A stretch of DNA of 64,000 nucleotides from Legionella hackeliae (GTDB lineage: Bacteria; Pseudomonadota; Gammaproteobacteria; Legionellales; Legionellaceae), in assembly GCF_000953655.1 (NCBI RefSeq), contig NZ_LN681225.1, positions 822,001 to 886,000 of the forward strand. Reading direction: 5' to 3'. The notes beneath the pieces were generated by a model. It was not told where the DNA came from. It saw only the letters and a program-made list of their open reading frames with translations, and did no database searches. Below, one piece after another: positions 1-64,000 of the stretch (position 1 is the stretch's first letter; each line of letters starts with the position of its first letter). The translations under genes and the position numbers were made by a program.

Positions 1-842
1 GACATGAGTTTTATGGTGAAATCGTTGAAGTTGGGCGTGAAGTACAGGGTTTAAAGGTTGGTCAACGTGTCTCCGGTGAAGGTCACATTACTTGTGGTAT
101 GTGCCGCAATTGCCGTGCTGGAAAGCGTCACTTATGTCGTAATACTCTAGGGGTTGGTGTTAATCGTCCTGGCTGCTTTGCAGAGTATTTATCATTACCG
201 GCGAGTAATGTTTTGGTTCTACCTGACAATATTACTAGTGATCAAGCATCTATTCTTGATCCATTTGGCAATGCTACACACTGTGCCTTAGCTTTTGATA
301 TGGTTGGCGAAGATGTTTTAATAACAGGTGCAGGGCCAATAGGGATAATGGCAGTTGCTATTGCCCGTCACGTTGGTGCACGTCATGTAGTCATTACTGA
401 CGTTAATGAGTATCGCTTGGAATTAGCGCGGCAAATGGGCGCATCAAGAGCTGTTAATGTAAAATCCCAATCAATTAAAGAAGTCATGAGCGAATTAGGG
501 ATGTTAGAAGGTTTTGATGTCGGTTTAGAAATGTCTGGAAATCCCGTGGCATTCAATGACATGGTGAAGACTATGAATCACGGGGGCCATATCGCTATGT
601 TGGGTATTCCACCCCAAGAAACTGCTATTGATTGGAATCAGGTTATTTTTAAGGGATTAGTGATTAAAGGTATTTATGGCCGAGAAATGTTTGAAACCTG
701 GTATAAAATGATAGCCATGTTACAAAGTGGTTTAAACTTAGAACCTGTTATCACGCATCATTTCCCTGTAGCTGATTATCAAAAAGGGTTTGAAATTATG
801 GCCTCAGGACAATCTGGAAAAGTTATTCTTGATTGGACCTAG
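1..842 (+). CDS. tdh: L-threonine 3-dehydrogenase, 5' end outside the window
   Basis: Zinc-dependent medium-chain dehydrogenase that oxidises L-threonine to 2-amino-3-oxobutyrate with NAD+ in the cytosol. The open frame runs in from the left edge (codons from base 3), so the N-terminus and the catalytic zinc cysteine are missing. Visible features are the structural zinc cysteines in [15 protein letters not shown], the segment [13 protein letters not shown], and the Rossmann glycine motif GAGPIG. The C-terminus ends normally at TAG. E. coli Tdh is about 340 residues; about 280 are present here. A strong hairpin follows the stop. Identification rests on end-to-end family resemblance and is firm. 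Confidence 0.95.
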
Positions 843-858
843 TGGAATTTAGTTCACA

Positions 859-896
859 TCATTGATGAGGGTCGCAGACTCATCAATGACTTTTCT
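859..896 (+). terminator. Hairpin terminator after tdh
   Basis: An 11-bp perfect inverted repeat (TCATTGATGAG / CTCATCAATGA, 859-869 and 879-889) is followed by the T-rich ACTTTTCT. It lies 17 bases after the tdh stop, as expected for a rho-independent terminator. Confidence 0.7.
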
Positions 897-971
897 AAAG
901 AGTTTCCCCTCTTGAGAAATTAAGCTGTTTGGTTTACTTTTCTGCGCTTGCTTTTGAAGATGGAGCACCTT

Positions 972-2648
972 ATGTCGTCGCAATATATTTTTACCATGAA
1001 TCGCGTTAGCAAAGTCGTTGATAATCAACGCTTTATATTAAAAGATATCTCGTTAAGTTTTTTTCCTGGAGCTAAAATTGGTGTTCTAGGTTTAAATGGT
1101 TCGGGTAAATCAACGTTATTGCGTATCATGGCCGGTGTTGATACACATTATGACGGCGAAGCAAGACCTCAGCCTGGAATAAAAATTGGTTATCTGGCGC
1201 AAGAACCGGAATTGGATTTAACCAAAACGGTGCGTGAGGTAGTAGAAGAGGGTGTCGCTGAAATTAAAGCTAAACTTACTCAGTTTGATGAAATCAGTAT
1301 GCGTTTCGCCGAACCAATGAGTGATGATGAAATGAATGCCTTGCTAACCAAACAAGGTGAGTTGCAAAATGATATTGAAGCCTGTGGCGGTTGGGAACTT
1401 GATCGACGCCTGGATGTAGCTGCCGATGCTTTGCGACTACCTGACTGGAACGCTATAGTAAGCCAGCTTTCAGGGGGAGAGCGTCGTCGAGTGGCACTGT
1501 GTCGACTATTATTATCTAACCCTGACATGTTATTGCTCGATGAGCCTACTAACCATCTTGATGCGGAGAGTGTTGCCTGGCTTGAGCGTTACCTTGAAGA
1601 ATTCCAAGGCACTGTGGTTGCAATTACCCACGATCGTTATTTCCTAGACAATGCAGCAGAATGGATTTTGGAACTGGATAGAGGCGAAGGTATTCCCTAC
1701 AAGGGCAATTACACATCCTGGCTGGAACAAAAAGAAGCTCGCTTAGAAATGGAAGATAAACAGCAGGCTGCTCATCAACGAGCGATTAAAGCAGAGTTGG
1801 AATGGGTACGCACCTCGCCAAAAGGTCGTCATGCTAAAAATAAAGCAAGACTGGCACGATTTGAAGAAATGAACTCCAAAGAATTCCAAAAACGTAATGA
1901 AACAAACGAACTCTATATTCCACCAGGTGAGCGCCTGGGAGATTTAGTGATTGAAGCGAAGAATTTGCGTAAATCATTTGGCGATCGATTATTGATAGAC
2001 GATTTAAGTTTTCAATTACCCAAAGGGGGTATTCTTGGCATCATTGGCCCCAATGGCGCAGGAAAATCAACCTTTTTAAAAATGATCACAAGTCAAGAAA
2101 AACCTGATGCTGGTGAAATCCGTATTGGAGAAACAGTTAACTTGGCTTATGTTGATCAAATGCGCGATGATCTTGATGCGAACAAATCGGTATGGGAAGA
2201 AATTTCCGATGGTCATGATATTATGCAAGTTGGCTCCTTTCAAATGCCCTCACGTGCTTATGTCGGTCGCTTCAATTTCAAAGGTGGTGATCAGCAAAAG
2301 AAAATGTCGCAGTTATCAGGAGGAGAGCGAAATCGCGTTCACCTAGCGAAGCTTTTGAAACGAGGTGCGAATGTGATTCTACTTGACGAACCAAGTAACG
2401 ATTTAGACGTGGAAACACTTCGTGCACTCGAAGAGGCTTTATTAAACTTCCCTGGCTGCGCGATTGTTATTTCGCATGATCGCTGGTTCCTCGATCGAAT
2501 CTGTACCCATTTAATGGCATTTGAAGGCGACTCGCAGGTTGTTTTCATTGAAGGAAACTATACAGATTATGAAGCGGATAGAAAGCGACGTTTAGGAGAT
2601 GCAGCGGATAAACCGTCACGGATTAAATATCGTCGTTTAGATGCTTAA
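972..2648 (+). CDS. ettA: ABC-F protein EttA, energy-dependent translational throttle
   Basis: Cytosolic ABC-F ATPase with two ATP-binding domains and no membrane segments. The family member EttA binds the ribosomal E site and gates the first peptide bond according to energy state. Walker A motifs are LNGSGKS (about residue 41) and GPNGAGKS (about 359). Signature LSGGE is at 167 and again in domain two, and LLLDEPTNHLD supplies the catalytic Glu191. The interdomain linker (about 245-330) is the tRNA-interacting region of the family. A TTG 24 bases upstream is in frame, but the ATG at 972 has a GGAG six bases ahead and matches the family N-terminus. Length 558 is close to E. coli EttA (555). 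Confidence 0.93.
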   Translation: MSSQYIFTMNRVSKVVDNQRFILKDISLSFFPGAKIGVLGLNGSGKSTLLRIMAGVDTHYDGEARPQPGIKIGYLAQEPELDLTKTVREVVEEGVAEIKAKLTQFDEISMRFAEPMSDDEMNALLTKQGELQNDIEACGGWELDRRLDVAADALRLPDWNAIVSQLSGGERRRVALCRLLLSNPDMLLLDEPTNHLDAESVAWLERYLEEFQGTVVAITHDRYFLDNAAEWILELDRGEGIPYKGNYTSWLEQKEARLEMEDKQQAAHQRAIKAELEWVRTSPKGRHAKNKARLARFEEMNSKEFQKRNETNELYIPPGERLGDLVIEAKNLRKSFGDRLLIDDLSFQLPKGGILGIIGPNGAGKSTFLKMITSQEKPDAGEIRIGETVNLAYVDQMRDDLDANKSVWEEISDGHDIMQVGSFQMPSRAYVGRFNFKGGDQQKKMSQLSGGERNRVHLAKLLKRGANVILLDEPSNDLDVETLRALEEALLNFPGCAIVISHDRWFLDRICTHLMAFEGDSQVVFIEGNYTDYEADRKRRLGDAADKPSRIKYRRLDA

Positions 2649-2718
2649 TAAAAGTGTGGTAGCATGATGTCTACCTCACCATGATGTCTTAATAACTAAA
2701 AAGAGAGAATGATTTACC

Positions 2719-3306
2719 ATGAATAAGTTGTTGTTGTGGGTTGGCTTATTGTGTCTAGGACTAGCAGGCTGTATGCCATACTGTGATGAGTCTTGCTATA
2801 TCACGGACGACGTTGGAGTTGTTCATCGTACTACTCATTACACTGTAGATAAAAGAGGCCAGGACTATTTCCCTGTAAAAGCGCCTGCAACGGGTAAAAA
2901 GCAATTTATTTTCGATCCTAAAGCTTTTGCTTGGGCAGCTTATGATCCAGACGGTAATCGCGTCATGACAGGTAGTGCTTCTGGTGGTAAAGATGTTTGT
3001 GATGAAAATCAAAACCAATCTTGCCGTACTGTCACAGGGACTTTCCATGTTTACAACAAAAAAGGTATTGACTGCCGTTCAGGCGAATATCCTGTAGAAA
3101 CGACAGGGGGCGCCAAAATGCCTTACTGCATGTATTTCTTCCAAGGATATACAATCCACGCTGGATATGAAGTACCGTATTCAAATACCAGCCATGGTTG
3201 CATAAGAGTACTACCTAGTGCTGCTAAATGGTTAAATGAAGAGTTCATCACAATAGGTACACAAGTCACGGTACTCCCTTATGCTGATGAAGATAAGGTA
3301 CACTAA
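2719..3306 (+). CDS. EnhA-like L,D-transpeptidase lipoprotein (YkuD domain)
   Basis: Predicted envelope enzyme of the YkuD family, which forms or edits peptidoglycan cross-links through a catalytic cysteine. Residues 1-18 form a lipoprotein signal with lipobox LAGC. The catalytic signature TSHGCIRV lies near residue 158, with the upstream histidine in YTIHAGYE. Paired cysteines elsewhere suggest disulfides, fitting an exported protein. It resembles EnhA of the enhABC cluster at 20 kb but is shorter and lacks the N-terminal LysM-like part. RBS AGAGAG precedes the ATG. It stands alone, ending in a hairpin shared with the convergent gene. The activity is inferred from the motif; the specific role is unknown. 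Confidence 0.85.
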   Translation: MNKLLLWVGLLCLGLAGCMPYCDESCYITDDVGVVHRTTHYTVDKRGQDYFPVKAPATGKKQFIFDPKAFAWAAYDPDGNRVMTGSASGGKDVCDENQNQSCRTVTGTFHVYNKKGIDCRSGEYPVETTGGAKMPYCMYFFQGYTIHAGYEVPYSNTSHGCIRVLPSAAKWLNEEFITIGTQVTVLPYADEDKVH

Positions 3307-3315
3307 TTCATTAAA

Positions 3316-3348
3316 CCACTACATGATGCATCTTGTATCATGTAGTGG
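3316..3348. terminator. Bidirectional hairpin between convergent genes
   Basis: A 12-bp perfect stem (CCACTACATGAT / ATCATGTAGTGG) with a 9-base loop sits between the plus-strand EnhA-like gene and the minus-strand gene ending at 3338, overlapping the last codons of the latter. There is no long T tract, so it is a probable rather than certain terminator. Confidence 0.55.
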
Positions 3349-4156
3349 ATGCACTTGCAGTCTCAATATATTTAAGAATTAACCCTGCATTTTTTTCACC
3401 TTTATCAAGAATTCGTTGATAAAATTCAAGTATAATTTTTGCTTCGACCGCTCTATCTAAATTGGGATTATCCGGATTGTGGAAGGTGCCTTCTACTGTA
3501 TCATTGCCATACTTGTTGATTAAAGCCTCAAAGATTTCATTAAGCAGTGTTTGACCTTGATTAATTTCCTCAGGAGAAAGAGCGAGTTGAGGGGTATTAA
3601 GTGCGCTTTGTATAATGTCTAGTTTGGCATCCATTAATTTCTTTGAAAAATCTCCAGGAATTTTTTCGACTTCATCGATAGAAACCTGGTCTGCAAATTT
3701 ATCGGGGAACTCCGAAAATAGAATAAGTAGGGGATTAATTTTTAAAATTTTATCATAGTATTCGGCGGTAATTTTAACTTCATTATATAAAGACTCATTC
3801 GTAGCATGAGGAGTATACTTCGTTAGCTCTGCAGAAATAAAATCAACGGTGTAAGGCAAGATATTTTTTGCATGATTATAAACAATATCGTGTTTAGCTT
3901 TGTCGATGTAGTTTTGAAAAGCCAAGGGTGACTTTTCGGCGAGAAGAGCAAATAGGGGTGATTCTTTTTTGAGATCGGCCTCAAAAGTTTTTGCGTGATA
4001 AAAAGGAGCAATATAAAGTTTGGTATAAATTAGTACAGGAATAAGGATAATGACAAGTAAGATCCATGATTTTTTAAATTTAATTCCGCGATAATGCTGA
4101 ATGAGTGCGACAATTAAGACGGTTAATACAACAACTATGCTATATAACCCGATCAT
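3338..4156 (-). CDS. Hypothetical membrane-anchored protein
   Basis: I do not recognise the family. The 272-residue protein begins with two closely spaced hydrophobic segments (about residues 3-20 and 30-50, separated by HYRGIKFKKS), followed by a soluble, helix-rich part. The N-terminal hairpin anchors it in the inner membrane; the location of the soluble part is not certain. No catalytic motif is visible. It converges on the EnhA-like gene and shares the hairpin at 3316-3348. Codon use and the intact frame support a real gene. Confidence 0.7.
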   Translation of the reverse strand: MIGLYSIVVVLTVLIVALIQHYRGIKFKKSWILLVIILIPVLIYTKLYIAPFYHAKTFEADLKKESPLFALLAEKSPLAFQNYIDKAKHDIVYNHAKNILPYTVDFISAELTKYTPHATNESLYNEVKITAEYYDKILKINPLLILFSEFPDKFADQVSIDEVEKIPGDFSKKLMDAKLDIIQSALNTPQLALSPEEINQGQTLLNEIFEALINKYGNDTVEGTFHNPDNPNLDRAVEAKIILEFYQRILDKGEKNAGLILKYIETASASTT

Positions 4157-4346
4157 AATTTAGCTTAGTGAGTTTCTTTCCCTAAATACTAGCTTGCAAT
4201 CGCCAAATTCGCTAATTTTTTCAGGTTTATATTGAATGTTTTTATCTTATTAAGAGTAATTTTTATATAAGAATATATTAATAAATCGTTAAGAAAATGA
4301 ATGTAAACTTTACAACCAATGCGCTACAAATGCTGAGTAAGAGTAA

Positions 4347-4922
4347 ATGAAAAAAAATAATGCACTCAATCAACAAGGAAGTCCTGTAACTGACGCAAGC
4401 TCCAACAAGAAAAAAGAGAAAACAGAAAAGGTTCCTACTCTGAAAATGCTTGCCGCTCAAGCAGTCAAAAAGAGCAATCCACTGTTGTTTTTTCAACTTA
4501 ACATGGAGCTTTCACCTGAAATCCAGCAGAAATATGTGGAGGAACCTAAAAAAGAGATAATTAAGAAAGCAGAAGAGATTTATCTTGAGAAAGAACAAAA
4601 ACGTTCAGAGAAAGTGGAGAAGAAAAGAGAAAATCTTAGCACCCATGAGTGTTTTGTTAAAGGAATGAGTTGTGTGGGTGGAATCGTTTTAACAGGGATT
4701 TATTTAGCTGTGGCAATACCGGTTTTAAACGCGATTAAAGCAGATACTAATACCCAAGCGACAACTTATGCACTGACAATAGTTGTTTATACGGTAGGAA
4801 ATTGTTTCGGGATGTGTTTTGCTAGTAAAACAGCGAAACTATTGGTTGAATGCTGTACACCTAAAGTCTCACCTGAAGTTGTAGATTTGGAAAATGCTCT
4901 ACCAACACTGAACAATTTGTAA
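4347..4922 (+). CDS. Hypothetical protein, charged coiled coil plus two membrane segments
   Basis: Unrecognised 191-residue protein. Residues 1-100 are very rich in Lys and Glu (for example EKEQKRSEKVEKKRE) and should form a long charged helix or coiled coil. Two hydrophobic stretches follow (about 112-130 and 142-165), then a short polar tail. A charged cytosolic N-terminus with a C-terminal membrane hairpin is a layout seen in some Legionella secreted effectors, but that is only suggestive. The start ATG has a weak TAAGAG ahead. Its stop lies two bases from the end of convergent djlA. Confidence 0.6.
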   Translation: MKKNNALNQQGSPVTDASSNKKKEKTEKVPTLKMLAAQAVKKSNPLLFFQLNMELSPEIQQKYVEEPKKEIIKKAEEIYLEKEQKRSEKVEKKRENLSTHECFVKGMSCVGGIVLTGIYLAVAIPVLNAIKADTNTQATTYALTIVVYTVGNCFGMCFASKTAKLLVECCTPKVSPEVVDLENALPTLNNL

Positions 4923-4924
4923 AA

Positions 4925-5800
4925 CTAGCATTGCCATCCTTTGCTGGCACATATCTGCTCGTAAGCCTTGCGAATTTTTTGTGTTTTCTCATTTGCCACT
5001 TTTATCATCTGCTCAGGCAATCCCTGAGCAATTAGTTTATCGGGATGGTTGCGACTAATTAAACGGCGATAAGCCCGTTTTACTTCTTGCTTATTGGCAT
5101 TTTGATCAATTTCTAATAGGGCATAGGCATAGGCAAGACTATTAGTCGATGTCTGATAGTTAGAGTATTGCCGTTGTTGATCCGAGGAACTTTGAGATTG
5201 AGAGCGCTGTGAGGATTGTGATGATCGAAACCCAAAATCCTCATAGAACCGATATTGCTGACGGATGGGGGCAAAGCCTAAACGTCTGAAGACGACATCC
5301 AATGCGTGCATCTTGGCTTCTGAGAATTCATCAGTCTTGGCAGCCCGATATTGAATATCCATAAATAATTTCAATAAATCTGGATTGTCATTGCATACCT
5401 GTTCTAGGCGGTTTAGCATCTCTGCCAAATCAAATGTTATTGATTTTCCTTGATTGAAGAATTTCTTTGCTAATGTTTTTTGCTCGCGACTTAATCGCAT
5501 CTCATCCATAAGTGTTTTGGCCATTTGAATTTCTTCCTCGGAGACTCGACCATCCGATTTAGCAACGTAACCCATCACTGTAAAAGTGGCTTCGAAAAAA
5601 ATCTTTTGAACGGCTTCTCGACGCTCTTTGTGGTAGTGCCAGTGAGGTCGATTGAAATGCTCAACGATACCGCGATCAAAAAAATTTCCAATAAGGATTC
5701 CAAAGAGGGCACCGGCAGGTCCTCCAATAAGATAGCCGAAAAAAGCACCTAGCACTTTTCCCCACCAGTGATAATGATTAAAAAAATCACGTAAATTCAT
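4925..5800 (-). CDS. djlA: Membrane-anchored DnaJ-like co-chaperone DjlA
   Basis: Type III J-domain protein that stimulates DnaK at the inner membrane. A glycine-rich N-terminal membrane segment (GKVLGAFFGYLIGGPAGALF, about 14-33) is followed by a TerB-like helical domain (about 60-180), a Ser/Gln-rich linker (SSQSSQRSQSQSSSDQQ) and a C-terminal J domain with the essential HPD in SRNHPDKL. Length 291 and domain order match E. coli DjlA (271). DjlA is known from Legionella studies to contribute to intracellular growth. It is divergent from waaA and convergent with the preceding ORF. Confidence 0.93.
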   Translation of the reverse strand: MNLRDFFNHYHWWGKVLGAFFGYLIGGPAGALFGILIGNFFDRGIVEHFNRPHWHYHKERREAVQKIFFEATFTVMGYVAKSDGRVSEEEIQMAKTLMDEMRLSREQKTLAKKFFNQGKSITFDLAEMLNRLEQVCNDNPDLLKLFMDIQYRAAKTDEFSEAKMHALDVVFRRLGFAPIRQQYRFYEDFGFRSSQSSQRSQSQSSSDQQRQYSNYQTSTNSLAYAYALLEIDQNANKQEVKRAYRRLISRNHPDKLIAQGLPEQMIKVANEKTQKIRKAYEQICASKGWQC

Positions 5801-6100
5801 GCGGTTGATTATCCAGTTTGTTTTCTTTTAAGAACTCTTCCATTCTAAGCTTAATTATATGCCTAGAGTGCAAATTATGCAGAAATTAACTTTTTTTTAT
5901 CAATGAGAGCATAATACTAGCATTATGCTTGACTCTGTACTTGTAAATCCAGCATTTCAAGCGACAAATACTTAAGCGCTGCATTTCAAGCTCGCCCCTT
6001 CTTTCGAATTGCATTTTCCTAAAATTTATAATCATTTAAAATTTTTAATCGCAAAAGAGCAAAATAAATATATACTTGCTTTTTTTTCTCTGGATAAGAT
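5801..6100. other. Divergent intergenic region djlA/waaA
   Basis: 300 bases of AT-rich DNA between the divergent starts of djlA and waaA. It must hold both promoters, but I see no convincing consensus hexamers, no ORF and no strong hairpin. Confidence 0.4.
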
Positions 6101-7366
6101 ATGCGACTAGCCTACTCCTTAATGCTCTATATACTTACTCCATATTTATTGCTCAGACTCTGGTGGAAAGGGCGACAAATTCCTGGATACAGAGAGCGCA
6201 TTTCAGAACGTTTCACACTTAGTCCTATAAAACAAGAGGAATTCGATGTATGGGTCCATGCTGTTTCTTTGGGCGAAGTGATTGCGGTAACGCCTTTGAT
6301 TGATACATTATTGCAAAAGCAGCTGCGTATTTTGATGACTACGATGACACCTACAGGTGCTGAGCGTGTTCAGCAACGCTTTGGCAACAAAGTTTCGCAC
6401 CAATATGTTCCTTATGATTTGCCTGATGTTGTGGGGCGTTTTTACAAAAAGAATAGACCGAAAGTTGCGGTTTTTGTAGAAACAGAATTATGGCCAAATT
6501 TAGGTTTTTACGCCCATCAAGCAAAAATCCCTCTTATCCTGGTGAATGCTCGTCTTTCTGAGCGCTCCTATCAAGGCTATAAAAAAGTAAAATTTCTTTT
6601 CAAACCTTTGCTGCAACAATTCAATTATATCTTGGCTCAAACAGAAGATGACGCTAAACGTTTTATAGCATTAGGAGCAGATACTAAAACCGTTAATGTA
6701 TTTGGTAATATGAAATTTGACTTGCAGACCCAAGATATTAATCAGCAATTGTTTACTGAGTTAAAAGCAAAATGGGGTAATGAGCGAGTGGTAATGATGA
6801 TTGCCAGTACTCATGAGAGTGAAGAAGAGCAAATACTTTCGCAATTGAAAAAACTACAGGCAGCAATCCCCAAGCTAATACTCCTAATTGCTCCAAGACA
6901 TCCTGAACGTTTTCAAAAAATACATCAATTATGTAGAAATATGGGATTTAATACTGGGCTTCGCTCGCAAATAGAAACCTTAACACCAGAAAATGAAATC
7001 ATTGTATTAGATTCTCTAGGGGAACTATTAGGATGGTATCAAGTAAGTGATTATGCGTTCGTAGGAGGAAGTTTTGTGCCTGTTGGTGGTCATAATGTCC
7101 TTGAGCCTATAGCGATGAAAGTCCCTGTATTCAGTGGGCCACACGTTCATAATTTTAAGACGATTTGCCAAGATCTTAAAAATGCAGAAGCGATTGAGCT
7201 GGTTGAAAATGCCGAAGAATTAATTGCGCGAGTTGTTACTCTTCATCATGATAAAAATCGAAAAGATCAATTGATAAAAAATGCGACGCAAGTTCTTGAA
7301 ATGAACAAAGGTGCTGTAGCACGATACGCTGAGAGAATAGAGAGTGCTCTTAACGCTATTCGCTGA
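6101..7366 (+). CDS. waaA: 3-deoxy-D-manno-octulosonic acid (Kdo) transferase WaaA
   Basis: GT-B glycosyltransferase of the inner membrane's cytosolic face that adds Kdo to lipid A precursor, an essential step of LPS core synthesis. An N-terminal hydrophobic anchor (about 5-22) precedes the family landmarks VWVHAVSLGEV (catalytic Glu), ETELWPNL, LVNARLSERS and FVGGSFVPVGGHNVLEP. Length 421 matches E. coli WaaA (425). It is transcribed alone and followed by about 400 bases of repeats. Whether it adds one or two Kdo residues cannot be read from the sequence. Confidence 0.95.
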   Translation: MRLAYSLMLYILTPYLLLRLWWKGRQIPGYRERISERFTLSPIKQEEFDVWVHAVSLGEVIAVTPLIDTLLQKQLRILMTTMTPTGAERVQQRFGNKVSHQYVPYDLPDVVGRFYKKNRPKVAVFVETELWPNLGFYAHQAKIPLILVNARLSERSYQGYKKVKFLFKPLLQQFNYILAQTEDDAKRFIALGADTKTVNVFGNMKFDLQTQDINQQLFTELKAKWGNERVVMMIASTHESEEEQILSQLKKLQAAIPKLILLIAPRHPERFQKIHQLCRNMGFNTGLRSQIETLTPENEIIVLDSLGELLGWYQVSDYAFVGGSFVPVGGHNVLEPIAMKVPVFSGPHVHNFKTICQDLKNAEAIELVENAEELIARVVTLHHDKNRKDQLIKNATQVLEMNKGAVARYAERIESALNAIR

Positions 7367-7443
7367 GGTTTAGTCGCTATTCTCAAAGAGTGACAACTTC
7401 ATTAAATAGCACGCGTGTTTACAACAAGGCTTACTACACGCTT

Positions 7444-7497
7444 GCTTACTATGCTTTACAATAACGCTTACCATGCTTTACAACAAAGCTTACTATG
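7444..7497 (+). repeat. 22-bp tandem repeat, first block
   Basis: Two clear 22-base units, GCTTACTATGCTTTACAATA plus AC (7444-7465) and a close copy at 7466-7487, then a half copy at 7488-7497. Weaker copies precede them from about 7419. This block leads directly into the palindromic pair. Confidence 0.75.
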
Positions 7498-7564
7498 TCG
7501 CGCGGCTTGTCCGCGGGAACCAGCTTTATTGCAAATATATAGATCCCGCGGACAAGCCGCGGGA
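7498..7564. repeat. Inverted pair of the dispersed CCGCGG palindrome
   Basis: Two copies of the dispersed palindrome face each other. The first (7498-7518) carries GCGGCTTGTCCGCGGGA; the second (7544-7564) is its reverse complement. Each can fold alone and together they can form a larger hairpin. Further copies lie at 25644, 44821 and 58311. A chance ORF across this region is a product of the repeats. Confidence 0.8.
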
Positions 7565-7645
7565 CGTGGGATATCAAGCAGTAGGACGTGGGATATCAAG
7601 CAGTAGGACTTGGGATATCAGGTAGTAGGATATGGATACCAAGCC
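7563..7645 (+). repeat. 22-bp tandem repeat, second block
   Basis: Three consecutive 22-base units beginning GACGTGGGATATCAAGCAGT at 7563, 7585 and 7607 (the third with a few changes), then a partial fourth copy. The sequence differs from the first 22-bp block but has the same period. Copy number is probably variable between strains. Confidence 0.8.
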
Positions 7646-7702
7646 GGAGACATTGGTATGAACAAGATGCGAGGCTTATTAAGATAATCAAGAAAAACTA
7701 AT

Positions 7703-7732
7703 GATTTGTCAGATCATTTGATCTGACAAATC
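7703..7732 (-). terminator. Perfect palindrome, probable dksA terminator
   Basis: A 14-bp perfect stem (GATTTGTCAGATCA / TGATCTGACAAATC) with a TT loop. Read on the minus strand, downstream of dksA, it is followed by ATTAGTTTTTCTTG, giving the U-rich tail of a rho-independent terminator. Confidence 0.65.
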
Positions 7733-7765
7733 AGCAAGACAAGACACTAATAGACCAATGAGAAA

Positions 7766-8242
7766 TTAACTACCTTGGTTTTGGCGCTCTTTGATTTCAG
7801 ACAAGGTCTTACAATCAATACACAAAGTTGCAGTCGGTCGAGCTTCCAGGCGTCTTAATCCAATTTCAATGCCACAGGCTTCGCAATAGCCAAAATCCTC
7901 ATCACGTAGACGCTCTAACGCATCTTCGATTTTCTTAATGAGTTTACGCTCTCTATCACGAGTTCTGAGTTCAAGACTAAATTCTTCTTCTTGACTGGCT
8001 CTGTCAGAAGGATCAGGAAAATTAGCCGCTTCATCCTTCATGTGCGTTACTGTCCTGTCAACTTCCTCCATCAGTGATTGGCGCCATGCAAGCAAAATTT
8101 TCTCAATATGAGCAAGTTGCTTGTCATTCATGTACTCTTCGCCATCCGTTTCCTGGTATGGTGCTATTCCCATGTTGCTAACGGCGTCATTTTTCACGTT
8201 TCGTATACTCTCATTGGTTGAATCGATTATTTGTTCTGGCAT
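7766..8242 (-). CDS. dksA: RNA polymerase-binding transcription factor DksA
   Basis: Binds the RNA polymerase secondary channel and, with ppGpp, sets stringent control; in Legionella it belongs to the stationary-phase and transmissive switch. Visible are the coiled-coil tip motif DPSDRA, the run [21 protein letters not shown], and the C4 zinc finger CEAC...CIDC. Length 158 fits the family (E. coli 151). An in-frame TTG lies one codon upstream, but the ATG at 8242 has a strong AGGAGG five bases ahead. A good terminator follows. Confidence 0.96.
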
Positions 8243-8329
8243 CAATGCCTCCTGCTATTGCATCCTCTCGTCATGCCACTGTGGCACACGATCGAAAACC
8301 GCTAGGTATATCAAAAATCGTGCTGGTCA

Positions 8330-9175
8330 TCAACAAATTATTCGTTTACCACCCGTCACACGGTCATTACCTTGCCAATCTTGCCAACATTGAATCTCTG
8401 TATACCCATACTCATTAAGCATAGACGTTACCGCAGATTTTTGATCAAAACCATGCTCTAATAATAACAGCCCGCCTGGCTTAAGCCTAGCAATACTATG
8501 TTTAATAATATGTTTTAATGCATATAGTCCATCTTCTCCACTCACTAGAGCCAACTGGGGTTCAAAGCGAACATCACCTTCAACAAGGTGGGGATCATTG
8601 GTAGCTATGTAGGGGGGATTGGCCACAATGGCATCGAAAAGTTGATGAGGTGTTATATTCTCAAACCAATCGGAGTGATAAAAATAAACGTTCGATAATG
8701 CTAATCTTGCCGCATTTTCTTCCGCAGTTTGCAAGGCACCTGGGCTGCAATCGCAAGCTGTAATTTTCCATTGTGGTTTTTCTGAGGCACAAGCCAAGGC
8801 AATAGCACCACTACCAGTTCCCAAATCAAGAATTTGTGCCTGTTTATTGTCGGCCAACAATGTTAGAGTAAGTTCAACTAAAAGTTCAGTTTCTGGTCGC
8901 GGTATTAAAGTGTCTTCACATACCTTTAAAGGTAAAGACCAGAATTCTCGTGTTCCCGTCAAGTAGGCAATAGGCACGCCCTCCAGTCGTCTGGCAATTA
9001 AACGTTGAAAGCTTTGCCACTGAACTTGCGTTAGTGTTGCTTCAGGGTATGCATAAAGATAGCTTCGATTTCTTATTAAAACATGAGCAAGCAGGATTTC
9101 GGCATCCAGACGGGCACTGCTACTGCATTGTGCTAATTGTATGGATGCTTGTTCCAAGGCTTGCTTAATCTCCAT
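8330..9175 (-). CDS. prmC: Peptide chain release factor N5-glutamine methyltransferase PrmC
   Basis: SAM-dependent enzyme that methylates the GGQ glutamine of release factors RF1 and RF2. Visible are the N-terminal helical substrate-binding part ([11 protein letters not shown]), [12 protein letters not shown], the SAM loop [12 protein letters not shown], and the catalytic NPPY in VANPPYI. The frame is open up to 9232, but the ATG at 9175 matches the family N-terminus. It then overlaps the end of prfA by 11 bases, giving 281 residues (E. coli 277). Co-transcription with its substrate gene prfA is the usual arrangement. Confidence 0.94.
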
Positions 9176-10259
9176 CATATTGTCCGAGTTCAGCAAGCAA
9201 TTCGGCATGATGTTCGCGCTGTAAAGCATCAATGACGGGCGACAAATGACCTTCCATTACATCTGTAAGTTGGTATAACGTGAGATTAATTCGATGATCT
9301 GTAAGTCGTCCTTGAGGAAAATTATAAGTACGTATTCTCTCCGAACGATCCCCCGTCCCGACCAGCGATTTTCGCGTGTCAGCTTGTTGTTGGCGCTGTT
9401 TGCTTTGTTCAGCATCTAACAGTCTTGTTTTTAATAGGGCCATGGCTTTAGCGCGATTTTTGTGCTGGGAACGCTCATCCTGACATTCAACAACCACACC
9501 TGTTGGTATATGAGTAATACGAATAGCCGAGTCAGTTTTATTAACGTGCTGACCGCCAGCACCAGAGGAGCGATAAGTATCAACACGTATTTCGTCTGGG
9601 TTAATTTCGATATTATCGATTTCTTCCACTTCGGGTAAAATTGCAACGGTACAAGCAGAAGTATGAACACGACCCTGAGATTCCGTCTCAGGAACTCGTT
9701 GTACGCGATGTGCGCCTGATTCAAATTTTAATTGCGAATAAACGGATTGCCCCGTAATCCGCGCAATAATTTCTTTATAACCACCATGTTCTCCATGGCT
9801 GGCGCTAATAATTTCGACTTGCCATCCTTGAGTTTCAGCATAGCGATGATACATACGGAATAAATCACCGGCAAAAATTGCCGCTTCATCACCACCGGTT
9901 CCCGCACGAACTTCAAGGTAGACATTACAAGTATCATCTGGATCTTTAGGAATCAAATGCCACTGGAGTTCATCTTCCAATTTTTCGACATCTTCTCTCG
10001 CGTTAGCAATTTCCTCGTCTGCCATAGCGGCTAATTCTTTATCACCACCGGCCAGCATTTCTTGCAAGGAACTGACATTGTCACGTGCTTTGATGTAGGC
10101 ATTATAGCAGTTGGCTATCGGCTCCAGCTGGGCATATTCTTTTGATAAATTCTTAAACTGATTTTGATCAGCAATAACAGAGGCTTCAGAAAGTAAACGA
10201 CTCACTTCTTGAAACCGCTCAAGCATTTGCTCAAGTTTTAATTCAAGCGATTTTTTCAT
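9165..10259 (-). CDS. prfA: Peptide chain release factor 1
   Basis: Class I release factor reading UAA and UAG and triggering peptidyl-tRNA hydrolysis. The GGQ motif lies in [15 protein letters not shown], and the codon-recognition P-x-T is PET in [16 protein letters not shown]. Length 364 compares with 360 in E. coli. Its ATG overlaps the hemA stop in an ATGA junction (10256-10259), and prmC starts inside its end, so hemA-prfA-prmC are translationally coupled. Confidence 0.97.
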
Positions 10260-11518
10260 ATGGAAACTGGATCACTAGATGGATTAAATAAGTATTGTGC
10301 TAAATCAAGTAATTCCTCACGGCCATCCCAGGCAGCTTGACGTAATCCAACAGTGGGATGATGTGTTAATTTATTGACTAAGCGCTCGCAAAATTCATGC
10401 AGTACCATAGTTTGATTATAGCCTGCTGAAAGTTTATCCTGGGCTCGCTGTAATTCTTTCTGCGCTAAGTCTTGCATGTAACTGCGGTAGTCACAGATCA
10501 CATTCTTTGCTCGTAAAGAACGGTGCCAACGGATAAAATTGTCAAGTTCACTCTCAATTAGTTGCTCAGCCTGAAGGGCTGCCTCACGTCGTTCATCCAT
10601 TCCTTTTTCAATAAGCAGTTGCAAATCATCGATATTATAAAGATGAACGGCATTTAATTCGGCCACATTCGCTTCGATATCACGAGGAACTGCCAAATCG
10701 AGGAAGAACATGGGCGCATGTGCTCGCTTGCTTAAGGCATGCTCAACAAGACTTTTATTGATAAAAGGAAGCGGACAGGCCGTTGCTGAGATAACGACAT
10801 CGGCTTGAGATAGATGTTCAGGAATATCACCAATCGCCAAAGCCTGACCATCAAATATGGCGGCAAGCTGTTTTGCATTTTCAGTTGTACGGCTGGCGAT
10901 TAAAAATTGTCTAACGCCTTGTTTATGCAAATATTTAGCAACCAAGGTGGATGTTTCACCTGAGCCTATAATGAATACTTTCAGGGCGCTGTAATCTGAA
11001 AATAATTTACCAATTAATTGCACTGCAGCATAAGCTATGGAAACAGGATTAGTACCAATGCCACTGCGGCTGCGAATTCGTTTACTCGCGCTGAAAATGT
11101 ATTCAAAGACATGACGTAAATTTGTTTTCACTGCGCCTAACTTACAAGCCTGTTGATAAGCCTGCTTCATCTGACCAAGAATTTGTGGTTCACCAAGCAT
11201 CATTGAATCAAGACCACTCGCTACCCTTAAAGTATGACGTATCCCTTGAGGGCCATGATGCATATAAAGGTAGGGAGAGAGTAGTTCGGGAGCAAGTTGA
11301 TGTTGCTTCGCAAGCCATGGAGCTAAGCTTTCGGGGTCTTCTGTATCGCAATAAATCTCCGTGCGGTTACAAGTCGACAAAATAGCGGCTTCATTCACTG
11401 CAGGTAAATCAATGAGATTATGAAGCAAAGCCTCTTGCATAGACAAAGGCAGAGCGACTTTTTCACGCACGTCTAATGGAGCAGTTTTATGATTTAGGCC
11501 GCAGGCAACAAACACCAT
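10256..11518 (-). CDS. hemA: Glutamyl-tRNA reductase
   Basis: NADPH-dependent first enzyme of C5 tetrapyrrole synthesis, converting glutamyl-tRNA to glutamate-1-semialdehyde. The catalytic cysteine is in [10 protein letters not shown]. The NADPH domain shows [17 protein letters not shown], and the C-terminal helical dimerisation domain is present. The frame opens four codons earlier with a TTG, but starting at the ATG at 11518 puts the cysteine at residue 50 as in E. coli and gives 420 residues (E. coli 418). It is the first gene of the hemA-prfA-prmC set. Confidence 0.95.
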
Positions 11519-11713
11519 AGATTTTTTCAAAATGGCAGCAGAATAATCTTGGAATTGTAAACTATTAGCGTCGGAATTTACAGACTTTGTACCGATGAAA
11601 AAGAATACGAAAGTAAACTAATTGTTCTTAAAAAGCTCAAGTCCTTTTATTTTTAGCCGCTAACATGAATAGGGCACGTTGTTCAGGAACGCTCTCCTGA
11701 TAAGGGAATGCAG

Positions 11714-11998
11714 ATGGATATCATTTTCCAAGGCCAGCATAATAGTGAAGAGGCTGCTGAAAGTTTATTAACAGTCCTGAGATTATTTAAAGAACGTTAT
11801 AATATTGGCCAATTTCGCGAAATGCATCTTACAGTAACATTGGTTGATGAGAGTGGTGATGAGGTGGAGCTTGTGGATAGCGAAACATCTCGAACTTATC
11901 GTACCTTTGAGGTTTATAGAAAAGGTTATGAACTTGGAGGACGACGAGGCGAGCCTTTGCTACATCTCGTTGTTGATAATACAAAAATAAAGAAGTGA
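11714..11998 (+). CDS. Conserved hypothetical small protein
   Basis: A 94-residue soluble acidic protein without signal peptide or known catalytic motif; I do not recognise the family. An ATG also occurs at 11708, but TAAGGGA touches it directly. The ATG at 11714 has that Shine-Dalgarno at a normal distance of six bases and is preferred. The gene is followed after eight bases by the M50 protease gene, so the two probably form an operon divergent from hemA. Confidence 0.7.
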   Translation: MDIIFQGQHNSEEAAESLLTVLRLFKERYNIGQFREMHLTVTLVDESGDEVELVDSETSRTYRTFEVYRKGYELGGRRGEPLLHLVVDNTKIKK

Positions 11999-12006
11999 GA
12001 TAATGA

Positions 12007-13074
12007 ATGTTATGGGCCATACTGGCAATACTTCTAACTCTTATTTTGGTTGTAGGTATTCATGAAGCAGGTCATGCGCTTGCTGCACGAATTTTTGGAG
12101 TAAAAATTCAGAAAATTTCTATTGGTTTTGGTAAACCGTTAGTCTCATGGAAAACCAAATCTAATCAAGAGTGGGTATGGGCTTTATGGCCCCTTGGAGG
12201 CTATGTTCAATTACTCAATTCCCGTATTCAGCCTGTTCCTCCAGAAGAGTTTCCAGTGTGCTTTGATAAAAAACCCATATGGAAACGATGTATTATTTTG
12301 CTTTCAGGTGCACTCGCTAATTTAATCACTGCTTGGTTGGCATTAACGCTACTGTTTTTAATCGGCTATCAACAAACCCCACCACTGGTGCAATCGGTAA
12401 AAGCAGATAGCATTGCAAGCAGTGCGGGTGTTAAACCGGGAGACCGTTTTATTAGTTTAGCTGAGCAAAATGTAAATTCCTGGCAAGAAACAGGGATGAG
12501 GCTTATCATGCTTCTTGGTAAAAAGAATGTCCCTGCAGTGATAATAAATAATCAAGGTCAGTTAAGGTCAGTGAATTTTGATTTCTCCCAGTGGCGATAC
12601 CAAAGAGGGATGTCCTTGCTGCAGAGCTTGGGAATTGAGCCACAAACAGACCTCCCTAAAGAGCAAATAAACGGTGAGTCTATCATTAATGCGTTTTGTC
12701 ACGCTGTAGTTAAGTCTATGCAATTACTTTCTTTTTTCCTGACCATGCTTAAACAGATAGTGACTGGAGTTTTGCCTTTTGCAGTTTTATTAGGCCCTAT
12801 TGGATTATTTTCAGCATCGGTTACTTCTTTTTTCCAGGGTTTCACCGTATTTTTATATTTTATCGCGAATTTAAGTTTGGCGGTCGGTCTTGTGAATTTA
12901 TTCCCCATTCCTGGGTTAGATGGTGGTTTAATTGTCTATGCATTACTCGAAAAAATTCGGGGGAAACCGATTTCAGTGCCCATGGAAATTCTATTCCATC
13001 GTCTGGTTACGATTATTTTTATTGTTTTGCTTGTTCAACTTATTTTAAACGATATAAAGCGTTATCTGCATTAA
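12007..13074 (+). CDS. Site-2-protease-like M50 membrane metalloprotease
   Basis: Intramembrane zinc protease of the RseP family. The first membrane segment carries the zinc site HEAGHALAAR (HExxH, about residue 18). The PDZ domain (about 120-190) includes ASSAGVKPGDRFISL. Further membrane segments lie near 225-300, and the third zinc ligand is in FPIPGLDGG. At 355 residues it has one PDZ domain, whereas E. coli RseP (450) has two. Flanking genes are not the usual dxr/bamA neighbours, so this is probably an accessory M50 protease rather than housekeeping RseP. The substrate is unknown. Confidence 0.88.
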   Translation: MLWAILAILLTLILVVGIHEAGHALAARIFGVKIQKISIGFGKPLVSWKTKSNQEWVWALWPLGGYVQLLNSRIQPVPPEEFPVCFDKKPIWKRCIILLSGALANLITAWLALTLLFLIGYQQTPPLVQSVKADSIASSAGVKPGDRFISLAEQNVNSWQETGMRLIMLLGKKNVPAVIINNQGQLRSVNFDFSQWRYQRGMSLLQSLGIEPQTDLPKEQINGESIINAFCHAVVKSMQLLSFFLTMLKQIVTGVLPFAVLLGPIGLFSASVTSFFQGFTVFLYFIANLSLAVGLVNLFPIPGLDGGLIVYALLEKIRGKPISVPMEILFHRLVTIIFIVLLVQLILNDIKRYLH

Positions 13075-13237
13075 AAGCTAGCCCCAGTCATTATCAATGG
13101 GTCAAGCAATTGCCAAACATGTGATTCTAAAGGCAACTGCATCCACAATCAGGTATGCAACTAATTTTAAAAATGACCAGAATGCTGCTGCTAGTGCAGT
13201 AGTAGGTTGGGTCATTTGAATTAACCAGGTTCTCTTC

Positions 13238-13543
13238 TCATTTTGGCGAATTAAAATTGGTATGTATCGTTTGTTCATCCTGAGTATCTGCCAAGTTCAA
13301 AATAAAGTGGGTAGTCGTTGTTTTGTTTAATGCGTTATAAATTCCGACCGCTACTTTCCCAAAAAAACCATAAGCAATAGGCTGTCTTCGATGAGAACAA
13401 CAAATCTCCCAATTGCTGATGCCATTGGTTGTGTAACTCTTCCATGATTCAATAATTTCACGAATTGGAGTTGTCGAATTTTTGAGCATTCTGGTCGTAA
13501 GATTATCACATATCAAGGTTTCAATAAAAAGTAATTGCATCAT
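13238..13543 (-). CDS. Small hypothetical ORF
   Basis: A 101-residue ORF without recognised family, signal peptide or membrane segment. It contains a cluster of cysteines (WEICCSHRR) and Thr-rich stretches. The start is a double ATG with only a poor purine run ahead. It lies alone between convergent neighbours. It may be a real Legionella-specific gene or a chance ORF; composition does not decide. Confidence 0.35.
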   Translation of the reverse strand: MMQLLFIETLICDNLTTRMLKNSTTPIREIIESWKSYTTNGISNWEICCSHRRQPIAYGFFGKVAVGIYNALNKTTTTHFILNLADTQDEQTIHTNFNSPK

Positions 13544-13692
13544 ATAATTTAAAGCCCTAATAACACATTTAAAATTTTATATTTTTTGATAATACGGTAT
13601 TAAAGCTATACTCGTAGTATTGGAGACTTGGGTCTTTTATATCTCAAAACAACAAACAATTTTGGTGTTTTTTGTTAATCCTTAATTAAAGG

Positions 13693-14358
13693 ATGGAACC
13701 TGTGCTTGATTTTCTTCTTAAAAACAATTGGTTTTCTTTAATGCAAGATATTGGATGCGATAGAGAGATTGCTCAAAAATGGTGGGGAATTTTAAAGCAT
13801 CAATATACTCAAAAAAATCGTTTCTATCACAACTTATCTCACATTGACTATCTAATCACCTTATACACCGATTATTATCGTTTTCTAAAGCTTCCTCATC
13901 TGGTTTTATTAAGCATCTGGTTTCATGATGCTATTTATCAAGCGACTGAGAAAAATAATGAAGAGAAAAGTAATGATTTCTTTTTAGATTTTGCAAAGGA
14001 AAGCCACTTAGATAACGAAGATACTCACCGAATTTCTAATTTTATCTTGGCTACCAAAACACATTTGGTTGATTCATCGTTGCAAGATGAGAATGATTTG
14101 TTATTTTTTCTTGACTTTGATTTGGCAATTCTTGGTGCGTCTGCAGAAGAATACAAGAACTATGTGCAGCAAATCCGTTTGGAATATAAGCATTTAACGC
14201 TAAAAAAATTTTGTTTGGAAAGAATAGAAGTTTTAAAGAGTTTATTAGCGATGCAGTTATACAAGACTGAAGTACTTCGTGAAAAATATTTAAAAAGTGC
14301 ACGATATAATTTATTAAATGAGCTTAGAGAACTTAATAATCAAATTAACATGTTCTAG
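13693..14358 (+). CDS. HD-domain-type predicted metal-dependent phosphohydrolase
   Basis: Soluble 221-residue protein resembling a family of predicted HD-superfamily phosphohydrolases (COG4339-like). Histidines and aspartates sit in the expected order: YHNLSHIDYL (about 45), IWFHDAIYQ (about 75), and a later acidic DFDLAILG (about 150). The substrate is not known; nucleotides are typical for the superfamily. A purine-rich AAAGG precedes the ATG. It converges with comF, overlapping its last 14 bases. Confidence 0.75.
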   Translation: MEPVLDFLLKNNWFSLMQDIGCDREIAQKWWGILKHQYTQKNRFYHNLSHIDYLITLYTDYYRFLKLPHLVLLSIWFHDAIYQATEKNNEEKSNDFFLDFAKESHLDNEDTHRISNFILATKTHLVDSSLQDENDLLFFLDFDLAILGASAEEYKNYVQQIRLEYKHLTLKKFCLERIEVLKSLLAMQLYKTEVLREKYLKSARYNLLNELRELNNQINMF

Positions 14359-15010
14359 CACAACACCAAATGTCAACTCGCTCCACTCCTTGTCTTTTAA
14401 AAAGCTTTGCTAATTCATTTGCAGTACTGCCTGTAGTTAATAAATCATCTACTAAAGTAATGTGACGATAAGCGTTATTTTTTATTTCAAACGCATGACG
14501 CAAATTATTTCGACGTGCTTTTCCGTTGAGACTGACTTGTGCGGGAGTATGCAATATTTTTTTACACAAATTGAGTTCGCAAGGTATTTTTAATGTTTTT
14601 GCCAAATGTTTGGAGAATTCTGCAGCCTGATTAAATCCTCGTTCACGCAATCTTTGAGGATGCAAAGGGACAGGAATAAGACATTGAGTTTTGGTCTTTT
14701 CAGTGGGTAAGGCAGAGAGAATTAGCTGTACTAAAAACTTTCGTAAATAAAGTGCGCCATTGTATTTGTACTGGTGTAAAAGGGTGCGTAAGGGTTCTTC
14801 AAATTGATACATTACAAAGGCTTTATCAAATGCAGGTTTTACTTTAGCGCACTGACCGCACACTAAAAAATCTTTATCAGGTAGAGGGAATGCGCAGTAT
14901 TGGCAAGCATGACCTAATGGCTGCAATAGAGTCATACAGTTTTTACAAACCGCACAGTTTTCACGATGATACTGAGAACAGATAACACAAGCAGATGGGA
15001 AACGTAACAT
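14345..15010 (-). CDS. comF: ComF/GntX-family phosphoribosyltransferase-like protein
   Basis: Family linked to DNA uptake in competent bacteria; Legionella is naturally competent. An N-terminal zinc-ribbon region contains repeated CxxC pairs (CVIC, CAVCKNC, CQYC, CGQC). It is followed by a type I PRTase domain with LIPVPLHPQRLRERGFNQA and the PRPP loop LVDDLLTTGST. The frame extends to 15145, but that overlaps divergent bioC heavily. An ATG at 15010 gives 221 residues, close to GntX (227); an ATG at 15076 is an alternative. Enzyme activity is unproven in the family. Confidence 0.85.
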   Translation of the reverse strand: MLRFPSACVICSQYHRENCAVCKNCMTLLQPLGHACQYCAFPLPDKDFLVCGQCAKVKPAFDKAFVMYQFEEPLRTLLHQYKYNGALYLRKFLVQLILSALPTEKTKTQCLIPVPLHPQRLRERGFNQAAEFSKHLAKTLKIPCELNLCKKILHTPAQVSLNGKARRNNLRHAFEIKNNAYRHITLVDDLLTTGSTANELAKLFKRQGVERVDIWCCARTC

Positions 15011-15074
15011 GTGTGTTATACTGCTTATTTTGTAGCGCACGAAAGTTGGCTTCCTTGTAATTATTTCCTTTTCC

Positions 15075-15944
15075 ATGATGAATTTGAATTTAGAAATTTG
15101 CAATACATTTAATAAGCATGCTACCGAATACCAACAAGCTGCCAAGATACAACATGAAATTGGCCAGCGATTATTCGAACGCCTTGATTATCTCAAAATT
15201 AATCCTCGTTATATTCTGGATTTAGGTTGTGGGCCTGGATTGTTCTCATTTCATCTTAAAAAGAAATATCCTCAAGCCGAAATTGTCGGTTTGGATTTAG
15301 CCAGAAATATGCTCTTGGAAGCGAAGAAAAAGCAAGGTTGGTGGCGTAATAAATGGCCATTGATTAATGGCGATATGACATCGCTCCCATTTGCAGCTGG
15401 AACCTTTGATTTAGTGTTTGCGAATCAAACGATTCACTGGGCTCAACCTTTATCTTCCGTAATACGAGAATTAAATCGAGTTATGAATGTTAATGGTTGT
15501 TTAATGTTCTCAACATTAGGGCCTGATACATTTAAGGAATTAAAACAAGCATGGCAAGTTGCTGATCAGTATGCGCATACGAACGAATTTGCCGATATGC
15601 ATGACATTGGGGATTGTCTTTTAAAAGAGCGATTTCTAGATCCAGTGGTTGACATGGAATTACTAACTGTACATTATGGTAATTTAAAGAAGTTATTAAT
15701 CAATTTAAAAGCACAGGGCGTACGTAATATTAACTCCAAACGCAATGAAGGCTTAACTGGGAAAGAAGCTTGGCAAGTTTTCGAGGAAGCTTATAAAGCA
15801 TTGTGTACAGTCGAAGGCAAGTATCCGCTCACCTATGAAGTCGTTTATGGGCATGCATGGAAAGGGGAGCAGCGTGTTGTGGGTGATGGAACAGAAACAT
15901 TAATTCCTATTTCTCAAATTCTACGACGTCCTGTTTCAAAATAA
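15075..15944 (+). CDS. bioC: Malonyl-[acyl-carrier protein] O-methyltransferase BioC
   Basis: SAM-dependent methyltransferase that masks malonyl-ACP to start pimeloyl (biotin) synthesis. Class I motifs are ILDLGCGPGLFS (about 48), IVGLDLARNML, FDLVFANQTIHW (about 110, the BioC-type Q-x-I-H-W), and MFSTLGPDTFKEL. Length 289 compares with 251 in E. coli. It stands apart from other bio genes and is divergent from comF with very close or overlapping starts; no clear Shine-Dalgarno is seen. Confidence 0.9.
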   Translation: MMNLNLEICNTFNKHATEYQQAAKIQHEIGQRLFERLDYLKINPRYILDLGCGPGLFSFHLKKKYPQAEIVGLDLARNMLLEAKKKQGWWRNKWPLINGDMTSLPFAAGTFDLVFANQTIHWAQPLSSVIRELNRVMNVNGCLMFSTLGPDTFKELKQAWQVADQYAHTNEFADMHDIGDCLLKERFLDPVVDMELLTVHYGNLKKLLINLKAQGVRNINSKRNEGLTGKEAWQVFEEAYKALCTVEGKYPLTYEVVYGHAWKGEQRVVGDGTETLIPISQILRRPVSK

Positions 15945-16085
15945 TTAAAATTGTAACTTCTTAACTTGTCATTCCAGGCCGGTTTTAGAGGTGTTCAGAA
16001 TGTCAGTTTGTTTTATACTGTCTATCTAAAAGCGCTATAATCTAAATGATCCGGGAATACTATTTTCTAGCATCTAGGAGTTCTT

Positions 16086-16904
16086 ATGGAATTTGTCAGT
16101 CGTTATGTTTCTCATCAACCTGATGCCAAAGGTATGGTTAATTATAGCAGTGAGGAGCATCGCATTTGGCAATTACTTTATGAACGCCAAATGAAAATTA
16201 TTCCTAACAGAGCGTGTAATGAATTTATTCAAGGCGTGGAAAGTCTTGGATTGTCTTCAGAGTGTATTCCTCAATTACCTGAGGTAAGTGGTCGACTTAA
16301 GTCACTAACAGGTTGGGAAGTTGCTCCTGTCGCTGCCTTAATTTCAGCGCGCGAATTTTTTCAATTATTAGCAGAAAGACGTTTTCCAGCCGCTACATTT
16401 ATCCGTTGTGAAGAAGAAATTGATTATGTCCAGGAACCTGATATTTTTCATGAGATTTTCGGCCATTGCCCCATGTTAACTGATCCCGTGTATGCGGATT
16501 TTGTTTGCAATTATGCGCGCAAGGTTTTAAATCTAACGGAGGATAAATGGCCGCTTTTGCAGCGGCTTTTTTGGTTTACTGTGGAGTTTGGTTTAATCAA
16601 AACCTCTGAAGGATTGCGAGCTTATGGAGGTGGTATTTTATCCTCTATCAGTGAGACACCTTATAGTGTTGAAAGTGATATTCCCATGCGTGTGCTGTTT
16701 GACCCTGTTGTTGCCTTTCGCATGCCTTATCGTATTGACATGTTACAACCCGTCTATTTCGTTATTGATAATTACCAAATGCTTTATAATTTTGTCGAAG
16801 CAGATATTATGAAATTTCTTGAGCGGGCAAAAGAATTGGGCGAATACCCACCTTTTTTCGCGGTTGATGAAAATAATCCCAGTATCCATATTTTGGCGTG
16901 TTAG
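16086..16904 (+). CDS. phhA: Phenylalanine-4-hydroxylase
   Basis: Iron- and tetrahydropterin-dependent aromatic amino acid hydroxylase converting phenylalanine to tyrosine. Metal ligands are visible in DIFHEIFGHCPML (two His), with the downstream Glu in the FWFTVEFGL segment. Length 272 is the bacterial single-domain size. In Legionella this enzyme helps growth without tyrosine and contributes to pyomelanin formation. RBS TAGGAG precedes the ATG. The stop codon lies inside a strong inverted repeat. Confidence 0.96.
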   Translation: MEFVSRYVSHQPDAKGMVNYSSEEHRIWQLLYERQMKIIPNRACNEFIQGVESLGLSSECIPQLPEVSGRLKSLTGWEVAPVAALISAREFFQLLAERRFPAATFIRCEEEIDYVQEPDIFHEIFGHCPMLTDPVYADFVCNYARKVLNLTEDKWPLLQRLFWFTVEFGLIKTSEGLRAYGGGILSSISETPYSVESDIPMRVLFDPVVAFRMPYRIDMLQPVYFVIDNYQMLYNFVEADIMKFLERAKELGEYPPFFAVDENNPSIHILAC

Positions 16905-16918
16905 CGCGCCAAAATATG
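16887..16918. terminator. Inverted repeat over the phhA stop codon
   Basis: A 12-bp perfect stem (CATATTTTGGCG / CGCCAAAATATG) encloses the TAG stop. There is no T tract beyond it, so it is either a weak terminator or a 3'-end stabilising hairpin. Confidence 0.5.
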
Positions 16919-17155
16919 AGATTTCCATGCGCTGTTAAACTGTGAATTCTTATTAATCGACTATAATCAGGAATGGACATTATTACTCTTTTCTAATCAT
17001 GCTAAAGAATCAATATGTTGAGAAGTGCTTAGCAAATTAACAGGGAATCACAGTTCCTGAATGATTAAAATCAGTACCAATTGTAATGCCTGATTAGTCT
17101 TGCTAATATCGATGCATGTTTTGTGTTCATTGGCTAAACGTCAAGGAGCCATCGT

Positions 17156-17815
17156 TTGATAAAAGTTCTAATTGTTGATGACCATGCCCTGGTAAGAATG
17201 GGGATTCGACGATTACTTGAGGATCTATCGGATGTTGAAGTAGTTGCTGATGCTGAAAGCGGTGAGCAAGCTTTGACATTGGTAAAATCTCATAAGCCTG
17301 ATGTAGTCTTGCTTGATATGAAAATGCCTGGAATTGATGGCTGGGAAGTGACCAGACGGCTTAAAAAATCTAATCCTCTAGTGAAGGTGATTGCTGTGAC
17401 TGCTGTCTGTGCAGAGCCGATGCCTACTCGCGTTCTTCAATTGGGGGCGATGGGCTATTTAACCAAAGAGTCTGGTGCTGAAGAAATGGCCGCGGCGATT
17501 CGTAAAGTGGCTAGAGGCGAGAAATATTTAAGTGCGGAGATCGCACAAAAAATGGCTATCAATAGCCTTGAAGCAACACAAGACTCTCCTTTTGATCTGC
17601 TTTCAGAACGTGAAATGCAAGTCATGCTAATGATTACCAGCGGTATGACTGTGCAAGATATTGCAGATCGATTATTTCTAAGCTCTAAAACAATTAATGG
17701 CTATCGCTATCGAATGTTTGAAAAATTAGGTATAAAAAACGACGTTGAGCTTACTTTCCTGGCAATGAAACACCGTGTCATTGAACAACCCAATGATGCA
17801 TTACATGATGAATAA
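17156..17815 (+). CDS. letA: LuxR-type response regulator LetA (GacA/UvrY family)
   Basis: Response regulator of the LetA/LetS two-component system. In Legionella it activates the small RNAs RsmY and RsmZ, titrates CsrA and starts the transmissive phase. The receiver domain (1-120) has the acidic pocket VDDH, phospho-acceptor Asp54 in LLDMKMPG, and Lys in YLTKES. The LuxR helix-turn-helix (about 145-210) has LSEREMQVMLMI and SSKTINGYRYR. It starts with TTG, preceded by AAGGAG at 7 bases. Adjacency to uvrC is the conserved gacA/uvrY-uvrC pairing and supports LetA over other LuxR regulators. Confidence 0.92.
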   Translation: MIKVLIVDDHALVRMGIRRLLEDLSDVEVVADAESGEQALTLVKSHKPDVVLLDMKMPGIDGWEVTRRLKKSNPLVKVIAVTAVCAEPMPTRVLQLGAMGYLTKESGAEEMAAAIRKVARGEKYLSAEIAQKMAINSLEATQDSPFDLLSEREMQVMLMITSGMTVQDIADRLFLSSKTINGYRYRMFEKLGIKNDVELTFLAMKHRVIEQPNDALHDE

Positions 17816-18004
17816 TCATTCCTTGGAACAATAAATTTTTACATCAGTTTTATACAATTGGGGTCAGGATGACCCAACAAACATTAGCAAATCCGCATCG
17901 CTATTAAATTAACTTAGAATGAATATTAGAGATTAAAGGAATGGACTATAATAAGTTGTTAATGCCTTGTGATGTCCAATAGAAGTTGTTCGTGATAATT
18001 AATA

Positions 18005-19849
18005 ATGAGTGTTAATAATTTAAGTGCAATTATAGCTAATCTCACTAGCGAACCTGGTGTTTATCGTATGATAGACAAAGAGGGTACTGTCTTATATGTG
18101 GGTAAAGCAAGAAATTTAAAAAAACGTGTCAGCAGCTATTTTAATAAACAAAATGCTGGTGCCAAAACGCGCTCGCTGGTTAATCAAATCGCTTTCATCG
18201 AAGTGAGTGTGACTCGCAGTGAAACAGAAGCACTATTACTTGAAAGTAATCTCATTAAAACGTTACGTCCTAAATATAATGTCTTACTGCGTGATGATAA
18301 GTCGTATCCCTATATTCATGTAAGCAATCATGCTTTTCCACGCATGGAGCTTTACAGGAGCAAAAAAAAGCCGCAAAAGGGTGAGTTTTATGGTCCATTT
18401 CCCAGTGTGGCAGCGGTGCGAGAGACGTTAAGTACTATTCAAAAGACATTTAAAATTAGAAACTGTCGCGATAGTTATTTCAATGCACGATCGCGTCCCT
18501 GCCTACAATATCAAATTAAACGTTGCACGGCGCCTTGTACGGGGTATATTTCCCAAGAAGCTTATAAACAATCGATTAATGATGCTACACGATTTTTACA
18601 AGGGAAATGTCAACTAATCCTTGATGATTTAGCCAAACGCATGGAGCGAGCCGTTTGTCGTTTAGATTTTGAAGAGGCGGCTGTCTTAAGAGATCAAATT
18701 AAAAGTTTGCGTTTAATTCAAGAGCAGCAAAGTGTAGTCCAATTACGAGGGGATGCTGATGTCATTGCTATTGAGACACAACCTGGTTTTGCTTGTATTC
18801 AGTGTGTGACTGTACGGGATGGTCATGTTATTGCAAGCCAAAGCTTCTTTCCGTCCGTACCGCAACGCCCATTTTTAGAAGAAGAGCAATCTGAAAATGA
18901 TTTATGGCAGCAGGTTTTTGAAGCGTTTGTTGCTTTTTATTATATGGATACTCCAGAGCGGATTCCTGCGCTCATCGTAACTAACCAAAATTTTTCAGAG
19001 AAAGACCCCCTGGAAATGGTATTGAGTCAATTGCGAGGTAAAGGATGTCAAATTCAAACTAACCCTCGCGGTGTGAAAGCACGTTGGTTAGATTTTGCCA
19101 CTAATAATTTACGTTTAGCGATAGCAGACTATGTGGCCTCTTCGGCAACCATGAAGAAACGATATGAAGCCTTAGCCGAGCTGCTACATTTCAACACAGT
19201 AATTACTCGTATGGAATGCTTTGATATTAGCCACACCCAAGGCGAGGAAACAGTGGCTTCGTGCGTGGTGTTTGATGCTGAAGGTCCACGCAAAAATGAA
19301 TATCGCCGCTTTAATATTGAAGGTATTACTAAAGGTGATGATTATGCAGCTATGGAGCAAGCCATTACGCGTCGTTTCAAACGTTTATTACAAGAGCAAC
19401 GTTTACCTGATGTGCTTATTATCGATGGAGGAAAAGGTCAGGTAGCTGTGGCAAAACGAGTGTTTGAGTCGCTTGCCATTGAGAGTGTAGTATTGTTGGG
19501 TATTGCTAAAGGACCAGATAGAAAAGCTGGATGGGAACGATTAATCTTGGTGACTGAGCAAAAAGAGGTCAGCTTACCTGCTGATTCACCTGCATTGCAT
19601 TTATTGCAGCATATTCGAGATGAGGCTCACCGATTTGCAATTACAACCCACCGCAAAAAACGTCAACATGCTAGTTTTGAATCTTCACTTGAAACAATTG
19701 AGGGCGTCGGGCCCAAAAGGCGGCAAGCTTTGCTGCGCCGATTTGGTGGCCTACGTGAGCTTGCGCGCGCACCTGTGGATGAAATAGCTAAGGTAGGCGG
19801 TATTAATGAAGAACTTGCCAATCGAATTTATCAACATTTTCATTCCTGA
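18005..19849 (+). CDS. uvrC: Excinuclease ABC subunit C
   Basis: Dual-incision endonuclease of nucleotide excision repair. The N-terminal GIY-YIG domain shows PGVYRMID...[10 protein letters not shown] (3' incision). The UVR helix has [11 protein letters not shown] (about 215). The C-terminal RNase H-like domain has [11 protein letters not shown] and IIDGGKGQV (5' incision), and tandem helix-hairpin-helix motifs end the protein ([18 protein letters not shown]). Length 614 matches E. coli (610). It follows letA by about 190 bases. Confidence 0.97.
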
Positions 19850-20054
19850 TGATTTTTCTTTGATTAATATAAAAAATATTAATTATCATATAGATATCCT
19901 CTTCTCTTTGTTTGTTTTTATTTGAATCATAGAGAGTAGCTTATTGCCTAAACTTTTTTAAAAAATGACCGAAATAGCATTTAGATGTAAAGAATTGTAA
20001 TTTATGCATACTTCTTGCATTACAAAAATTACTTTAAAGATTAGGGGAATCACG

Positions 20055-20783
20055 ATGAAGAAATTATTAGAAGTGATTGCACTCATGGTACCTGCATTTC
20101 TGGTTAATGCCACGAGTTATTATGGTACTGCTTTGTGCGCATACCCACAGTATGAATGCATTAAAGTCTCCAGCGGGCAAACATGGGAAAAGCTTTTCCC
20201 CGATGAGCAGCAGCGTGACATTGTGCAACGCCTTAATCGATCTTATAACTACCTTTGGGCTGGTAAAGAAATTGTTGTACCGCGCAATTTAGCGCAAAAA
20301 ACAATTTTCGATTTTTCTCCTTTCCCCTTAAAAATAGATGCGGATGGTGAAAAACAAGTTATTGTTGATCAGGATAAGCTTGCCTGGGCGGCTTATGATC
20401 GAGACGGCCGTTTGGTGAAATGGGGGCCTATCTCTTCTGGTAGCGATAAATGTTCTGACAATAGTGCTCGCACTTGCAGAACCATTACAGGTATCTTCCA
20501 TTTCTTTAGCAAAGAAAACGAAAAATGTCGTTCCGGGGTTTTCCCCATCGGTCGCGGTGGTGCCAAAATGCCCTACTGTATGTATTTCCATAAAGGTTTT
20601 GCCTTACACGGTGCCCAAGATATTCCTGGTTATCGTGCAAGTCATGGTTGTGTGCGGATGTTTACGCAAGATGCGGAATGGATGAATCATAACTTTGTTG
20701 AATTATCCAACGAGAAAAATCATTTTATGGGAACTAAAGTGATTGTTCGTCCCATTATGGCCACAGCAAGTGAGAAGAAATAA
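20055..20783 (+). CDS. enhA: Enhanced entry protein EnhA, L,D-transpeptidase family
   Basis: First gene of enhABC, a Legionella locus found for enhanced entry into host cells. A signal peptide (about 1-20) is followed by a LysM-like part (IKVSSGQTWEKLF to WAGKEIVVP) and a YkuD domain with ASHGCVRMF carrying the catalytic cysteine and FALHGAQD the upstream histidine. It should act on peptidoglycan in the periplasm. The frame opens at 20004, but the ATG at 20055 follows AGGGGAA and begins the signal peptide; 242 residues result. Its stop overlaps the enhB start by one base. It is paralogous to the lipoprotein at 2719. Confidence 0.9.
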   Translation: MKKLLEVIALMVPAFLVNATSYYGTALCAYPQYECIKVSSGQTWEKLFPDEQQRDIVQRLNRSYNYLWAGKEIVVPRNLAQKTIFDFSPFPLKIDADGEKQVIVDQDKLAWAAYDRDGRLVKWGPISSGSDKCSDNSARTCRTITGIFHFFSKENEKCRSGVFPIGRGGAKMPYCMYFHKGFALHGAQDIPGYRASHGCVRMFTQDAEWMNHNFVELSNEKNHFMGTKVIVRPIMATASEKK

Positions 20784-21322
20784 TGAAAACAAACACTAAA
20801 ACCACTTTAAATAGTATTTTTTTAGTATCTTTCTTGTGTACAGGGGCTGGTAATGTTTTGGCTGCCAAAGAAGCTAAAGAAGTTGAGGACAACAGAAATC
20901 CACTCGGTTGCTATGATACTGGTTATCAATTTGACCTGAAAACTCTCCATCTGTTTCCTGGAAAAGCAGGCGAAATACAATCGATGTATTTCTTGTTTAA
21001 CTCTTTAAATCAAAAGGTTAATCTGTACCAGATGCGAGATGAAGAAAGTTCTCGAACAATGTATATGAATCATACAATTCAACCTGGTCAATGGGCAGTA
21101 TTATCGACTAGCGAGAAAAAAGTGAAATTTATTTGTGCTGTTCCAGACGGAAAAGAAGAGTATGGAAAAATTGTAGATTGTGCTGATAGCGTTCGTGTAT
21201 GTGAATATACCAATGTTCGTTACGGATTAAACAATCGGGGCAATTACTGGATAGTAAACAGTAATACTAGAAGTGGCGCACTCAGGGAAGTCGTTCATTA
21301 CGGAATTATTCCAGCGCAATAA
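20783..21322 (+). CDS. enhB: Enhanced entry protein EnhB
   Basis: Exported protein of 179 residues between enhA and enhC. A signal peptide of about 28 residues ends near NVLAAKE, followed by a small soluble domain with a few cysteines (CYDTGYQ, FICAVPD, DCADSVRVCEY), probably disulfide-bonded in the periplasm. No enzyme motif is visible and the biochemical role is unknown. The ATG overlaps the enhA stop (TAATG), so it is translationally coupled. The call rests mainly on position between enhA and enhC and on size. Confidence 0.85.
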   Translation: MKTNTKTTLNSIFLVSFLCTGAGNVLAAKEAKEVEDNRNPLGCYDTGYQFDLKTLHLFPGKAGEIQSMYFLFNSLNQKVNLYQMRDEESSRTMYMNHTIQPGQWAVLSTSEKKVKFICAVPDGKEEYGKIVDCADSVRVCEYTNVRYGLNNRGNYWIVNSNTRSGALREVVHYGIIPAQ

Positions 21323-21362
21323 GCCGCTCGCAGCGGTAACAAAATATAGAGGGGAATTAGCC

Positions 21363-24300
21363 ATGAAATCATACGTACCATGGTTTTATCTGGTGGCAGC
21401 TACCGGCAGCCAATTGGCTTATGCAGTAGATGGCTTGGAAGCTTATCGTCAAGGTAGTTATTCAGTGGCTGCCCAGACACTCGTCAATCAATCAGATAAG
21501 GATCCCGTTGCGAATTATTATCTTGGTCGGATGCGCCTGTATGGCTATGGTGAATTAAAAAACGATATTTTGGCATTGCGCTACTTTGAACAAGCTGCAG
21601 AAAAAGGTGTGTTATCAGCACAACTGTTACTTGCACGGTATAATTTAATTCAAGTCAAAGATCCTGAAAAAGCATTATTTTGGTTTAAAAAGGCCGCTGC
21701 AGCGGGTGATTTGAGTGCACAGCTTTATTGTGCTGCTGCTTATATTAATGGTTATGGTTCTAAAGAAAGTCCAGACATGGGCAGACGCTATTTCATTGAT
21801 GCTGCCAAACGTGGCGATGCGATTGCGCAAGCTACTTTAGGTGAGTATTTCCTTGAAAGTCGCGATTCAAGAAATAAGAAATTAGGGTTAATTTGGTTAA
21901 ATAAGTCAGTTGAACAAGGTAATCCCCGGGCTCAATTAAGACTAGCAGAGCTTTATTTGAGTGGAGGTGTTGTCGCTCGTGATGATAATAAAGCCTATGA
22001 ACTACTTAACAAAGCAGTGGCACAAAATTATATCCCTGCCATGATAAAATATGGAGCAATAGCGGCTCAACAGAATGATTTTGAGAAAGCAAGGGCTTGG
22101 TACACTAAAGCTGCAACAGCAAATGATACTCAAGCTGAAATGGCTCTGGCTAATCTCTATCTTGATGACAAAAGCAGCCTCTACAATCCAAAAACTGGGT
22201 TTATGTGGATGTTGCAAGCAGCCCAAAGTGGTTCTTCCCTAGCACAAGAAGCATTGTCTAAAATGTATCAGGATGGAACCGGTGTGGCTGCTGATCAACA
22301 ACTGGCGAATCTTTGGCAACAAAAAGCAAAAGAAACAGCAGCCCACGAAGCCAAGATTAATCCAGGCATTGAAGTTTCAAAATGGTTGAGTAATGGTCAA
22401 TCCAGTAATTTCGAGATGCAGGGTTATCGATTAGGTGGAATTTTTAATGCCTGGCAAAATCCACGGGCTTTAAAAGAAAACAATTACAACCCAGCGCCTC
22501 AAATGGAAGAAGTTACACGAGCTGAATTGTATAGGCCCAATTTTGAAATGATGCAACCTAAAGAAATTGCTATTAGCGATTATTTTGATGTCATTGCGCC
22601 AGCATTAAACCCTGATGATCAATCCGGCGCTTTTGCTTTCCCTCGCTATCCTTTAGATCCTCAAATTGAAGCTTTGTTAAAAAATGAATCATTGGCATTA
22701 ACGCATTCCCCAAGAGTGTCTATGGTGGATGAAGGATTACCGTATCCAACCTCATCTGATCCATCACAGCCTTTTGACTATATAAACCAAATGATGAATG
22801 GTTGGCAACAACAGGCGAATTATCAAGCTGTGCTAAGTCAAATGTATGGTAAGGCTATTTTAGGAGAGTCTGCTGCCCAATTTGAATTAGGACAACTGTA
22901 TCATTATGGGGTTATCGTAGCTAAAAATATTCCTCAGGCAATCACCTATTATAAATTGGCCGCTCAGCAGCAAGATGTTAGAGCTGAATATAATCTTGGA
23001 ATTTTGTATTTAGGTGGATTAACGGATCCTGTTGATTATCAGCAAGGTATTAACTGGTTAATGGATGCTGCATTTAAAGGGAATGTTAATGCACAGTATG
23101 TATTGGCGCATATTTATGAAAAAGGGTTCAAAGATGCCGCCGGTAATCTGGTCCTGCAACCAAATCCACAGCAAGCAATGTCAATGTATTATCTTGCCTC
23201 TTCTAACCATTATGGTCCAGCTCAATATCGACTGGCTGAATATTTAGTCAAACAACAGCAAGGTGGATTAAGTGTTGCTGCTAAAAATAATCGTACCAAG
23301 TTAATTAAACGCTTGTATGAAGGTGCAGTGAAAGAAGGGGTCGCTGAAGCGAATTTACCTTTGGCGTTTTACTATGCAATGGATGAAGACAAGAAAAAAC
23401 AAGCGCAAGCTTTGGAAGTCGCCAAGAAGGAAGCAAAAACCGGCAACAGTTATGCAGCCCTTCTTTTAGGGATTATGTTTGAAAGAGGTATTGCCGTACC
23501 TGCGAATAATGTTGAGTCCATGTATTGGTATCAACAAGCCGGCTCAAATTCTGTCAATAACTTTATCTTGGGAACTTATTACACAGAAGGGAATGGGGTT
23601 AGCAAAGACCTTCAAAAAGGAAAAGCATTGTTGCAGCAATCAGCTGATGCTGGTTTCTCTTATGCAAATTTAAATCTCGCAGTTTTAAAACACGATATGG
23701 GTGAAAATTTCCTTTCAGAATTGGATAAAGCACGCCAATCAGGAAATAGCACTGCAGGGTTATTATTAGCGGATTATTACCTATCTCAAGCCGCAGATCC
23801 GGAGAAGTTACAGCAAGCTAGAGATATTTATCAATACTTTGCTGAAAAAGGTGATAAAGATGCACAATTAAAATTGGCCTTCCTTTATGAAAAAGGATTA
23901 GGCGGGCAGCCTGACACCCAGCTGGCAACACAGTGGTATACGGCTTCAGCTGACCAGGGCCAACCCGTTTCACAATTTTTACTGGGTCGCATGTATCAGT
24001 TAGGTAAAATTGGTAATGCACCGGATTATGAGCAAGCGAAAAAATGGTATTCCGCTTCACAATCCAGTTATTCTCGTTCTTCTGTAGCACTCGGATTTAT
24101 TTATGATACGGTTGATGATGACTACTCACTCGCGTTTAAAAATTATGAGTTAGCTGCGCAGAAAAACGATAAGATAGGTCAATATAATTTAGCTTTAATT
24201 TACGAAGATGGTAAAGGCATGCCAGTGGATTACGCCAAAGCTAGAGCTCTTTTCGGGAAAGCTGCGGAGTTGGGGCACAAACAATCCATGACGCAGCTTG

Positions 24301-24992
24301 CAGAATTATACTTTAATGGTTTAGGTGGTTCTCGAGATGAGCAACAAGCCTTGCATTGGTATAAAAAAGCTGCAGCATTAGGGGAAAGTGATGCTTTGTA
24401 TCAGCTGGGCTTGCTCTCTGAAACAGGCGTTGCAACAAAACTTGATTTTTCCAACGCAGTTAATTACTACCAGGAATCTGCTAATAAAGGGAATGACAAG
24501 GCAAAATTGGCTCTTGCAAGAATGTATCAATATGGCCTGGGTGTGGTGAAAGACAGCCAGAAAGCCGTTGAATTATACATTGAGCTCGCTGCAAACAATA
24601 ATGCCTATGCACAATACCAGCTAGCTTTATTGTACTTGGATGGAGCTCAGAAACCTGAAGAGGGTAAAAAATTGCTTCTCCAGGCGAGTGCAAATGGAAG
24701 TCAACAGGCACGCAAAACGTTGCAATGGCTGGATGCTCAACAACAGGATAGATTAAGCTTTATTGAGCCTGTTATGATGAATCAAATGCCAATCCTGGCC
24801 GGACAATCCGCTAATCTGATGTATTTTGATGCATTAAATGAGTGGAATCGTGGTGATGAGACATTATCGCGCATGATATTAAATAGAATAATGACTCAGT
24901 TCCCCCAATACATTCCTGCCAAACGTGCCTTTGAGCAATTAAACCAAGATATTAATTCCCCAGCGCCGCTGAATGTAAGTATTGCGCACTAG
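21363..24992 (+). CDS. enhC: Enhanced entry protein EnhC, Sel1-repeat periplasmic protein
   Basis: Very large periplasmic repeat protein of 1209 residues. A signal peptide ends near AYA-VDG. Many Sel1/TPR-like units of about 36 residues follow, in two blocks (about 30-350 and 490-1140), for example AQYNLALIYEDGKGMPVDYA and AQFELGQLYHYGVIV. A non-repetitive insert separates the blocks. L. pneumophila EnhC is reported to restrain the lytic transglycosylase Slt, limiting muropeptide release and NOD1 sensing. The frame opens at 21273, inside enhB, but the ATG at 21363 follows AGGGGAAT and starts the signal. A strong terminator follows. Confidence 0.94.
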   Translation: MKSYVPWFYLVAATGSQLAYAVDGLEAYRQGSYSVAAQTLVNQSDKDPVANYYLGRMRLYGYGELKNDILALRYFEQAAEKGVLSAQLLLARYNLIQVKDPEKALFWFKKAAAAGDLSAQLYCAAAYINGYGSKESPDMGRRYFIDAAKRGDAIAQATLGEYFLESRDSRNKKLGLIWLNKSVEQGNPRAQLRLAELYLSGGVVARDDNKAYELLNKAVAQNYIPAMIKYGAIAAQQNDFEKARAWYTKAATANDTQAEMALANLYLDDKSSLYNPKTGFMWMLQAAQSGSSLAQEALSKMYQDGTGVAADQQLANLWQQKAKETAAHEAKINPGIEVSKWLSNGQSSNFEMQGYRLGGIFNAWQNPRALKENNYNPAPQMEEVTRAELYRPNFEMMQPKEIAISDYFDVIAPALNPDDQSGAFAFPRYPLDPQIEALLKNESLALTHSPRVSMVDEGLPYPTSSDPSQPFDYINQMMNGWQQQANYQAVLSQMYGKAILGESAAQFELGQLYHYGVIVAKNIPQAITYYKLAAQQQDVRAEYNLGILYLGGLTDPVDYQQGINWLMDAAFKGNVNAQYVLAHIYEKGFKDAAGNLVLQPNPQQAMSMYYLASSNHYGPAQYRLAEYLVKQQQGGLSVAAKNNRTKLIKRLYEGAVKEGVAEANLPLAFYYAMDEDKKKQAQALEVAKKEAKTGNSYAALLLGIMFERGIAVPANNVESMYWYQQAGSNSVNNFILGTYYTEGNGVSKDLQKGKALLQQSADAGFSYANLNLAVLKHDMGENFLSELDKARQSGNSTAGLLLADYYLSQAADPEKLQQARDIYQYFAEKGDKDAQLKLAFLYEKGLGGQPDTQLATQWYTASADQGQPVSQFLLGRMYQLGKIGNAPDYEQAKKWYSASQSSYSRSSVALGFIYDTVDDDYSLAFKNYELAAQKNDKIGQYNLALIYEDGKGMPVDYAKARALFGKAAELGHKQSMTQLAELYFNGLGGSRDEQQALHWYKKAAALGESDALYQLGLLSETGVATKLDFSNAVNYYQESANKGNDKAKLALARMYQYGLGVVKDSQKAVELYIELAANNNAYAQYQLALLYLDGAQKPEEGKKLLLQASANGSQQARKTLQWLDAQQQDRLSFIEPVMMNQMPILAGQSANLMYFDALNEWNRGDETLSRMILNRIMTQFPQYIPAKRAFEQLNQDINSPAPLNVSIAH

Positions 24993-25010
24993 GATTGGAG
25001 ACTTTTTTGC

Positions 25011-25050
25011 AGCTAAAATACCGCTTTGTTTGCGGTATTTTAGCTTTCTG
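25011..25050 (+). terminator. Terminator of the enhABC operon
   Basis: A 14-bp perfect stem (AGCTAAAATACCGC / GCGGTATTTTAGCT) with a 7-base loop is followed by TTCTGTT, starting 18 bases after the enhC stop. Confidence 0.85.
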
Positions 25051-25162
25051 TTAAATGTATTTTTAAATAAGATAGTGCTGTGAGATAGAAAAATATTTGA
25101 CTCTTTCAGTGCCATCAATATTATCTAACCAAGTAAAACTAGAGCGTGAAAAGGTTGAACAG

Positions 25163-25561
25163 ATGACTAAAAAATTATTATTTCTATTGCTTGTCGTTAG
25201 CACAAGCTTATTAACTGCCTGTTGGACTGTTAAATCGGGACAAAAATCAGGGATCATTGTTAAAGTTGCTAAAGAAGGTCGCTATTGGGGAACCTATGAA
25301 GCAGAGTTAATACGTGGTGGACTGGAAGATGCTACAGGAGCAACCGGTCGAGAGTTTCATTTCACCATAGGTCAATTTAAATCGGATTTAGTCGAGCGAG
25401 CTGAATTAGCGATGCAAAATAATAGTCATGTTATTGTTTATTATCATTGCGAAGAATTTGTTGCACCATGGCGAGGAGAAACCAAGTGCTTTGCAGATGA
25501 TATCAGGATTTTAGAAACCACCAAGAAAAAGAGTGCGCCAAGTGGCAATAGCCAACAATGA
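25163..25561 (+). CDS. Small hypothetical lipoprotein
   Basis: A 132-residue lipoprotein. A signal sequence rich in Leu and Val ends in lipobox LLTAC, followed by a mature part including EGRYWGTYEAELIRGG and cysteines in YHCEEF and TKCFADD. The family is not recognised. The frame is open to 25097, but the ATG at 25163 begins the Lys-Lys-hydrophobic signal and has AAAAGG upstream. It is separated from enhC by a terminator, so it is probably transcribed on its own. Position +2 of the mature protein is Trp, not Asp, so outer membrane sorting is likely. Confidence 0.8.
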   Translation: MTKKLLFLLLVVSTSLLTACWTVKSGQKSGIIVKVAKEGRYWGTYEAELIRGGLEDATGATGREFHFTIGQFKSDLVERAELAMQNNSHVIVYYHCEEFVAPWRGETKCFADDIRILETTKKKSAPSGNSQQ

Positions 25562-25901
25562 AGGTTTACAATCAAGTTGGGTTTAGTGTAATTGTTTACT
25601 ACAAGCAGTTTAATGCTCTCGCTCACTACAAGTAGTGAGTGGCTACTACGTCCCGCGGCTTGTCCGCGGGACGTAGTAATAAGGGAATAACCAAAAACTG
25701 ACGATCCTTTTCAGGTCGTCTGGCCCAATTTATTCAAAAAAATCAAGAAGACGAGGATTACGCGCTAATCCGCAAACAAAAACCTCAGGAAGACATTCCA
25801 TAATCAACAAAGTCTTATAGAGCATGGTTGAATTTAAAGGAACCCGAACCGAATAAACCAGTTCGGGTGTTTACGGACTAGAGCGACGGAAAAAGCAGGA
25901 A
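25562..25901. other. Intergenic region with palindromic repeat
   Basis: About 340 bases between convergent genes. It contains a short inverted repeat CACTAC..GTAGTG near 25624, then the dispersed CCGCGG palindrome (25644-25678). No ORF or RNA gene was recognised in the remainder. Confidence 0.5.
25644..25678. repeat. Dispersed CCGCGG palindrome, best copy
   Basis: Perfect 15-bp stem TACTACGTCCCGCGG / CCGCGGGACGTAGTA around the loop CTTGT. The core and loop recur (loop as ACAAG on the other strand) at 7498, 7544, 44821 and, degenerate, 58311. Confidence 0.85.
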
Positions 25902-26168
25902 TTAAGCAGCCATCCCTTTAACTCGGGCAATTAGGCGGCTTTTAATACGAGCAGCTTTATTTTTGTGAATTAAACCTTTATTAGCAGCTTTATCAATAAC
26001 AGGTTGTGCTTTAGCGTAGGCAGCGCGAGCGGCTTCTTGATCGCCAGCTTCAACAGCTTTTACAACGTTTTTAACGTAAGTGCGATACATAGAACGTGCA
26101 CTGGCATTATGCTGACGCAGTTTTACGTTTTGACGAGCACGCTTGATCGCTGATTTAATATTTGCCAC
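25902..26168 (-). CDS. rpsT: 30S ribosomal protein S20
   Basis: Small basic ribosomal protein that binds 16S rRNA near helix 44. The 88 residues begin [14 protein letters not shown] with the typical [14 protein letters not shown]-like segment ([20 protein letters not shown]). The start is GTG with GTGGAG upstream. Its proximity to murJ on the opposite strand is a common gamma-proteobacterial arrangement. A good sigma-70 promoter lies upstream. Confidence 0.98.
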
Positions 26169-26209
26169 TTAAAAATCTCCACTCATTTCAGATGTCACAA
26201 AAGACGGTG

Positions 26210-26238
26210 ATCATGCACAATGTATCAGAATTTGTCAA
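26210..26238 (-). promoter_or_regulatory. Sigma-70 promoter of rpsT
   Basis: On the minus strand, TTGACA (26233-26238) is separated by 17 bases from CATGAT (26210-26215), about 40 bases ahead of the rpsT start. A perfect -35 with a 4/6 -10 at ideal spacing fits a strong ribosomal promoter. Confidence 0.6.
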
Positions 26239-26328
26239 TATAGACAGGGACTAATAACAACATCCAACTCACTGCCTCAAATTTTTAAATTATAGCCTGA
26301 GTAAAAAGAAATTGCATGAGAAAATTTG

Positions 26329-27060
26329 CTATCCAGCAATATTTTCTAATAGCAGAATACATAAAAAGCCAATAAAAAAGCAGGCTGTGATGAAAGGAGT
26401 TTCAATATCATGCTCATGCGCTTCGGTTAGCAGTTCTTCTGTGACCAAATAAAGTAGGGCTGCGACACCAAATGAAAGGATACCTTCGGTGATAACAGGA
26501 GCCAGGCGAGACAATAAAAAGGCACCAAGTACAGCACCAACAGGGATTAATAGAGCAAGGAGCAGGGTTAATACTAATCTAACTTTTTTTGTGACGTTAC
26601 GCTTTCCAAGTGTTGCAGTAGTAGATACACCTAAAAAAAGAATTTCTATGGCAAGAGCAATAGCAATTAATAATCCCCCACGTGCTCCTGCTAAAAACGC
26701 AATACCAATTAAAATGCCATCAATAAATAAATCGATGGCTACAGCACTGACTAAGCCTAATGAAACACCGGATTCATTGACCTCATCTTCCGATAGCTGA
26801 TTTGCCAGCATTTTAAGAAACAGCATGCATAGAACGCCAAGAGAAAAACCGATAATTAGAGCGAGAGTAGACTGATTAATACCTAGTTGGGGGAGAAGCT
26901 CTTTGGCTACCGCAGCAAAGACAACGCCAGCAGCAAAATGTTGGGTAGCGCTTGTTACTTTGTTACCAGGTTGGTAAAAACTGGCAATTGCTCCACCAAG
27001 AATCATGCTAAAAGCAGCAACAAGAGAATAGAGTGCAATAGAAATGATGGATGGGGTCAT
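26329..27060 (-). CDS. ZIP-family metal transporter
   Basis: Inner-membrane protein of about 243 residues with roughly eight hydrophobic segments. ZIP-type features are the helix HFAAGVVFAAVAKELLP and the later DLFIDGILIGIAF, whose polar residues line the metal site in ZIP carriers, plus a His-containing EAHEHDIE loop. Zinc is the usual substrate, but the metal cannot be read directly. The frame opens six codons upstream at a TTG that is itself part of the Shine-Dalgarno (AAAAGGA); the ATG at 27060 is preferred. It is divergent from murJ. Confidence 0.85.
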   Translation of the reverse strand: MTPSIISIALYSLVAAFSMILGGAIASFYQPGNKVTSATQHFAAGVVFAAVAKELLPQLGINQSTLALIIGFSLGVLCMLFLKMLANQLSEDEVNESGVSLGLVSAVAIDLFIDGILIGIAFLAGARGGLLIAIALAIEILFLGVSTTATLGKRNVTKKVRLVLTLLLALLIPVGAVLGAFLLSRLAPVITEGILSFGVAALLYLVTEELLTEAHEHDIETPFITACFFIGFLCILLLENIAG

Positions 27061-27193
27061 AAAAAAAATCCTTTTCAACTGGTTATTTAGCCAAAGCTAT
27101 CTTCCCATGCTGTTGCGAATTTATATCACCTCATTATAAAAATCCAGCGACTAGGGTATCATAGGGAGCATTGCCAGTTTTTTTATTTATATC

Positions 27194-28765
27194 ATGTCTG
27201 CGATTGAAACAATGATACCTAAACGACAAAGTCTTTTACGCTCTACAACACTTGTGTCAGCAATGACTTTAATATCTCGGCTAGTAGGTTTTGTTCGCGA
27301 TATGGTGATTGCTCAATTATTTGGGGCACAAGCAGGGATGGACGCGTTTTACGTAGCCTTCAGAATCCCTAATTTTATGAGACGTTTATTTGCAGAAGGG
27401 GCTTTCTCGCAAGCATTTGTTCCCGTTTTGGCAGAATACCAACAACAACGTTCTTTTCCTGAGGTGCGGGAGTTTATCGGGCGTGTTTCTGGTCAATTAG
27501 GTGCAGTCTTATCCTTGGTGACGGTGATTGGGGTTTTAGCAGCTCCCGTCATTATTTGGCTTTTTGCGCCAGGATTTGGTGAGAGTAGCATGCGCTCGGT
27601 ACTTGCCACAGAAATGCTACGCCTGACCTTTCCTTTTTTAATGCTGGTTTCCTTAACAGCAATGGCAGGTGCTGTTCTTAATACCTATGGCTATTTTGGT
27701 GTACCGGCATTCACTCCTGTCTTATTGAATATCAGTATGATTCTTGCAGCCCTCTATTTGTGCCCGAATCTTGAGCAGCCTGTTGTTGGTTTGGCATGGG
27801 GGGTGCTAATTGCAGGAATTGCCCAATTGTTATTCCAAATACCCTTTTTGTATCGCCATAAATTACTCGTCACCCCTAAAGTGGGTTGGCATGATCCAGG
27901 TGTTAAGCGTGTTTTAAAGTTAATGGTTCCGGCATTGTTTGGTGTTTCAATCGCCCAACTTAATTTAATGGTGGATTCTATCTTTGCCTCGTTCTTGAAA
28001 GTCGGTAGTGTGACTTGGTTATATTACACCGATCGATTGACCGATTTTCCTTTAGGCGTATTTGGTGTTGCAATTGCCACGGTTATTTTGCCTCATTTAT
28101 CAAGGCGTCATGCTGAGCAAAGCACTGAAAAATATTCACGTGCACTCGATTGGGGGCTGCGGTTAATCTTGTTAATTGGTATTCCAGCAGGTCTGGGATT
28201 ATCGATGTTTGCGATGCCTTTAATTGCTGGTTGTTTTGCCTATGGAGAATTCTCAGCCTATGATTTGATTCAGACGCAAAAAAGTCTTATTGCGCTTGGT
28301 TCTGGAGTTCCTGCGTTCATGATGGTGAAGGTACTTGCCTCCGGGTTTTATGCACGCCAAGACATTAAAACACCGGTTAAAATCGGGGCATTGGCCATGT
28401 TCGTAAACAGTTTGTTATGTTTATTATTCATTTGGTCCCTGGCTCATGCCGGACTTGCATTAGCCTCGGCACTGGCAGGCTATGTGAATTGTGGTATTTT
28501 GCTAATTTTATTAATCCGCCGAAAAATTTATCTACCTTCCCCAGGTTGGCTCAAATTTACGTTGCAATTACTACTAGCGAATGCGGTAGTTGCAGCGTAT
28601 TTATTTGTAATGGTTGGAGATATAGAGGATTGGTTAGCCAAGTCGGCTTTGTTACGTTTATCGACGCTGCTTGGTCATGTAGCCGTCGTTGTCATTCTTT
28701 ACTTTGTGAGTCTGCGATTACTAGGGGTGCGTCCGGCGCAGTTTCGCGGTCAAATGAAGGAGTAG
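27194..28765 (+). CDS. murJ: Lipid II flippase MurJ (MviN)
   Basis: Essential MOP-superfamily membrane protein moving lipid II across the inner membrane for peptidoglycan synthesis. It has 523 residues with about 14 hydrophobic segments. Family landmarks are STTLVSAMTLISRLVGFVRD at the N-terminus, MDAFYVAFRIPNFMRRLFAEG, and a later YYTDRLTDFPLGVFGVAIAT. It is followed after two bases by an aminopeptidase gene, so the two are probably co-transcribed. Confidence 0.96.
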   Translation: MSAIETMIPKRQSLLRSTTLVSAMTLISRLVGFVRDMVIAQLFGAQAGMDAFYVAFRIPNFMRRLFAEGAFSQAFVPVLAEYQQQRSFPEVREFIGRVSGQLGAVLSLVTVIGVLAAPVIIWLFAPGFGESSMRSVLATEMLRLTFPFLMLVSLTAMAGAVLNTYGYFGVPAFTPVLLNISMILAALYLCPNLEQPVVGLAWGVLIAGIAQLLFQIPFLYRHKLLVTPKVGWHDPGVKRVLKLMVPALFGVSIAQLNLMVDSIFASFLKVGSVTWLYYTDRLTDFPLGVFGVAIATVILPHLSRRHAEQSTEKYSRALDWGLRLILLIGIPAGLGLSMFAMPLIAGCFAYGEFSAYDLIQTQKSLIALGSGVPAFMMVKVLASGFYARQDIKTPVKIGALAMFVNSLLCLLFIWSLAHAGLALASALAGYVNCGILLILLIRRKIYLPSPGWLKFTLQLLLANAVVAAYLFVMVGDIEDWLAKSALLRLSTLLGHVAVVVILYFVSLRLLGVRPAQFRGQMKE

Positions 28766-28767
28766 TT

Positions 28768-30147
28768 ATGCACGCCAATTTATTTTATGAAACCAGCACT
28801 GATAAAGCATTGCCACTTGTTTTAATTAGCCAAAAGCAATGGGAGCAAGGAGTAGAGAGTTTAACTCCAGCTGAACGCAATTTTTTCTCACTGCAGCAAT
28901 TCAAAGCAAAGGCAGGGGAAATTTGTTTAATCATGAACAGTGACGGTGAGCTAGTTAAAGCTTACCTTGGAACTGGGAATCAAGAAGATGCTCTTGCACT
29001 TGCGTGTGCTGCTTCCCGATTGCCAATATCACGTTATCAGCTTAAAGAAACTGTACCGCAGCATGCGCTTGCCGCATGGGCTTTGGCACAGTATCGCTTT
29101 ACCGCCTATAAAAAGCAGGAAATTACTCCCAATATCCTGGTTGTTGATGAAGCAAATCTACCCAATATATTGTCAGACGTGGAAGCTATTTTTCTTGTAC
29201 GTGATTTAATTAATACACCTACGAATGATTTAGGACCAGAAGAACTTGCAGCGATTGTTGCTGATTTGGCAAAAAAGAATAATGCGACTTTTCGACAATG
29301 GGTCGGCACTGAACTGATTAAAGACAATTTCCCTGCTATTCATGCAGTAGGACGTGCTTCCGCAAAAGCGCCTAGACTTATTTCTTTAACCTGGGGGGAT
29401 GAAAAACATCCCAAGGTTACTTTAGTGGGTAAGGGCGTTTGTTTTGACAGTGGGGGGTTAGACATTAAACCTTCAACAGCTATGCGTTTAATGAAAAAAG
29501 ACATGGGGGGTGCCGCTCATGTGATGGGTATAGCGCAATGGGTTATGCAGCAACAGTTGCCTATTCGTCTACAGATTCTTATTCCAGCGGTTGAAAATGC
29601 GATTGGACCTGATGCCTTTAGACCGGGAGACATCTTAACGATGCGTAATGGTTTAACCGTCGAAGTGGATAACACGGATGCAGAGGGACGCTTAATTCTT
29701 GCCGATGCTATTGTCAAAGCGTGTGAAGAGCAGCCTGAGTTATTAATCGATTTTTCGACCTTAACGGGCGCGGCACGAGTTGCTGTGGGAACCGAAATTG
29801 CGGCACTGTTTAGTAATGATGACAAACTTGCTCAATCCCTAGGGGAGGCTTCTCAGAGTACTAATGATCCTGTATGGCGTTTACCCTTGTTTGCAGCGTA
29901 TAACAGTATGCTTGATTCGACACTTGCAGATATAGCCAATGCCAGTGCCTCGCCTTATGCAGGAGCTATCACTGCAGCCTTATTCCTACAACGTTTTATT
30001 CCTGCCTCTGTCTCATGGGCACACTTTGATATCATGGCTTGGAATGTCTCTTCAAAACCTGGTCGGCCTGAAGGTGGAGAAGCAATGGGACTTCGTGCGG
30101 TTACCGGCTATTTGACAAAAAAATACGGCAGGAAAGACTATGTTTAA
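28768..30147 (+). CDS. M17 leucyl aminopeptidase (first of two in the window)
   Basis: Cytosolic dimetal aminopeptidase removing N-terminal residues from peptides. The catalytic region shows KGVCFDSGGLDIKP (metal-binding Lys and Asp) and the M17 signature [13 protein letters not shown] (about residue 300). The start is the ATG at 28768 with GAAGGAG upstream, two bases after the murJ stop; a longer frame running back inside murJ is spurious. Length is 459 residues. It is more divergent and shorter than the holC-linked PepA at 33168; the two are paralogues, perhaps with different specificity. Confidence 0.92.
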   Translation: MHANLFYETSTDKALPLVLISQKQWEQGVESLTPAERNFFSLQQFKAKAGEICLIMNSDGELVKAYLGTGNQEDALALACAASRLPISRYQLKETVPQHALAAWALAQYRFTAYKKQEITPNILVVDEANLPNILSDVEAIFLVRDLINTPTNDLGPEELAAIVADLAKKNNATFRQWVGTELIKDNFPAIHAVGRASAKAPRLISLTWGDEKHPKVTLVGKGVCFDSGGLDIKPSTAMRLMKKDMGGAAHVMGIAQWVMQQQLPIRLQILIPAVENAIGPDAFRPGDILTMRNGLTVEVDNTDAEGRLILADAIVKACEEQPELLIDFSTLTGAARVAVGTEIAALFSNDDKLAQSLGEASQSTNDPVWRLPLFAAYNSMLDSTLADIANASASPYAGAITAALFLQRFIPASVSWAHFDIMAWNVSSKPGRPEGGEAMGLRAVTGYLTKKYGRKDYV

Positions 30148-30295
30148 TAGTGATAACTTACTTTTTAAAAATTCATATATTAAGCTAATGTGCTAGATTC
30201 CAAGATTGTATTGGGCAGATTTTTGTCTTTACTAATACATATCATGAATTTGTAGCAAGTAAATTTAACAATCTGATTTCGCTATTTAGAAAGCG

Positions 30296-30335
30296 AGCAA
30301 GATAAAGGTTTTTAGGTAAACTTTATCTTGCTTTT
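30296..30335. terminator. Hairpin between convergent genes
   Basis: A 12-bp stem AGCAAGATAAAG / CTTTATCTTGCT with a 13-base loop, followed on the plus strand by TTTAG. It lies between the aminopeptidase gene and the minus-strand gene ending at 30341 and could serve both. Confidence 0.6.
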
Positions 30336-30340
30336 AGTGA

Positions 30341-31507
30341 TTAAGATTGAGAACTAATAACAAGACCAGTAGCAAGACAAACTACTCCAGTCACCGCAAT
30401 TCCGATCTCTTGCTTATGATTCCATAACTTAGTAAAAAATGAAGGTTGATATTTTGGCTCATTACTGCTTTTTTCTTCCTGAATAGGAACTGCAGATGCA
30501 GCGGTTTTGTGAGGTATCTCTGAGTCAGTGGCAGCTGAGGTTTTTTGAGTGTTCATAATTGCCTTCGGTGCAAAGAAGGGGCATTTACTAATAGCTTGAG
30601 TTGATATTCTGTCTTTTGCTTTTTCTTTATTAACAGGCTTTACTTCAGCCCTTACAATAGTGTCCATCGGAATTCGCAACGACTTTGCCAATTGGGGATT
30701 CAGGTGCGCAATTAAGGATTGAAGTCCAGCATTGATTCCTCTTGACCCTGCTGATTGAGCACTAGTTAAGGGGTATTCTTGTAATTTTAAACCTATTTCA
30801 TACAAAATTTTTAACCCATGCGTTAATTGCTCAACTTCCTTGGGAGTAAAATGAGACAATGCCTCTTCGGTGCTAACTCCAGGTTTTGCAAGACGACAAA
30901 TTAACTCAGGTAATTTATTCAAACCTAGATTTTTACGTAAAATCTGTAAAACAGGTTCGCAATAATCAAACTGAGTACCAGCAATGATTTTACCCTCTTC
31001 TTTGGGAAAACTTCCTGTAACAACAGTTAACTCGTTAATTATTCGTTGAGCGGCTTCCTTATCTAAAAGATCAGATAAAAGATTGAAAAAATCACTCTTA
31101 TCTTTTGAACGAATTGCTTCTGGTAATAATTGCTCCAGTATCATTTCTTCAGCGACTAACAAGGCAGTAGCTAATATGGCTGCGACATGGCTGCTGGTAT
31201 TAAAAGAAGGACTAACCAAATAGCCATTAACTTTAGCGTCAATAAAATCACTATGGCTATTAATAATTTCACCATCATCAAAAGGTCGAAAAATAGGTTG
31301 GTTTTGGCTGTCTTTCATATCAAAAGCATAAGCAATCGCCTTTAAGTTGTTATAAATTACCTCAAAATTATTTGTAAACCTTATGGGTAATACTGTTCGT
31401 TTACTTCGCGGCTGACTCACACGTAAAGGTTGCACCATTTCATCTTGCAAAGCCCCCACCAGAAAATCATCCACACAGGAAGGATCTTCTTTTATGGCTT
31501 TTTGCAT
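30341..31507 (-). CDS. Hypothetical protein with C-terminal membrane anchor
   Basis: Unrecognised 388-residue protein. It is mostly soluble and helical, with a Lys/Ser/Thr-rich segment (about 285-355) and one hydrophobic segment near the end (IGIAVTGVVCLATGLVIS, about 369-386), so it should be tail-anchored. Its start ATG lies inside the end of the upstream ORF (overlap 31492-31507, different frame). No Shine-Dalgarno precedes it. The frame stays open upstream of the ATG, so it may be the second half of a frameshifted gene. Size, lack of homology cues and tail anchor would suit a Legionella effector, but that is a guess. Confidence 0.65.
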   Translation of the reverse strand: MQKAIKEDPSCVDDFLVGALQDEMVQPLRVSQPRSKRTVLPIRFTNNFEVIYNNLKAIAYAFDMKDSQNQPIFRPFDDGEIINSHSDFIDAKVNGYLVSPSFNTSSHVAAILATALLVAEEMILEQLLPEAIRSKDKSDFFNLLSDLLDKEAAQRIINELTVVTGSFPKEEGKIIAGTQFDYCEPVLQILRKNLGLNKLPELICRLAKPGVSTEEALSHFTPKEVEQLTHGLKILYEIGLKLQEYPLTSAQSAGSRGINAGLQSLIAHLNPQLAKSLRIPMDTIVRAEVKPVNKEKAKDRISTQAISKCPFFAPKAIMNTQKTSAATDSEIPHKTAASAVPIQEEKSSNEPKYQPSFFTKLWNHKQEIGIAVTGVVCLATGLVISSQS

Positions 31508-32544
31508 ACGATTGATAAGGAGGTGCTTAGCAATGGTCGTGGGTCAAAATTGTATTTTTGTAAGTAATCAAAAATGACATACATCGCATTAAAGGCTTGG
31601 TTTTGAATAAACAAACCTAAACCACTGCTATTAACAAGGTTACCTGCTTGTAAGATTTTTTGTTGTGCAGGGCGTTTTTCATAAAACCCACCTTCTGAAA
31701 TTGCTGTCACGCGAATGATGTCTTCCGTTATTTCTTGTGGCAACAACTCTCCTGTTTGATCATGAACAATCCAACCTAAAGGTGCAAATTTTTCATGTTC
31801 AGGTGTAGAAATAGCAAGTCCGTTAGACTCATTGGTGTATTCTTGCATGTCATCCATATAAAATCCAAGCTTGCTGATTTGGGAAATTTCCAATTTCAAA
31901 CCAAATTTAGAAAATACTGAGTCAACAGGTTTTCCAGATTCTCGTAACTCTTTGTCGATACCTCTTCGAACAGTAGGGCTAACGGTAGAAGGACAAGCTA
32001 TATAAATGAATCCTTGTTTGGTTAGTTCATAACGCATATTTCGGCCGACATTCCATACTGGGGCGTGAATAATATCCCATAGGGCTTGTTCGCCATAAGT
32101 CGTTTGTTTATTCACATGCACCAAAGGCTGCGCTCTTTCGTTTAATAATTTTGAACGACCTAAGGGTAGATGGCTTGCAAATTCTAAAGATTGACCAACC
32201 GCTTTTGAGCTCGAGACGTCAGAGCCATCAAAGAACATATCAACCTCATCATTTCCATGTGCAGGTCGTTCTACAGGGTTGTTAGAGTAATCAAATTTTG
32301 CGACTTGTTGTAATAATCCAGCACGTTGCCCCTGCCCTAAATGAAACCGGATTACTAAAGCTCCAATGTTCTTGAAGCGTTCAGCGAAAGCCTCGAGTGG
32401 GCTTAAGTCTGAATTAAAATCAAGATATCCGTTTTTATCAAAGTGTGCTTCTCCATAGCGAGCCCCTTGATAAGACAAAGTAATCCCTTGATAAGATTTT
32501 TTGTCTTGCTGAATTTGTTCATAAATGCTTGATAGAGATTTCAT
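31492..32544 (-). CDS. Hypothetical protein, upstream partner of the 30341 gene
   Basis: Unrecognised soluble protein of about 350 residues with no signal peptide, membrane segment or known motif. The ATG at 32544 is preferred over an upstream GTG; the Shine-Dalgarno is weak (AAGTGA). It ends 16 bases inside the next ORF. Reading the last codons one base back gives a smooth continuation (LLINRMQKAIKEDP) into the 388-residue ORF. The pair may therefore be translationally coupled genes, a programmed -1 shift, or one gene broken by a single-base change, which would give about 735 residues. Confidence 0.65.
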   Translation of the reverse strand: MKSLSSIYEQIQQDKKSYQGITLSYQGARYGEAHFDKNGYLDFNSDLSPLEAFAERFKNIGALVIRFHLGQGQRAGLLQQVAKFDYSNNPVERPAHGNDEVDMFFDGSDVSSSKAVGQSLEFASHLPLGRSKLLNERAQPLVHVNKQTTYGEQALWDIIHAPVWNVGRNMRYELTKQGFIYIACPSTVSPTVRRGIDKELRESGKPVDSVFSKFGLKLEISQISKLGFYMDDMQEYTNESNGLAISTPEHEKFAPLGWIVHDQTGELLPQEITEDIIRVTAISEGGFYEKRPAQQKILQAGNLVNSSGLGLFIQNQAFNAMYVIFDYLQKYNFDPRPLLSTSLSIVCKKP

Positions 32545-32752
32545 AATAATCACTTAATGCAAAAAATAACCATATTACATCATGATCATTAAGGATAAAT
32601 TAACAGCCAACATTGCTTCATAGAGCCATAATGCTCTTGAGTTGTGAATGTAAAATAGGCTGTAGATTCGTTTGTATTTGCATTCCCAGGGGGAGAAGTA
32701 TTTAATTTCAGACGCATTAAAACTCAAATGCTATTGGACAATAGAAACAGTA

Positions 32753-33187
32753 CTAGTCGATGTTGTGTGTGTACAACTCGCATTGATAAGCGCGGTATTC
32801 CTTGTAATTTCTTCGGCTTAATTCCTTGGCAGTTTCGTCATTAACTACAATTTCCATCACTCGTTTAAAACGCTTGTAAAACTCCGGAATGTTGGAATTT
32901 AAATTCAACAAGATGTCAGAATAGCCTCGGGGTTCGGCTTGATAGCCAATTTGTATGGGCGGCGGAGGTTCAGGGCCTTCACCCTGTAAGTTATGGGGAA
33001 TGAAGCTATTATCTTTAAATGTCCAAAGCAATTCATCCAGCTGATGAGCGTCTTTTTGTGACTCGCAATAGACAAAGACTCGATGACCACGTAAATAGGC
33101 CTTTTCAAGAAGACGGCACGCTAAAAGCCAGCGTGCAGAATCCTCTTGACCACTTAATAAATAAAAATCAACGCGAATTGCTGGCAT
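32753..33187 (-). CDS. holC: DNA polymerase III chi subunit
   Basis: Clamp-loader accessory subunit that joins psi to single-stranded DNA-binding protein at the replisome. From the ATG at 33187 the protein begins [14 protein letters not shown], typical of HolC, and gives 144 residues (E. coli 147). Later features are [20 protein letters not shown] and [20 protein letters not shown]. The longer frame back to 33268 lies within pepA and is unlikely. It overlaps the pepA end by 20 bases, the conserved pepA-holC pairing. Confidence 0.93.
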
Positions 33188-34619
33188 GTCGTAACAACTG
33201 AACAAGTAAAGGAACAGGGCGACCAGTAGCATTGCGTTTTTTGCCAGAAACCCAGGCAGTTCCAGCAATGTCTAAATGTGCCCAGCGATATTTTTTTGTA
33301 AAACGTGACAAGAAACAGGCGGCAGTAATTGCACCGGCAGCTCTATCAAATGAAGCATTAATCATATCAGCCATAGGACTTTCCAGAGCTTCTTGATAAT
33401 CTTCATACAAAGGAAAACGCCATGTTTTATCGCCACTTTCTTTCGCGGCCTCTAAAATTTGCATAGCTAATGGTTCATCGTCAGTCATAAAGCCTGTAGT
33501 TACATAGCCCAAGGCGATAACCATTGCTCCCGTCAAGGTCGCAATATCAATCACAAAGGCGGGATTAAGCCGTTCTGCATAAGTTAATGCATCTGCTAAA
33601 ACAAGTCTTCCTTCCGCATCTGTATTTAAGATTTCGATAGTTTGCCCTGACATAGAGGTAACAATATCACCAGGTTTTACAGCGGAACCGCTGGGCATAT
33701 TCTCAGCACTGGCAATTAGACCGATAACATTGACAGGTAATTTCAATAAAGCGCAAGCCTTTATTACACCAAAAACACTGGCAGCACCTGACATGTCATA
33801 TTTCATTTCATCCATGGCATTGGCAGGTTTTATAGAAAGACCACCTGAATCAAAGGTAATTCCTTTCCCTACCAGAACAATAGGAGAGGTATCACCGCCA
33901 CCACAATAGTTAATCTCGATAAGTCGTGGCTCTTGAATACTACCTTGTGAAACAGCTAGTAATGCCCCCATGCCCATCTGACGCATTTCTTCCTGGCATA
34001 AAATCGTCGCCGTCAAATGCTCATGTTGTCTTGATAACTCCATAGCTTGCTCGCCAAGATAAGATGGAGTACATATGTTCGCTGGCATATCTGCCAGAGT
34101 TCGGGTGTATTTTACGCCTTCAGCAATAGCTTTAGCTACATTTATGGCGGTGGCTGTAGCCCCGGCCAAATGGAATTGAATCGTTTCAAGACGATAAACT
34201 TTATTATTAGTGGTTTTAAATGCTAAAGATTGATAAAGGAGTGCATCAATTTGTAATAGCATTTGCTCAATCTGCCAGTCAGGCTCATGATGGGGGAGTT
34301 TTGGCATACAAATAGTTACAGTCGCAAGGCGTTGCTTGATAAGTACGGGAACTATCTCATTTAAATATTTTTTTAAGTCTTTGCTATTAAACTCGGATTT
34401 TTTACCGCAGTTAATTAACAGCATACTATGCTTATCAATATCGGCTTGCCAGGTCCAATCCCCTTTTTCAGACAATTTGGAAAATAACCGACTGATGAGA
34501 CCTTGATGTTGCTTATCTAAAGTTTTAGAAAAATCACTAAAATCTTCGTCTGCAAAAAGTCCTAAAACCAAGCAGTCACTGGCTTTTAGAGTAGGCGTTT
34601 CAATAAGGCCATAGTTCAT
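33168..34619 (-). CDS. pepA: Leucyl aminopeptidase PepA (M17)
   Basis: Dimetal M17 aminopeptidase; in E. coli PepA also binds DNA. The C-terminal catalytic domain shows [20 protein letters not shown] and [18 protein letters not shown], with all metal and catalytic residues visible; the N-terminal domain is about 160 residues. Length 483 compares with 503 in E. coli. It is followed by holC in overlapping arrangement and is divergent from lptF, also as in many gamma-proteobacteria. This is the orthologous copy; the other M17 gene is at 28768. Confidence 0.95.
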
Positions 34620-34731
34620 TTTTACTTCCTATCTTGAGTAAAAACTGTTAGTTTACCTAGGGTCATCCTGCTATTCTACCTGCAAATATAATTTAAGAGT
34701 AGGATTATAGCGTTAACAAATAGAGAACCTC

Positions 34732-35811
34732 GTGTTGATTTTTCGTTATTTAGCCAAAGAAGTTTTTATCACGTTAACTGCTTTAACGGCAATATTACTA
34801 CTGATTTTTATGAGTAATCAGTTTGTTCAATATTTAAATCGTGCTGCTGCGGGTAATATTCCTGGCATGATTATCATGAAATTAATGATGCTGGAGTTGC
34901 CTAATTTGATGGGGTTATTGCTCCCATTGGGTTTTTATATCTCGATTTTGATTGCCTATGGCCGTTTGTATGCCGAAAGTGAAATGACCGTATTACAGGC
35001 TTGTGGCTATGGACCCTATCAGTTGATTAAACACACTTTCATCATGGCAACTGTGGTAGCCATTATTGTTACGGTAATTGTGCTTTGGGCAAGCCCCTTG
35101 ATTGCGACTGAACGGGCCAAACTGATGAAAACTACTGGCGTACAAACATTAATTCAAACAATTGTTCCAGGTCGATTTCGTCAGGTATCCGAGGGTAAGC
35201 AAGTATTTTACGTGGAGTCTATGAGTCGTGACCATACCAAAGCCCAACATATATTTCTTGCCCGGCAGGTTATTAAAGAACAAAAGCCACAGTGGGATAT
35301 TTTATGGGCAGAGCGAGCTTTTGCAGAAACTGATCCCAAAACTTTTGAGGATTACATCGTATTGCAGCAAGGCAGTGAATATGAGGGATTACCGGGGAAC
35401 GCGGACTTCCAGGTCGCTCAATTTGAGCAGTATAAAGTCCGCTTACCACACCCAACAATCACCATTCAAAATGATACTCGGTCAGCATCTACGGCGAGTT
35501 TATTACCGTTTACAAATTCAGATTTGCGAAAAGCGGCCGAATTACAGTGGCGTTTATCAATCCCATTGATGGTTTTTTCATTAACTTTAGTTGCAGTCCC
35601 TTTGAGCCGAGTCAATCCACGTTCAGGAAAATATGCAAAATTATTACCGGCCATTGTCCTTTTTATTGTCTATGCCAATCTTATGTTTGTCTCCAGAGAT
35701 TGGATTATAGCGGCTAAAGTTCCTTTATGGGTTGGCATGTGGTGGCTTCATCTCACTGTGGCATTGCTTGGTATATTTTTAATGTGGCGTAACCAGGTGA
35801 AGCTCGCATGA
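34732..35811 (+). CDS. lptF: LPS export permease LptF
   Basis: Inner-membrane half of the LptB2FG ABC exporter that extracts LPS and passes it to LptC. Six membrane segments (three at each end, about 10-120 and 275-355) flank a periplasmic beta-jellyroll domain (about 125-265). Family features are MLIFRYLAKEV at the start and FSLTLVAVPLSRVNPRSGKYAK in the C-terminal membrane part. It starts with GTG. It overlaps lptG by 4 bases (ATGA). Confidence 0.95.
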   Translation: MLIFRYLAKEVFITLTALTAILLLIFMSNQFVQYLNRAAAGNIPGMIIMKLMMLELPNLMGLLLPLGFYISILIAYGRLYAESEMTVLQACGYGPYQLIKHTFIMATVVAIIVTVIVLWASPLIATERAKLMKTTGVQTLIQTIVPGRFRQVSEGKQVFYVESMSRDHTKAQHIFLARQVIKEQKPQWDILWAERAFAETDPKTFEDYIVLQQGSEYEGLPGNADFQVAQFEQYKVRLPHPTITIQNDTRSASTASLLPFTNSDLRKAAELQWRLSIPLMVFSLTLVAVPLSRVNPRSGKYAKLLPAIVLFIVYANLMFVSRDWIIAAKVPLWVGMWWLHLTVALLGIFLMWRNQVKLA

Positions 35812-36872
35812 AACTTCTCGATCGTTACATCGCTAAAACCGTACTGTCAGCAATTGCATTAGTGACATTAATGCTAGCTGGTTTACAAATTTTTATTCTT
35901 TTTGTGAATCAATTGGATGATATTGGTAAGGCTGATTTTGGAATTTGGCAAACAGCCCTTTATGTACTATTGCTAATGCCTTATCAAGTCTATTTATTTT
36001 TTCCATTAGCCAGTTTGCTAGGTTGTTTAATTGGCTTAGGTGTTATGGCTAACAATAGAGAGTTAGTCGTGATGCGTGCCGCTGGCATGTCTATTGGTCA
36101 AGTCACTGTTGCGGTGCTAAAAGCAGCATTTATTGTGATTCTTTTTGTAACTATCACTGGAGAAACAGTGGTACCCCGATTAGCTCATTGGGCAAATGAT
36201 CAAAAACTTCAGGCGCTAAGTGGAGGACAGACCTTAAGAACTGCTCATGGTGTTTGGGTGCGTAACGGCAATGATTTCATAGCAATTGGTACTATTCTTC
36301 AAAACAATACACTGGAAAATGTATTTCAATTTCGCTTTGATGCAGAGCATCATATGCGTCTTGCACGTAAAATTGAGAAGATAGTTCATACGAACAATCA
36401 ATGGCAGGCTTATAACATCAGCGAAACAATGATTAATAATAATCAAACGGTAGCTCGGAAATTTCCAACCATGGTTTGGGATGTATCTGTCAAACCAAGT
36501 ATTTTACGAGTAAGTAGTAACGAGCCTGATGAAATGACCTTGCATGAACTGCGGCAATTTTTGCGTGCCCAGAAACAAAATCATCAGAGTGCTTTAAATT
36601 ATCAATTGGCGTATTGGCAACGTTTAATGCAACCTTTAACAACAGTTGTCATGATGATGTTAGCTATTCCATTTATTTTTGGCCCTTTGCGTTCATCAAC
36701 AATGGGTTCAAAAATTGTAGCAGGAGCTACGGTTGGTTTTGGCTTTCATATTATTAACCGTTTTTTTGGTCCTGTAAGCCAAGTTTTCCAATGGCCCGCG
36801 GAAATTGCTGCTATTGGCCCCACTCTACTCTTTGCTTTATTAGGACTTTATTTAATGCGTCGGGTTAAGTAA
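35808..36872 (+). CDS. lptG: LPS export permease LptG
   Basis: Partner of LptF in the LptB2FG exporter. The N-terminus MKLLDRYIAKTVLSAIALV is typical, with three membrane segments, a periplasmic domain (about 130-265), and three C-terminal membrane segments including MLAIPFIFGPLRSSTMG and FGFHIINRFFGPVSQVF. Length 354 compares with 360 in E. coli. Overlaps at both ends (ATGA with lptF, one base with the DUF218 gene) indicate a coupled operon. Confidence 0.95.
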   Translation: MKLLDRYIAKTVLSAIALVTLMLAGLQIFILFVNQLDDIGKADFGIWQTALYVLLLMPYQVYLFFPLASLLGCLIGLGVMANNRELVVMRAAGMSIGQVTVAVLKAAFIVILFVTITGETVVPRLAHWANDQKLQALSGGQTLRTAHGVWVRNGNDFIAIGTILQNNTLENVFQFRFDAEHHMRLARKIEKIVHTNNQWQAYNISETMINNNQTVARKFPTMVWDVSVKPSILRVSSNEPDEMTLHELRQFLRAQKQNHQSALNYQLAYWQRLMQPLTTVVMMMLAIPFIFGPLRSSTMGSKIVAGATVGFGFHIINRFFGPVSQVFQWPAEIAAIGPTLLFALLGLYLMRRVK

Positions 36873-37636
36873 TGGTTATTATTCGTCATTTATTGGAAAT
36901 GTTATTAAATCCTTACCTGATTTGTTTAGTGTTATTGGCTGTATTCTTAGTGATCTTATGGTTACGGAGGGCTAATCGCTTAGTCTGTTGGGGATTAACG
37001 CTGGTATTGGTGTTGTTCATTATTTTTAGTACAGGATGGCTTCCGCAGACTCTGACGCGCTCATTAGAAGATAGGTATCCGGTGATTACCAAAGTTGATC
37101 CAACTATTCATTGGGTAGTAGTTCTCAGTGGAGGGCAATCGGAAATTAACGATAAACCTATTAATGCCCAGTTAAATTCAGCGAGCATTAAACGTCTCTT
37201 GGAAGGTGTCCGGTTGTTGCGCCAATTACCTAAAGCGCAATTATTATTGTCAGGAGGAGGCTATGGGTTTGAGAGGCCTGAAGCTTTTCGTCTTGCAGAA
37301 CTGGCGTCTTGGTTTTCCATTCCTCAATCTAAAATGGTACTGGAAATAACGTCTATCAATACCGCTGACCAAGCTAAAGCGATTAAATCCTTTGTAAAAG
37401 AAGAGCCGTTTTATTTAGTAACCTCGGCAATTCATATGCGTCGCTCGATGGCATTGTGTCTTGCGCAAGGATTGCGTCCCATAGCAGCACCTACAGATTT
37501 CACCTATTTCTGGAATGATGAACGCCTTGGAAAAATTTATCTGCCAAATCCTTATAATCTTTTTTATTTGAGCATTGCTTTACATGAGGTATTAGGAGGA
37601 TGGTGGGCAATTTTGCATCATAATTATAGACATTAA
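36872..37636 (+). CDS. DUF218 (ElyC/SanA/YdcF-type) membrane protein
   Basis: A 254-residue protein with two N-terminal membrane segments (about 10-32 and 36-56) and a periplasmic DUF218 domain (about 75-245), with VVLSGGQ, LLLSGGG and VTSAIHMRRSMALC as conserved blocks. ElyC of this family is involved in envelope (lipid carrier and peptidoglycan) homeostasis in E. coli. Coupling to lptFG (one-base overlap) supports an envelope role. The exact activity is not known. Confidence 0.85.
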   Translation: MVIIRHLLEMLLNPYLICLVLLAVFLVILWLRRANRLVCWGLTLVLVLFIIFSTGWLPQTLTRSLEDRYPVITKVDPTIHWVVVLSGGQSEINDKPINAQLNSASIKRLLEGVRLLRQLPKAQLLLSGGGYGFERPEAFRLAELASWFSIPQSKMVLEITSINTADQAKAIKSFVKEEPFYLVTSAIHMRRSMALCLAQGLRPIAAPTDFTYFWNDERLGKIYLPNPYNLFYLSIALHEVLGGWWAILHHNYRH

Positions 37637-37643
37637 ATGAATG

Positions 37644-37672
37644 CAGTGGTTATTGAATTTCAATAACCACTT
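37644..37672. terminator. Hairpin between convergent genes
   Basis: An 11-bp perfect stem AGTGGTTATTG / CAATAACCACT with an AATTT loop, between the DUF218 gene and the minus-strand gene ending at 37679. It could end both transcripts. Confidence 0.6.
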
Positions 37673-37678
37673 AAGAGA

Positions 37679-40303
37679 TTAACCATATTTACATTCATTA
37701 TCAGCGTCAGATTGAGTACATGCTTTATTTGCAGCAGTTTTCTTCTCATTACTAACAAAAAATCCATTATCTTTGTAGCCTTGAGTACAGGCTAAGGTCC
37801 ATTGTTTATCTTCTTCAGGACTAACAAGCGGTGTTAAATGCGGATCAGCTACAAATGTATCCACCATCTTTATTAATTCAGGAAGTATCTCATAGACTAA
37901 CTTGATGAACATAGGAGCAGTTAATCGTTGTCTTAGATCCGGCGTAGGAATAACTTGAGTAGAGTTATATCTCTCATTATCATAGAGTGGATCACCATGC
38001 TCCAAGTAATTTCTAAATGCTCTAAGGTCCTCATAGTTATCAATAATTTGATTGCATATTGCCGCTTCCGGATATTCTTTAATGGTGTTCAAATGTTGCA
38101 AAAATTGTGCTGCGTTGTATTCAATGGCATCATTTAATTCGTAATTTGCTTCAAGTAGCTTAGCAAGTGTTAACCCAGAATCTTTCTCATGATGTGCATC
38201 CCATTCTGAAAGAGTGGTGTAAGGTAAATCGTCAAATAAATAGTGTTCTTCCATTAAAAATGTTTTGACATTTAATAGCGCCTCAAACGCTGCCATTACT
38301 CGTTTTTTGCGATTTAACAGATGTGTTGGGTCTGCTTGGTGTAATTTTTCTGCCAAACCGCGGATATGTTCAAGGCCTTTTAATCGTTGCCTTTTCTCTA
38401 ATTCTCGTCTTTCTCTTGCAGCCTGGTCCTGAGCACGTTTTTCATTTCTCGCGGATTCAGTAGTAGAAGGCTTACTGGTGGCTTTTGTCATAATTGCGAC
38501 AAGTTTTTTATTTCGCTCTTTATCCTCTGCTCGAGTTGGAAGACAACGTATTATCTCGCCAATCTGCATTTTAGGAGGTATCTTACCAGTTCCATCAAAA
38601 ATTGCTTTGCAGGTGTCAATCACTGACGCAGCAGCATTTTTTTCTCGCAGCGCCTCGATGAATGTTTGCTCGTCTTCAAGAGTGGCTCGTCGTTCAATTT
38701 GCACAACCGGTACGGGAATTTGTTCTTCCTCAGCCGATTTGTTTTCTGCGTCAAGTTTTAGAATTCTTGACCAATAGAGAGTGGGTTCGTTCCTATAGAC
38801 GCCTAACTTTTGTTCACGTAAGACAAGAAGATTAACTAATCGGCTCCAAAATTCACTTAGGTCTTCACCAAATATTTTTTCTAATAAGGGAATATTCTCT
38901 AATAACTGGTCTATTTGATATTTGTTATCACCTTCATCTTGATGAACAATCCCATCCCTTACCAGGATAAATGCACGCCAATCAATAGAGTTATCGAGTC
39001 TGCATAAAAATTGAGAGAAATTTTTACCGGTAATTAATTCACCAATCATCTCTAGCAAGCGAAGTGCCGCATGCTGCCCTCTTTTTGTAGTGAGGTTAAA
39101 ACGAGTTTTATATTGTTCGGTCCGATCACGAACCGCTGTCATTAATACATTACCAAAGCTAAAAACGGGTCGTTTAGGCTCGAGTTTGCCTGTGAAATTT
39201 ACTAAATTGAGTAGCTTAATTAAATTTTCTAAATCAGATACATAAGTAGTAATTGCTTTGACACAAGGTAAAGTGACAGGTTTGATAGGATTCTCGGCAG
39301 GGTGAGTAATTCTTACAGCGACTTCCTGGAAAAAGGCTTTTAAAGAATCTGAATCTTTGTTAATGAAATCTTTTAGAGCTGCTTCAACAATCTCCTGATG
39401 ATCGGCCAGCTCATTTAACATATTGACAGCACTCGTCATAGGAGAAATATTTGGCGTCAGATCATGAGCGTCTTTGACCTGTATATCAACGATTGGAATA
39501 ACTCTGATTTGGTTTAAAGGGGGCTCTTTCGCTAAACCGCCAAATTGATCAAATGTAATCCATGTAAAAGGAGTAGGAGCAAAACTTGAGCTTAGTTCTG
39601 AACGCAATTCATAGGATAGATTTTGTATACATACACATATTTGCTCAATTAAAATGCGACATTTTTCTACCAGCTCGATTTCGGCCATACTAAGATCAGA
39701 AGATTTTAAACCTCTGGGAAGAGGATTAAATCGAGCTGTGAGATCTTGATATTTTTTAATAAAATCAAGTGCTTGAATGATAAATTGAATGCGATTTAAA
39801 TCAAAGGTAGCGTTTTCAGTTTCCGAGACGACTTCTTTTCTTTTTGGCAATAGATTAGAGTCATTAAAACAAGCATTTAATTGTTGATATTCCTCTTGGA
39901 ATTGCTTCTTATAGAAGGGAGCTATTGTTTCTTTAGCTTTTTTAATATTGTCGTTAAAAAGTTCACCCACAATTCTAGAACTTGAATAAGGATGGAACAT
40001 ATTAGCGCCTGCAAGCATCAATTCTTGAAATACGTCAACATTGGTGTTTAATGCAGCATAGGTTATTGGGGTGACTCCGTCTTCACTGTAATCAATATTA
40101 ATCGAGAGTTTATCTTTATAACGACAGATCAATTTAATGAGTATGAGCATGTCGCTGTCACCTGCTTTACAATTTTTGCAAGCAAGCAAAAGTGCTTTTC
40201 CATATTGTCCTTTTTCAATTTTGGCTAGAATTTGATCGGCCTTTCTGACCTTCTTTTCTTTAATCAATGCTTTTACTGAAGCAATTAACTCTTTTTTAGA
40301 CAT
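37679..40303 (-). CDS. Ankyrin-like protein with two HEPN-type motifs, candidate effector or toxin
   Basis: An 874-residue protein of unknown function. Residues 35-125 look like degenerate ankyrin repeats (EDGVTPITYAALNTNVDVFQ). Two separate regions resemble HepT/DUF86-type HEPN helical bundles. Region one (about 405-480) has RLLEMIGELITG and WRAFILVRDGIVHQ, giving R449-x4-H454. Region two (about 715-815) has LRAFRNYLEHGDPLY, giving R764-N-x3-H769. The R-x4-6-H motif is the RNase signature of HEPN domains. Between them lies a charged coiled coil (about 612-645). There is no signal or membrane segment. Ankyrin repeats are frequent in Legionella Dot/Icm effectors. The domain calls are by eye. 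Confidence 0.7.
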   Translation of the reverse strand: MSKKELIASVKALIKEKKVRKADQILAKIEKGQYGKALLLACKNCKAGDSDMLILIKLICRYKDKLSINIDYSEDGVTPITYAALNTNVDVFQELMLAGANMFHPYSSSRIVGELFNDNIKKAKETIAPFYKKQFQEEYQQLNACFNDSNLLPKRKEVVSETENATFDLNRIQFIIQALDFIKKYQDLTARFNPLPRGLKSSDLSMAEIELVEKCRILIEQICVCIQNLSYELRSELSSSFAPTPFTWITFDQFGGLAKEPPLNQIRVIPIVDIQVKDAHDLTPNISPMTSAVNMLNELADHQEIVEAALKDFINKDSDSLKAFFQEVAVRITHPAENPIKPVTLPCVKAITTYVSDLENLIKLLNLVNFTGKLEPKRPVFSFGNVLMTAVRDRTEQYKTRFNLTTKRGQHAALRLLEMIGELITGKNFSQFLCRLDNSIDWRAFILVRDGIVHQDEGDNKYQIDQLLENIPLLEKIFGEDLSEFWSRLVNLLVLREQKLGVYRNEPTLYWSRILKLDAENKSAEEEQIPVPVVQIERRATLEDEQTFIEALREKNAAASVIDTCKAIFDGTGKIPPKMQIGEIIRCLPTRAEDKERNKKLVAIMTKATSKPSTTESARNEKRAQDQAARERRELEKRQRLKGLEHIRGLAEKLHQADPTHLLNRKKRVMAAFEALLNVKTFLMEEHYLFDDLPYTTLSEWDAHHEKDSGLTLAKLLEANYELNDAIEYNAAQFLQHLNTIKEYPEAAICNQIIDNYEDLRAFRNYLEHGDPLYDNERYNSTQVIPTPDLRQRLTAPMFIKLVYEILPELIKMVDTFVADPHLTPLVSPEEDKQWTLACTQGYKDNGFFVSNEKKTAANKACTQSDADNECKYG

Positions 40304-40468
40304 GCGCTCAATTCCTACATGATGATGAGGTTAAAATCAAATGAGATAATTCTCATACATTATCCATGTAAAAAGCAATACTTTCTGTGAAAAAAATAAT
40401 CAAAGTGTAAATAAGTCGATATAAAGGGAGAACACAACCTAAACATTGAAATTTAGATTATGTCGAAA

Positions 40469-40861
40469 TTAAGCTTGATTACAAATGAAATCATTCGGAA
40501 ATACGACAGAAATATTGTCATTGGAATAATTAAAAGCAATGTTTCCTGCTTTTAAGCTGCATTCCCCGATAGGGGACATGAGTCGACTTGAAGGCGTGGG
40601 GTATATAGTAGCGCTAATTGTGTAGGCATAGTAACACGCTACATCCAAAAGTTGTGGAGCGCTGCCTCCTTTAAGTGTCATTGACTTATTAGGTCCTGTG
40701 CCATCAACAGAGTTAATGTTAAAGGCTACATTATCGGTAAGTAGTACTGGAGGCGTGGATACAGCAACTTGTACTTTACAAGAGAAATCATTTTCTGCAT
40801 AAACAGTCGATGTAGCAAGACAAAGAATACCAAACGATGCTGCACTAAATTTATTGAGCAT
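40469..40861 (-). CDS. Small exported hypothetical protein
   Basis: A 130-residue protein with signal peptide (MLNKFSAASFGILCLA to VYAEN, cut near residue 22). The mature part is rich in Ser, Thr, Pro and Asn with four or five cysteines (FSCKV, DVACYY, GECSLK, FICNQA), suggesting disulfides and a beta fold. No family was recognised. The ATG at 40861 has GAGGA six bases ahead; the longer frame to 40894 lacks such a site. It stands alone, divergent from carB. Confidence 0.75.
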   Translation of the reverse strand: MLNKFSAASFGILCLATSTVYAENDFSCKVQVAVSTPPVLLTDNVAFNINSVDGTGPNKSMTLKGGSAPQLLDVACYYAYTISATIYPTPSSRLMSPIGECSLKAGNIAFNYSNDNISVVFPNDFICNQA

Positions 40862-41093
40862 AGAAATCCTCTTTGGTTGTGCAAGAAAAATCAAACAAAT
40901 TTATCAATAGTGATGCACTTGATAGTACTGAGATAGCCTCTATTTTTCAAGATAAAAATTCTCCTTGCTGATTTTTTATAATGTCTAATTTGCCCAATCT
41001 AAAAAGATTCATTAAATCATCAATAAGAATAGGTATAATCTTTAGGCAAAACTCGGTAAAATAGGTCACTTTACCTTTTTTTTTGTATTTTCT

Positions 41094-44000
41094 ATGCCAA
41101 AACGAACTGATATAAAATCTATTCTTATCCTGGGTGCCGGACCTATTGTCATTGGTCAGGCTTGTGAGTTTGATTATTCGGGAACCCAGGCAGTTCGCGC
41201 TCTTAAAGAAGAGGGCTATCGAGTTATTTTAGTAAACTCAAATCCTGCAACCATTATGACGGATCCGGAACTGGCCGATGCAACTTACATTGAGCCGATT
41301 CAATGGAAAGAAGTTGAACGCATTATTGAAAAAGAACGTCCAGATGCCTTATTGCCCACGATGGGCGGACAAACAGCATTGAACTGTGCGTTGGATTTAG
41401 TGCGAGAAGGTGTGTTAGCAAAATATTCGGTTGAAATGATCGGGGCTACTCGCGAAGCAATTGATAAAGCGGAAGATAGGGAAAAATTTCGTCAGTTAAT
41501 GAAAAAAATTGGTTTGGAAATGCCGCGTTCAGCGATTGCCCACAGCCTTGAAGAAGCTTTTCAGGTGCAAGCACAGTTAGGTTACCCGGCAATTATTCGT
41601 CCTTCGTTTACCATGGGAGGAAGTGGTGGAGGTATTGCCTATAACCGTGAAGAATTTGAAGAAATCTGTACACGTGGTTTGCAATTATCGCCTACTCATG
41701 AATTATTGATTGATGAATCAGTACTTGGTTGGAAAGAATATGAGATGGAAGTGGTGCGCGATAAGAAGGACAATTGCATTATTGTATGTACTATTGAAAA
41801 TTTCGATCCCATGGGTGTTCACACGGGTGATTCTATTACCGTGGCACCAGCACAAACACTCACTGACAAAGAATATCAGCGTATGCGTGATGCAGCGATT
41901 AAAGTTCTAAGAGCCGTGGGTGTCGATACTGGGGGTTCGAACGTACAGTTTGCTATCAACCCTGAGGATGGACGCATGCTTGTTGTTGAAATGAATCCTC
42001 GCGTTTCACGAAGTTCCGCATTGGCGTCAAAAGCCACCGGTTTCCCTATTGCTAAAATAGCTGCCAAACTGGCCGTGGGTTACACCTTAGATGAGCTTGC
42101 TAACGAAATCACTGGCGGTAAAATGCCGGCCTCCTTTGAGCCGACCATCGACTATGTAGTCACCAAGATTCCTCGTTTTAACTTTGATAAATTTCCTCAG
42201 ACGTCCAAAACACTGACCACACAAATGAAATCTGTTGGCGAGGTTATGGCAATCGGTTCAAATTTCCAGGAATCTTTGCAAAAAGCAATTCGTGGTTTGG
42301 AAATTGGGCGCTCAGGTCTGGAACCTTTGTTTAAAAAAGGAGACATGGCAAGGTTGCGCGGTCATCTTCGTGAACCGACACCAGACAGACTTTGGTATGT
42401 GGCTGATGCATTTCGTCACGATTTAACATTCGAAGAGATTCATCAGGAAAGCAAAATTGATCCTTGGTTTCTCGCTCAAATTCAGGAATTGATTTTATTG
42501 GAAAAAACGCTTCATGGTCAGTCTATCAAGATGATTGATAAAATGACCATGCGTCAATTCAAACGACGAGGTTTTTCCGATGCCTATCTTGCTGATCTCG
42601 TGTTTAGCAGTGAAGAGCAAGTTAGGGCACACCGTTTAGAATTAGGAGTAACCCCAGTCTATAAACGCATCGATTCGTGTGCTGGTGAATTCCCAAGTGA
42701 TACGGCCTATCTTTATTCTTGTTATGAAACTGTCTGTGAAGCCAAACCTGAAGCTGATAAGAAAAAAGTGATGATTTTAGGTGGTGGTCCTAATCGCATT
42801 GGACAAGGAATTGAGTTTGATTATTGTTGTGTACACGCAGCCATGGCATTAAGAGAAGCTGGCTATCAAACAATAATGGTCAATTGCAACCCTGAAACGG
42901 TATCAACTGATTTTGATACCTCCGATCGGCTATACTTTGAGCCCGTTACACTTGAGGATGTATTATCAATCGTTGCCGTTGAAAAACCAGAAGGCGTTAT
43001 TGTTCACTATGGTGGGCAAACACCACTGAAACTTGCACGGGAACTGGAGCTCAATGGAGTTACTATTATTGGTACTTCCCCGGATGCAATTGACCAGGCA
43101 GAAGATAGAGAACGCTTTCAACAACTAGTATCCGAGCTTAACTTGCACCAACCTGCTAACGGAACTGTTCGCAGTGAAGCAGAAGCTATCGAACTGGCAA
43201 AACGAATTGGTTATCCTCTCGTCGTTAGACCCTCGTACGTACTCGGGGGAAGAGCCATGGAAGTCGTGCACCAGGAAGAAGATTTACGTCAATATTTAAC
43301 ACAAGCAGTCGCTGTTTCGAATCATTCCCCAGTATTATTGGATAAGTTTTTAAATGATGCGATTGAAGTTGATATTGATGCTGTTTGTGATGGAGAAGAG
43401 GTCCTCATAGGCGGAATCATGGAACATATTGAGCAGGCTGGCGTTCACTCCGGAGATTCTGCTTGCACACTACCACCGTTTAGTTTGAGTGTTGTAGTGC
43501 AGCAAGATTTGATGGAGCAAATTCGTCAACTGGCTTTGAAGTTGGGTGTGGTTGGTTTAATCAATGCGCAATTTGCAATACAAGCGGATGATATCTATGT
43601 CCTTGAAGTAAATCCTCGTGCTTCAAGAACTGTCCCTTTTGTTTCAAAAGCAACCGGATTACCTTTGGCTAAAATTGCTGCCCGTTGTAAAGTGGGGCAA
43701 AGTTTAAAAGAACAAGGCTTAGGTATGAACTATCCAATGCCAGCATTTTATTCCATTAAGCTTCCTGTATTTCCGTTTATTAAATTTTCCGGGGTTGATT
43801 CCATTTTAGGACCTGAAATGAAATCGACAGGTGAAGTGATGGGTATTGCTAGACGCTTCGGCCAGGCTTATGCTAAAGCACAACTAGCAGCGGGTTGTAA
43901 TATTGTAAAACGTCGACGAGCATTTGTATCTGTGCGTGATGCTGATAAAGCTCGCGTGGGTGAGATTGTAAAACGTCTTATCCAACTTGGGTTTGAAATT

Positions 44001-44297
44001 ATTGCAACAAGAGGGACCGCACTAGTGTTACAAGCAGCGGGTATCGATTGCCGACGCGTTTTTAAAGTGGCCGAAGGAAGGCCGCATGTGGTAGATTTTA
44101 TTAAAAATAATGAAATTGATTTCATTGTAAATACTACAGAAGGCAAGCAAGCAATCGCTGATTCTTTTGCCATAAGGCGCAATGCATTACAGCATAAGAT
44201 TAGCTATACTACCACTCTATCTGGAGCAGAAGCTGCGTGTTTAGCAATGAAATATGAGGATCGAGACACAGTAACTCGATTACAGGATTTACACTAG
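41094..44297 (+). CDS. carB: Carbamoyl-phosphate synthase large subunit
   Basis: Makes carbamoyl phosphate for pyrimidine and arginine synthesis. Two homologous ATP-grasp halves are visible, each starting with a similar block ([19 protein letters not shown] at residue 12; [19 protein letters not shown] at about 560). They are followed by a C-terminal MGS-like regulatory domain (about 935-1067) with the [13 protein letters not shown] segment. Length 1067 is close to E. coli (1073). carA is not directly upstream; the preceding gene is on the other strand. It is followed by greA with eight bases between stop and start. Confidence 0.97.
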
Positions 44298-44305
44298 AGG
44301 TGGAT

Positions 44306-44782
44306 ATGCAAAAGCATCCAATGACAATGGAAGGCGCAGAAGCGCTAAAAAATGAACTTCATCGATTAAAGTCGATTGAGAGGCCACGAATTATCGAGGC
44401 GATAGCGACAGCACGTGCACATGGTGACTTAAAAGAAAATGCTGAGTACCATGCAGCTCGTGAACAACAAAGTTTTAACGAAGGACGCATTAAAGAGCTT
44501 GAAGCTAAACTTTCCAATGCTCAAGTGATTGATCTTAGTAAAGTACCAAACAATGGGAAGGTTGTTTTTGGTGCCATGGTGCATGTCTATCATATTCAAT
44601 CCGACGCTAAAATTAGCTACCGCATAGTTGGTGAGGATGAGGCAGATATTAAAATCAATAAAATCTCTTATAGCTCTCCTATTGGTCGAGCCTTAATTGG
44701 TAAACAGGTTGACGATACGGTTACTGTACAAACACCAGGTGGGATGGTTGAGTACGAGATTGTTGGTGTAGACTACAAATAA
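44306..44782 (+). CDS. greA: Transcription elongation factor GreA
   Basis: Rescues backtracked RNA polymerase by stimulating transcript cleavage through the secondary channel. The N-terminal coiled coil has [20 protein letters not shown] with the tip acidic residues (D and E of GDLKENAE), and the C-terminal FKBP-like domain has [21 protein letters not shown] two codons earlier is in frame, but the ATG at 44306 with AGAGGTGG ahead gives 158 residues, the usual GreA length. carB-greA linkage is common. Confidence 0.97.
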
Positions 44783-44820
44783 GAAAGCCATTTACCAACA
44801 GTGCACCTGTTGACTATAGC

Positions 44821-44841
44821 TCCCGCGGACAAGCCGCGGGA
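44821..44841. repeat. Dispersed CCGCGG palindrome copy
   Basis: TCCCGCGGACAAGCCGCGGG plus A: an 8-bp perfect stem around ACAAG, between greA and the convergent phosphatase gene. It may double as a terminator. Confidence 0.8.
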
Positions 44842-44866
44842 CGTAGAGATGAAGAATAAAAACTGG

Positions 44867-45547
44867 TTAGGGCAAATGGTAAAAAGGATTAGGAAGTTTA
44901 AATCCTTTTTGCATATAGCCACCCTCAATGTCGCTGTACTGATCACCAATAGAGGCTACTATGGTATAGCCTTGGCTGGTAATTGATGCTCTCGCTTGGG
45001 TTTTAAAGGGTGCAATTGAAGGTTGGTTGTAACTGTCAGGACGCATGTAAAGGCCGGCCCAGTTTTTAAATCCTGCATTTAGTAAGTTTTTCCTTGTCGC
45101 ATTCAGTTCAGACATGACACGTCCAGTGACAAAGAATACTTGAACTCCATTTTTTATGGCATCGTTGTAAAGTTTTAGCATGGGCTCAATAGCGGGGGAG
45201 TTTGCAGCCAGAATTTCCTGATGAATGAGGGTCTTATCGCCGATAAACTCTCGCTTAGCCATTTTGTTGTAATTACTTAAGCTTGTTTCATCAATGTCTA
45301 GAACGATCGCTAATTTCTTTGTATGGCCATGGCGCGCATTAATCTTTGCTTGTTGAATAATATAATTCTCCGCTTGATTTATAACATGCGCGAGCTCTTT
45401 TTCGTATAAGCCAGAATCATGATAGGTTTGTATTTCTTTCTTGAGCAGGCTTAAATTATTAGGTTCTGCATATGAAGAAAAGGAAAAAACGGAGAGAAAA
45501 CTTGCGATAATTAGCGGTTTGGCAATTGCTTTAATGGATCCTTTCAT
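44867..45547 (-). CDS. Exported HAD acid phosphatase (class B family)
   Basis: Predicted periplasmic phosphatase of the HAD superfamily, acid phosphatase class B family. A signal peptide ends near SSYAEP (about residue 28). The catalytic DxDET is in IVLDIDETSLSNY (about 83), motif II is FFVTGR, and the terminal acidic motif is IGDQYSDIEGG. Length 226 fits. Substrates are probably nucleotides or other phosphomonoesters. It is convergent with greA, with the palindrome between them. Confidence 0.88.
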   Translation of the reverse strand: MKGSIKAIAKPLIIASFLSVFSFSSYAEPNNLSLLKKEIQTYHDSGLYEKELAHVINQAENYIIQQAKINARHGHTKKLAIVLDIDETSLSNYNKMAKREFIGDKTLIHQEILAANSPAIEPMLKLYNDAIKNGVQVFFVTGRVMSELNATRKNLLNAGFKNWAGLYMRPDSYNQPSIAPFKTQARASITSQGYTIVASIGDQYSDIEGGYMQKGFKLPNPFYHLP

Positions 45548-45746
45548 TATTAACCCAACAAATTTAAAAATGGGTTAAAATTATACCTGTTAAAAGATGC
45601 ATGTCAATTGTTCAATTTGTTTATGTATTGCAATCGTACTAGAAAACTGATATTTAGTAAGAACTTAGCGCGGCAATGATAGCTACGTTTTAAAAAATAG
45701 AATTTGAAAACAATCAGGGACGATTCAATTTCTTTATAGGAATACC

Positions 45747-47003
45747 ATGTCGCAACCTTTAATTAACATCACACGTAAGCAAGCCTTATTTTTTGCTGGC
45801 TTTTTAGTGCTATATGAGTTCCTTACCTATATCGCCAATGACATGATTATGCCAGGGATGGTACAAGTCGTTAGTTCGTTTCATGGTCCAGAATCAGCGA
45901 TTGCCACCTCATTAACTGCCTATATTCTAGGGGGCGCAAGTTTGCAATTGCTCTTAGGGCCTATTTCGGACTGCTATGGTCGCCGTCCTGTTATGCTTTT
46001 TGGTGCTACCTTTTTCTTTGTATGCACGGTGTTAATTGCTTGTTCAAATTCTATCGATCAATTTTTGGTTGCACGTTTCTTTCAGGGCATGGGACTTTGT
46101 TTTATTTCTGTAATTGGTTATGCCACGCTGCAGGAAATTTTTGCTGAGATGGATGCAGTTAGATTAATTGCTATTATGGCAAATGCGGCTATTTTAGCCC
46201 CTCTGATTGGTCCGCTTTTAGGTGCTGTATTCGTTAAATATTTTAATTGGCGCTATATTTTTGTCCTCATTGGTGGTTTTGCTTTATTAGCTTTATGGGG
46301 GTTGTGGCGATTTATGCCAGAACCTATTGGGCAAACCAAACGGGATGGTGAACAAATTAAAGCGGTTCCTTTGTCACCTAAAGTCGTTTTAAAAAACTAC
46401 AAAGATTTATTCATCAATTTACCTGTGACGTTCGGTTCTGTGGCATTAGGTCTTTTGGGATTGCCTTGCATTGTTTGGATAGCGTTAGCTCCTGTTATTC
46501 TAATTAAGGATGCTAATTTATCCGTCATTGAATACGGTTTGTGGCAAATGCCTTTATTTGGAGCATGCATAGGCGGGAATTGGTTTTTACAAAAATTAAC
46601 CCATAAAGGCTCACTGAAACGAATTTTATGGCTAGGCTCGATAATTGTTGTAGTCAGTTTACTTGCAGTGATTATATTGCCTCTATTCATGGGCAATTAT
46701 TTTTTCTGGTTAATGCCAGGGTTAATTGTCTATTTCTTTGGCTTAGGCGTGGCAACTGCTCCTTTAAGTCGTCTAATTCTTTTCTCAACGCCTATAGGCA
46801 AAGGCACAACATCAGCTTTCATGAGCATGCTTGCAATGTGTATTCAGGCGGTTGGAATCGAAATAGCAAATTATTTATATCAAACCCATTCGAATATATT
46901 GTTTGGATGGTACTGTGCGGTTTCAGGGATTGTTTATTTTCTATTTTTGGCAGGTACATTTGCTTATGCCAAAAATGAGAAAAAGCTTGCTGTTGAGGCC
47001 TGA
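45747..47003 (+). CDS. MFS drug-type exporter (MdfA/Bcr-like)
   Basis: Inner-membrane major facilitator protein with 12 hydrophobic segments and 418 residues. The loop between helices 2 and 3 carries the MFS motif GPISDCYGRRPVM, and the motif C-like ILAPLIGPLLGAVF in helix 5 is typical of proton-driven drug exporters. The acidic membrane residue in LYEFLTYIANDMIMPG (helix 1) is like MdfA. Substrate unknown. RBS AGGAAT precedes the ATG. It directly abuts mobile-element debris downstream. Confidence 0.88.
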   Translation: MSQPLINITRKQALFFAGFLVLYEFLTYIANDMIMPGMVQVVSSFHGPESAIATSLTAYILGGASLQLLLGPISDCYGRRPVMLFGATFFFVCTVLIACSNSIDQFLVARFFQGMGLCFISVIGYATLQEIFAEMDAVRLIAIMANAAILAPLIGPLLGAVFVKYFNWRYIFVLIGGFALLALWGLWRFMPEPIGQTKRDGEQIKAVPLSPKVVLKNYKDLFINLPVTFGSVALGLLGLPCIVWIALAPVILIKDANLSVIEYGLWQMPLFGACIGGNWFLQKLTHKGSLKRILWLGSIIVVVSLLAVIILPLFMGNYFFWLMPGLIVYFFGLGVATAPLSRLILFSTPIGKGTTSAFMSMLAMCIQAVGIEIANYLYQTHSNILFGWYCAVSGIVYFLFLAGTFAYAKNEKKLAVEA

Positions 47004-47111
47004 TAAAACCTCAACAGGGTTAGCACAGAGCAAGGATTTTTTATTTTCATATTGGTCTGTTTTATTGGAGAATCTGGCAAAATATCAATTAATAAAAACG
47101 GGGTATTTGCG

Positions 47112-47375
47112 ATGAAACGCAGTAAATTTAGAGAGGAACATATTATTTGGCTAAAGCAAGTAGAGCTAGGCACAAGCGTATCGGAGGTGTTTGGGAAGCT
47201 TGGCATCAGCGAAGCGACGTTTTGTATATGGAAGAAGAAATATGGTGGTCTTGGTGCCTCCGAGCTTAGAAAACTGCTACAGTTGGAAGATGAAAATAAG
47301 TGCCTGAAACAGCGGGTAGCTGATTTAAGCTTGGATAAGCAGATGTTGCACGATGTTCTGAAAAAAAAGCTTTAA
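47112..47375 (+). CDS. IS3-family transposase OrfA (IS407-like)
   Basis: An 87-residue helix-turn-helix protein, first half of an IS3 transposase. It shows MKRSKFREEHIIWLKQVELG, the recognition helix region GISEATFCIWKKKYGG, and the leucine-zipper tail LEDENKCLKQRVADLSLDKQ. This resembles the IS407 subgroup. The frame opens earlier (47052), but the ATG at 47112 matches the family. orfB would normally be made by a -1 shift near the end, but here orfB is broken. Inverted repeats could not be found with confidence. Confidence 0.85.
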   Translation: MKRSKFREEHIIWLKQVELGTSVSEVFGKLGISEATFCIWKKKYGGLGASELRKLLQLEDENKCLKQRVADLSLDKQMLHDVLKKKL

Positions 47376-48412
47376 AGCCAGGTAAGAAGCGGGAACTGAC
47401 TGTTTCTCTTCAGGATGGCTATCCGATAAGTGTTCGTAGGAGCTGTGAAGTTTTAATCACAGGCCGTAGCGTATTCCAATACAGCTCATCCCGTGGTGAA
47501 GATACTTTTATAAGACACCGTATCAGGGAAATAGCCGAAACAAGAGTTCGTTATCGCTATCAGTGTATTCATGTACTGCTTCAATGAGAAAGCTCGGTCA
47601 TCAATCATAAGAAAGTTCATCGCATTTATTGCGAAGAAGGTCTTAATCTTCAAATGAAGCGACCTCGACGACAGTTAGCTGGTAGTCACATAGAGGAGCG
47701 GTCGCTACCCTCTACTTTAAACGAATGCTGGAGTATGGACTTTGTTTCCGATAACCATGTTTAATGGCAAGAAAATACGGGCATTCACTATAGTGGATAA
47801 TTTTAGTCGCGAATGCCTGGCTATTTATGTAGGACAAAGCTATCCGAGGTGAAGAAGTCATGGGCGTTCTTGAAGGACATAGAGTACTGGAAAACAAACT
47901 GTTGTGAAAATGGTCTTGAGTTTATTTCAAAAATATCGGATAAGTGGGCTTATCTGAATCACGTAACTCTGCATTTCTCAAGGCCTGGAAAACCAACAGA
48001 CAATGCCTTTATTGAGTCATTTAATGGAAGTTTTCGGGATGAGCGCTTGAATAGCCACTGGTTTCTTTCTCTTGACGATGCTAAAAACAAAATTGAAGAA
48101 TGGCGACTGGATTATAATGATTTTCGACCTCATTCTTTACTTAACAATTTGACTCCAAATCAGTTCAAACAGAAGGTGTTAGGTGCCGGTTTTCTAATTA
48201 ATGCTGGATTAATTTTAGGGAGAGGATCAATTTCTGTGGTGGGTGAGAATAGGAGCCCGCTGGTTATACAGGACTTGCTTTTATGGTTTTTGGACTCATG
48301 CTGGGCTGAGCATGTGGCGCCTTACGGCGCCGAACCTCTCCATCGACATGATATCAATTCGGACAAATCTGAGACACCTGGTGATGATTATCTAACGTCA
48401 TTTGGTCTTTAA
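47352..48412 (+). pseudogene. Decayed IS3-family transposase OrfB
   Basis: The DDE transposase half is recognisable but interrupted by several stops and shifts between about 47400 and 47880. The last part is intact, with SRPGKPTDNAFIESFNGSFR and WRLDYNDFRPHSLLNNLTPN (about 47980-48170), the second Asp and the Glu region of the IS3 catalytic core. The frame then continues through sequence unlike a transposase to a stop at 48412. The element cannot move by itself. Confidence 0.85.
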
Positions 48413-49286
48413 GCTGTGAGTTGAGATCGAGAAAATCCTTTGTTCTCACCTTACATAAGGCTATCATGGCATTCAAATCGAAGTCCAAGCGAACCCCGGG
48501 CAATCTCGGGCTGAGTAAGGCACGTGCTTTAGCCACCGAGCCTTTATATACTGCAAAATCAACGGACAACCTGGAATCAACGCCAAACCAATTTTCATTG
48601 CTATCAGTAACCCAATCATAGATTTGTTTCGATGATTTTGGTTGTGAGGTAAAGTCCGGCACAGGGAAAAAAGGTTCATCAGAGCAGTACTCATAAACAA
48701 CGTGCATAGGCAGTAGCTTTTGTACACCACCCACACCTACTCGCCACTCAATACCAATGACATTCCCATTCTTAACCCCTTGCGCGTTTACCAAATCTAC
48801 CAGCGTTTCAATGATGATATTTTTGAAATCAAAATGCTGTTCAGTGACTGTTGCTCCATTCAGCTTATAAGTAACACCAATTGTGTTCACCTTGTTGTAC
48901 TGAGCAATCAATTGTTTAAATACCTTTCTGCCTTCTTGATTCTGAGGAATGCACGCAATCATTGTTGCCCACATGTGTTTATCCAGGGCCCATAGCGCAT
49001 ATTCAAAAGGGCTGATGTTCTCAAATTCTCGCCCAGAACAATCCGTAACGAGGCCCTTTTTAAAAATTAAACTCATGTCCTTCTTTAACATCGCTTTAAC
49101 CGCATCGTGTTCCCCGCGTGTCACATGATGCAATAATTTACGAACATCAATCAGAGGTTGAAACAAGTTGAAATGATATTTTGATGTCATGGAAAGATTA
49201 ACTAACTCACGATTCGATAAGTTTTGAGCGGTTTCAATTTTAAGTTCTTCTAGTAAGTTATTAAAAATTTCGGATTTGGATTGCAT
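48354..49286 (-). CDS. Candidate Legionella effector, F-box/ankyrin-like, 3' end altered by IS sequence
   Basis: A 310-residue protein. The N-terminus (ETAQNLSNRELVNLSMTSKY) resembles the short F-box-like segment at the head of several Legionella effectors. It is followed by ankyrin-like helices (GEHDAVKAMLKKDMSLIF, SPFEYALWALDKHMW). There is no signal or membrane segment. The last codons (VSQICPN) are read from the minus strand of DNA just beyond the decayed IS3 orfB, so the native C-terminus is probably lost. The ATG at 49286 is preferred over 49364. AT content and isolation fit an acquired or lineage-specific gene. Confidence 0.65.
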   Translation of the reverse strand: MQSKSEIFNNLLEELKIETAQNLSNRELVNLSMTSKYHFNLFQPLIDVRKLLHHVTRGEHDAVKAMLKKDMSLIFKKGLVTDCSGREFENISPFEYALWALDKHMWATMIACIPQNQEGRKVFKQLIAQYNKVNTIGVTYKLNGATVTEQHFDFKNIIIETLVDLVNAQGVKNGNVIGIEWRVGVGGVQKLLPMHVVYEYCSDEPFFPVPDFTSQPKSSKQIYDWVTDSNENWFGVDSRLSVDFAVYKGSVAKARALLSPRLPGVRLDFDLNAMIALCKVRTKDFLDLNSQLKDQMTLDNHHQVSQICPN

Positions 49287-49506
49287 ATATAAGTCCAATC
49301 TATATTCATTCAGATTAAATTTGGCTCCTACTATACACGAACAGATTGAAAAGTAAAGAGACATTATGGATTGGTTTTGTGCAAGAACCCCCTGGTCGAG
49401 ATCCTGGTAAAAATGGGTAGTTCAAATTTCAATGAACCCGGCAATAAATACTATCAGTGTGGTGTTAAGGCACAGGAAATTTTCTAAATTATTTTCCATT
49501 TTTCAC

Positions 49507-49538
49507 CCTCCCTAAAAATATCGTTATTTTTAGGGAGG
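49507..49538. repeat. Perfect hairpin upstream of an IS3 remnant
   Basis: A 14-bp perfect stem CCTCCCTAAAAATA / TATTTTTAGGGAGG with a TCGT loop. A second small inverted repeat CACCTA-AAA-TAGGTG follows near 49552. They lie about 80-110 bases before the IS3 orfA remnant and may belong to that element's end or be a terminator. Confidence 0.6.
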
Positions 49539-49615
49539 AATTGTAACCCTCACCTAAAATAGGTGCATTTCTGATTAGAGTTCTCGAAGTTAAACTATGT
49601 TTGAGGAGAACAAAA

Positions 49616-49757
49616 ATGAAAAAATCACGTTATACAGAAACACAAATTGTAAAAATTCTAAGAGAAGTCGAAGCAGGTCGGCTGGTAAAAAGAAATTTGT
49701 CGTGAAATTGAAGCCCTAACAAAGTGGGTATCAGATATTCCTAAGCGTCGAAAGTAA
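49616..49757 (+). pseudogene. Remnant of a second IS3-family orfA
   Basis: It starts MKKSRYTETQIVKILREVEA, a standard IS3 OrfA N-terminus, with GAGGAG ahead. After GRLVK an extra base in an A-run shifts the frame; the other frame continues KEICREIEAL and soon stops. The rest of the element is gone. It differs in sequence from the orfA at 47112, so two IS3 elements once lay here. Confidence 0.8.
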
Positions 49758-50265
49758 TAATTTACTCCTTTATAGCGCGTTTCTATGGAAAAGCGAAGGC
49801 ATTAACGGGTTAATTTTGTGATAGTTTAATTCTTAAGAAATTTCCAAGAATTTATTACAATATGGGACTGTATTGGGCTTGAAGATTATTGTTGAAGCCT
49901 GTTCTTGAAGGGCTAGCCATCGGGGCAACCATTACTATCAGCCGCATGACATTTTGTACCTGAATCAGGAGTTTAAAGCCATAAAACTATTTTATCCTGA
50001 CGCCTCTATTTACATTCGGTGTATCGAATCCATTTATTTGAGAATTTATGACATACATCCTATTAAGTTGATTTCATAACTGAGGAAACAAATTCGATGA
50101 ATACTTGATACGCCTAGTCAGGGTAGGAAATAGGCGACCAACATAAAATAAGTTCTTTAGGATTTGTAGTGATAGATACTAATGAGATGTAGAAATGAAA
50201 CTTACTGCTACCTGGTTTATATTGCTTCGCGCAAATAATACTTACGTGGCCGCGGGCAGTATAGT
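49758..50265. other. Gene-free stretch, possible coding remnant
   Basis: About 500 bases between IS debris and the BLUF gene. A short open plus-strand stretch at about 49912-50080 (including GNHYYQPHDILYLNQEF) reads like part of a decayed gene, but I cannot name it and it lacks a start. Nothing else was recognised. Confidence 0.3.
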
Positions 50266-50715
50266 TTAATCTGAAGTCCTCAAAGGAGTTTTAATATCAA
50301 GGACAACACCGTGTTGATTAGCGATTTCTTTCAGTAAACGGACAGCTCTTTCGAATGTTAAGGTATCAGGAGCATAGGATTCGGGAAAATACTGCCCCAA
50401 TATGTGCCTGGTCTGAGGGGTTTCCAGAATATATCCCATATTCCAATGTTTAAAATGAATGTGATCAATCGGTTCGGAGCCTAAAATTTTGAATTCGCTG
50501 TGTCGTTTATCTTTTTTAATTTTTTGTAGAATTTTTTTTATGTCCTTTTTTTCACCTTCCAGGACCTGAATAAATTGATTTTTTTTGTACAGCAGCAATC
50601 CGTGTATCTGCAGCTCTGAGTTGTTTTTTACCGAGATACGCCATATATGATCAATATCTGACATCGATAGGTGTCCTGCGGTTTTGCTAACATAGATTGT
50701 TCTGATTAGGTTCAT
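50266..50715 (-). CDS. BLUF-domain blue-light sensor
   Basis: FAD-binding blue-light receptor of 149 residues, essentially one BLUF domain (1-100) plus a helical tail. The key residues of the light switch are in place: Tyr8 (RTIYVSK), Asn31/32 (VKNNSEL) and Gln50 (NQFIQVLEGEK), with the FKHWNMGYI segment carrying the Trp and Met near the flavin. It overlaps the PAS/GGDEF/EAL gene by 29 bases and is the last gene of kaiC-kaiB-EAL-BLUF. Short BLUF proteins act by binding a partner; the adjacent EAL enzyme is the obvious candidate, by inference. Confidence 0.9.
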   Translation of the reverse strand: MNLIRTIYVSKTAGHLSMSDIDHIWRISVKNNSELQIHGLLLYKKNQFIQVLEGEKKDIKKILQKIKKDKRHSEFKILGSEPIDHIHFKHWNMGYILETPQTRHILGQYFPESYAPDTLTFERAVRLLKEIANQHGVVLDIKTPLRTSD

Positions 50716-53077
50716 ATTTTAAATTTAGTAGATCAATTTTTTTTTGCAATAATTGGCTGGAATTTACGAGGTCAGCCAGATAAGACTCTCTATTTTGTTG
50801 GGTGATTCTAGCGGTATTGAAAGATTTACATTTTTGGAAAAATTCATCAATCAGTTCCTCTAGTTCCATTTTCACGGTATTCGAGTGTGGCGAAAAGCTG
50901 CTATTTACATAGTGGGCTAAGGAGTTCAGGCTAGACTCTAAGCTTACCATTTCCCTGTGGGAAATTTTTTTAGCTTGAGATAGTGTATTGACTGCCCATA
51001 CAATGAATGATTGGGCGTAAATTAAATCGAGATTTTCCTGGTACACCGACTGCTGTTGCTGCCACTCTGGAGGTGCTTTCCATGATTCCATCCAGCTCTG
51101 AAACTCAGAGACAGGCATAGGCTTTCCTATAAAATATCCCTGCCCTTCGACACATCCAAGCTTCAGGAGCAAGATACCTTTTTCTAGAGAGTCTACTCCC
51201 TCTGCAATAACGCTCTGGTTAAACCGCTTTGCCATGTGAAGAATAGAATCGATAATAGCAATTACTTTGGGGCTGCTGGAAATCTCATTGATAAACGACT
51301 GATCAATTTTTATTGCATCTACTTGCAGTGCTCGAAGATAACTGAGTGACGAGTATCCAGTACCAAAGTCGTCAAGAGATATTCGCAAATCAATTTCATG
51401 AAATTGAGATATAATTTTTCTGACTGATTTAATATCACGAACAGCTGCCGATTCTAGTAACTCAAGCTCAATATTCCTATTTAATCTATTGCCATATTGT
51501 TCCATCTTTGTTTTGATCTCGTTAAAAAAATTCTCTTGTTGAAGCTCATGAGCAGATACGTTGATGCTTATCCTTAAATCAATACCTTGTTTTAACCACT
51601 CTTCCAGCTGATTAAAAACCTCATCAAAAATAAGCGATGATAGACGATTCATTACCTCATTATTCTCAACATAGGGTAAAAAATATTCTGGATAACACAA
51701 GCCTTTTTGTGGGTGATGCCAACGTATCAGAGCCTCGGCCCCTAAGATTTCTCCAGTCTTCATGTTTACCTTGGGTTGGTAGAATACAGCGAACTCATTG
51801 GCGTTAATTCCATGAGTGACCTCACTTATGATATGGTATCGGTATTTTTGCTCTATGACTTCATCAATGTTATATTCTGTGGCTTGACTGCCTCCTTTTA
51901 TTTTGGATTCAATCATGGCAGCTTCTGCCTGGCGAAGAACTTGACCTGAGGAGGTGTTCTCTTCTAATGGGTATATGACATATCCTAGACTGCAGGAAAT
52001 ATAGATATCATTTTTTTTGATTCTGATCTTTTTGTTGATGGTTTTCATCAGTTTTTCAAAAAAAATATGAGCCGATTTTTCGGCATGATATTGGTTAACC
52101 AATATTACAAAGGTATTGCCTGAGACACGAGCAACCAACCCTTGCTCACCAATAAAACGCTTCATGTTTTTCCCGAATTTTTTAAGAACTATATCCCCAA
52201 TGTGGGTGTCAAACTGCTTGTTTATATCTTGAAATCGGTCAATGTCAACGTATGCAAGAGAAAAGGGGGTTCCGGATGTTTTGTAGTGTTTAATGGATAT
52301 TTCCAGCTCTGCGGTGATGTAATTTATATTATAAAGATTGGTAAGGGGGTCAAAATGTGCCAAATATCTCAATTCTTGCTCTTGTTTCTTGATAATCGAT
52401 ATATCATGCAACAAACCGACATAAAACACTGTCTCATTATTGACATTTTTTATGGAGCTAATCGTTAGGACTATTGGAACCAGTTTGCCGTCCTTTCTTT
52501 TGTCCCAAAGTTCACCCTGCCAACTACCGTTTTTCTTGAGACAACTGAACATATGCTGATAAAACTCTGGCGGCTGCATGCCTGATTTTATCAAACTGAC
52601 GTTTTTGCCGATGGCTTCTTCTTTTTTATAGCCAAAAGTGTGTTCAAAACCCGTATTTACATCAATCATTCGACCATCAATGTCGGTAATGATGATGCCT
52701 TCACAGGAGGAGCTGAATACTCTTGCTGCAACTTCGAGTTCTGATTCCTTGTGTTTTCTCTCAGTAATGTCCTGCAGGGTAATAATCCAGGATTTTCTAT
52801 CGAGCCAGAACCCTTGATTTATATGTATTTCAGCAATGGTGACGCTCTGGTCTGGATGGATGATTTCAATTTCGGTATCTTCATTCTTGCTTAGTGTAAA
52901 CCCAAAGGGACTACCTATGAGTTCCTGGCAGTTTCGCTGGAAGATTTCGGCAGCTCTGACGTTAATATAACGTATCACACTCTCATTGTCGGTTATGATG
53001 ACACCAACTTGCAGTGCGTTGACCAGTGCCGCCCAGCCTTTAAGTGTCTTTTCCTCGTTGAGATTCATGCTATTCAC
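50687..53077 (-). CDS. PAS-PAS-GGDEF(degenerate)-EAL c-di-GMP phosphodiesterase
   Basis: A 796-residue signalling protein. PAS domains lie at about 12-105 and 112-228 (second: EGIIITDIDGRMIDVNTGF and a QDITERK-type end). The GGDEF domain (about 235-400) has SGNTF in place of GGDEF, so it should not make c-di-GMP. The EAL domain (about 412-660) keeps E448-A-L, INVSA, LDDFGTGYSS, IKIDQSFI and AEGV, so it should hydrolyse c-di-GMP. A helical tail of about 130 residues follows. There are no membrane segments. It overlaps kaiB by 8 bases and the BLUF gene by 29, so the genes are tightly coupled. Confidence 0.92.
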   Translation of the reverse strand: MNSMNLNEEKTLKGWAALVNALQVGVIITDNESVIRYINVRAAEIFQRNCQELIGSPFGFTLSKNEDTEIEIIHPDQSVTIAEIHINQGFWLDRKSWIITLQDITERKHKESELEVAARVFSSSCEGIIITDIDGRMIDVNTGFEHTFGYKKEEAIGKNVSLIKSGMQPPEFYQHMFSCLKKNGSWQGELWDKRKDGKLVPIVLTISSIKNVNNETVFYVGLLHDISIIKKQEQELRYLAHFDPLTNLYNINYITAELEISIKHYKTSGTPFSLAYVDIDRFQDINKQFDTHIGDIVLKKFGKNMKRFIGEQGLVARVSGNTFVILVNQYHAEKSAHIFFEKLMKTINKKIRIKKNDIYISCSLGYVIYPLEENTSSGQVLRQAEAAMIESKIKGGSQATEYNIDEVIEQKYRYHIISEVTHGINANEFAVFYQPKVNMKTGEILGAEALIRWHHPQKGLCYPEYFLPYVENNEVMNRLSSLIFDEVFNQLEEWLKQGIDLRISINVSAHELQQENFFNEIKTKMEQYGNRLNRNIELELLESAAVRDIKSVRKIISQFHEIDLRISLDDFGTGYSSLSYLRALQVDAIKIDQSFINEISSSPKVIAIIDSILHMAKRFNQSVIAEGVDSLEKGILLLKLGCVEGQGYFIGKPMPVSEFQSWMESWKAPPEWQQQQSVYQENLDLIYAQSFIVWAVNTLSQAKKISHREMVSLESSLNSLAHYVNSSFSPHSNTVKMELEELIDEFFQKCKSFNTARITQQNRESYLADLVNSSQLLQKKIDLLNLKYEPNQNNLC

Positions 53078-53372
53078 CAGTTATAGACAGTTCCCTGTAA
53101 ATGCTCGCTAAATCGGACAAGTTGCCAATGATCCTTTTTTCGATATTGTTTGTTTCAATAATAAGCGCAGGTGTTGCCAAAATTTTGTTTTTTTCAGCCA
53201 ACTCAATTTTCTTGTCTATTTCAATTACTGCCAGTCGATATTTTGCTTTAAATGATTTTTCCCTAGAAATTTTTCTCACGACTTTAACTGCACCAATTGA
53301 GAGAGGCGACTTGCTGTGGATATAAAGTGTAACTTGACGTTTCTCCTGTACCAGTGTCATAAAGTGCCTCAT
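53070..53372 (-). CDS. kaiB: KaiB-family protein
   Basis: A 100-residue thioredoxin-fold protein of the KaiB family. The characteristic start of the fold is VTLYIHSKSPLSIGAVKVV, followed by YRLAVIEIDKK and the LATPALIIE turn containing the cis-Pro region. In cyanobacteria KaiB binds KaiC during the dephosphorylation phase. It overlaps the kaiC stop by four bases and the EAL gene by eight. No kaiA is present. In L. pneumophila a kaiBC locus is linked to stress fitness rather than a clock. It could also be a KaiB-like stress protein, but kaiC next door makes KaiB most likely. Confidence 0.9.
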   Translation of the reverse strand: MRHFMTLVQEKRQVTLYIHSKSPLSIGAVKVVRKISREKSFKAKYRLAVIEIDKKIELAEKNKILATPALIIETNNIEKRIIGNLSDLASIYRELSITGE

Positions 53373-54943
53373 TCCCTCGATTTCTGATAAGCATTTTTTT
53401 GGCTTACTTGTAATTTGATCTCTTCTTGCAATATTTGTCTTTTCATCTGAAGGGCTTTGATATCCTCAGCAATTTTTCTCTCCTCGACACGCATCTCGGT
53501 CTCGATCATTTTGTCCTTCATTTCGAGAATGGCTTTTTTGGAGCCAAACACTATTTTATTTTCGCTTACGTACGGATCGAGTAGTTCGATGCCGGTAGCA
53601 CTTAATTTCATCTCTTTTACTTCATGAGATTGCGGCAAACCACGAGCCTTAATTACATGGAGAGCCCTGTAAAACTCTCCGTCCTCCTCAACTAGACGAA
53701 GACGAATCCATACATCGGTCAAGCTTGAAATACTGAGATAACTTTTATCATCAGAATAATCGGGTATAAGTTCTGTAAACAAAGCCATCATGCGGCGTTC
53801 TTTAACGTAGCTGGTGAATCGTAACAGCAGTTTTTTAACGAATCGGCTATCACCAATGTCCATCAATGCGGTTATGGGATCAATGACAATCATATCAATT
53901 TTGTTTTCTTCGATAAAATCGATAGTGGTTAAAATATGCTCCTCCAGGCCTTGCTCAACAGAGCGATGGGATCGCAGGAACAGCTTTTGGCATTCTACAT
54001 GCTTTGTCAGATTGATACCGCAACTCGCTGTATGTCGAATGAGATCTCCTGGTGACTCTTCAAACGACATGAAACATACGTTTAGACCATTTTCACAGGC
54101 CGATTCGGCAATCTTCGCCGCTAAGGACGTTTTTGCAGTGCCTGCTCGGCCACTGATAATTATGGTGGCCTCGAGAGGAAGGCCGCGTCCTCCCAAGAGC
54201 TGATCCAGCTTTTTGACCCCGCTAGACATGTAACTAACCGTAGAATCATATTTTAAATTAGAACTGGTTATAGGTAACAACGATATCCCTTTGTTGTTGA
54301 TACTAAAGGGGTATACATCAGTTCCATGTTGCGATCCTCTATATTTTAAAACCCTTAAAAAGCGGGTCATTATGGTCTCTTTTACGACTTGCTTTAATTC
54401 AATGACGCAATCAACATAGAATCGGGCAACCAATTCATCCTTGTCTAACAAGCCTTCACCTAATGTTGCCACAAGAGTGAGATCATTTGTTCTGGCATAC
54501 TCGAAAAGCTGGAGAATCTCATGGCTTGGATTGTAATTCGTTGTACCCAATTGAATAGACTGTATCGAGTCCACAACTATACTTTTGATTTTATGCTTTT
54601 TTATCAAGTTTGATGCGCGCTCTATCAGAAGCATCATATCAAAATTACCTGATACTTCCTGATCAACCTGGCTTCCTGCATCGATAAAAAATAATTGATC
54701 CAATGAGGGTGTTTCCGTCTTGTTATACAACGAATTCATATTGGCAATTAAGTCGCTGGGTTTTTCATCCATGCAGATATAGAGTAGGGGTTCCGACTGT
54801 AATAGTAGGTTTCGGGCGTACAAAAGGGTCATTATTGTTTTTCCCGTACCAGAATCACCCGTAATAAGCGTAGGTCTTCCTGCTGGATAGCCACCATAAA
54901 GAACGTCATCTAATCCTTTGATTCCGGTTGATTCCTTGACCAT
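53369..54943 (-). CDS. kaiC: KaiC-family double-domain ATPase
   Basis: RecA-like ATPase/kinase with two KaiC domains. CI (1-235) has Walker A GDSGTGKT at 29-36, Asp59-Glu60 and Walker B VVDS. CII (236-460) has Walker A GRAGTAKT at 265-272, the catalytic pair Glu295-Glu296 (FEESPGD) and Walker B VIDP. The segment aligned with the cyanobacterial Ser431-Thr432 autophosphorylation sites reads ISSLTD, giving Ser406-Ser407, as in KaiC2-type proteins. A C-terminal coiled coil (about 470-524) replaces the KaiA-binding tail. It heads the operon with kaiB, the EAL gene and the BLUF gene. Confidence 0.93.
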   Translation of the reverse strand: MVKESTGIKGLDDVLYGGYPAGRPTLITGDSGTGKTIMTLLYARNLLLQSEPLLYICMDEKPSDLIANMNSLYNKTETPSLDQLFFIDAGSQVDQEVSGNFDMMLLIERASNLIKKHKIKSIVVDSIQSIQLGTTNYNPSHEILQLFEYARTNDLTLVATLGEGLLDKDELVARFYVDCVIELKQVVKETIMTRFLRVLKYRGSQHGTDVYPFSINNKGISLLPITSSNLKYDSTVSYMSSGVKKLDQLLGGRGLPLEATIIISGRAGTAKTSLAAKIAESACENGLNVCFMSFEESPGDLIRHTASCGINLTKHVECQKLFLRSHRSVEQGLEEHILTTIDFIEENKIDMIVIDPITALMDIGDSRFVKKLLLRFTSYVKERRMMALFTELIPDYSDDKSYLSISSLTDVWIRLRLVEEDGEFYRALHVIKARGLPQSHEVKEMKLSATGIELLDPYVSENKIVFGSKKAILEMKDKMIETEMRVEERKIAEDIKALQMKRQILQEEIKLQVSQKNAYQKSRE

Positions 54944-55203
54944 AGTAAGTCACCAAATTTGCACCATACTATATAGTCTAGCCCGAATAATGAGTTTTGT
55001 TGGCAACGTCAAGTTAATTAAATGACGTTAAGCTATAGAACTTGCCTTGTGATGCAAAAAATTGATGACACTTTATTCATCCTTACTCAGGTCATACTAA
55101 AAGAGATTCTCTTGAAATATACTCCAGGTTAAGCTTAGATGATGCACAAGATAAATCCAAGGCAGTGATTGTAGGTATGCAAATGGGCTACTTCTCTTTT
55201 AAA
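54944..55203. other. Upstream region of the kai operon
   Basis: About 260 AT-rich bases between kaiC and the IS30 fragment. Apart from the possible promoter near 55000, no ORF or RNA gene was recognised. Confidence 0.35.
54984..55012 (-). promoter_or_regulatory. Possible promoter of the kai operon
   Basis: Minus-strand TTGACG (55007-55012) lies 17 bases from TATTCG (54984-54989), about 45 bases ahead of kaiC. A nearby CTATATAGT could instead be a sigma-S-type -10. Weak matches. Confidence 0.25.
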
Positions 55204-55797
55204 TCAACCTGTAACCCATGCCACATTGACGCTAAAGCGGTTTTTCATAGAAATAATTAGTCGATTAAAATATAACCAATTATGTAACAGATTCTGATAC
55301 TCGTCTGTGACCTTTTTAAGAAGCATAAACTTCGTTTTACATTCAACGATTGAAACAACAGCATGTCTACGATTTTTACCAATAATTGTATCTATCTCCC
55401 AGTCACCAATTCGAGTTTTTTTATCAATGATTTTAGGTCGCTCATCAATGAAACGTCTAATTCTAATAGGTCCTTGTCGCTTTGGACTACCGTAGCGTTT
55501 ATGATATTTCTTCTGCTGATGCCTTAAATGTTTAAATAGAGTTTCGCCTTGATTTTTATCATTTAGAATGAACTGATAAATCCATTCAGAACTTAAATTA
55601 AATAATCGCTTTTTCTTCGCATAACCACTAATCTGCTCTGGGCTCCAATCCTGCTTTAGTTTCTCTGAAATAAACGTTTTAATCTGTTCATTAGCTTTTA
55701 CATACCTAGGCTTATCTCTTTGGCGATCATCGGCATACTTTTGTGTGTAATTCGCTTTATAAGTCGAGTAACCTAAGATAGTCCAAACGCGTATAAC
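55204..55797 (-). pseudogene. IS30-family transposase fragment
   Basis: An open frame of 198 codons without a usable early start. The text is IS30-like: RDKPRYVKANEQIKTFISEK, DWSPEQISGYAKKKR, SSEWIYQFILNDKNQGETL, RHQQKKYHKRYGS, and the first catalytic Asp region GDWEIDTIIGKNRRHAVVSI. The N-terminal DNA-binding part and the C-terminal part with the remaining catalytic residues are missing, so it is a dead internal fragment. It ends in a TGA shortly after NRFSVNVAWVTG. Confidence 0.85.
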
Positions 55798-56120
55798 TTA
55801 TTAAACAACTACTGTATTTAAAGACTGGGAAGTTTACTAACTTCTTCTGTCTTTATTATATACAAAAGTTGCACTAATCAGTTGAATCTAAGCTGACATC
55901 TCAATGATTTTTCGTTGAAATGTCTACATATTGAGCATGAATGATTTTCTAACTAATTAAGTACTTATATTTTTAAGTAATTCGAAATAATAGATAGCTT
56001 GTTATTTCCGTTTACAATTAGAGATTTCCAAAAGTAAATTAAGAATCAATTGGTATCTGAAACTGAAGATAGGTCTGGAGTTTCGAATGTGCAACTCCCG
56101 ACGTAAACTGAATTAAACAT
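55798..56120. other. Gene-free AT-rich stretch
   Basis: About 320 bases between the IS30 fragment and the repeat protein. No ORF, repeat or RNA gene was recognised. Confidence 0.4.
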
Positions 56121-57236
56121 CTAGCATTCATATCCTGGGGGCGCTTGTAGTGAAGTATCTTTTGCATCCTCGGGTTTGAAAAACTTCAGTTGCTGCTTAG
56201 AGTCCAAATGTTTTCCTATAAAAGTTACATAACAGTCTGTTTTATATATAAAACTGCAATTTTTCATCGTTTCGTCCAGTTGTTGCAACTGCTTGGTGTT
56301 TGTAAATAATCTGGCGAGTAGTTTACAGGGCTCGTCATAAAGAACTAAATAGTGGGCTGAAATACATTTTGTGGCTACAAATTTAGAAAATTGCTCCTGG
56401 CTTTTAAAAAGTTTCGCAATAATGATACAGTTTGGTTTGGGTATAGTGAGATACTGTGCTGTTAAAGGGCACAATTCGGATAGCTCGATAAATTTTTCTG
56501 CACGAGGGAATAGTTTTGCGATTGTTTCTGTAGAGCGTGCGTTTCCCACCAGTCTTGCAGAAGCGGAGCGTAAAGGTTCAGATCGTCTGGCTAAATCCAA
56601 AAACTCATCTACGTGAGTATATAAACCAGCGACTATCTCACAGACAGAGTCATGAGATAAAAATGCTTCAACAGTACCACCATTGGGGGCAAGTTCATTA
56701 AACTCTGAGGACTTTTTAAACAGTTGAATCACCTTAGAGGCATTGGGTTCATCAAACAGCATCCATTGAGAAGCACTACTGGATCCTTTGGCAAGCTCAA
56801 TAAATTGTTGGGATGATTTAAAAAGGTCTATTATTTTTTTACAGGCATCATTATGTTTTACCAGACATGTTGCTGCTTCATACGACATTTTATTTAACTC
56901 AACAAACTGGCTTGCATCAGTAAATAAGGTAGCAATTGCTGAATGTTGATCCATAGATTGAGAGTCGTTATTTTCTCTTTTTAATACATACCCCACTAAT
57001 TGCGGATAATTTCCTAGAGGAAGTATTGGTAAAGATAATAGAATTCTTACATGAATTTTTTTATTGAAATAAGCAGCTATTTCAATAGGCGTTAGTTTTA
57101 TTTCTGAAGGGGTAGTTAATCCAGCATACGAATGGGCCAGCAATTTACTTTGCTGTAAAATCTCTTCTTCCTGGTCGGTTTTTAAGAAGCTGTTGAGTTC
57201 TGGATATTGTTTTAATTTATAATCGGAAATGATCAA
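56121..57236 (-). CDS. Helical repeat protein with seven units of about 34 residues, candidate effector
   Basis: A 371-residue soluble protein of unknown function. After an N-terminal part with one ankyrin-like turn (LTPIEIAAYFNKKIHVRILL), seven units start at residues 101, 135, 169, 202, 239, 273 and 307. Each opens with a motif like IAKLF, then about five residues, then xFxEL (IATLFTDASQFVEL, IIDLFKSSQQFIEL, IAKLFPRAEKFIEL). Spacing is 34, 34, 33, 37, 34, 34. The pattern suggests a two-helix solenoid related in period to PPR or ankyrin but not matching either. There is no signal or membrane segment. Solenoid proteins are common among Legionella effectors, so this is a candidate only. Confidence 0.7.
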   Translation of the reverse strand: MIISDYKLKQYPELNSFLKTDQEEEILQQSKLLAHSYAGLTTPSEIKLTPIEIAAYFNKKIHVRILLSLPILPLGNYPQLVGYVLKRENNDSQSMDQHSAIATLFTDASQFVELNKMSYEAATCLVKHNDACKKIIDLFKSSQQFIELAKGSSSASQWMLFDEPNASKVIQLFKKSSEFNELAPNGGTVEAFLSHDSVCEIVAGLYTHVDEFLDLARRSEPLRSASARLVGNARSTETIAKLFPRAEKFIELSELCPLTAQYLTIPKPNCIIIAKLFKSQEQFSKFVATKCISAHYLVLYDEPCKLLARLFTNTKQLQQLDETMKNCSFIYKTDCYVTFIGKHLDSKQQLKFFKPEDAKDTSLQAPPGYEC

Positions 57237-57451
57237 CGTAGATCCCTCTCATTGCCTTTTGAAGCAAGCATTTTATTTTATTCCTTATTGAATGGATAGA
57301 TAATCAGTTGTGTGTTGTTATTGAGCGTATTAAAAAATATTCAACGATTATTCAAAGAATTACCTTTGTCTGAAAGGTATTTATAGATAAACTTAACTCG
57401 AAAAACATATGGTCAGTGTATTATTAAATAGATCAATAAAGGCAAGTTTTG

Positions 57452-58309
57452 ATGAAATTAAGATCCTATAATCTTTTAACCTGGATTCCCCATCTTTTTC
57501 TTTTCTATAAAGAAAAAGTTTTCCGCAAACTTTTACCCATAATGGCAATTATTATTATTTATGCAGTTTTAATTGCTTATTTTTTTGAAAATAAGAATAA
57601 ATACAATTTAGGACAATTTCATCTGATTTTTAGTTTTATTTTAACGGTGATAATAAGTTTTAGAGTAAACAGTAGTTTCTCGCGCTGGTGGGAAGGGCGT
57701 ATTTTGTGGGGAGGAATTGTCAATAATTGTCGTAACCTGGGTCAAAAATTTGATATTTTTGTTGGATTAAAACAAAACCCTGAATTTTATGATCTTTTAG
57801 TTAAGTTGCCCGTGATTATTACTGCGCATTTGCGAAAGAACACGAAAGAATTGGAGACAGAGCTACTTTCCTTATGTATCCATGAACTTAACTCCCAAAA
57901 TCCCGTGTTACTCGTAACAAAGCGTATGTATTTCATCATTAATGAACTACGCCAAAAAAATGTCTTACAATTTGAGCAATATTTAGCACTCGATACACAC
58001 ATAGTGAACTTAATTGATATGGTTGGAGGATGTGAAAGAATTGCGAACACTACTATCCCTCCTGCATTTTCTTATTTCGTTAAGCAAGCGTTATTATTTT
58101 ATATCGTTATGTTCCCTTTTGGCTGGGCTGATACTTTCGGTTATTTAGTGATCGTGGTTATGGTAATGATTGTTTATATTTGGTTAGGTTTGGAGATTTT
58201 AGCAGAAGAATTAGAGGAGCCTTTTGGCGAAGGTGAAAATAATTTACCTTTGAACCTTCTTACAAAAAATATTGTACGAAATATTGAACAGATTTCAAAA
58301 CCTCTCTAG
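57452..58309 (+). CDS. Bestrophin-like channel (UPF0187 family)
   Basis: A 285-residue inner-membrane protein of the bacterial bestrophin family, pentameric ion channels. Family marks are LLTWIPHLFLFY near the start, VIISFRVNSSFSRWWEGR after the second membrane segment, and IPPAFSYFVKQAL before the C-terminal membrane pair with FPFGWADTFGYLVI. The ATG at 57452 follows AAAGG; a TTG one codon earlier is less likely. The ion passed is not predictable here. It is followed by a degenerate copy of the dispersed palindrome. Confidence 0.88.
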   Translation: MKLRSYNLLTWIPHLFLFYKEKVFRKLLPIMAIIIIYAVLIAYFFENKNKYNLGQFHLIFSFILTVIISFRVNSSFSRWWEGRILWGGIVNNCRNLGQKFDIFVGLKQNPEFYDLLVKLPVIITAHLRKNTKELETELLSLCIHELNSQNPVLLVTKRMYFIINELRQKNVLQFEQYLALDTHIVNLIDMVGGCERIANTTIPPAFSYFVKQALLFYIVMFPFGWADTFGYLVIVVMVMIVYIWLGLEILAEELEEPFGEGENNLPLNLLTKNIVRNIEQISKPL

Positions 58310-58310
58310 A

Positions 58311-58331
58311 TGCCCCGGACAAGCCGAGGCA
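58311..58331. repeat. Degenerate copy of the dispersed palindrome
   Basis: TGCCCCGGACAAGCCGAGGC plus A keeps the ACAAG centre and the outer stem, but its CCGCGG cores have mutated. It sits just after the bestrophin-like gene. Confidence 0.6.
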
Positions 58332-58363
58332 GGTAGGCGACAGATGTCTTGTTGACTTGAGGG

Positions 58364-59467
58364 TTAGATTTTTAATGAGGCAGTCACGTAGGGTCCATCC
58401 ACAGAGAAACTATCGGTTGTCTTGACTAAACTTTGCAAAAACATCGCGCCACTCACTATTCCTAAAGACCCGGGAACATAGGTTGATGGAACGTAGTTTT
58501 GTATCGCATTCACATAAATTGAAGCCATATAGCCTCCTTCGATTGCAAATAATTTATCATTTGCAAATTGTCGTGAGTATTTAAGGCCTAATTTTGCATC
58601 TAGGGCTGGAACAACTTGCACAAAGCTTTTATGCGAGATGGACTGATAATTTACAGGAATTCCTGCAGCGGCCAAAACACTTCCTGAACCAGTAGAGTTC
58701 GTAGAGGGTTGTTGGCTCCCAATGAATAAATTGCCAGCTAATAACCCCACCACATTGATATTATGCCATCCATCATATTCTCCCTCCATTCCCAAACGCA
58801 TACCTGCAGCGTTATAAGTAGATTTGGTGCTTATACCAAAACGAAAAGGACCAAGAATAGGATCTGTACCTCCAAAGTTGGCAATTATTTCTTGTTCTAG
58901 CCAAAGACCACTTACCCCAGCAAAAAAACGACTTTTAAGGTTTGGACCAAAATTTAAATGCTTACCTACCTCAGCATTAAGCACATCGTATTTATTTTTT
59001 AATTGGCCGGCGGCTGAACTGACAGGTCCTGCATCTGGACCAACATTCCAGAATGGTCCTGTCATTTGTTGCTCAGGTGGGGGATTTCTATTCACGGGGA
59101 ATGTTGAATCATCAGAAGTATGTAAATGCGTCCAGTAGAGATTAAAATCAGTCCCTGAATTTGCAAAAACATAGCGATAATTTAGTGTAAATCCTGGGCT
59201 AAAATCAGCATCAATTCCTTTAGGCTCCCAATCTGGGGAAAGAATAGGCGTTGTTACATCTGGGGTGAAGGGGCTAACTAAAACCGCATAATCATTACTT
59301 CCGCCTGGACGTAGAAAAACAGCCCCAGCAGTAAATTCACTTGATGCGGGCAAATTGGGAACATACACAGCAAAGTTATTGTTAACATCCCCCATTGCAC
59401 CAGCATGGCTAATGGAAGTTATTAATAAATTGCAAATTGCAAAGGAAACTACTTTTTTCTTCAGCAT
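58364..59467 (-). CDS. Legionella-type outer membrane porin
   Basis: A 367-residue exported beta-barrel protein resembling the Legionella major outer membrane/pore-forming family. A signal peptide (about 1-23) ends at SISHAGAMG. The mature start TAGAVFLRPGGSNDYAVLV is typical, with alternating hydrophobic strands, many Gly/Asn/Ser loops and a C-terminal strand PYVTASLKI. A GTG two codons upstream is in frame, but the ATG at 59467 has GGAG six bases ahead. Such proteins are multi-copy in Legionella genomes. Pore properties and ligand are unknown. Confidence 0.85.
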   Translation of the reverse strand: MLKKKVVSFAICNLLITSISHAGAMGDVNNNFAVYVPNLPASSEFTAGAVFLRPGGSNDYAVLVSPFTPDVTTPILSPDWEPKGIDADFSPGFTLNYRYVFANSGTDFNLYWTHLHTSDDSTFPVNRNPPPEQQMTGPFWNVGPDAGPVSSAAGQLKNKYDVLNAEVGKHLNFGPNLKSRFFAGVSGLWLEQEIIANFGGTDPILGPFRFGISTKSTYNAAGMRLGMEGEYDGWHNINVVGLLAGNLFIGSQQPSTNSTGSGSVLAAAGIPVNYQSISHKSFVQVVPALDAKLGLKYSRQFANDKLFAIEGGYMASIYVNAIQNYVPSTYVPGSLGIVSGAMFLQSLVKTTDSFSVDGPYVTASLKI

Positions 59468-59756
59468 ATACACTCCATATAAACGCTAAATCTAAATTCC
59501 AAATCAATGATTTGAGACACAACACTCTAACATGAAAACGTTACAAATCAATTGTGATTATTGGCTATTCGTATGGGGTTTAAAGAAAAATGCCGCTATC
59601 AATACTTAGCTCCTAGGGCTGTTAAAGCTTTGTACTGTTTGTATCCTGTAATTTTTCTATGAACTGATCCAGCGGTGTTAACGATAATACCAAGGATAGC
59701 AATGCAGCTCCTAACCTGTCACTAATGCTTCTGGTAGCATTGCATGATTAAAATAA

Positions 59757-59981
59757 TCAGAAATGGGCAGTGCCGACAGGGGCAACAAAAGCTATACCCC
59801 AACGAGAGGTTTGAAATTTAACCAAATGTCCAAAGGATGCAAGCAGACTAATTATACCCACCCCAAAGCCGGTCACCAAGGCAATTTCCCAGTGATATAA
59901 AGTTAAGGAACCTAAATTACCCTGGGGGCTAAGGAGAATTTTCTTTATGATCATGATACTGTAAGAATTCTGTGACTGCAT
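59757..59981 (-). CDS. Small hydrophobic ORF, possibly a gene fragment
   Basis: A 74-residue ORF with a hydrophobic middle (LVTGFGVGIISLLASFG), giving one likely membrane segment. The C-terminus (IAFVAPVGTAHF) stops abruptly, as if a larger membrane protein had been cut. I cannot name a family with confidence. It lies beside other degraded genes and mobile-element pieces. Confidence 0.35.
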   Translation of the reverse strand: MQSQNSYSIMIIKKILLSPQGNLGSLTLYHWEIALVTGFGVGIISLLASFGHLVKFQTSRWGIAFVAPVGTAHF

Positions 59982-60068
59982 CGCAGAGTGAATTTTCAGC
60001 AGCTTCTACAGTATGTTTCCTTCTTTCTTAAGAATGGTAACCTATGAAAAACCAGATTATTTGTGATT

Positions 60069-60677
60069 TTATTCATTTTGATGAGCATGTGGCGGCTTAC
60101 GCGGCCAGGCTGCGACTTTGATAAGTCGTAATTCTAAAAAGGACAAACAAATAATTAATGAATACCCGATTGAGTTTATAAAGCGATATAGAAAATCTCT
60201 AAATGGTTTTTTTATTTTTTCCAGATTGCAGTTTATTGTTTCGTATATACAATTCCCCCATTGTTCGTCACCTTGAATTAAAATAGTGTTTGACTCATGC
60301 AAAGGAAAAAATTTGAAAATATTATTTTTAATTTGCAAAGATATTAATTTTCTATCTTTCCCGTCTGCCGTAATATAGATTTGATCAACATCATGAGGTA
60401 TTTCATCAAAGCTAACATCTTTACCAGTATACTCAATATTTTTCTTCTTAGAAAAAAGTAAGGTTTTATCTTTTCTTCTATAAAGGTGTAGCCTTGTTTC
60501 AGGATTGTCTGACCATTCTTGAATTTGATTTTCTGAAAGATTGAACTCTAAAGCGAGTTGGTTTAATGCCTCAATATATTCACTTTCTGCTAATTCTTTT
60601 GAGATTCCATAAATTTCACTGACGATTATTGAAAATACTTGATATGTCAGTAAAGAGGAGGGGCACTTAGAATTCTT
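60069..60677 (-). pseudogene. Unknown gene lacking a usable start codon
   Basis: A 202-codon open frame bounded upstream by TGA, with coding-like composition (LNQLALEFNLSENQIQEWSD, HDVDQIYITADGKDRKLIS) but no ATG, GTG or TTG early enough to express most of it. The first usable start (TTG) gives only the last 89 residues. A hydrophobic stretch (SIGYSLIICLSFLEL) precedes a tail (AAWPRKPPHAHQNE) read from a GC-rich sequence shared with 48308. It is probably a gene cut at the 5' end and fused at the 3' end to repeat DNA. Family unknown. Confidence 0.5.
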
Positions 60678-60703
60678 TCACATTTTTCCATTCACACGAC
60701 TCG

Positions 60704-61024
60704 CTATAAAGATAAAACCTGTCTTAATCCATCGTCTAGCTTATCTAAATCTGATGCTGATAGATTACCAGCAGATTTCATTAGTCTAGATTTGTCAATA
60801 GTTCTGATTTGATCGCACACAGCTACTACCTGTTTCCCTAAACACGTAACTGCCACTGTTATAGGTGGTATAGCTTTCGCCGAGGTAGAAAGAGGGACGA
60901 CCACAACAGTGCGTCGTGCTTTATTAATAGGGGTGGCACTGACTAATACACATGGCCTTTCTTTATTGATTTCTGAACCAGTTGTTGGATTTAAATTTAC
61001 CCAATAAACGTCACCACGAATCAT
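60704..61024 (-). CDS. MazF/PemK-family endoribonuclease toxin
   Basis: Toxin of a type II toxin-antitoxin pair, 106 residues. MazF hallmarks are MIRGDVYWVNLNPTTGSE with the conserved G-x-E before RPCVLVS, then VVVVPLSTSAK and CDQIRTIDKSRL. This family cleaves mRNA at short sequence motifs; the target here cannot be predicted. Its start overlaps the upstream antitoxin by 14 bases, ensuring coupled translation. Toxin residues appear intact. Confidence 0.92.
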   Translation of the reverse strand: MIRGDVYWVNLNPTTGSEINKERPCVLVSATPINKARRTVVVVPLSTSAKAIPPITVAVTCLGKQVVAVCDQIRTIDKSRLMKSAGNLSASDLDKLDDGLRQVLSL

Positions 61025-61244
61025 TATTTAGACCATCTCCTATGGTTATATCCCAATCTTTCATTTCCTTCTCTAAAACAGAATCTTTCTCAACTGCTAG
61101 GGCACATTCAAAGAGAGCTTTTTCGCGTTTCTCTATTTCTTTTTCAATTAATTTAGCAATAGTTTTACTGCGTTGCCGCGCAGGAATAGTGGACCTCATT
61201 CTAGATGCCAATTGATCTGACATTGATATTAGAATCTTTTCCAT
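61011..61244 (-). CDS. MazE-type ribbon-helix-helix antitoxin
   Basis: A 77-residue antitoxin. The N-terminal strand MEKILISMSDQLA and helices with RSKTIAKLIEKEIEKREK fit a ribbon-helix-helix DNA-binding domain. The acidic C-terminus (EKEMKDWDITIGDG) should wrap the toxin. The ATG at 61244 has GGAGGTG six bases ahead; the frame to 61277 is less likely. AT-rich near-palindromes just upstream (TATATTATATACAATATATA and ATTATACAATAAT, about 61265-61305) are possible operator sites for autoregulation, as usual for such pairs. Confidence 0.88.
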   Translation of the reverse strand: MEKILISMSDQLASRMRSTIPARQRSKTIAKLIEKEIEKREKALFECALAVEKDSVLEKEMKDWDITIGDGLNNDSW

Positions 61245-61277
61245 TCTACACCTCCAAATAATATATATTATATACAA

Positions 61278-61643
61278 TATATAAAAAATTATACAATAAT
61301 ATTTTTCTTATTCCATGAAATAGTTCAATTAATATAGGGACTCCGACATTGAATGTTTATACATTTCATACTTGATTAAAATCCTCGGTTTCAATAAATA
61401 CTTAATACAGTCATCTAAAGTTGCGGATGTAAGATGGGGTGATGATGGTATCAATCTTAGGTCTGATAAATTCTAAACCAGATTTGATAAGTGAAGACAG
61501 GTAATGGCTTAAAAGTGAAATTAATAGGGTTAATCCCATATACTGAAAGGTTCAATATGAAGCTTATAGACATGGGAATAAACGTTTTTAAAGACCCTGA
61601 ATTTTATTAAATTTCCAATGTTAATATCGACCAAATTTTTATC
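61278..61643. other. Intergenic region upstream of the toxin-antitoxin genes
   Basis: About 365 AT-rich bases. The first 40 hold the AT-rich palindromes probably used by the antitoxin. No ORF or RNA gene was recognised in the rest. Confidence 0.4.
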
Positions 61644-61913
61644 TTATGCGCAATACACATAATATCTTTTTTCCGGACGACTCATAGGATGACATTCACA
61701 TAATGGTAGTGCTTGCTGTGAATTTCCATCTTCTACCCAGCCCCATCCCGATGGCGCATCTTGTTTATGCAAACAGTAAAAGTGAGCTGAATTTCCGCGG
61801 ACTTTGATAGTCATTCGTTTGCAAGCATTATTGCAAGAGGATGACTCTGTGTCTGATGCGTGAAGAGTAAAGTTAATAAAAAAAACAAAAATTAGTATAA
61901 TTATCTTGATCAT
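61644..61913 (-). CDS. Small exported cysteine-rich protein
   Basis: An 89-residue protein with a clear signal peptide (IKIIILIFVFFINFTLHA-SDT, cut near residue 19). The mature part of about 70 residues has six cysteines (SSSCNNAC, HFYCLHK, PLCECHP, YVYCA), which could form three disulfides in the periplasm or outside. No family was recognised. Flanked by toxin-antitoxin genes and Tn3 remains, it is probably part of the accessory genome. Confidence 0.65.
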   Translation of the reverse strand: MIKIIILIFVFFINFTLHASDTESSSCNNACKRMTIKVRGNSAHFYCLHKQDAPSGWGWVEDGNSQQALPLCECHPMSRPEKRYYVYCA

Positions 61914-62054
61914 AGCAATATTGATACGAAGTAGGCTATATAGGATAAATAATGATCAATTAATAATCAAATTATCCTACTCCTTTAAACTCAGACTTTG
62001 TAGATAAAACAAAAATTTTCATATAACAATTAGTTATGCACGCAAAGCCGTAAG

Positions 62055-62451
62055 AATAAGATTTATCAGGCATTTCGTGAATTAGGCCGGGTAATTCAGA
62101 CGGTATTTTTGCTCAATTATATCGATGATATTGAACTGAGGCGGGTTATTCATGCAGCCACTTGTGAAAGTGAAGAGTTTAATAACTTCATTGATTGGGT
62201 AGCGTTCGGACATGAGGGGACTATTGAAGATTACCTACAAGGGATCCAAAAGAAAATTATTAATTTTGGTCGCTTGGCTGCTAATGCCGTTATTCTACAT
62301 GTCGTGGCCAATATGACTAATGTTATCAATGAGATGAAAACTAAAGGCTATGAAATTCGCCCCGCTCAATGGTTTATCGCCGTATCACACAGGTCATCTT
62401 AATCGATTTGGATTATTTCCTCTAACAGGAGATAGGGAAAAACTGAGTTGA
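62055..62451 (+). pseudogene. C-terminal remnant of a Tn3-family transposase
   Basis: The text is Tn3 TnpA near its C-terminus: QAFRELGRVIQTVFLLNYID, DIELRRVIHAATCESEEFNN, FIDWVAFGHEGTIEDY, and INFGRLAANAVILH. A single-base shift near 62385 moves the end to another frame that continues YHTGHLNRFGLFPL, as in intact TnpA. All of the N-terminal and catalytic region is absent. No terminal inverted repeat was identified. Confidence 0.85.
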
Positions 62452-62844
62452 ATTTAAATTGAGTTAAAAATAACAAGAAACGGTCCTTTTCGTTGGGATC
62501 CCGGCCGAACCTCAAATTGTCATATAGGGAAGGTTAAAATTCACTCATTAAGTCTTATATGGACTCGACCATATTGTCAAAGAATAAACTTCATTTTGTT
62601 TAAAAGGTTAAGATTTCAGTCTTATATCCGACATCTGGAAAGACAGTGAATGCATATTAGAATCAATTTATTGCCTCCGGTACCCTAATGAACTTTGCAC
62701 GCTTGCTCCTTATCTGATTACCGGCCTTGGTGGGCCCCAGACTTAATCAGGTTTTTCAAGCGTTGGTCTTACCTGTTTAACATTATGATGAATGCTCTTC
62801 GCAATTCAGTTTTGTGTATACTTATTAATTGCTTTTTTATGACA
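62452..62844. other. Stretch between two transposon remnants
   Basis: About 390 bases between the Tn3 and IS110 remains. No ORF, RNA gene or strong repeat was recognised; it is probably decayed mobile or fused junk DNA. Confidence 0.35.
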
Positions 62845-63565
62845 TTAGGCTGATTTTTTATAGGGCTCACCTGATAACAATATTGCCATAGCAATACGTG
62901 CATTCTTATTGGCAACAGCTACAGCCGCTTTATTGAAACCACCTTGTTCTTAATTCGATTGAACCAACAGCTTCTATTATCATTTTTTTTACTACAAGTA
63001 CGAGCAACAGCTCGACCACCATGAATAAGTAACTGACGCACATAAGTATCGCCGCGCTTACTAATACCTAACAAAAGCTTCTATAGCCTTGTTTAACGAA
63101 AACGCCATATTCTTTCATTAACCCTCTTATTTGATTACTCACAGCTGTACGCATTTCTAAATAGTTAGTGCGTATACGAAGCAAGCTTTGGATATCTTGT
63201 TGAACTATCGTTTTAGGTGTCACATAGGGTGTACCTGGCCAGAAAGACGCTTCCATTATCCCTTTAGAATCTCGAAAGTCATTTTTATTCCGCTGAATAT
63301 AGGGCTTAACGTATTGTGGGGAAATTAGTTTGACGACATGACCAAACTCGATAAATTTTCTTGCCCAATAATTAGCACTACCGCATGCTTCCATCACAAT
63401 CTCACAGCTTGCGCCGAGCTTGATAACACATCGAGTAAACTTCTCCCGACTAGTAAGACGCTTATCTAATACCTTTTGGCCTTGTTCATCAACACCATAT
63501 AATTGAAAGACATCTTTTGCCAAATCAACAGCTAATCGTTTAATATTCACCTTGGACTCCTCCAT
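62845..63565 (-). pseudogene. Decayed IS110-family transposase
   Basis: The N-terminal DEDD domain is intact for 165 codons (IKRLAVDLAKDVFQLYG, SCEIVMEACGSANYWARKF, ISPQYVKPYIQRNKNDFRD). After GYRSFC it stops. In shifted frames the end of an IS110/IS1111-type protein follows: LLLGISKRGDTYVRQLLIHG and, after another shift, NKAAVAVANKNARIAMAI. The central part with the second conserved domain (roughly 100 residues) is deleted. The element is inactive. Confidence 0.88.
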
Positions 63566-63760
63566 TTTTCAGCACTTTCTTGGGCGCCGTACTAGAGTGG
63601 GCGAGTCCATTTCATTTGATTAATTCTAAAACTTGGCTCTAATATAAAAAATCGATTTTTCCTTATACTAAATTTAAATATTGAAAGTGGGAGCTATACT
63701 GAAAGGCGAAAACTGTAAAACTGAAAGAAATCCTAAAGTTTTAAGAAATTTATATTAGGA

Positions 63761-64000
63761 GTGTTTCTTCAACAGATTGCTTCGCTTACGAACGCTGCTC
63801 CACCTTTTATTACAGATGATCCCATGCCTGTTGAATAGAAGCACTGGCAATTCTATTTATTCTCTACAATGGATAAATCTGAAATTTATCGCCAAGCAAA
63901 TATTCCTTCATTAACAATTAATTACGGTGCGATTTCTAATCTTGAAGTGAGCTTAACAACCGGTTTACTTTATCAAAAACAATTTATTCATGCAGAGGAT
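63761..64000 (+). pseudogene. Outer-membrane-type gene with internal stop, cut by the window end
   Basis: From a GTG at 63761 the frame reads into AAPPFITDDPMPVE, then TAG (63827-63829), and continues in the same frame KHWQFYLFSTMDKS and LTINYGAISNLEVSLTTGLL to the window edge. This resembles the start of transporter-like outer membrane beta-barrels (the phenol MetA-degradation type family), which begin with a PPFVTDDPEPVEY-like segment. Here the residue after VE is replaced by a stop and the signal peptide seems shortened, so it is probably a pseudogene. The 3' part is outside the window. Confidence 0.5.

What the first reader, a model, noticed from the sequence alone, without database searches (positions are those of the whole stretch)
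50266..54943. kaiC-kaiB-(PAS/GGDEF/EAL)-BLUF: a light sensor and c-di-GMP hydrolase wired into a Kai operon
Four minus-strand genes overlap end to end (4, 8 and 29 bases): a KaiC ATPase, KaiB, a PAS-PAS-degenerate GGDEF-intact EAL protein and a short BLUF protein with Tyr8, Asn31/32 and Gln50 in place. There is no kaiA. Known families: KaiB/KaiC form a phosphorylation timer in cyanobacteria; short BLUF proteins switch partner EAL enzymes. Inference: blue light could control the EAL enzyme through the BLUF protein, while KaiC/KaiB supply energy or stress input. A kai locus is known in L. pneumophila, so the novelty lies in the coupling, not the presence of the genes.
Basis: partly seen in the sequence, partly recalled or inferred. 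Interest (0 to 1): 0.72.

Follow-up and report, generated by a model that had tools for sequence, protein, structure and literature searches.

The report
Kai operon with a light sensor
In one Legionella genome a clock-like KaiC–KaiB gene pair and the c-di-GMP-degrading enzyme gene that often follows it are joined by a small blue-light-sensor gene, which suggests, but does not yet show, that light controls the enzyme there.

Summary
In detail: four tightly packed minus-strand genes, kaiC, kaiB, PAS-PAS-degenerate GGDEF-intact EAL, and a short BLUF with its photoactive residues; no KaiA match in the genome. The first three genes are not new as a set: kaiC-kaiB-PAS/GGDEF/EAL recurs in Legionellaceae (10 unbroken in-line copies among 30 other KaiB loci), and kaiC-kaiB followed by GGDEF/EAL genes was in print by 2011. 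The BLUF gene is the unusual part. In overlapping samples of 143 Legionellaceae, 369 Gammaproteobacteria and 398 Pseudomonadota genomes, 5, 7 and 10 hold both KaiB and BLUF; only this one has them adjacent. Best reading: a new variant of the Kai–c-di-GMP cassette in which a PapB-like BLUF gives blue-light input to the EAL enzyme. Protein contact and light effect are inferred. The four-gene order rests on one genome.

The parts
53369..54943 (-). kaiC: double RecA-like ATPase; Walker A at residues 29 (GDSGTGKT) and 265 (GRAGTAKT), Glu60, Glu295/296, Ser406-Ser407 at the phosphosite position, C-terminal extension
   Evidence: nearest solved chain R. sphaeroides KaiC 8dba, 3.5e-78; Ser406-407 align with the two residues changed to Glu in 8fwi (S413E/S414E)
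53070..53372 (-). kaiB, divergent; keeps P68 but lacks prolines at positions 75 and 77
   Evidence: AF2 model in thioredoxin-like, fold-switched order, pLDDT 80.5; best PDB matches include 5jwr_B and L. pneumophila KaiB 4kun_B
50687..53077 (-). PAS-PAS-GGDEF-EAL protein (GTG 53077 or ATG 53068 start)
52400..53026 (-). tandem PAS region of the EAL protein (second PAS, about 52400-52723, well scored; first weaker)
51890..52360 (-). degenerate GGDEF domain (SGNTF in place of GG[DE]EF)
51119..51820 (-). EAL phosphodiesterase domain with its signature residues
50690..51103 (-). C-terminal tail at the place of the CZB-like zinc domain of relatives; none of the four zinc ligands, no Pfam CZB hit
50266..50715 (-). 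short BLUF protein, 149 aa, overlapping the end of the EAL gene by 29 bases

Best explanation
This is a lineage-specific variant of the Legionellaceae Kai–c-di-GMP cassette. The output is an EAL phosphodiesterase (its cyclase half is degenerate). In relatives with the long enzyme the inputs appear to be PAS domains, a C-terminal CZB-like zinc domain and the neighbouring KaiC/KaiB pair. Here the zinc site is gone, and a short BLUF photoreceptor encoded at the end of the same gene row would bind the EAL protein and change its activity in blue light, as PapB does to PapA. KaiC/KaiB, without KaiA, would add an energy-state signal. SHOWN from sequence: gene content, tight packing, active-site and photoactive residues present, zinc ligands and two KaiB prolines absent, no BLUF beside the other kai loci examined. 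INFERRED: co-transcription, flavin binding, BLUF–EAL contact, direction of the light effect, any contact of KaiB/KaiC with the enzyme.
For: Same-strand packing with a 29-base EAL/BLUF overlap. EAL and BLUF key residues present although the proteins sit on long branches (EAL protein 1.85, KaiC 1.48, BLUF 0.96 changes per site), and the window keeps 60 of 72 EAL-protein, 83 of 105 KaiC and 16 of 18 BLUF columns that are invariant in the other aligned rows; unconstrained sequence would hardly do so (inference). Precedent for a short BLUF acting on a separate EAL protein: PapB–PapA (PMC8846402, passages). Independent BLUF/EAL tandems elsewhere: L143 (GGDEF-EAL then BLUF, 15-base gap) and L086 (BLUF then EAL, 12-base gap). 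The Kai–EAL link recurs in 10 unbroken in-line copies among 30 other KaiB loci and in four MAG loci titled only as gammaproteobacteria (L109, L111, L117, L121).
Against: Only one genome has the four-gene order. Short BLUF beside EAL on one strand is rare: 2 of 53 loci examined, plus one convergent pair on opposite strands, L127. The four nearest BLUF relatives (L088-L091) have no EAL neighbour and sit among heme-synthesis genes. Promoter- and terminator-like sites are not above shuffled expectation. The window is the least conserved row in each of four alignments, KaiB most of all (12 of 17 invariant columns kept). The tail's CZB ancestry is not confirmed by its model.
Confidence: 0.5

Rival explanations
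1. Neighbour without partnership: the BLUF gene landed behind a Kai–EAL cassette and acts on another target, or on nothing; the Kai–EAL unit works as in other Legionella.
For: BLUF is beside no other kai locus examined; its nearest relatives stand elsewhere without EAL.
Against: 29-base overlap with the EAL gene; a described BLUF–EAL pairing elsewhere (PMC8846402); BLUF residues kept.
Confidence: 0.3
2. Decay: the whole locus is losing function (long branches, lost zinc ligands, lost KaiB prolines).
For: Window end branches are the longest in the KaiC and EAL trees; 4 of 4 zinc ligands and 2 of 3 KaiB prolines absent; five relatives have short, split or broken copies (L056, L057, L060, L072, L077).
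Against: Four full-length frames; EAL, KaiC and BLUF key residues present; the 22 changes at otherwise invariant KaiC columns look mostly conservative by eye; the degenerate GGDEF is shared by the six aligned long-tail relatives.
Confidence: 0.12
3. BLUF acts on KaiB/KaiC, as an input to the timer, rather than on the EAL enzyme.
For: Same gene row; KaiB lacks two prolines that make the fold switch slow in R. sphaeroides KaiB (PMC11551320), so another control might have replaced it. A light–KaiC link in non-photosynthetic bacteria has been proposed for myxobacteria, with bacteriophytochromes (PMC11832031, passages).
Against: No BLUF–Kai contact came up: of seven papers holding both words passages were read in two, and neither shows one.
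Confidence: 0.08

Closest known systems
Legionella kai cassette kaiC-kaiB-PAS/GGDEF/EAL, as in L079 (its KaiB is very like L. pneumophila Lpp1115, PDB 4kun, by eye)
   Same: Order of the first three genes; KaiC in one clade with the long-partner KaiCs (98/95); degenerate GGDEF and C-terminal tail on the EAL protein
   Different: Adds a BLUF gene; zinc ligands of the tail and two KaiB prolines absent; 42% KaiC and 28% EAL-protein identity to L079. The L. pneumophila operon itself was not looked at by name
PapB–PapA of Rhodopseudomonas palustris (short BLUF plus EAL protein)
   Same: Stand-alone short BLUF paired with an EAL phosphodiesterase
   Different: PapA is described as a solo EAL protein (PMC8846402, passages); here the EAL protein also has PAS-PAS, a degenerate GGDEF and a tail, and lies in a Kai operon
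KaiBC system of Rhodobacter sphaeroides
   Same: KaiB and KaiC without KaiA; KaiC closest by sequence (3.5e-78), two serines at the phosphosites, C-terminal extension (PMC10076222)
   Different: Divergent KaiB without two fold-switch prolines; EAL and BLUF genes in the row
BlrP1-type BLUF-EAL fusion
   Same: Blue-light sensor with an EAL domain
   Different: One fused protein; here two. BLUF similarity to BlrP1 is weak (5.9e-5 and 3.6e-4)
CZB zinc domain (DgcZ type; EAL-containing CZB proteins are known, PMC8262984)
   Same: Five of six relatives' tails given to Pfam score as CZB, one above the cut-off; ligands His/Cys/His/His kept in relatives
   Different: The window tail has none of the four ligands and no CZB hit

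Membership tests
KaiBC system without KaiA | KaiC with two ATPase domains, Walker A motifs and two adjacent phosphorylatable residues | tested here: met
KaiBC system without KaiA | KaiB that switches fold slowly | tested here: inconclusive
   Sequence proxy only: window P-N-I at the three proline positions, 36 of 37 other KaiBs P-P-P (L084 left out, its frame is too short). AF2 gives the fold-switched order, without a control run
KaiBC system without KaiA | KaiA absent | tested here: met
   whole genome, one profile; the control rang in Synechococcus elongatus
KaiBC system without KaiA | Autophosphorylation or timed ATPase activity | not testable with these tools
   Needs biochemistry; referred
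BLUF photoreceptor | BLUF domain over Pfam cut-off with photoactive Tyr and Gln and the Asn near the flavin | tested here: met
   95.5 bits, cut-off 25; Y8, N31, N32, Q50, W91, M93 (roles recalled)
BLUF photoreceptor | Flavin binding and photocycle | not testable with these tools
   -
PapB–PapA type BLUF–EAL pair | Short BLUF and an EAL protein with catalytic residues present, as separate proteins | tested here: met
PapB–PapA type BLUF–EAL pair | Complex formation and blue-light change of phosphodiesterase activity | not testable with these tools
CZB zinc sensor | 3 His/1 Cys zinc site in a four-helix bundle | tested here: not met
   None of the four ligands in the window tail, no Pfam hit; model helical, pLDDT 68.8, no PDB match at E<=0.001
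Active diguanylate cyclase | GG[DE]EF motif | tested here: not met
   SGNTF

The most novel reading that the evidence does not exclude
Sensor replacement inside a Kai operon: the EAL enzyme's zinc/oxidant-sensing CZB tail lost its metal site and became a docking surface for a newly acquired blue-light receptor, while KaiB lost its slow fold switch, so that an energy- or time-gated c-di-GMP enzyme was rewired into a light-gated one in a non-photosynthetic bacterium.
Probability: 0.15. Interest if true: 0.78.

Novelty: new variant of a known kind. Interest (0 to 1): 0.5.

Why it matters
What KaiBC systems outside cyanobacteria take in and put out is little understood. A cassette whose output is a c-di-GMP phosphodiesterase and one variant of which carries a photoreceptor gives a concrete, testable input-output pair. 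Loss of the CZB metal site together with gain of a BLUF gene would, if linked, be a natural case of swapping one sensory input for another on the same enzyme. That the long-enzyme form of the cassette ends in a CZB-like zinc domain is itself a lead to what the ordinary Kai–EAL unit senses.

Tried and rejected
Conservation of the four-gene order: rejected for the genomes held. Genomes with both KaiB and BLUF: 5 of 143 Legionellaceae (G000, G012, G091, G126, G128), 7 of 369 Gammaproteobacteria, 10 of 398 Pseudomonadota (three of these looked up again because the list was cut); the samples overlap. Nearest misses: G091 (a BLUF-PAS-GGDEF protein about 8.5 kb from kaiC and 10 kb from kaiB, with a photolyase gene between), G760 about 22 kb, G389 about 23 kb. 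In the rest the two lie on different contigs or hundreds of kilobases apart; draft genomes could hide a link at contig ends.

A scan of named genomes with the EAL protein found nothing. Short BLUF beside EAL as a general rule: rejected, 2 of 53 loci (13 Legionellaceae loci and 40 of the class-level BLUF places, not all of these). CZB fold of the window tail by structure: not confirmed. Insertion-site synteny: uninformative, only the bestrophin-like gene is shared at DNA level with four genus mates. Foreign origin by G+C: no sign, genes 36.6-41.1% against 39.2% for the window. Promoter/terminator scan: not above shuffles. The EAL tree does not resolve the window's place (60/33), so I do not place this EAL protein inside the long-tail clade; KaiC is placed with it (98/95). 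The AF2 KaiB model had no control with all prolines. Species not named: its second contig partly matches Legionella plasmids, and a genus mate (G011) shares its contig length with L. maceachernii.

Papers: PMC8846402, PMC5520375, PMC11551320, PMC10808063, PMC3164672, PMC6627678, PMC8262984 and PMC11832031 were seen as passages found by term; PMC10076222 as abstract, start of text and passages; others only in search listings. The L. pneumophila kai paper (Loza-Correa 2014) was not held; what is said of it comes from papers that cite it and the title of PDB 4kun.

Full report
OBSERVATION. Four minus-strand ORFs lie head to tail at 50266-54943. Pfam names them KaiC, KaiB, PAS/GGDEF/EAL and BLUF. 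The stated overlaps of 4, 8 and 29 bases follow the mechanical starts; the first two depend on start choice, the third does not in practice. The EAL signature residues and BLUF Tyr8, Asn31/32, Gln50, Trp91 and Met93 are present, and the GGDEF motif is SGNTF (roles recalled). No KaiA match in the genome. The genome is a Legionella: part of its second contig matches Legionella plasmids, and a genus mate, G011, shares its contig length with L. maceachernii.

HOW COMMON IS IT. KaiB is in 30 of 143 Legionellaceae genomes (31 places) and BLUF in 18 of 143. I fetched the surroundings of the 30 KaiB places outside the window. By phmmer with the window's proteins and ORF order: 10 have unbroken kaiC-kaiB-PAS/GGDEF/EAL in line (L058, L059, L061, L062, L068, L073, L074, L076, L079, L085); 5 have it in short, split or broken form (L056, L057, L060, L072, L077); in 3 kaiC was not found or is cut off by a contig end (L063, L081, L083); 6 have a KaiC of another kind with KaiB, five with a divergently read GGDEF/EAL gene (L064, L067, L069, L070, L075) and one where none was found, part of that locus being masked (L071); 6 have a KaiB-domain gene without a KaiC found, mostly with a receiver-like gene (by eye) and a GGDEF/EAL gene (L065, L066, L078, L080, L082, L084). 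Surroundings differ from copy to copy by eye, as for a moving cassette (inference). The three-gene row also occurs in four MAG loci titled only as gammaproteobacteria (L109, L111, L117, L121). That kaiC-kaiB clusters are mostly followed by a histidine kinase or GGDEF/EAL gene was published in 2011 (PMC3164672), so this part is known.

THE BLUF LINK IS FOUND ONLY HERE. None of the 30 other loci has BLUF beside kai. Genomes with both families: 5 of 143, 7 of 369 and 10 of 398 in three overlapping samples; only the window genome has them adjacent. The nearest miss is G091, where a BLUF-PAS-GGDEF gene lies about 8.5 kb from kaiC; then about 22 kb (G760) and 23 kb (G389). Of 16 named loci found with the KaiC alignment (8 of them probably the same contigs as above) none carries BLUF in the stretch held. 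The window BLUF groups with four Legionellaceae short BLUFs (98/88 in a tree of 60 rows), at 32-34% identity; these lie between hemA- and hemJ-like genes, not beside EAL (Pfam run for L088 only). So BLUF may have come from within the family's own short BLUFs or a related source (inference).

WHAT ELSE CHANGED. The long EAL partners end in a tail of about 140 residues. Of six relatives' tails given to Pfam five score as CZB: L073 6.9e-7 (30.0 bits, above the 29.4 cut-off), and L085 1.2e-5, L074 1.8e-4, L068 4.2e-4, L079 1.3e-3 (below it); L083 and the window have no CZB hit. In an alignment of 14 tails the first His and the Cys are kept in 13 of 13 relatives, and HxxxH in 11 of the 12 that reach that far (L083 has Tyr last; L072 ends early); the window has none of the four. 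In L109, L111, L117 and L121 the first His is followed by Trp three places on, the feature reported for diguanylate-cyclase CZB domains (PMC8262984), which supports the CZB reading. The window tail as modelled is helical but of low confidence, with no PDB match at E<=0.001, so its descent from CZB rests on position and alignment (12-19% identity to seven other tails).

KaiB: of three prolines whose isomerisation limits the fold switch (P58, P65, P67 of R. sphaeroides KaiB; conserved in 474 of 487 KaiBs, PMC11551320), the window keeps the first only. Of 37 other KaiBs aligned (29 Legionellaceae, 8 from other named loci; L084 left out because its frame is short) 36 keep all three, L066 being the exception. 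The AF2 model has the thioredoxin-like, fold-switched order and matches fold-switched KaiBs and 4kun. L. pneumophila KaiB was crystallised in that state too (PMC5520375, PMC10808063, passages), and L079, very like it, keeps the prolines, so the state alone is not special; the proline loss is. In R. sphaeroides KaiB, single changes of P58 or P65 removed the fold-switched state; the same authors suggest that P65 and P67 evolved later, adding the ability to toggle. The two statements point different ways for this KaiB; either way it probably does not toggle normally (inference).

CONSTRAINT OR DECAY. Window branches are long: KaiC 1.48, EAL protein 1.85, BLUF 0.96 changes per site. The window keeps 83 of 105 KaiC (79%), 60 of 72 EAL-protein (83%), 12 of 17 KaiB (71%) and 16 of 18 BLUF (89%) columns that are invariant in the other rows; other rows tested the same way keep 85-100%, and the window is lowest in each alignment. 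Active-site and photoactive residues are nonetheless present. I read this as fast change with the cores under selection; KaiB is the weakest link, and decay stays a rival.

MECHANISM. Best reading: BLUF binds the EAL protein and sets its phosphodiesterase activity by blue light, as PapB does with PapA (PMC8846402). Two other short BLUF/EAL tandems turned up in 53 loci (L143, L086): rare, but independent. KaiC resembles R. sphaeroides KaiC, which works with KaiB alone, has a C-terminal coiled coil, and whose clock is driven by the ATP/ADP ratio (PMC10076222); so KaiBC could report energy state. How KaiBC would reach the EAL protein is not known to me for any member of the cassette; the recurring linkage suggests that it does. 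All contacts are inferred.

NOVELTY. Papers holding both KaiC and BLUF: seven; passages read in two show no such operon, the rest were seen in the listing only. CZB with KaiC: two, unrelated by title. KaiC, KaiB and c-di-GMP: four, one on c-di-GMP and cyanobacterial rhythm (listing only). BLUF with Legionella: 20 listed of 22; Legionella with photoreceptor and blue light: 8 listed of 32; no title listed there concerns this operon. A light–KaiC link in non-photosynthetic bacteria has been raised for myxobacteria, with phytochromes (PMC11832031, passages). The library lacks most subscription journals. I rate this a new variant of a known kind.

Noticed in passing
L088-L091 (unnamed Legionellaceae genomes G131, G134, G132, G127): A short BLUF gene lies between a hemA-like and a hemJ-like gene, with a hemB-like gene beyond (Pfam for L088: GlutR_N 1.6e-35, UPF0093 2.1e-47, ALAD 9.5e-141; the others by eye). 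A possible link between blue light and porphyrin synthesis.
   Followed up: partly
L060 (G091), 3458-17991: A kai cassette (its PAS/EAL gene in two frames) with a photolyase gene and a BLUF-PAS-GGDEF protein gene about 8.5 kb from kaiC: a looser co-occurrence of Kai and light genes.
   Followed up: partly
L065, L066, L080, L082 (also L078, without a detected EAL): KaiB-domain gene without a KaiC found, next to a receiver-like gene (by eye) and a GGDEF/EAL gene: another Kai-like input to c-di-GMP enzymes.
   Followed up: no
L064, L067, L069, L070, L075: A separate KaiC clade (100/100) with KaiB and a divergently read GGDEF/EAL gene of 772-1034 aa.
   Followed up: no
L077/L108 (L. londiniensis), L072, L060, L056, L057: Kai–EAL cassettes with short, interrupted or split genes; unrelated ORFs lie inside the PAS/EAL gene of L072. 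Loss of the cassette may be frequent.
   Followed up: no
L109, L110, L111 (MAGs titled as symbionts of Ctena and Stewartia): Two KaiB-like genes flank KaiC (kaiB-kaiC-kaiB), followed in L109 and L111 by a PAS/GGDEF/EAL gene with a CZB-like tail.
   Followed up: no
window 47813-48412: Transposase-like integrase core (rve_3 4e-27) downstream of the operon.
   Followed up: no
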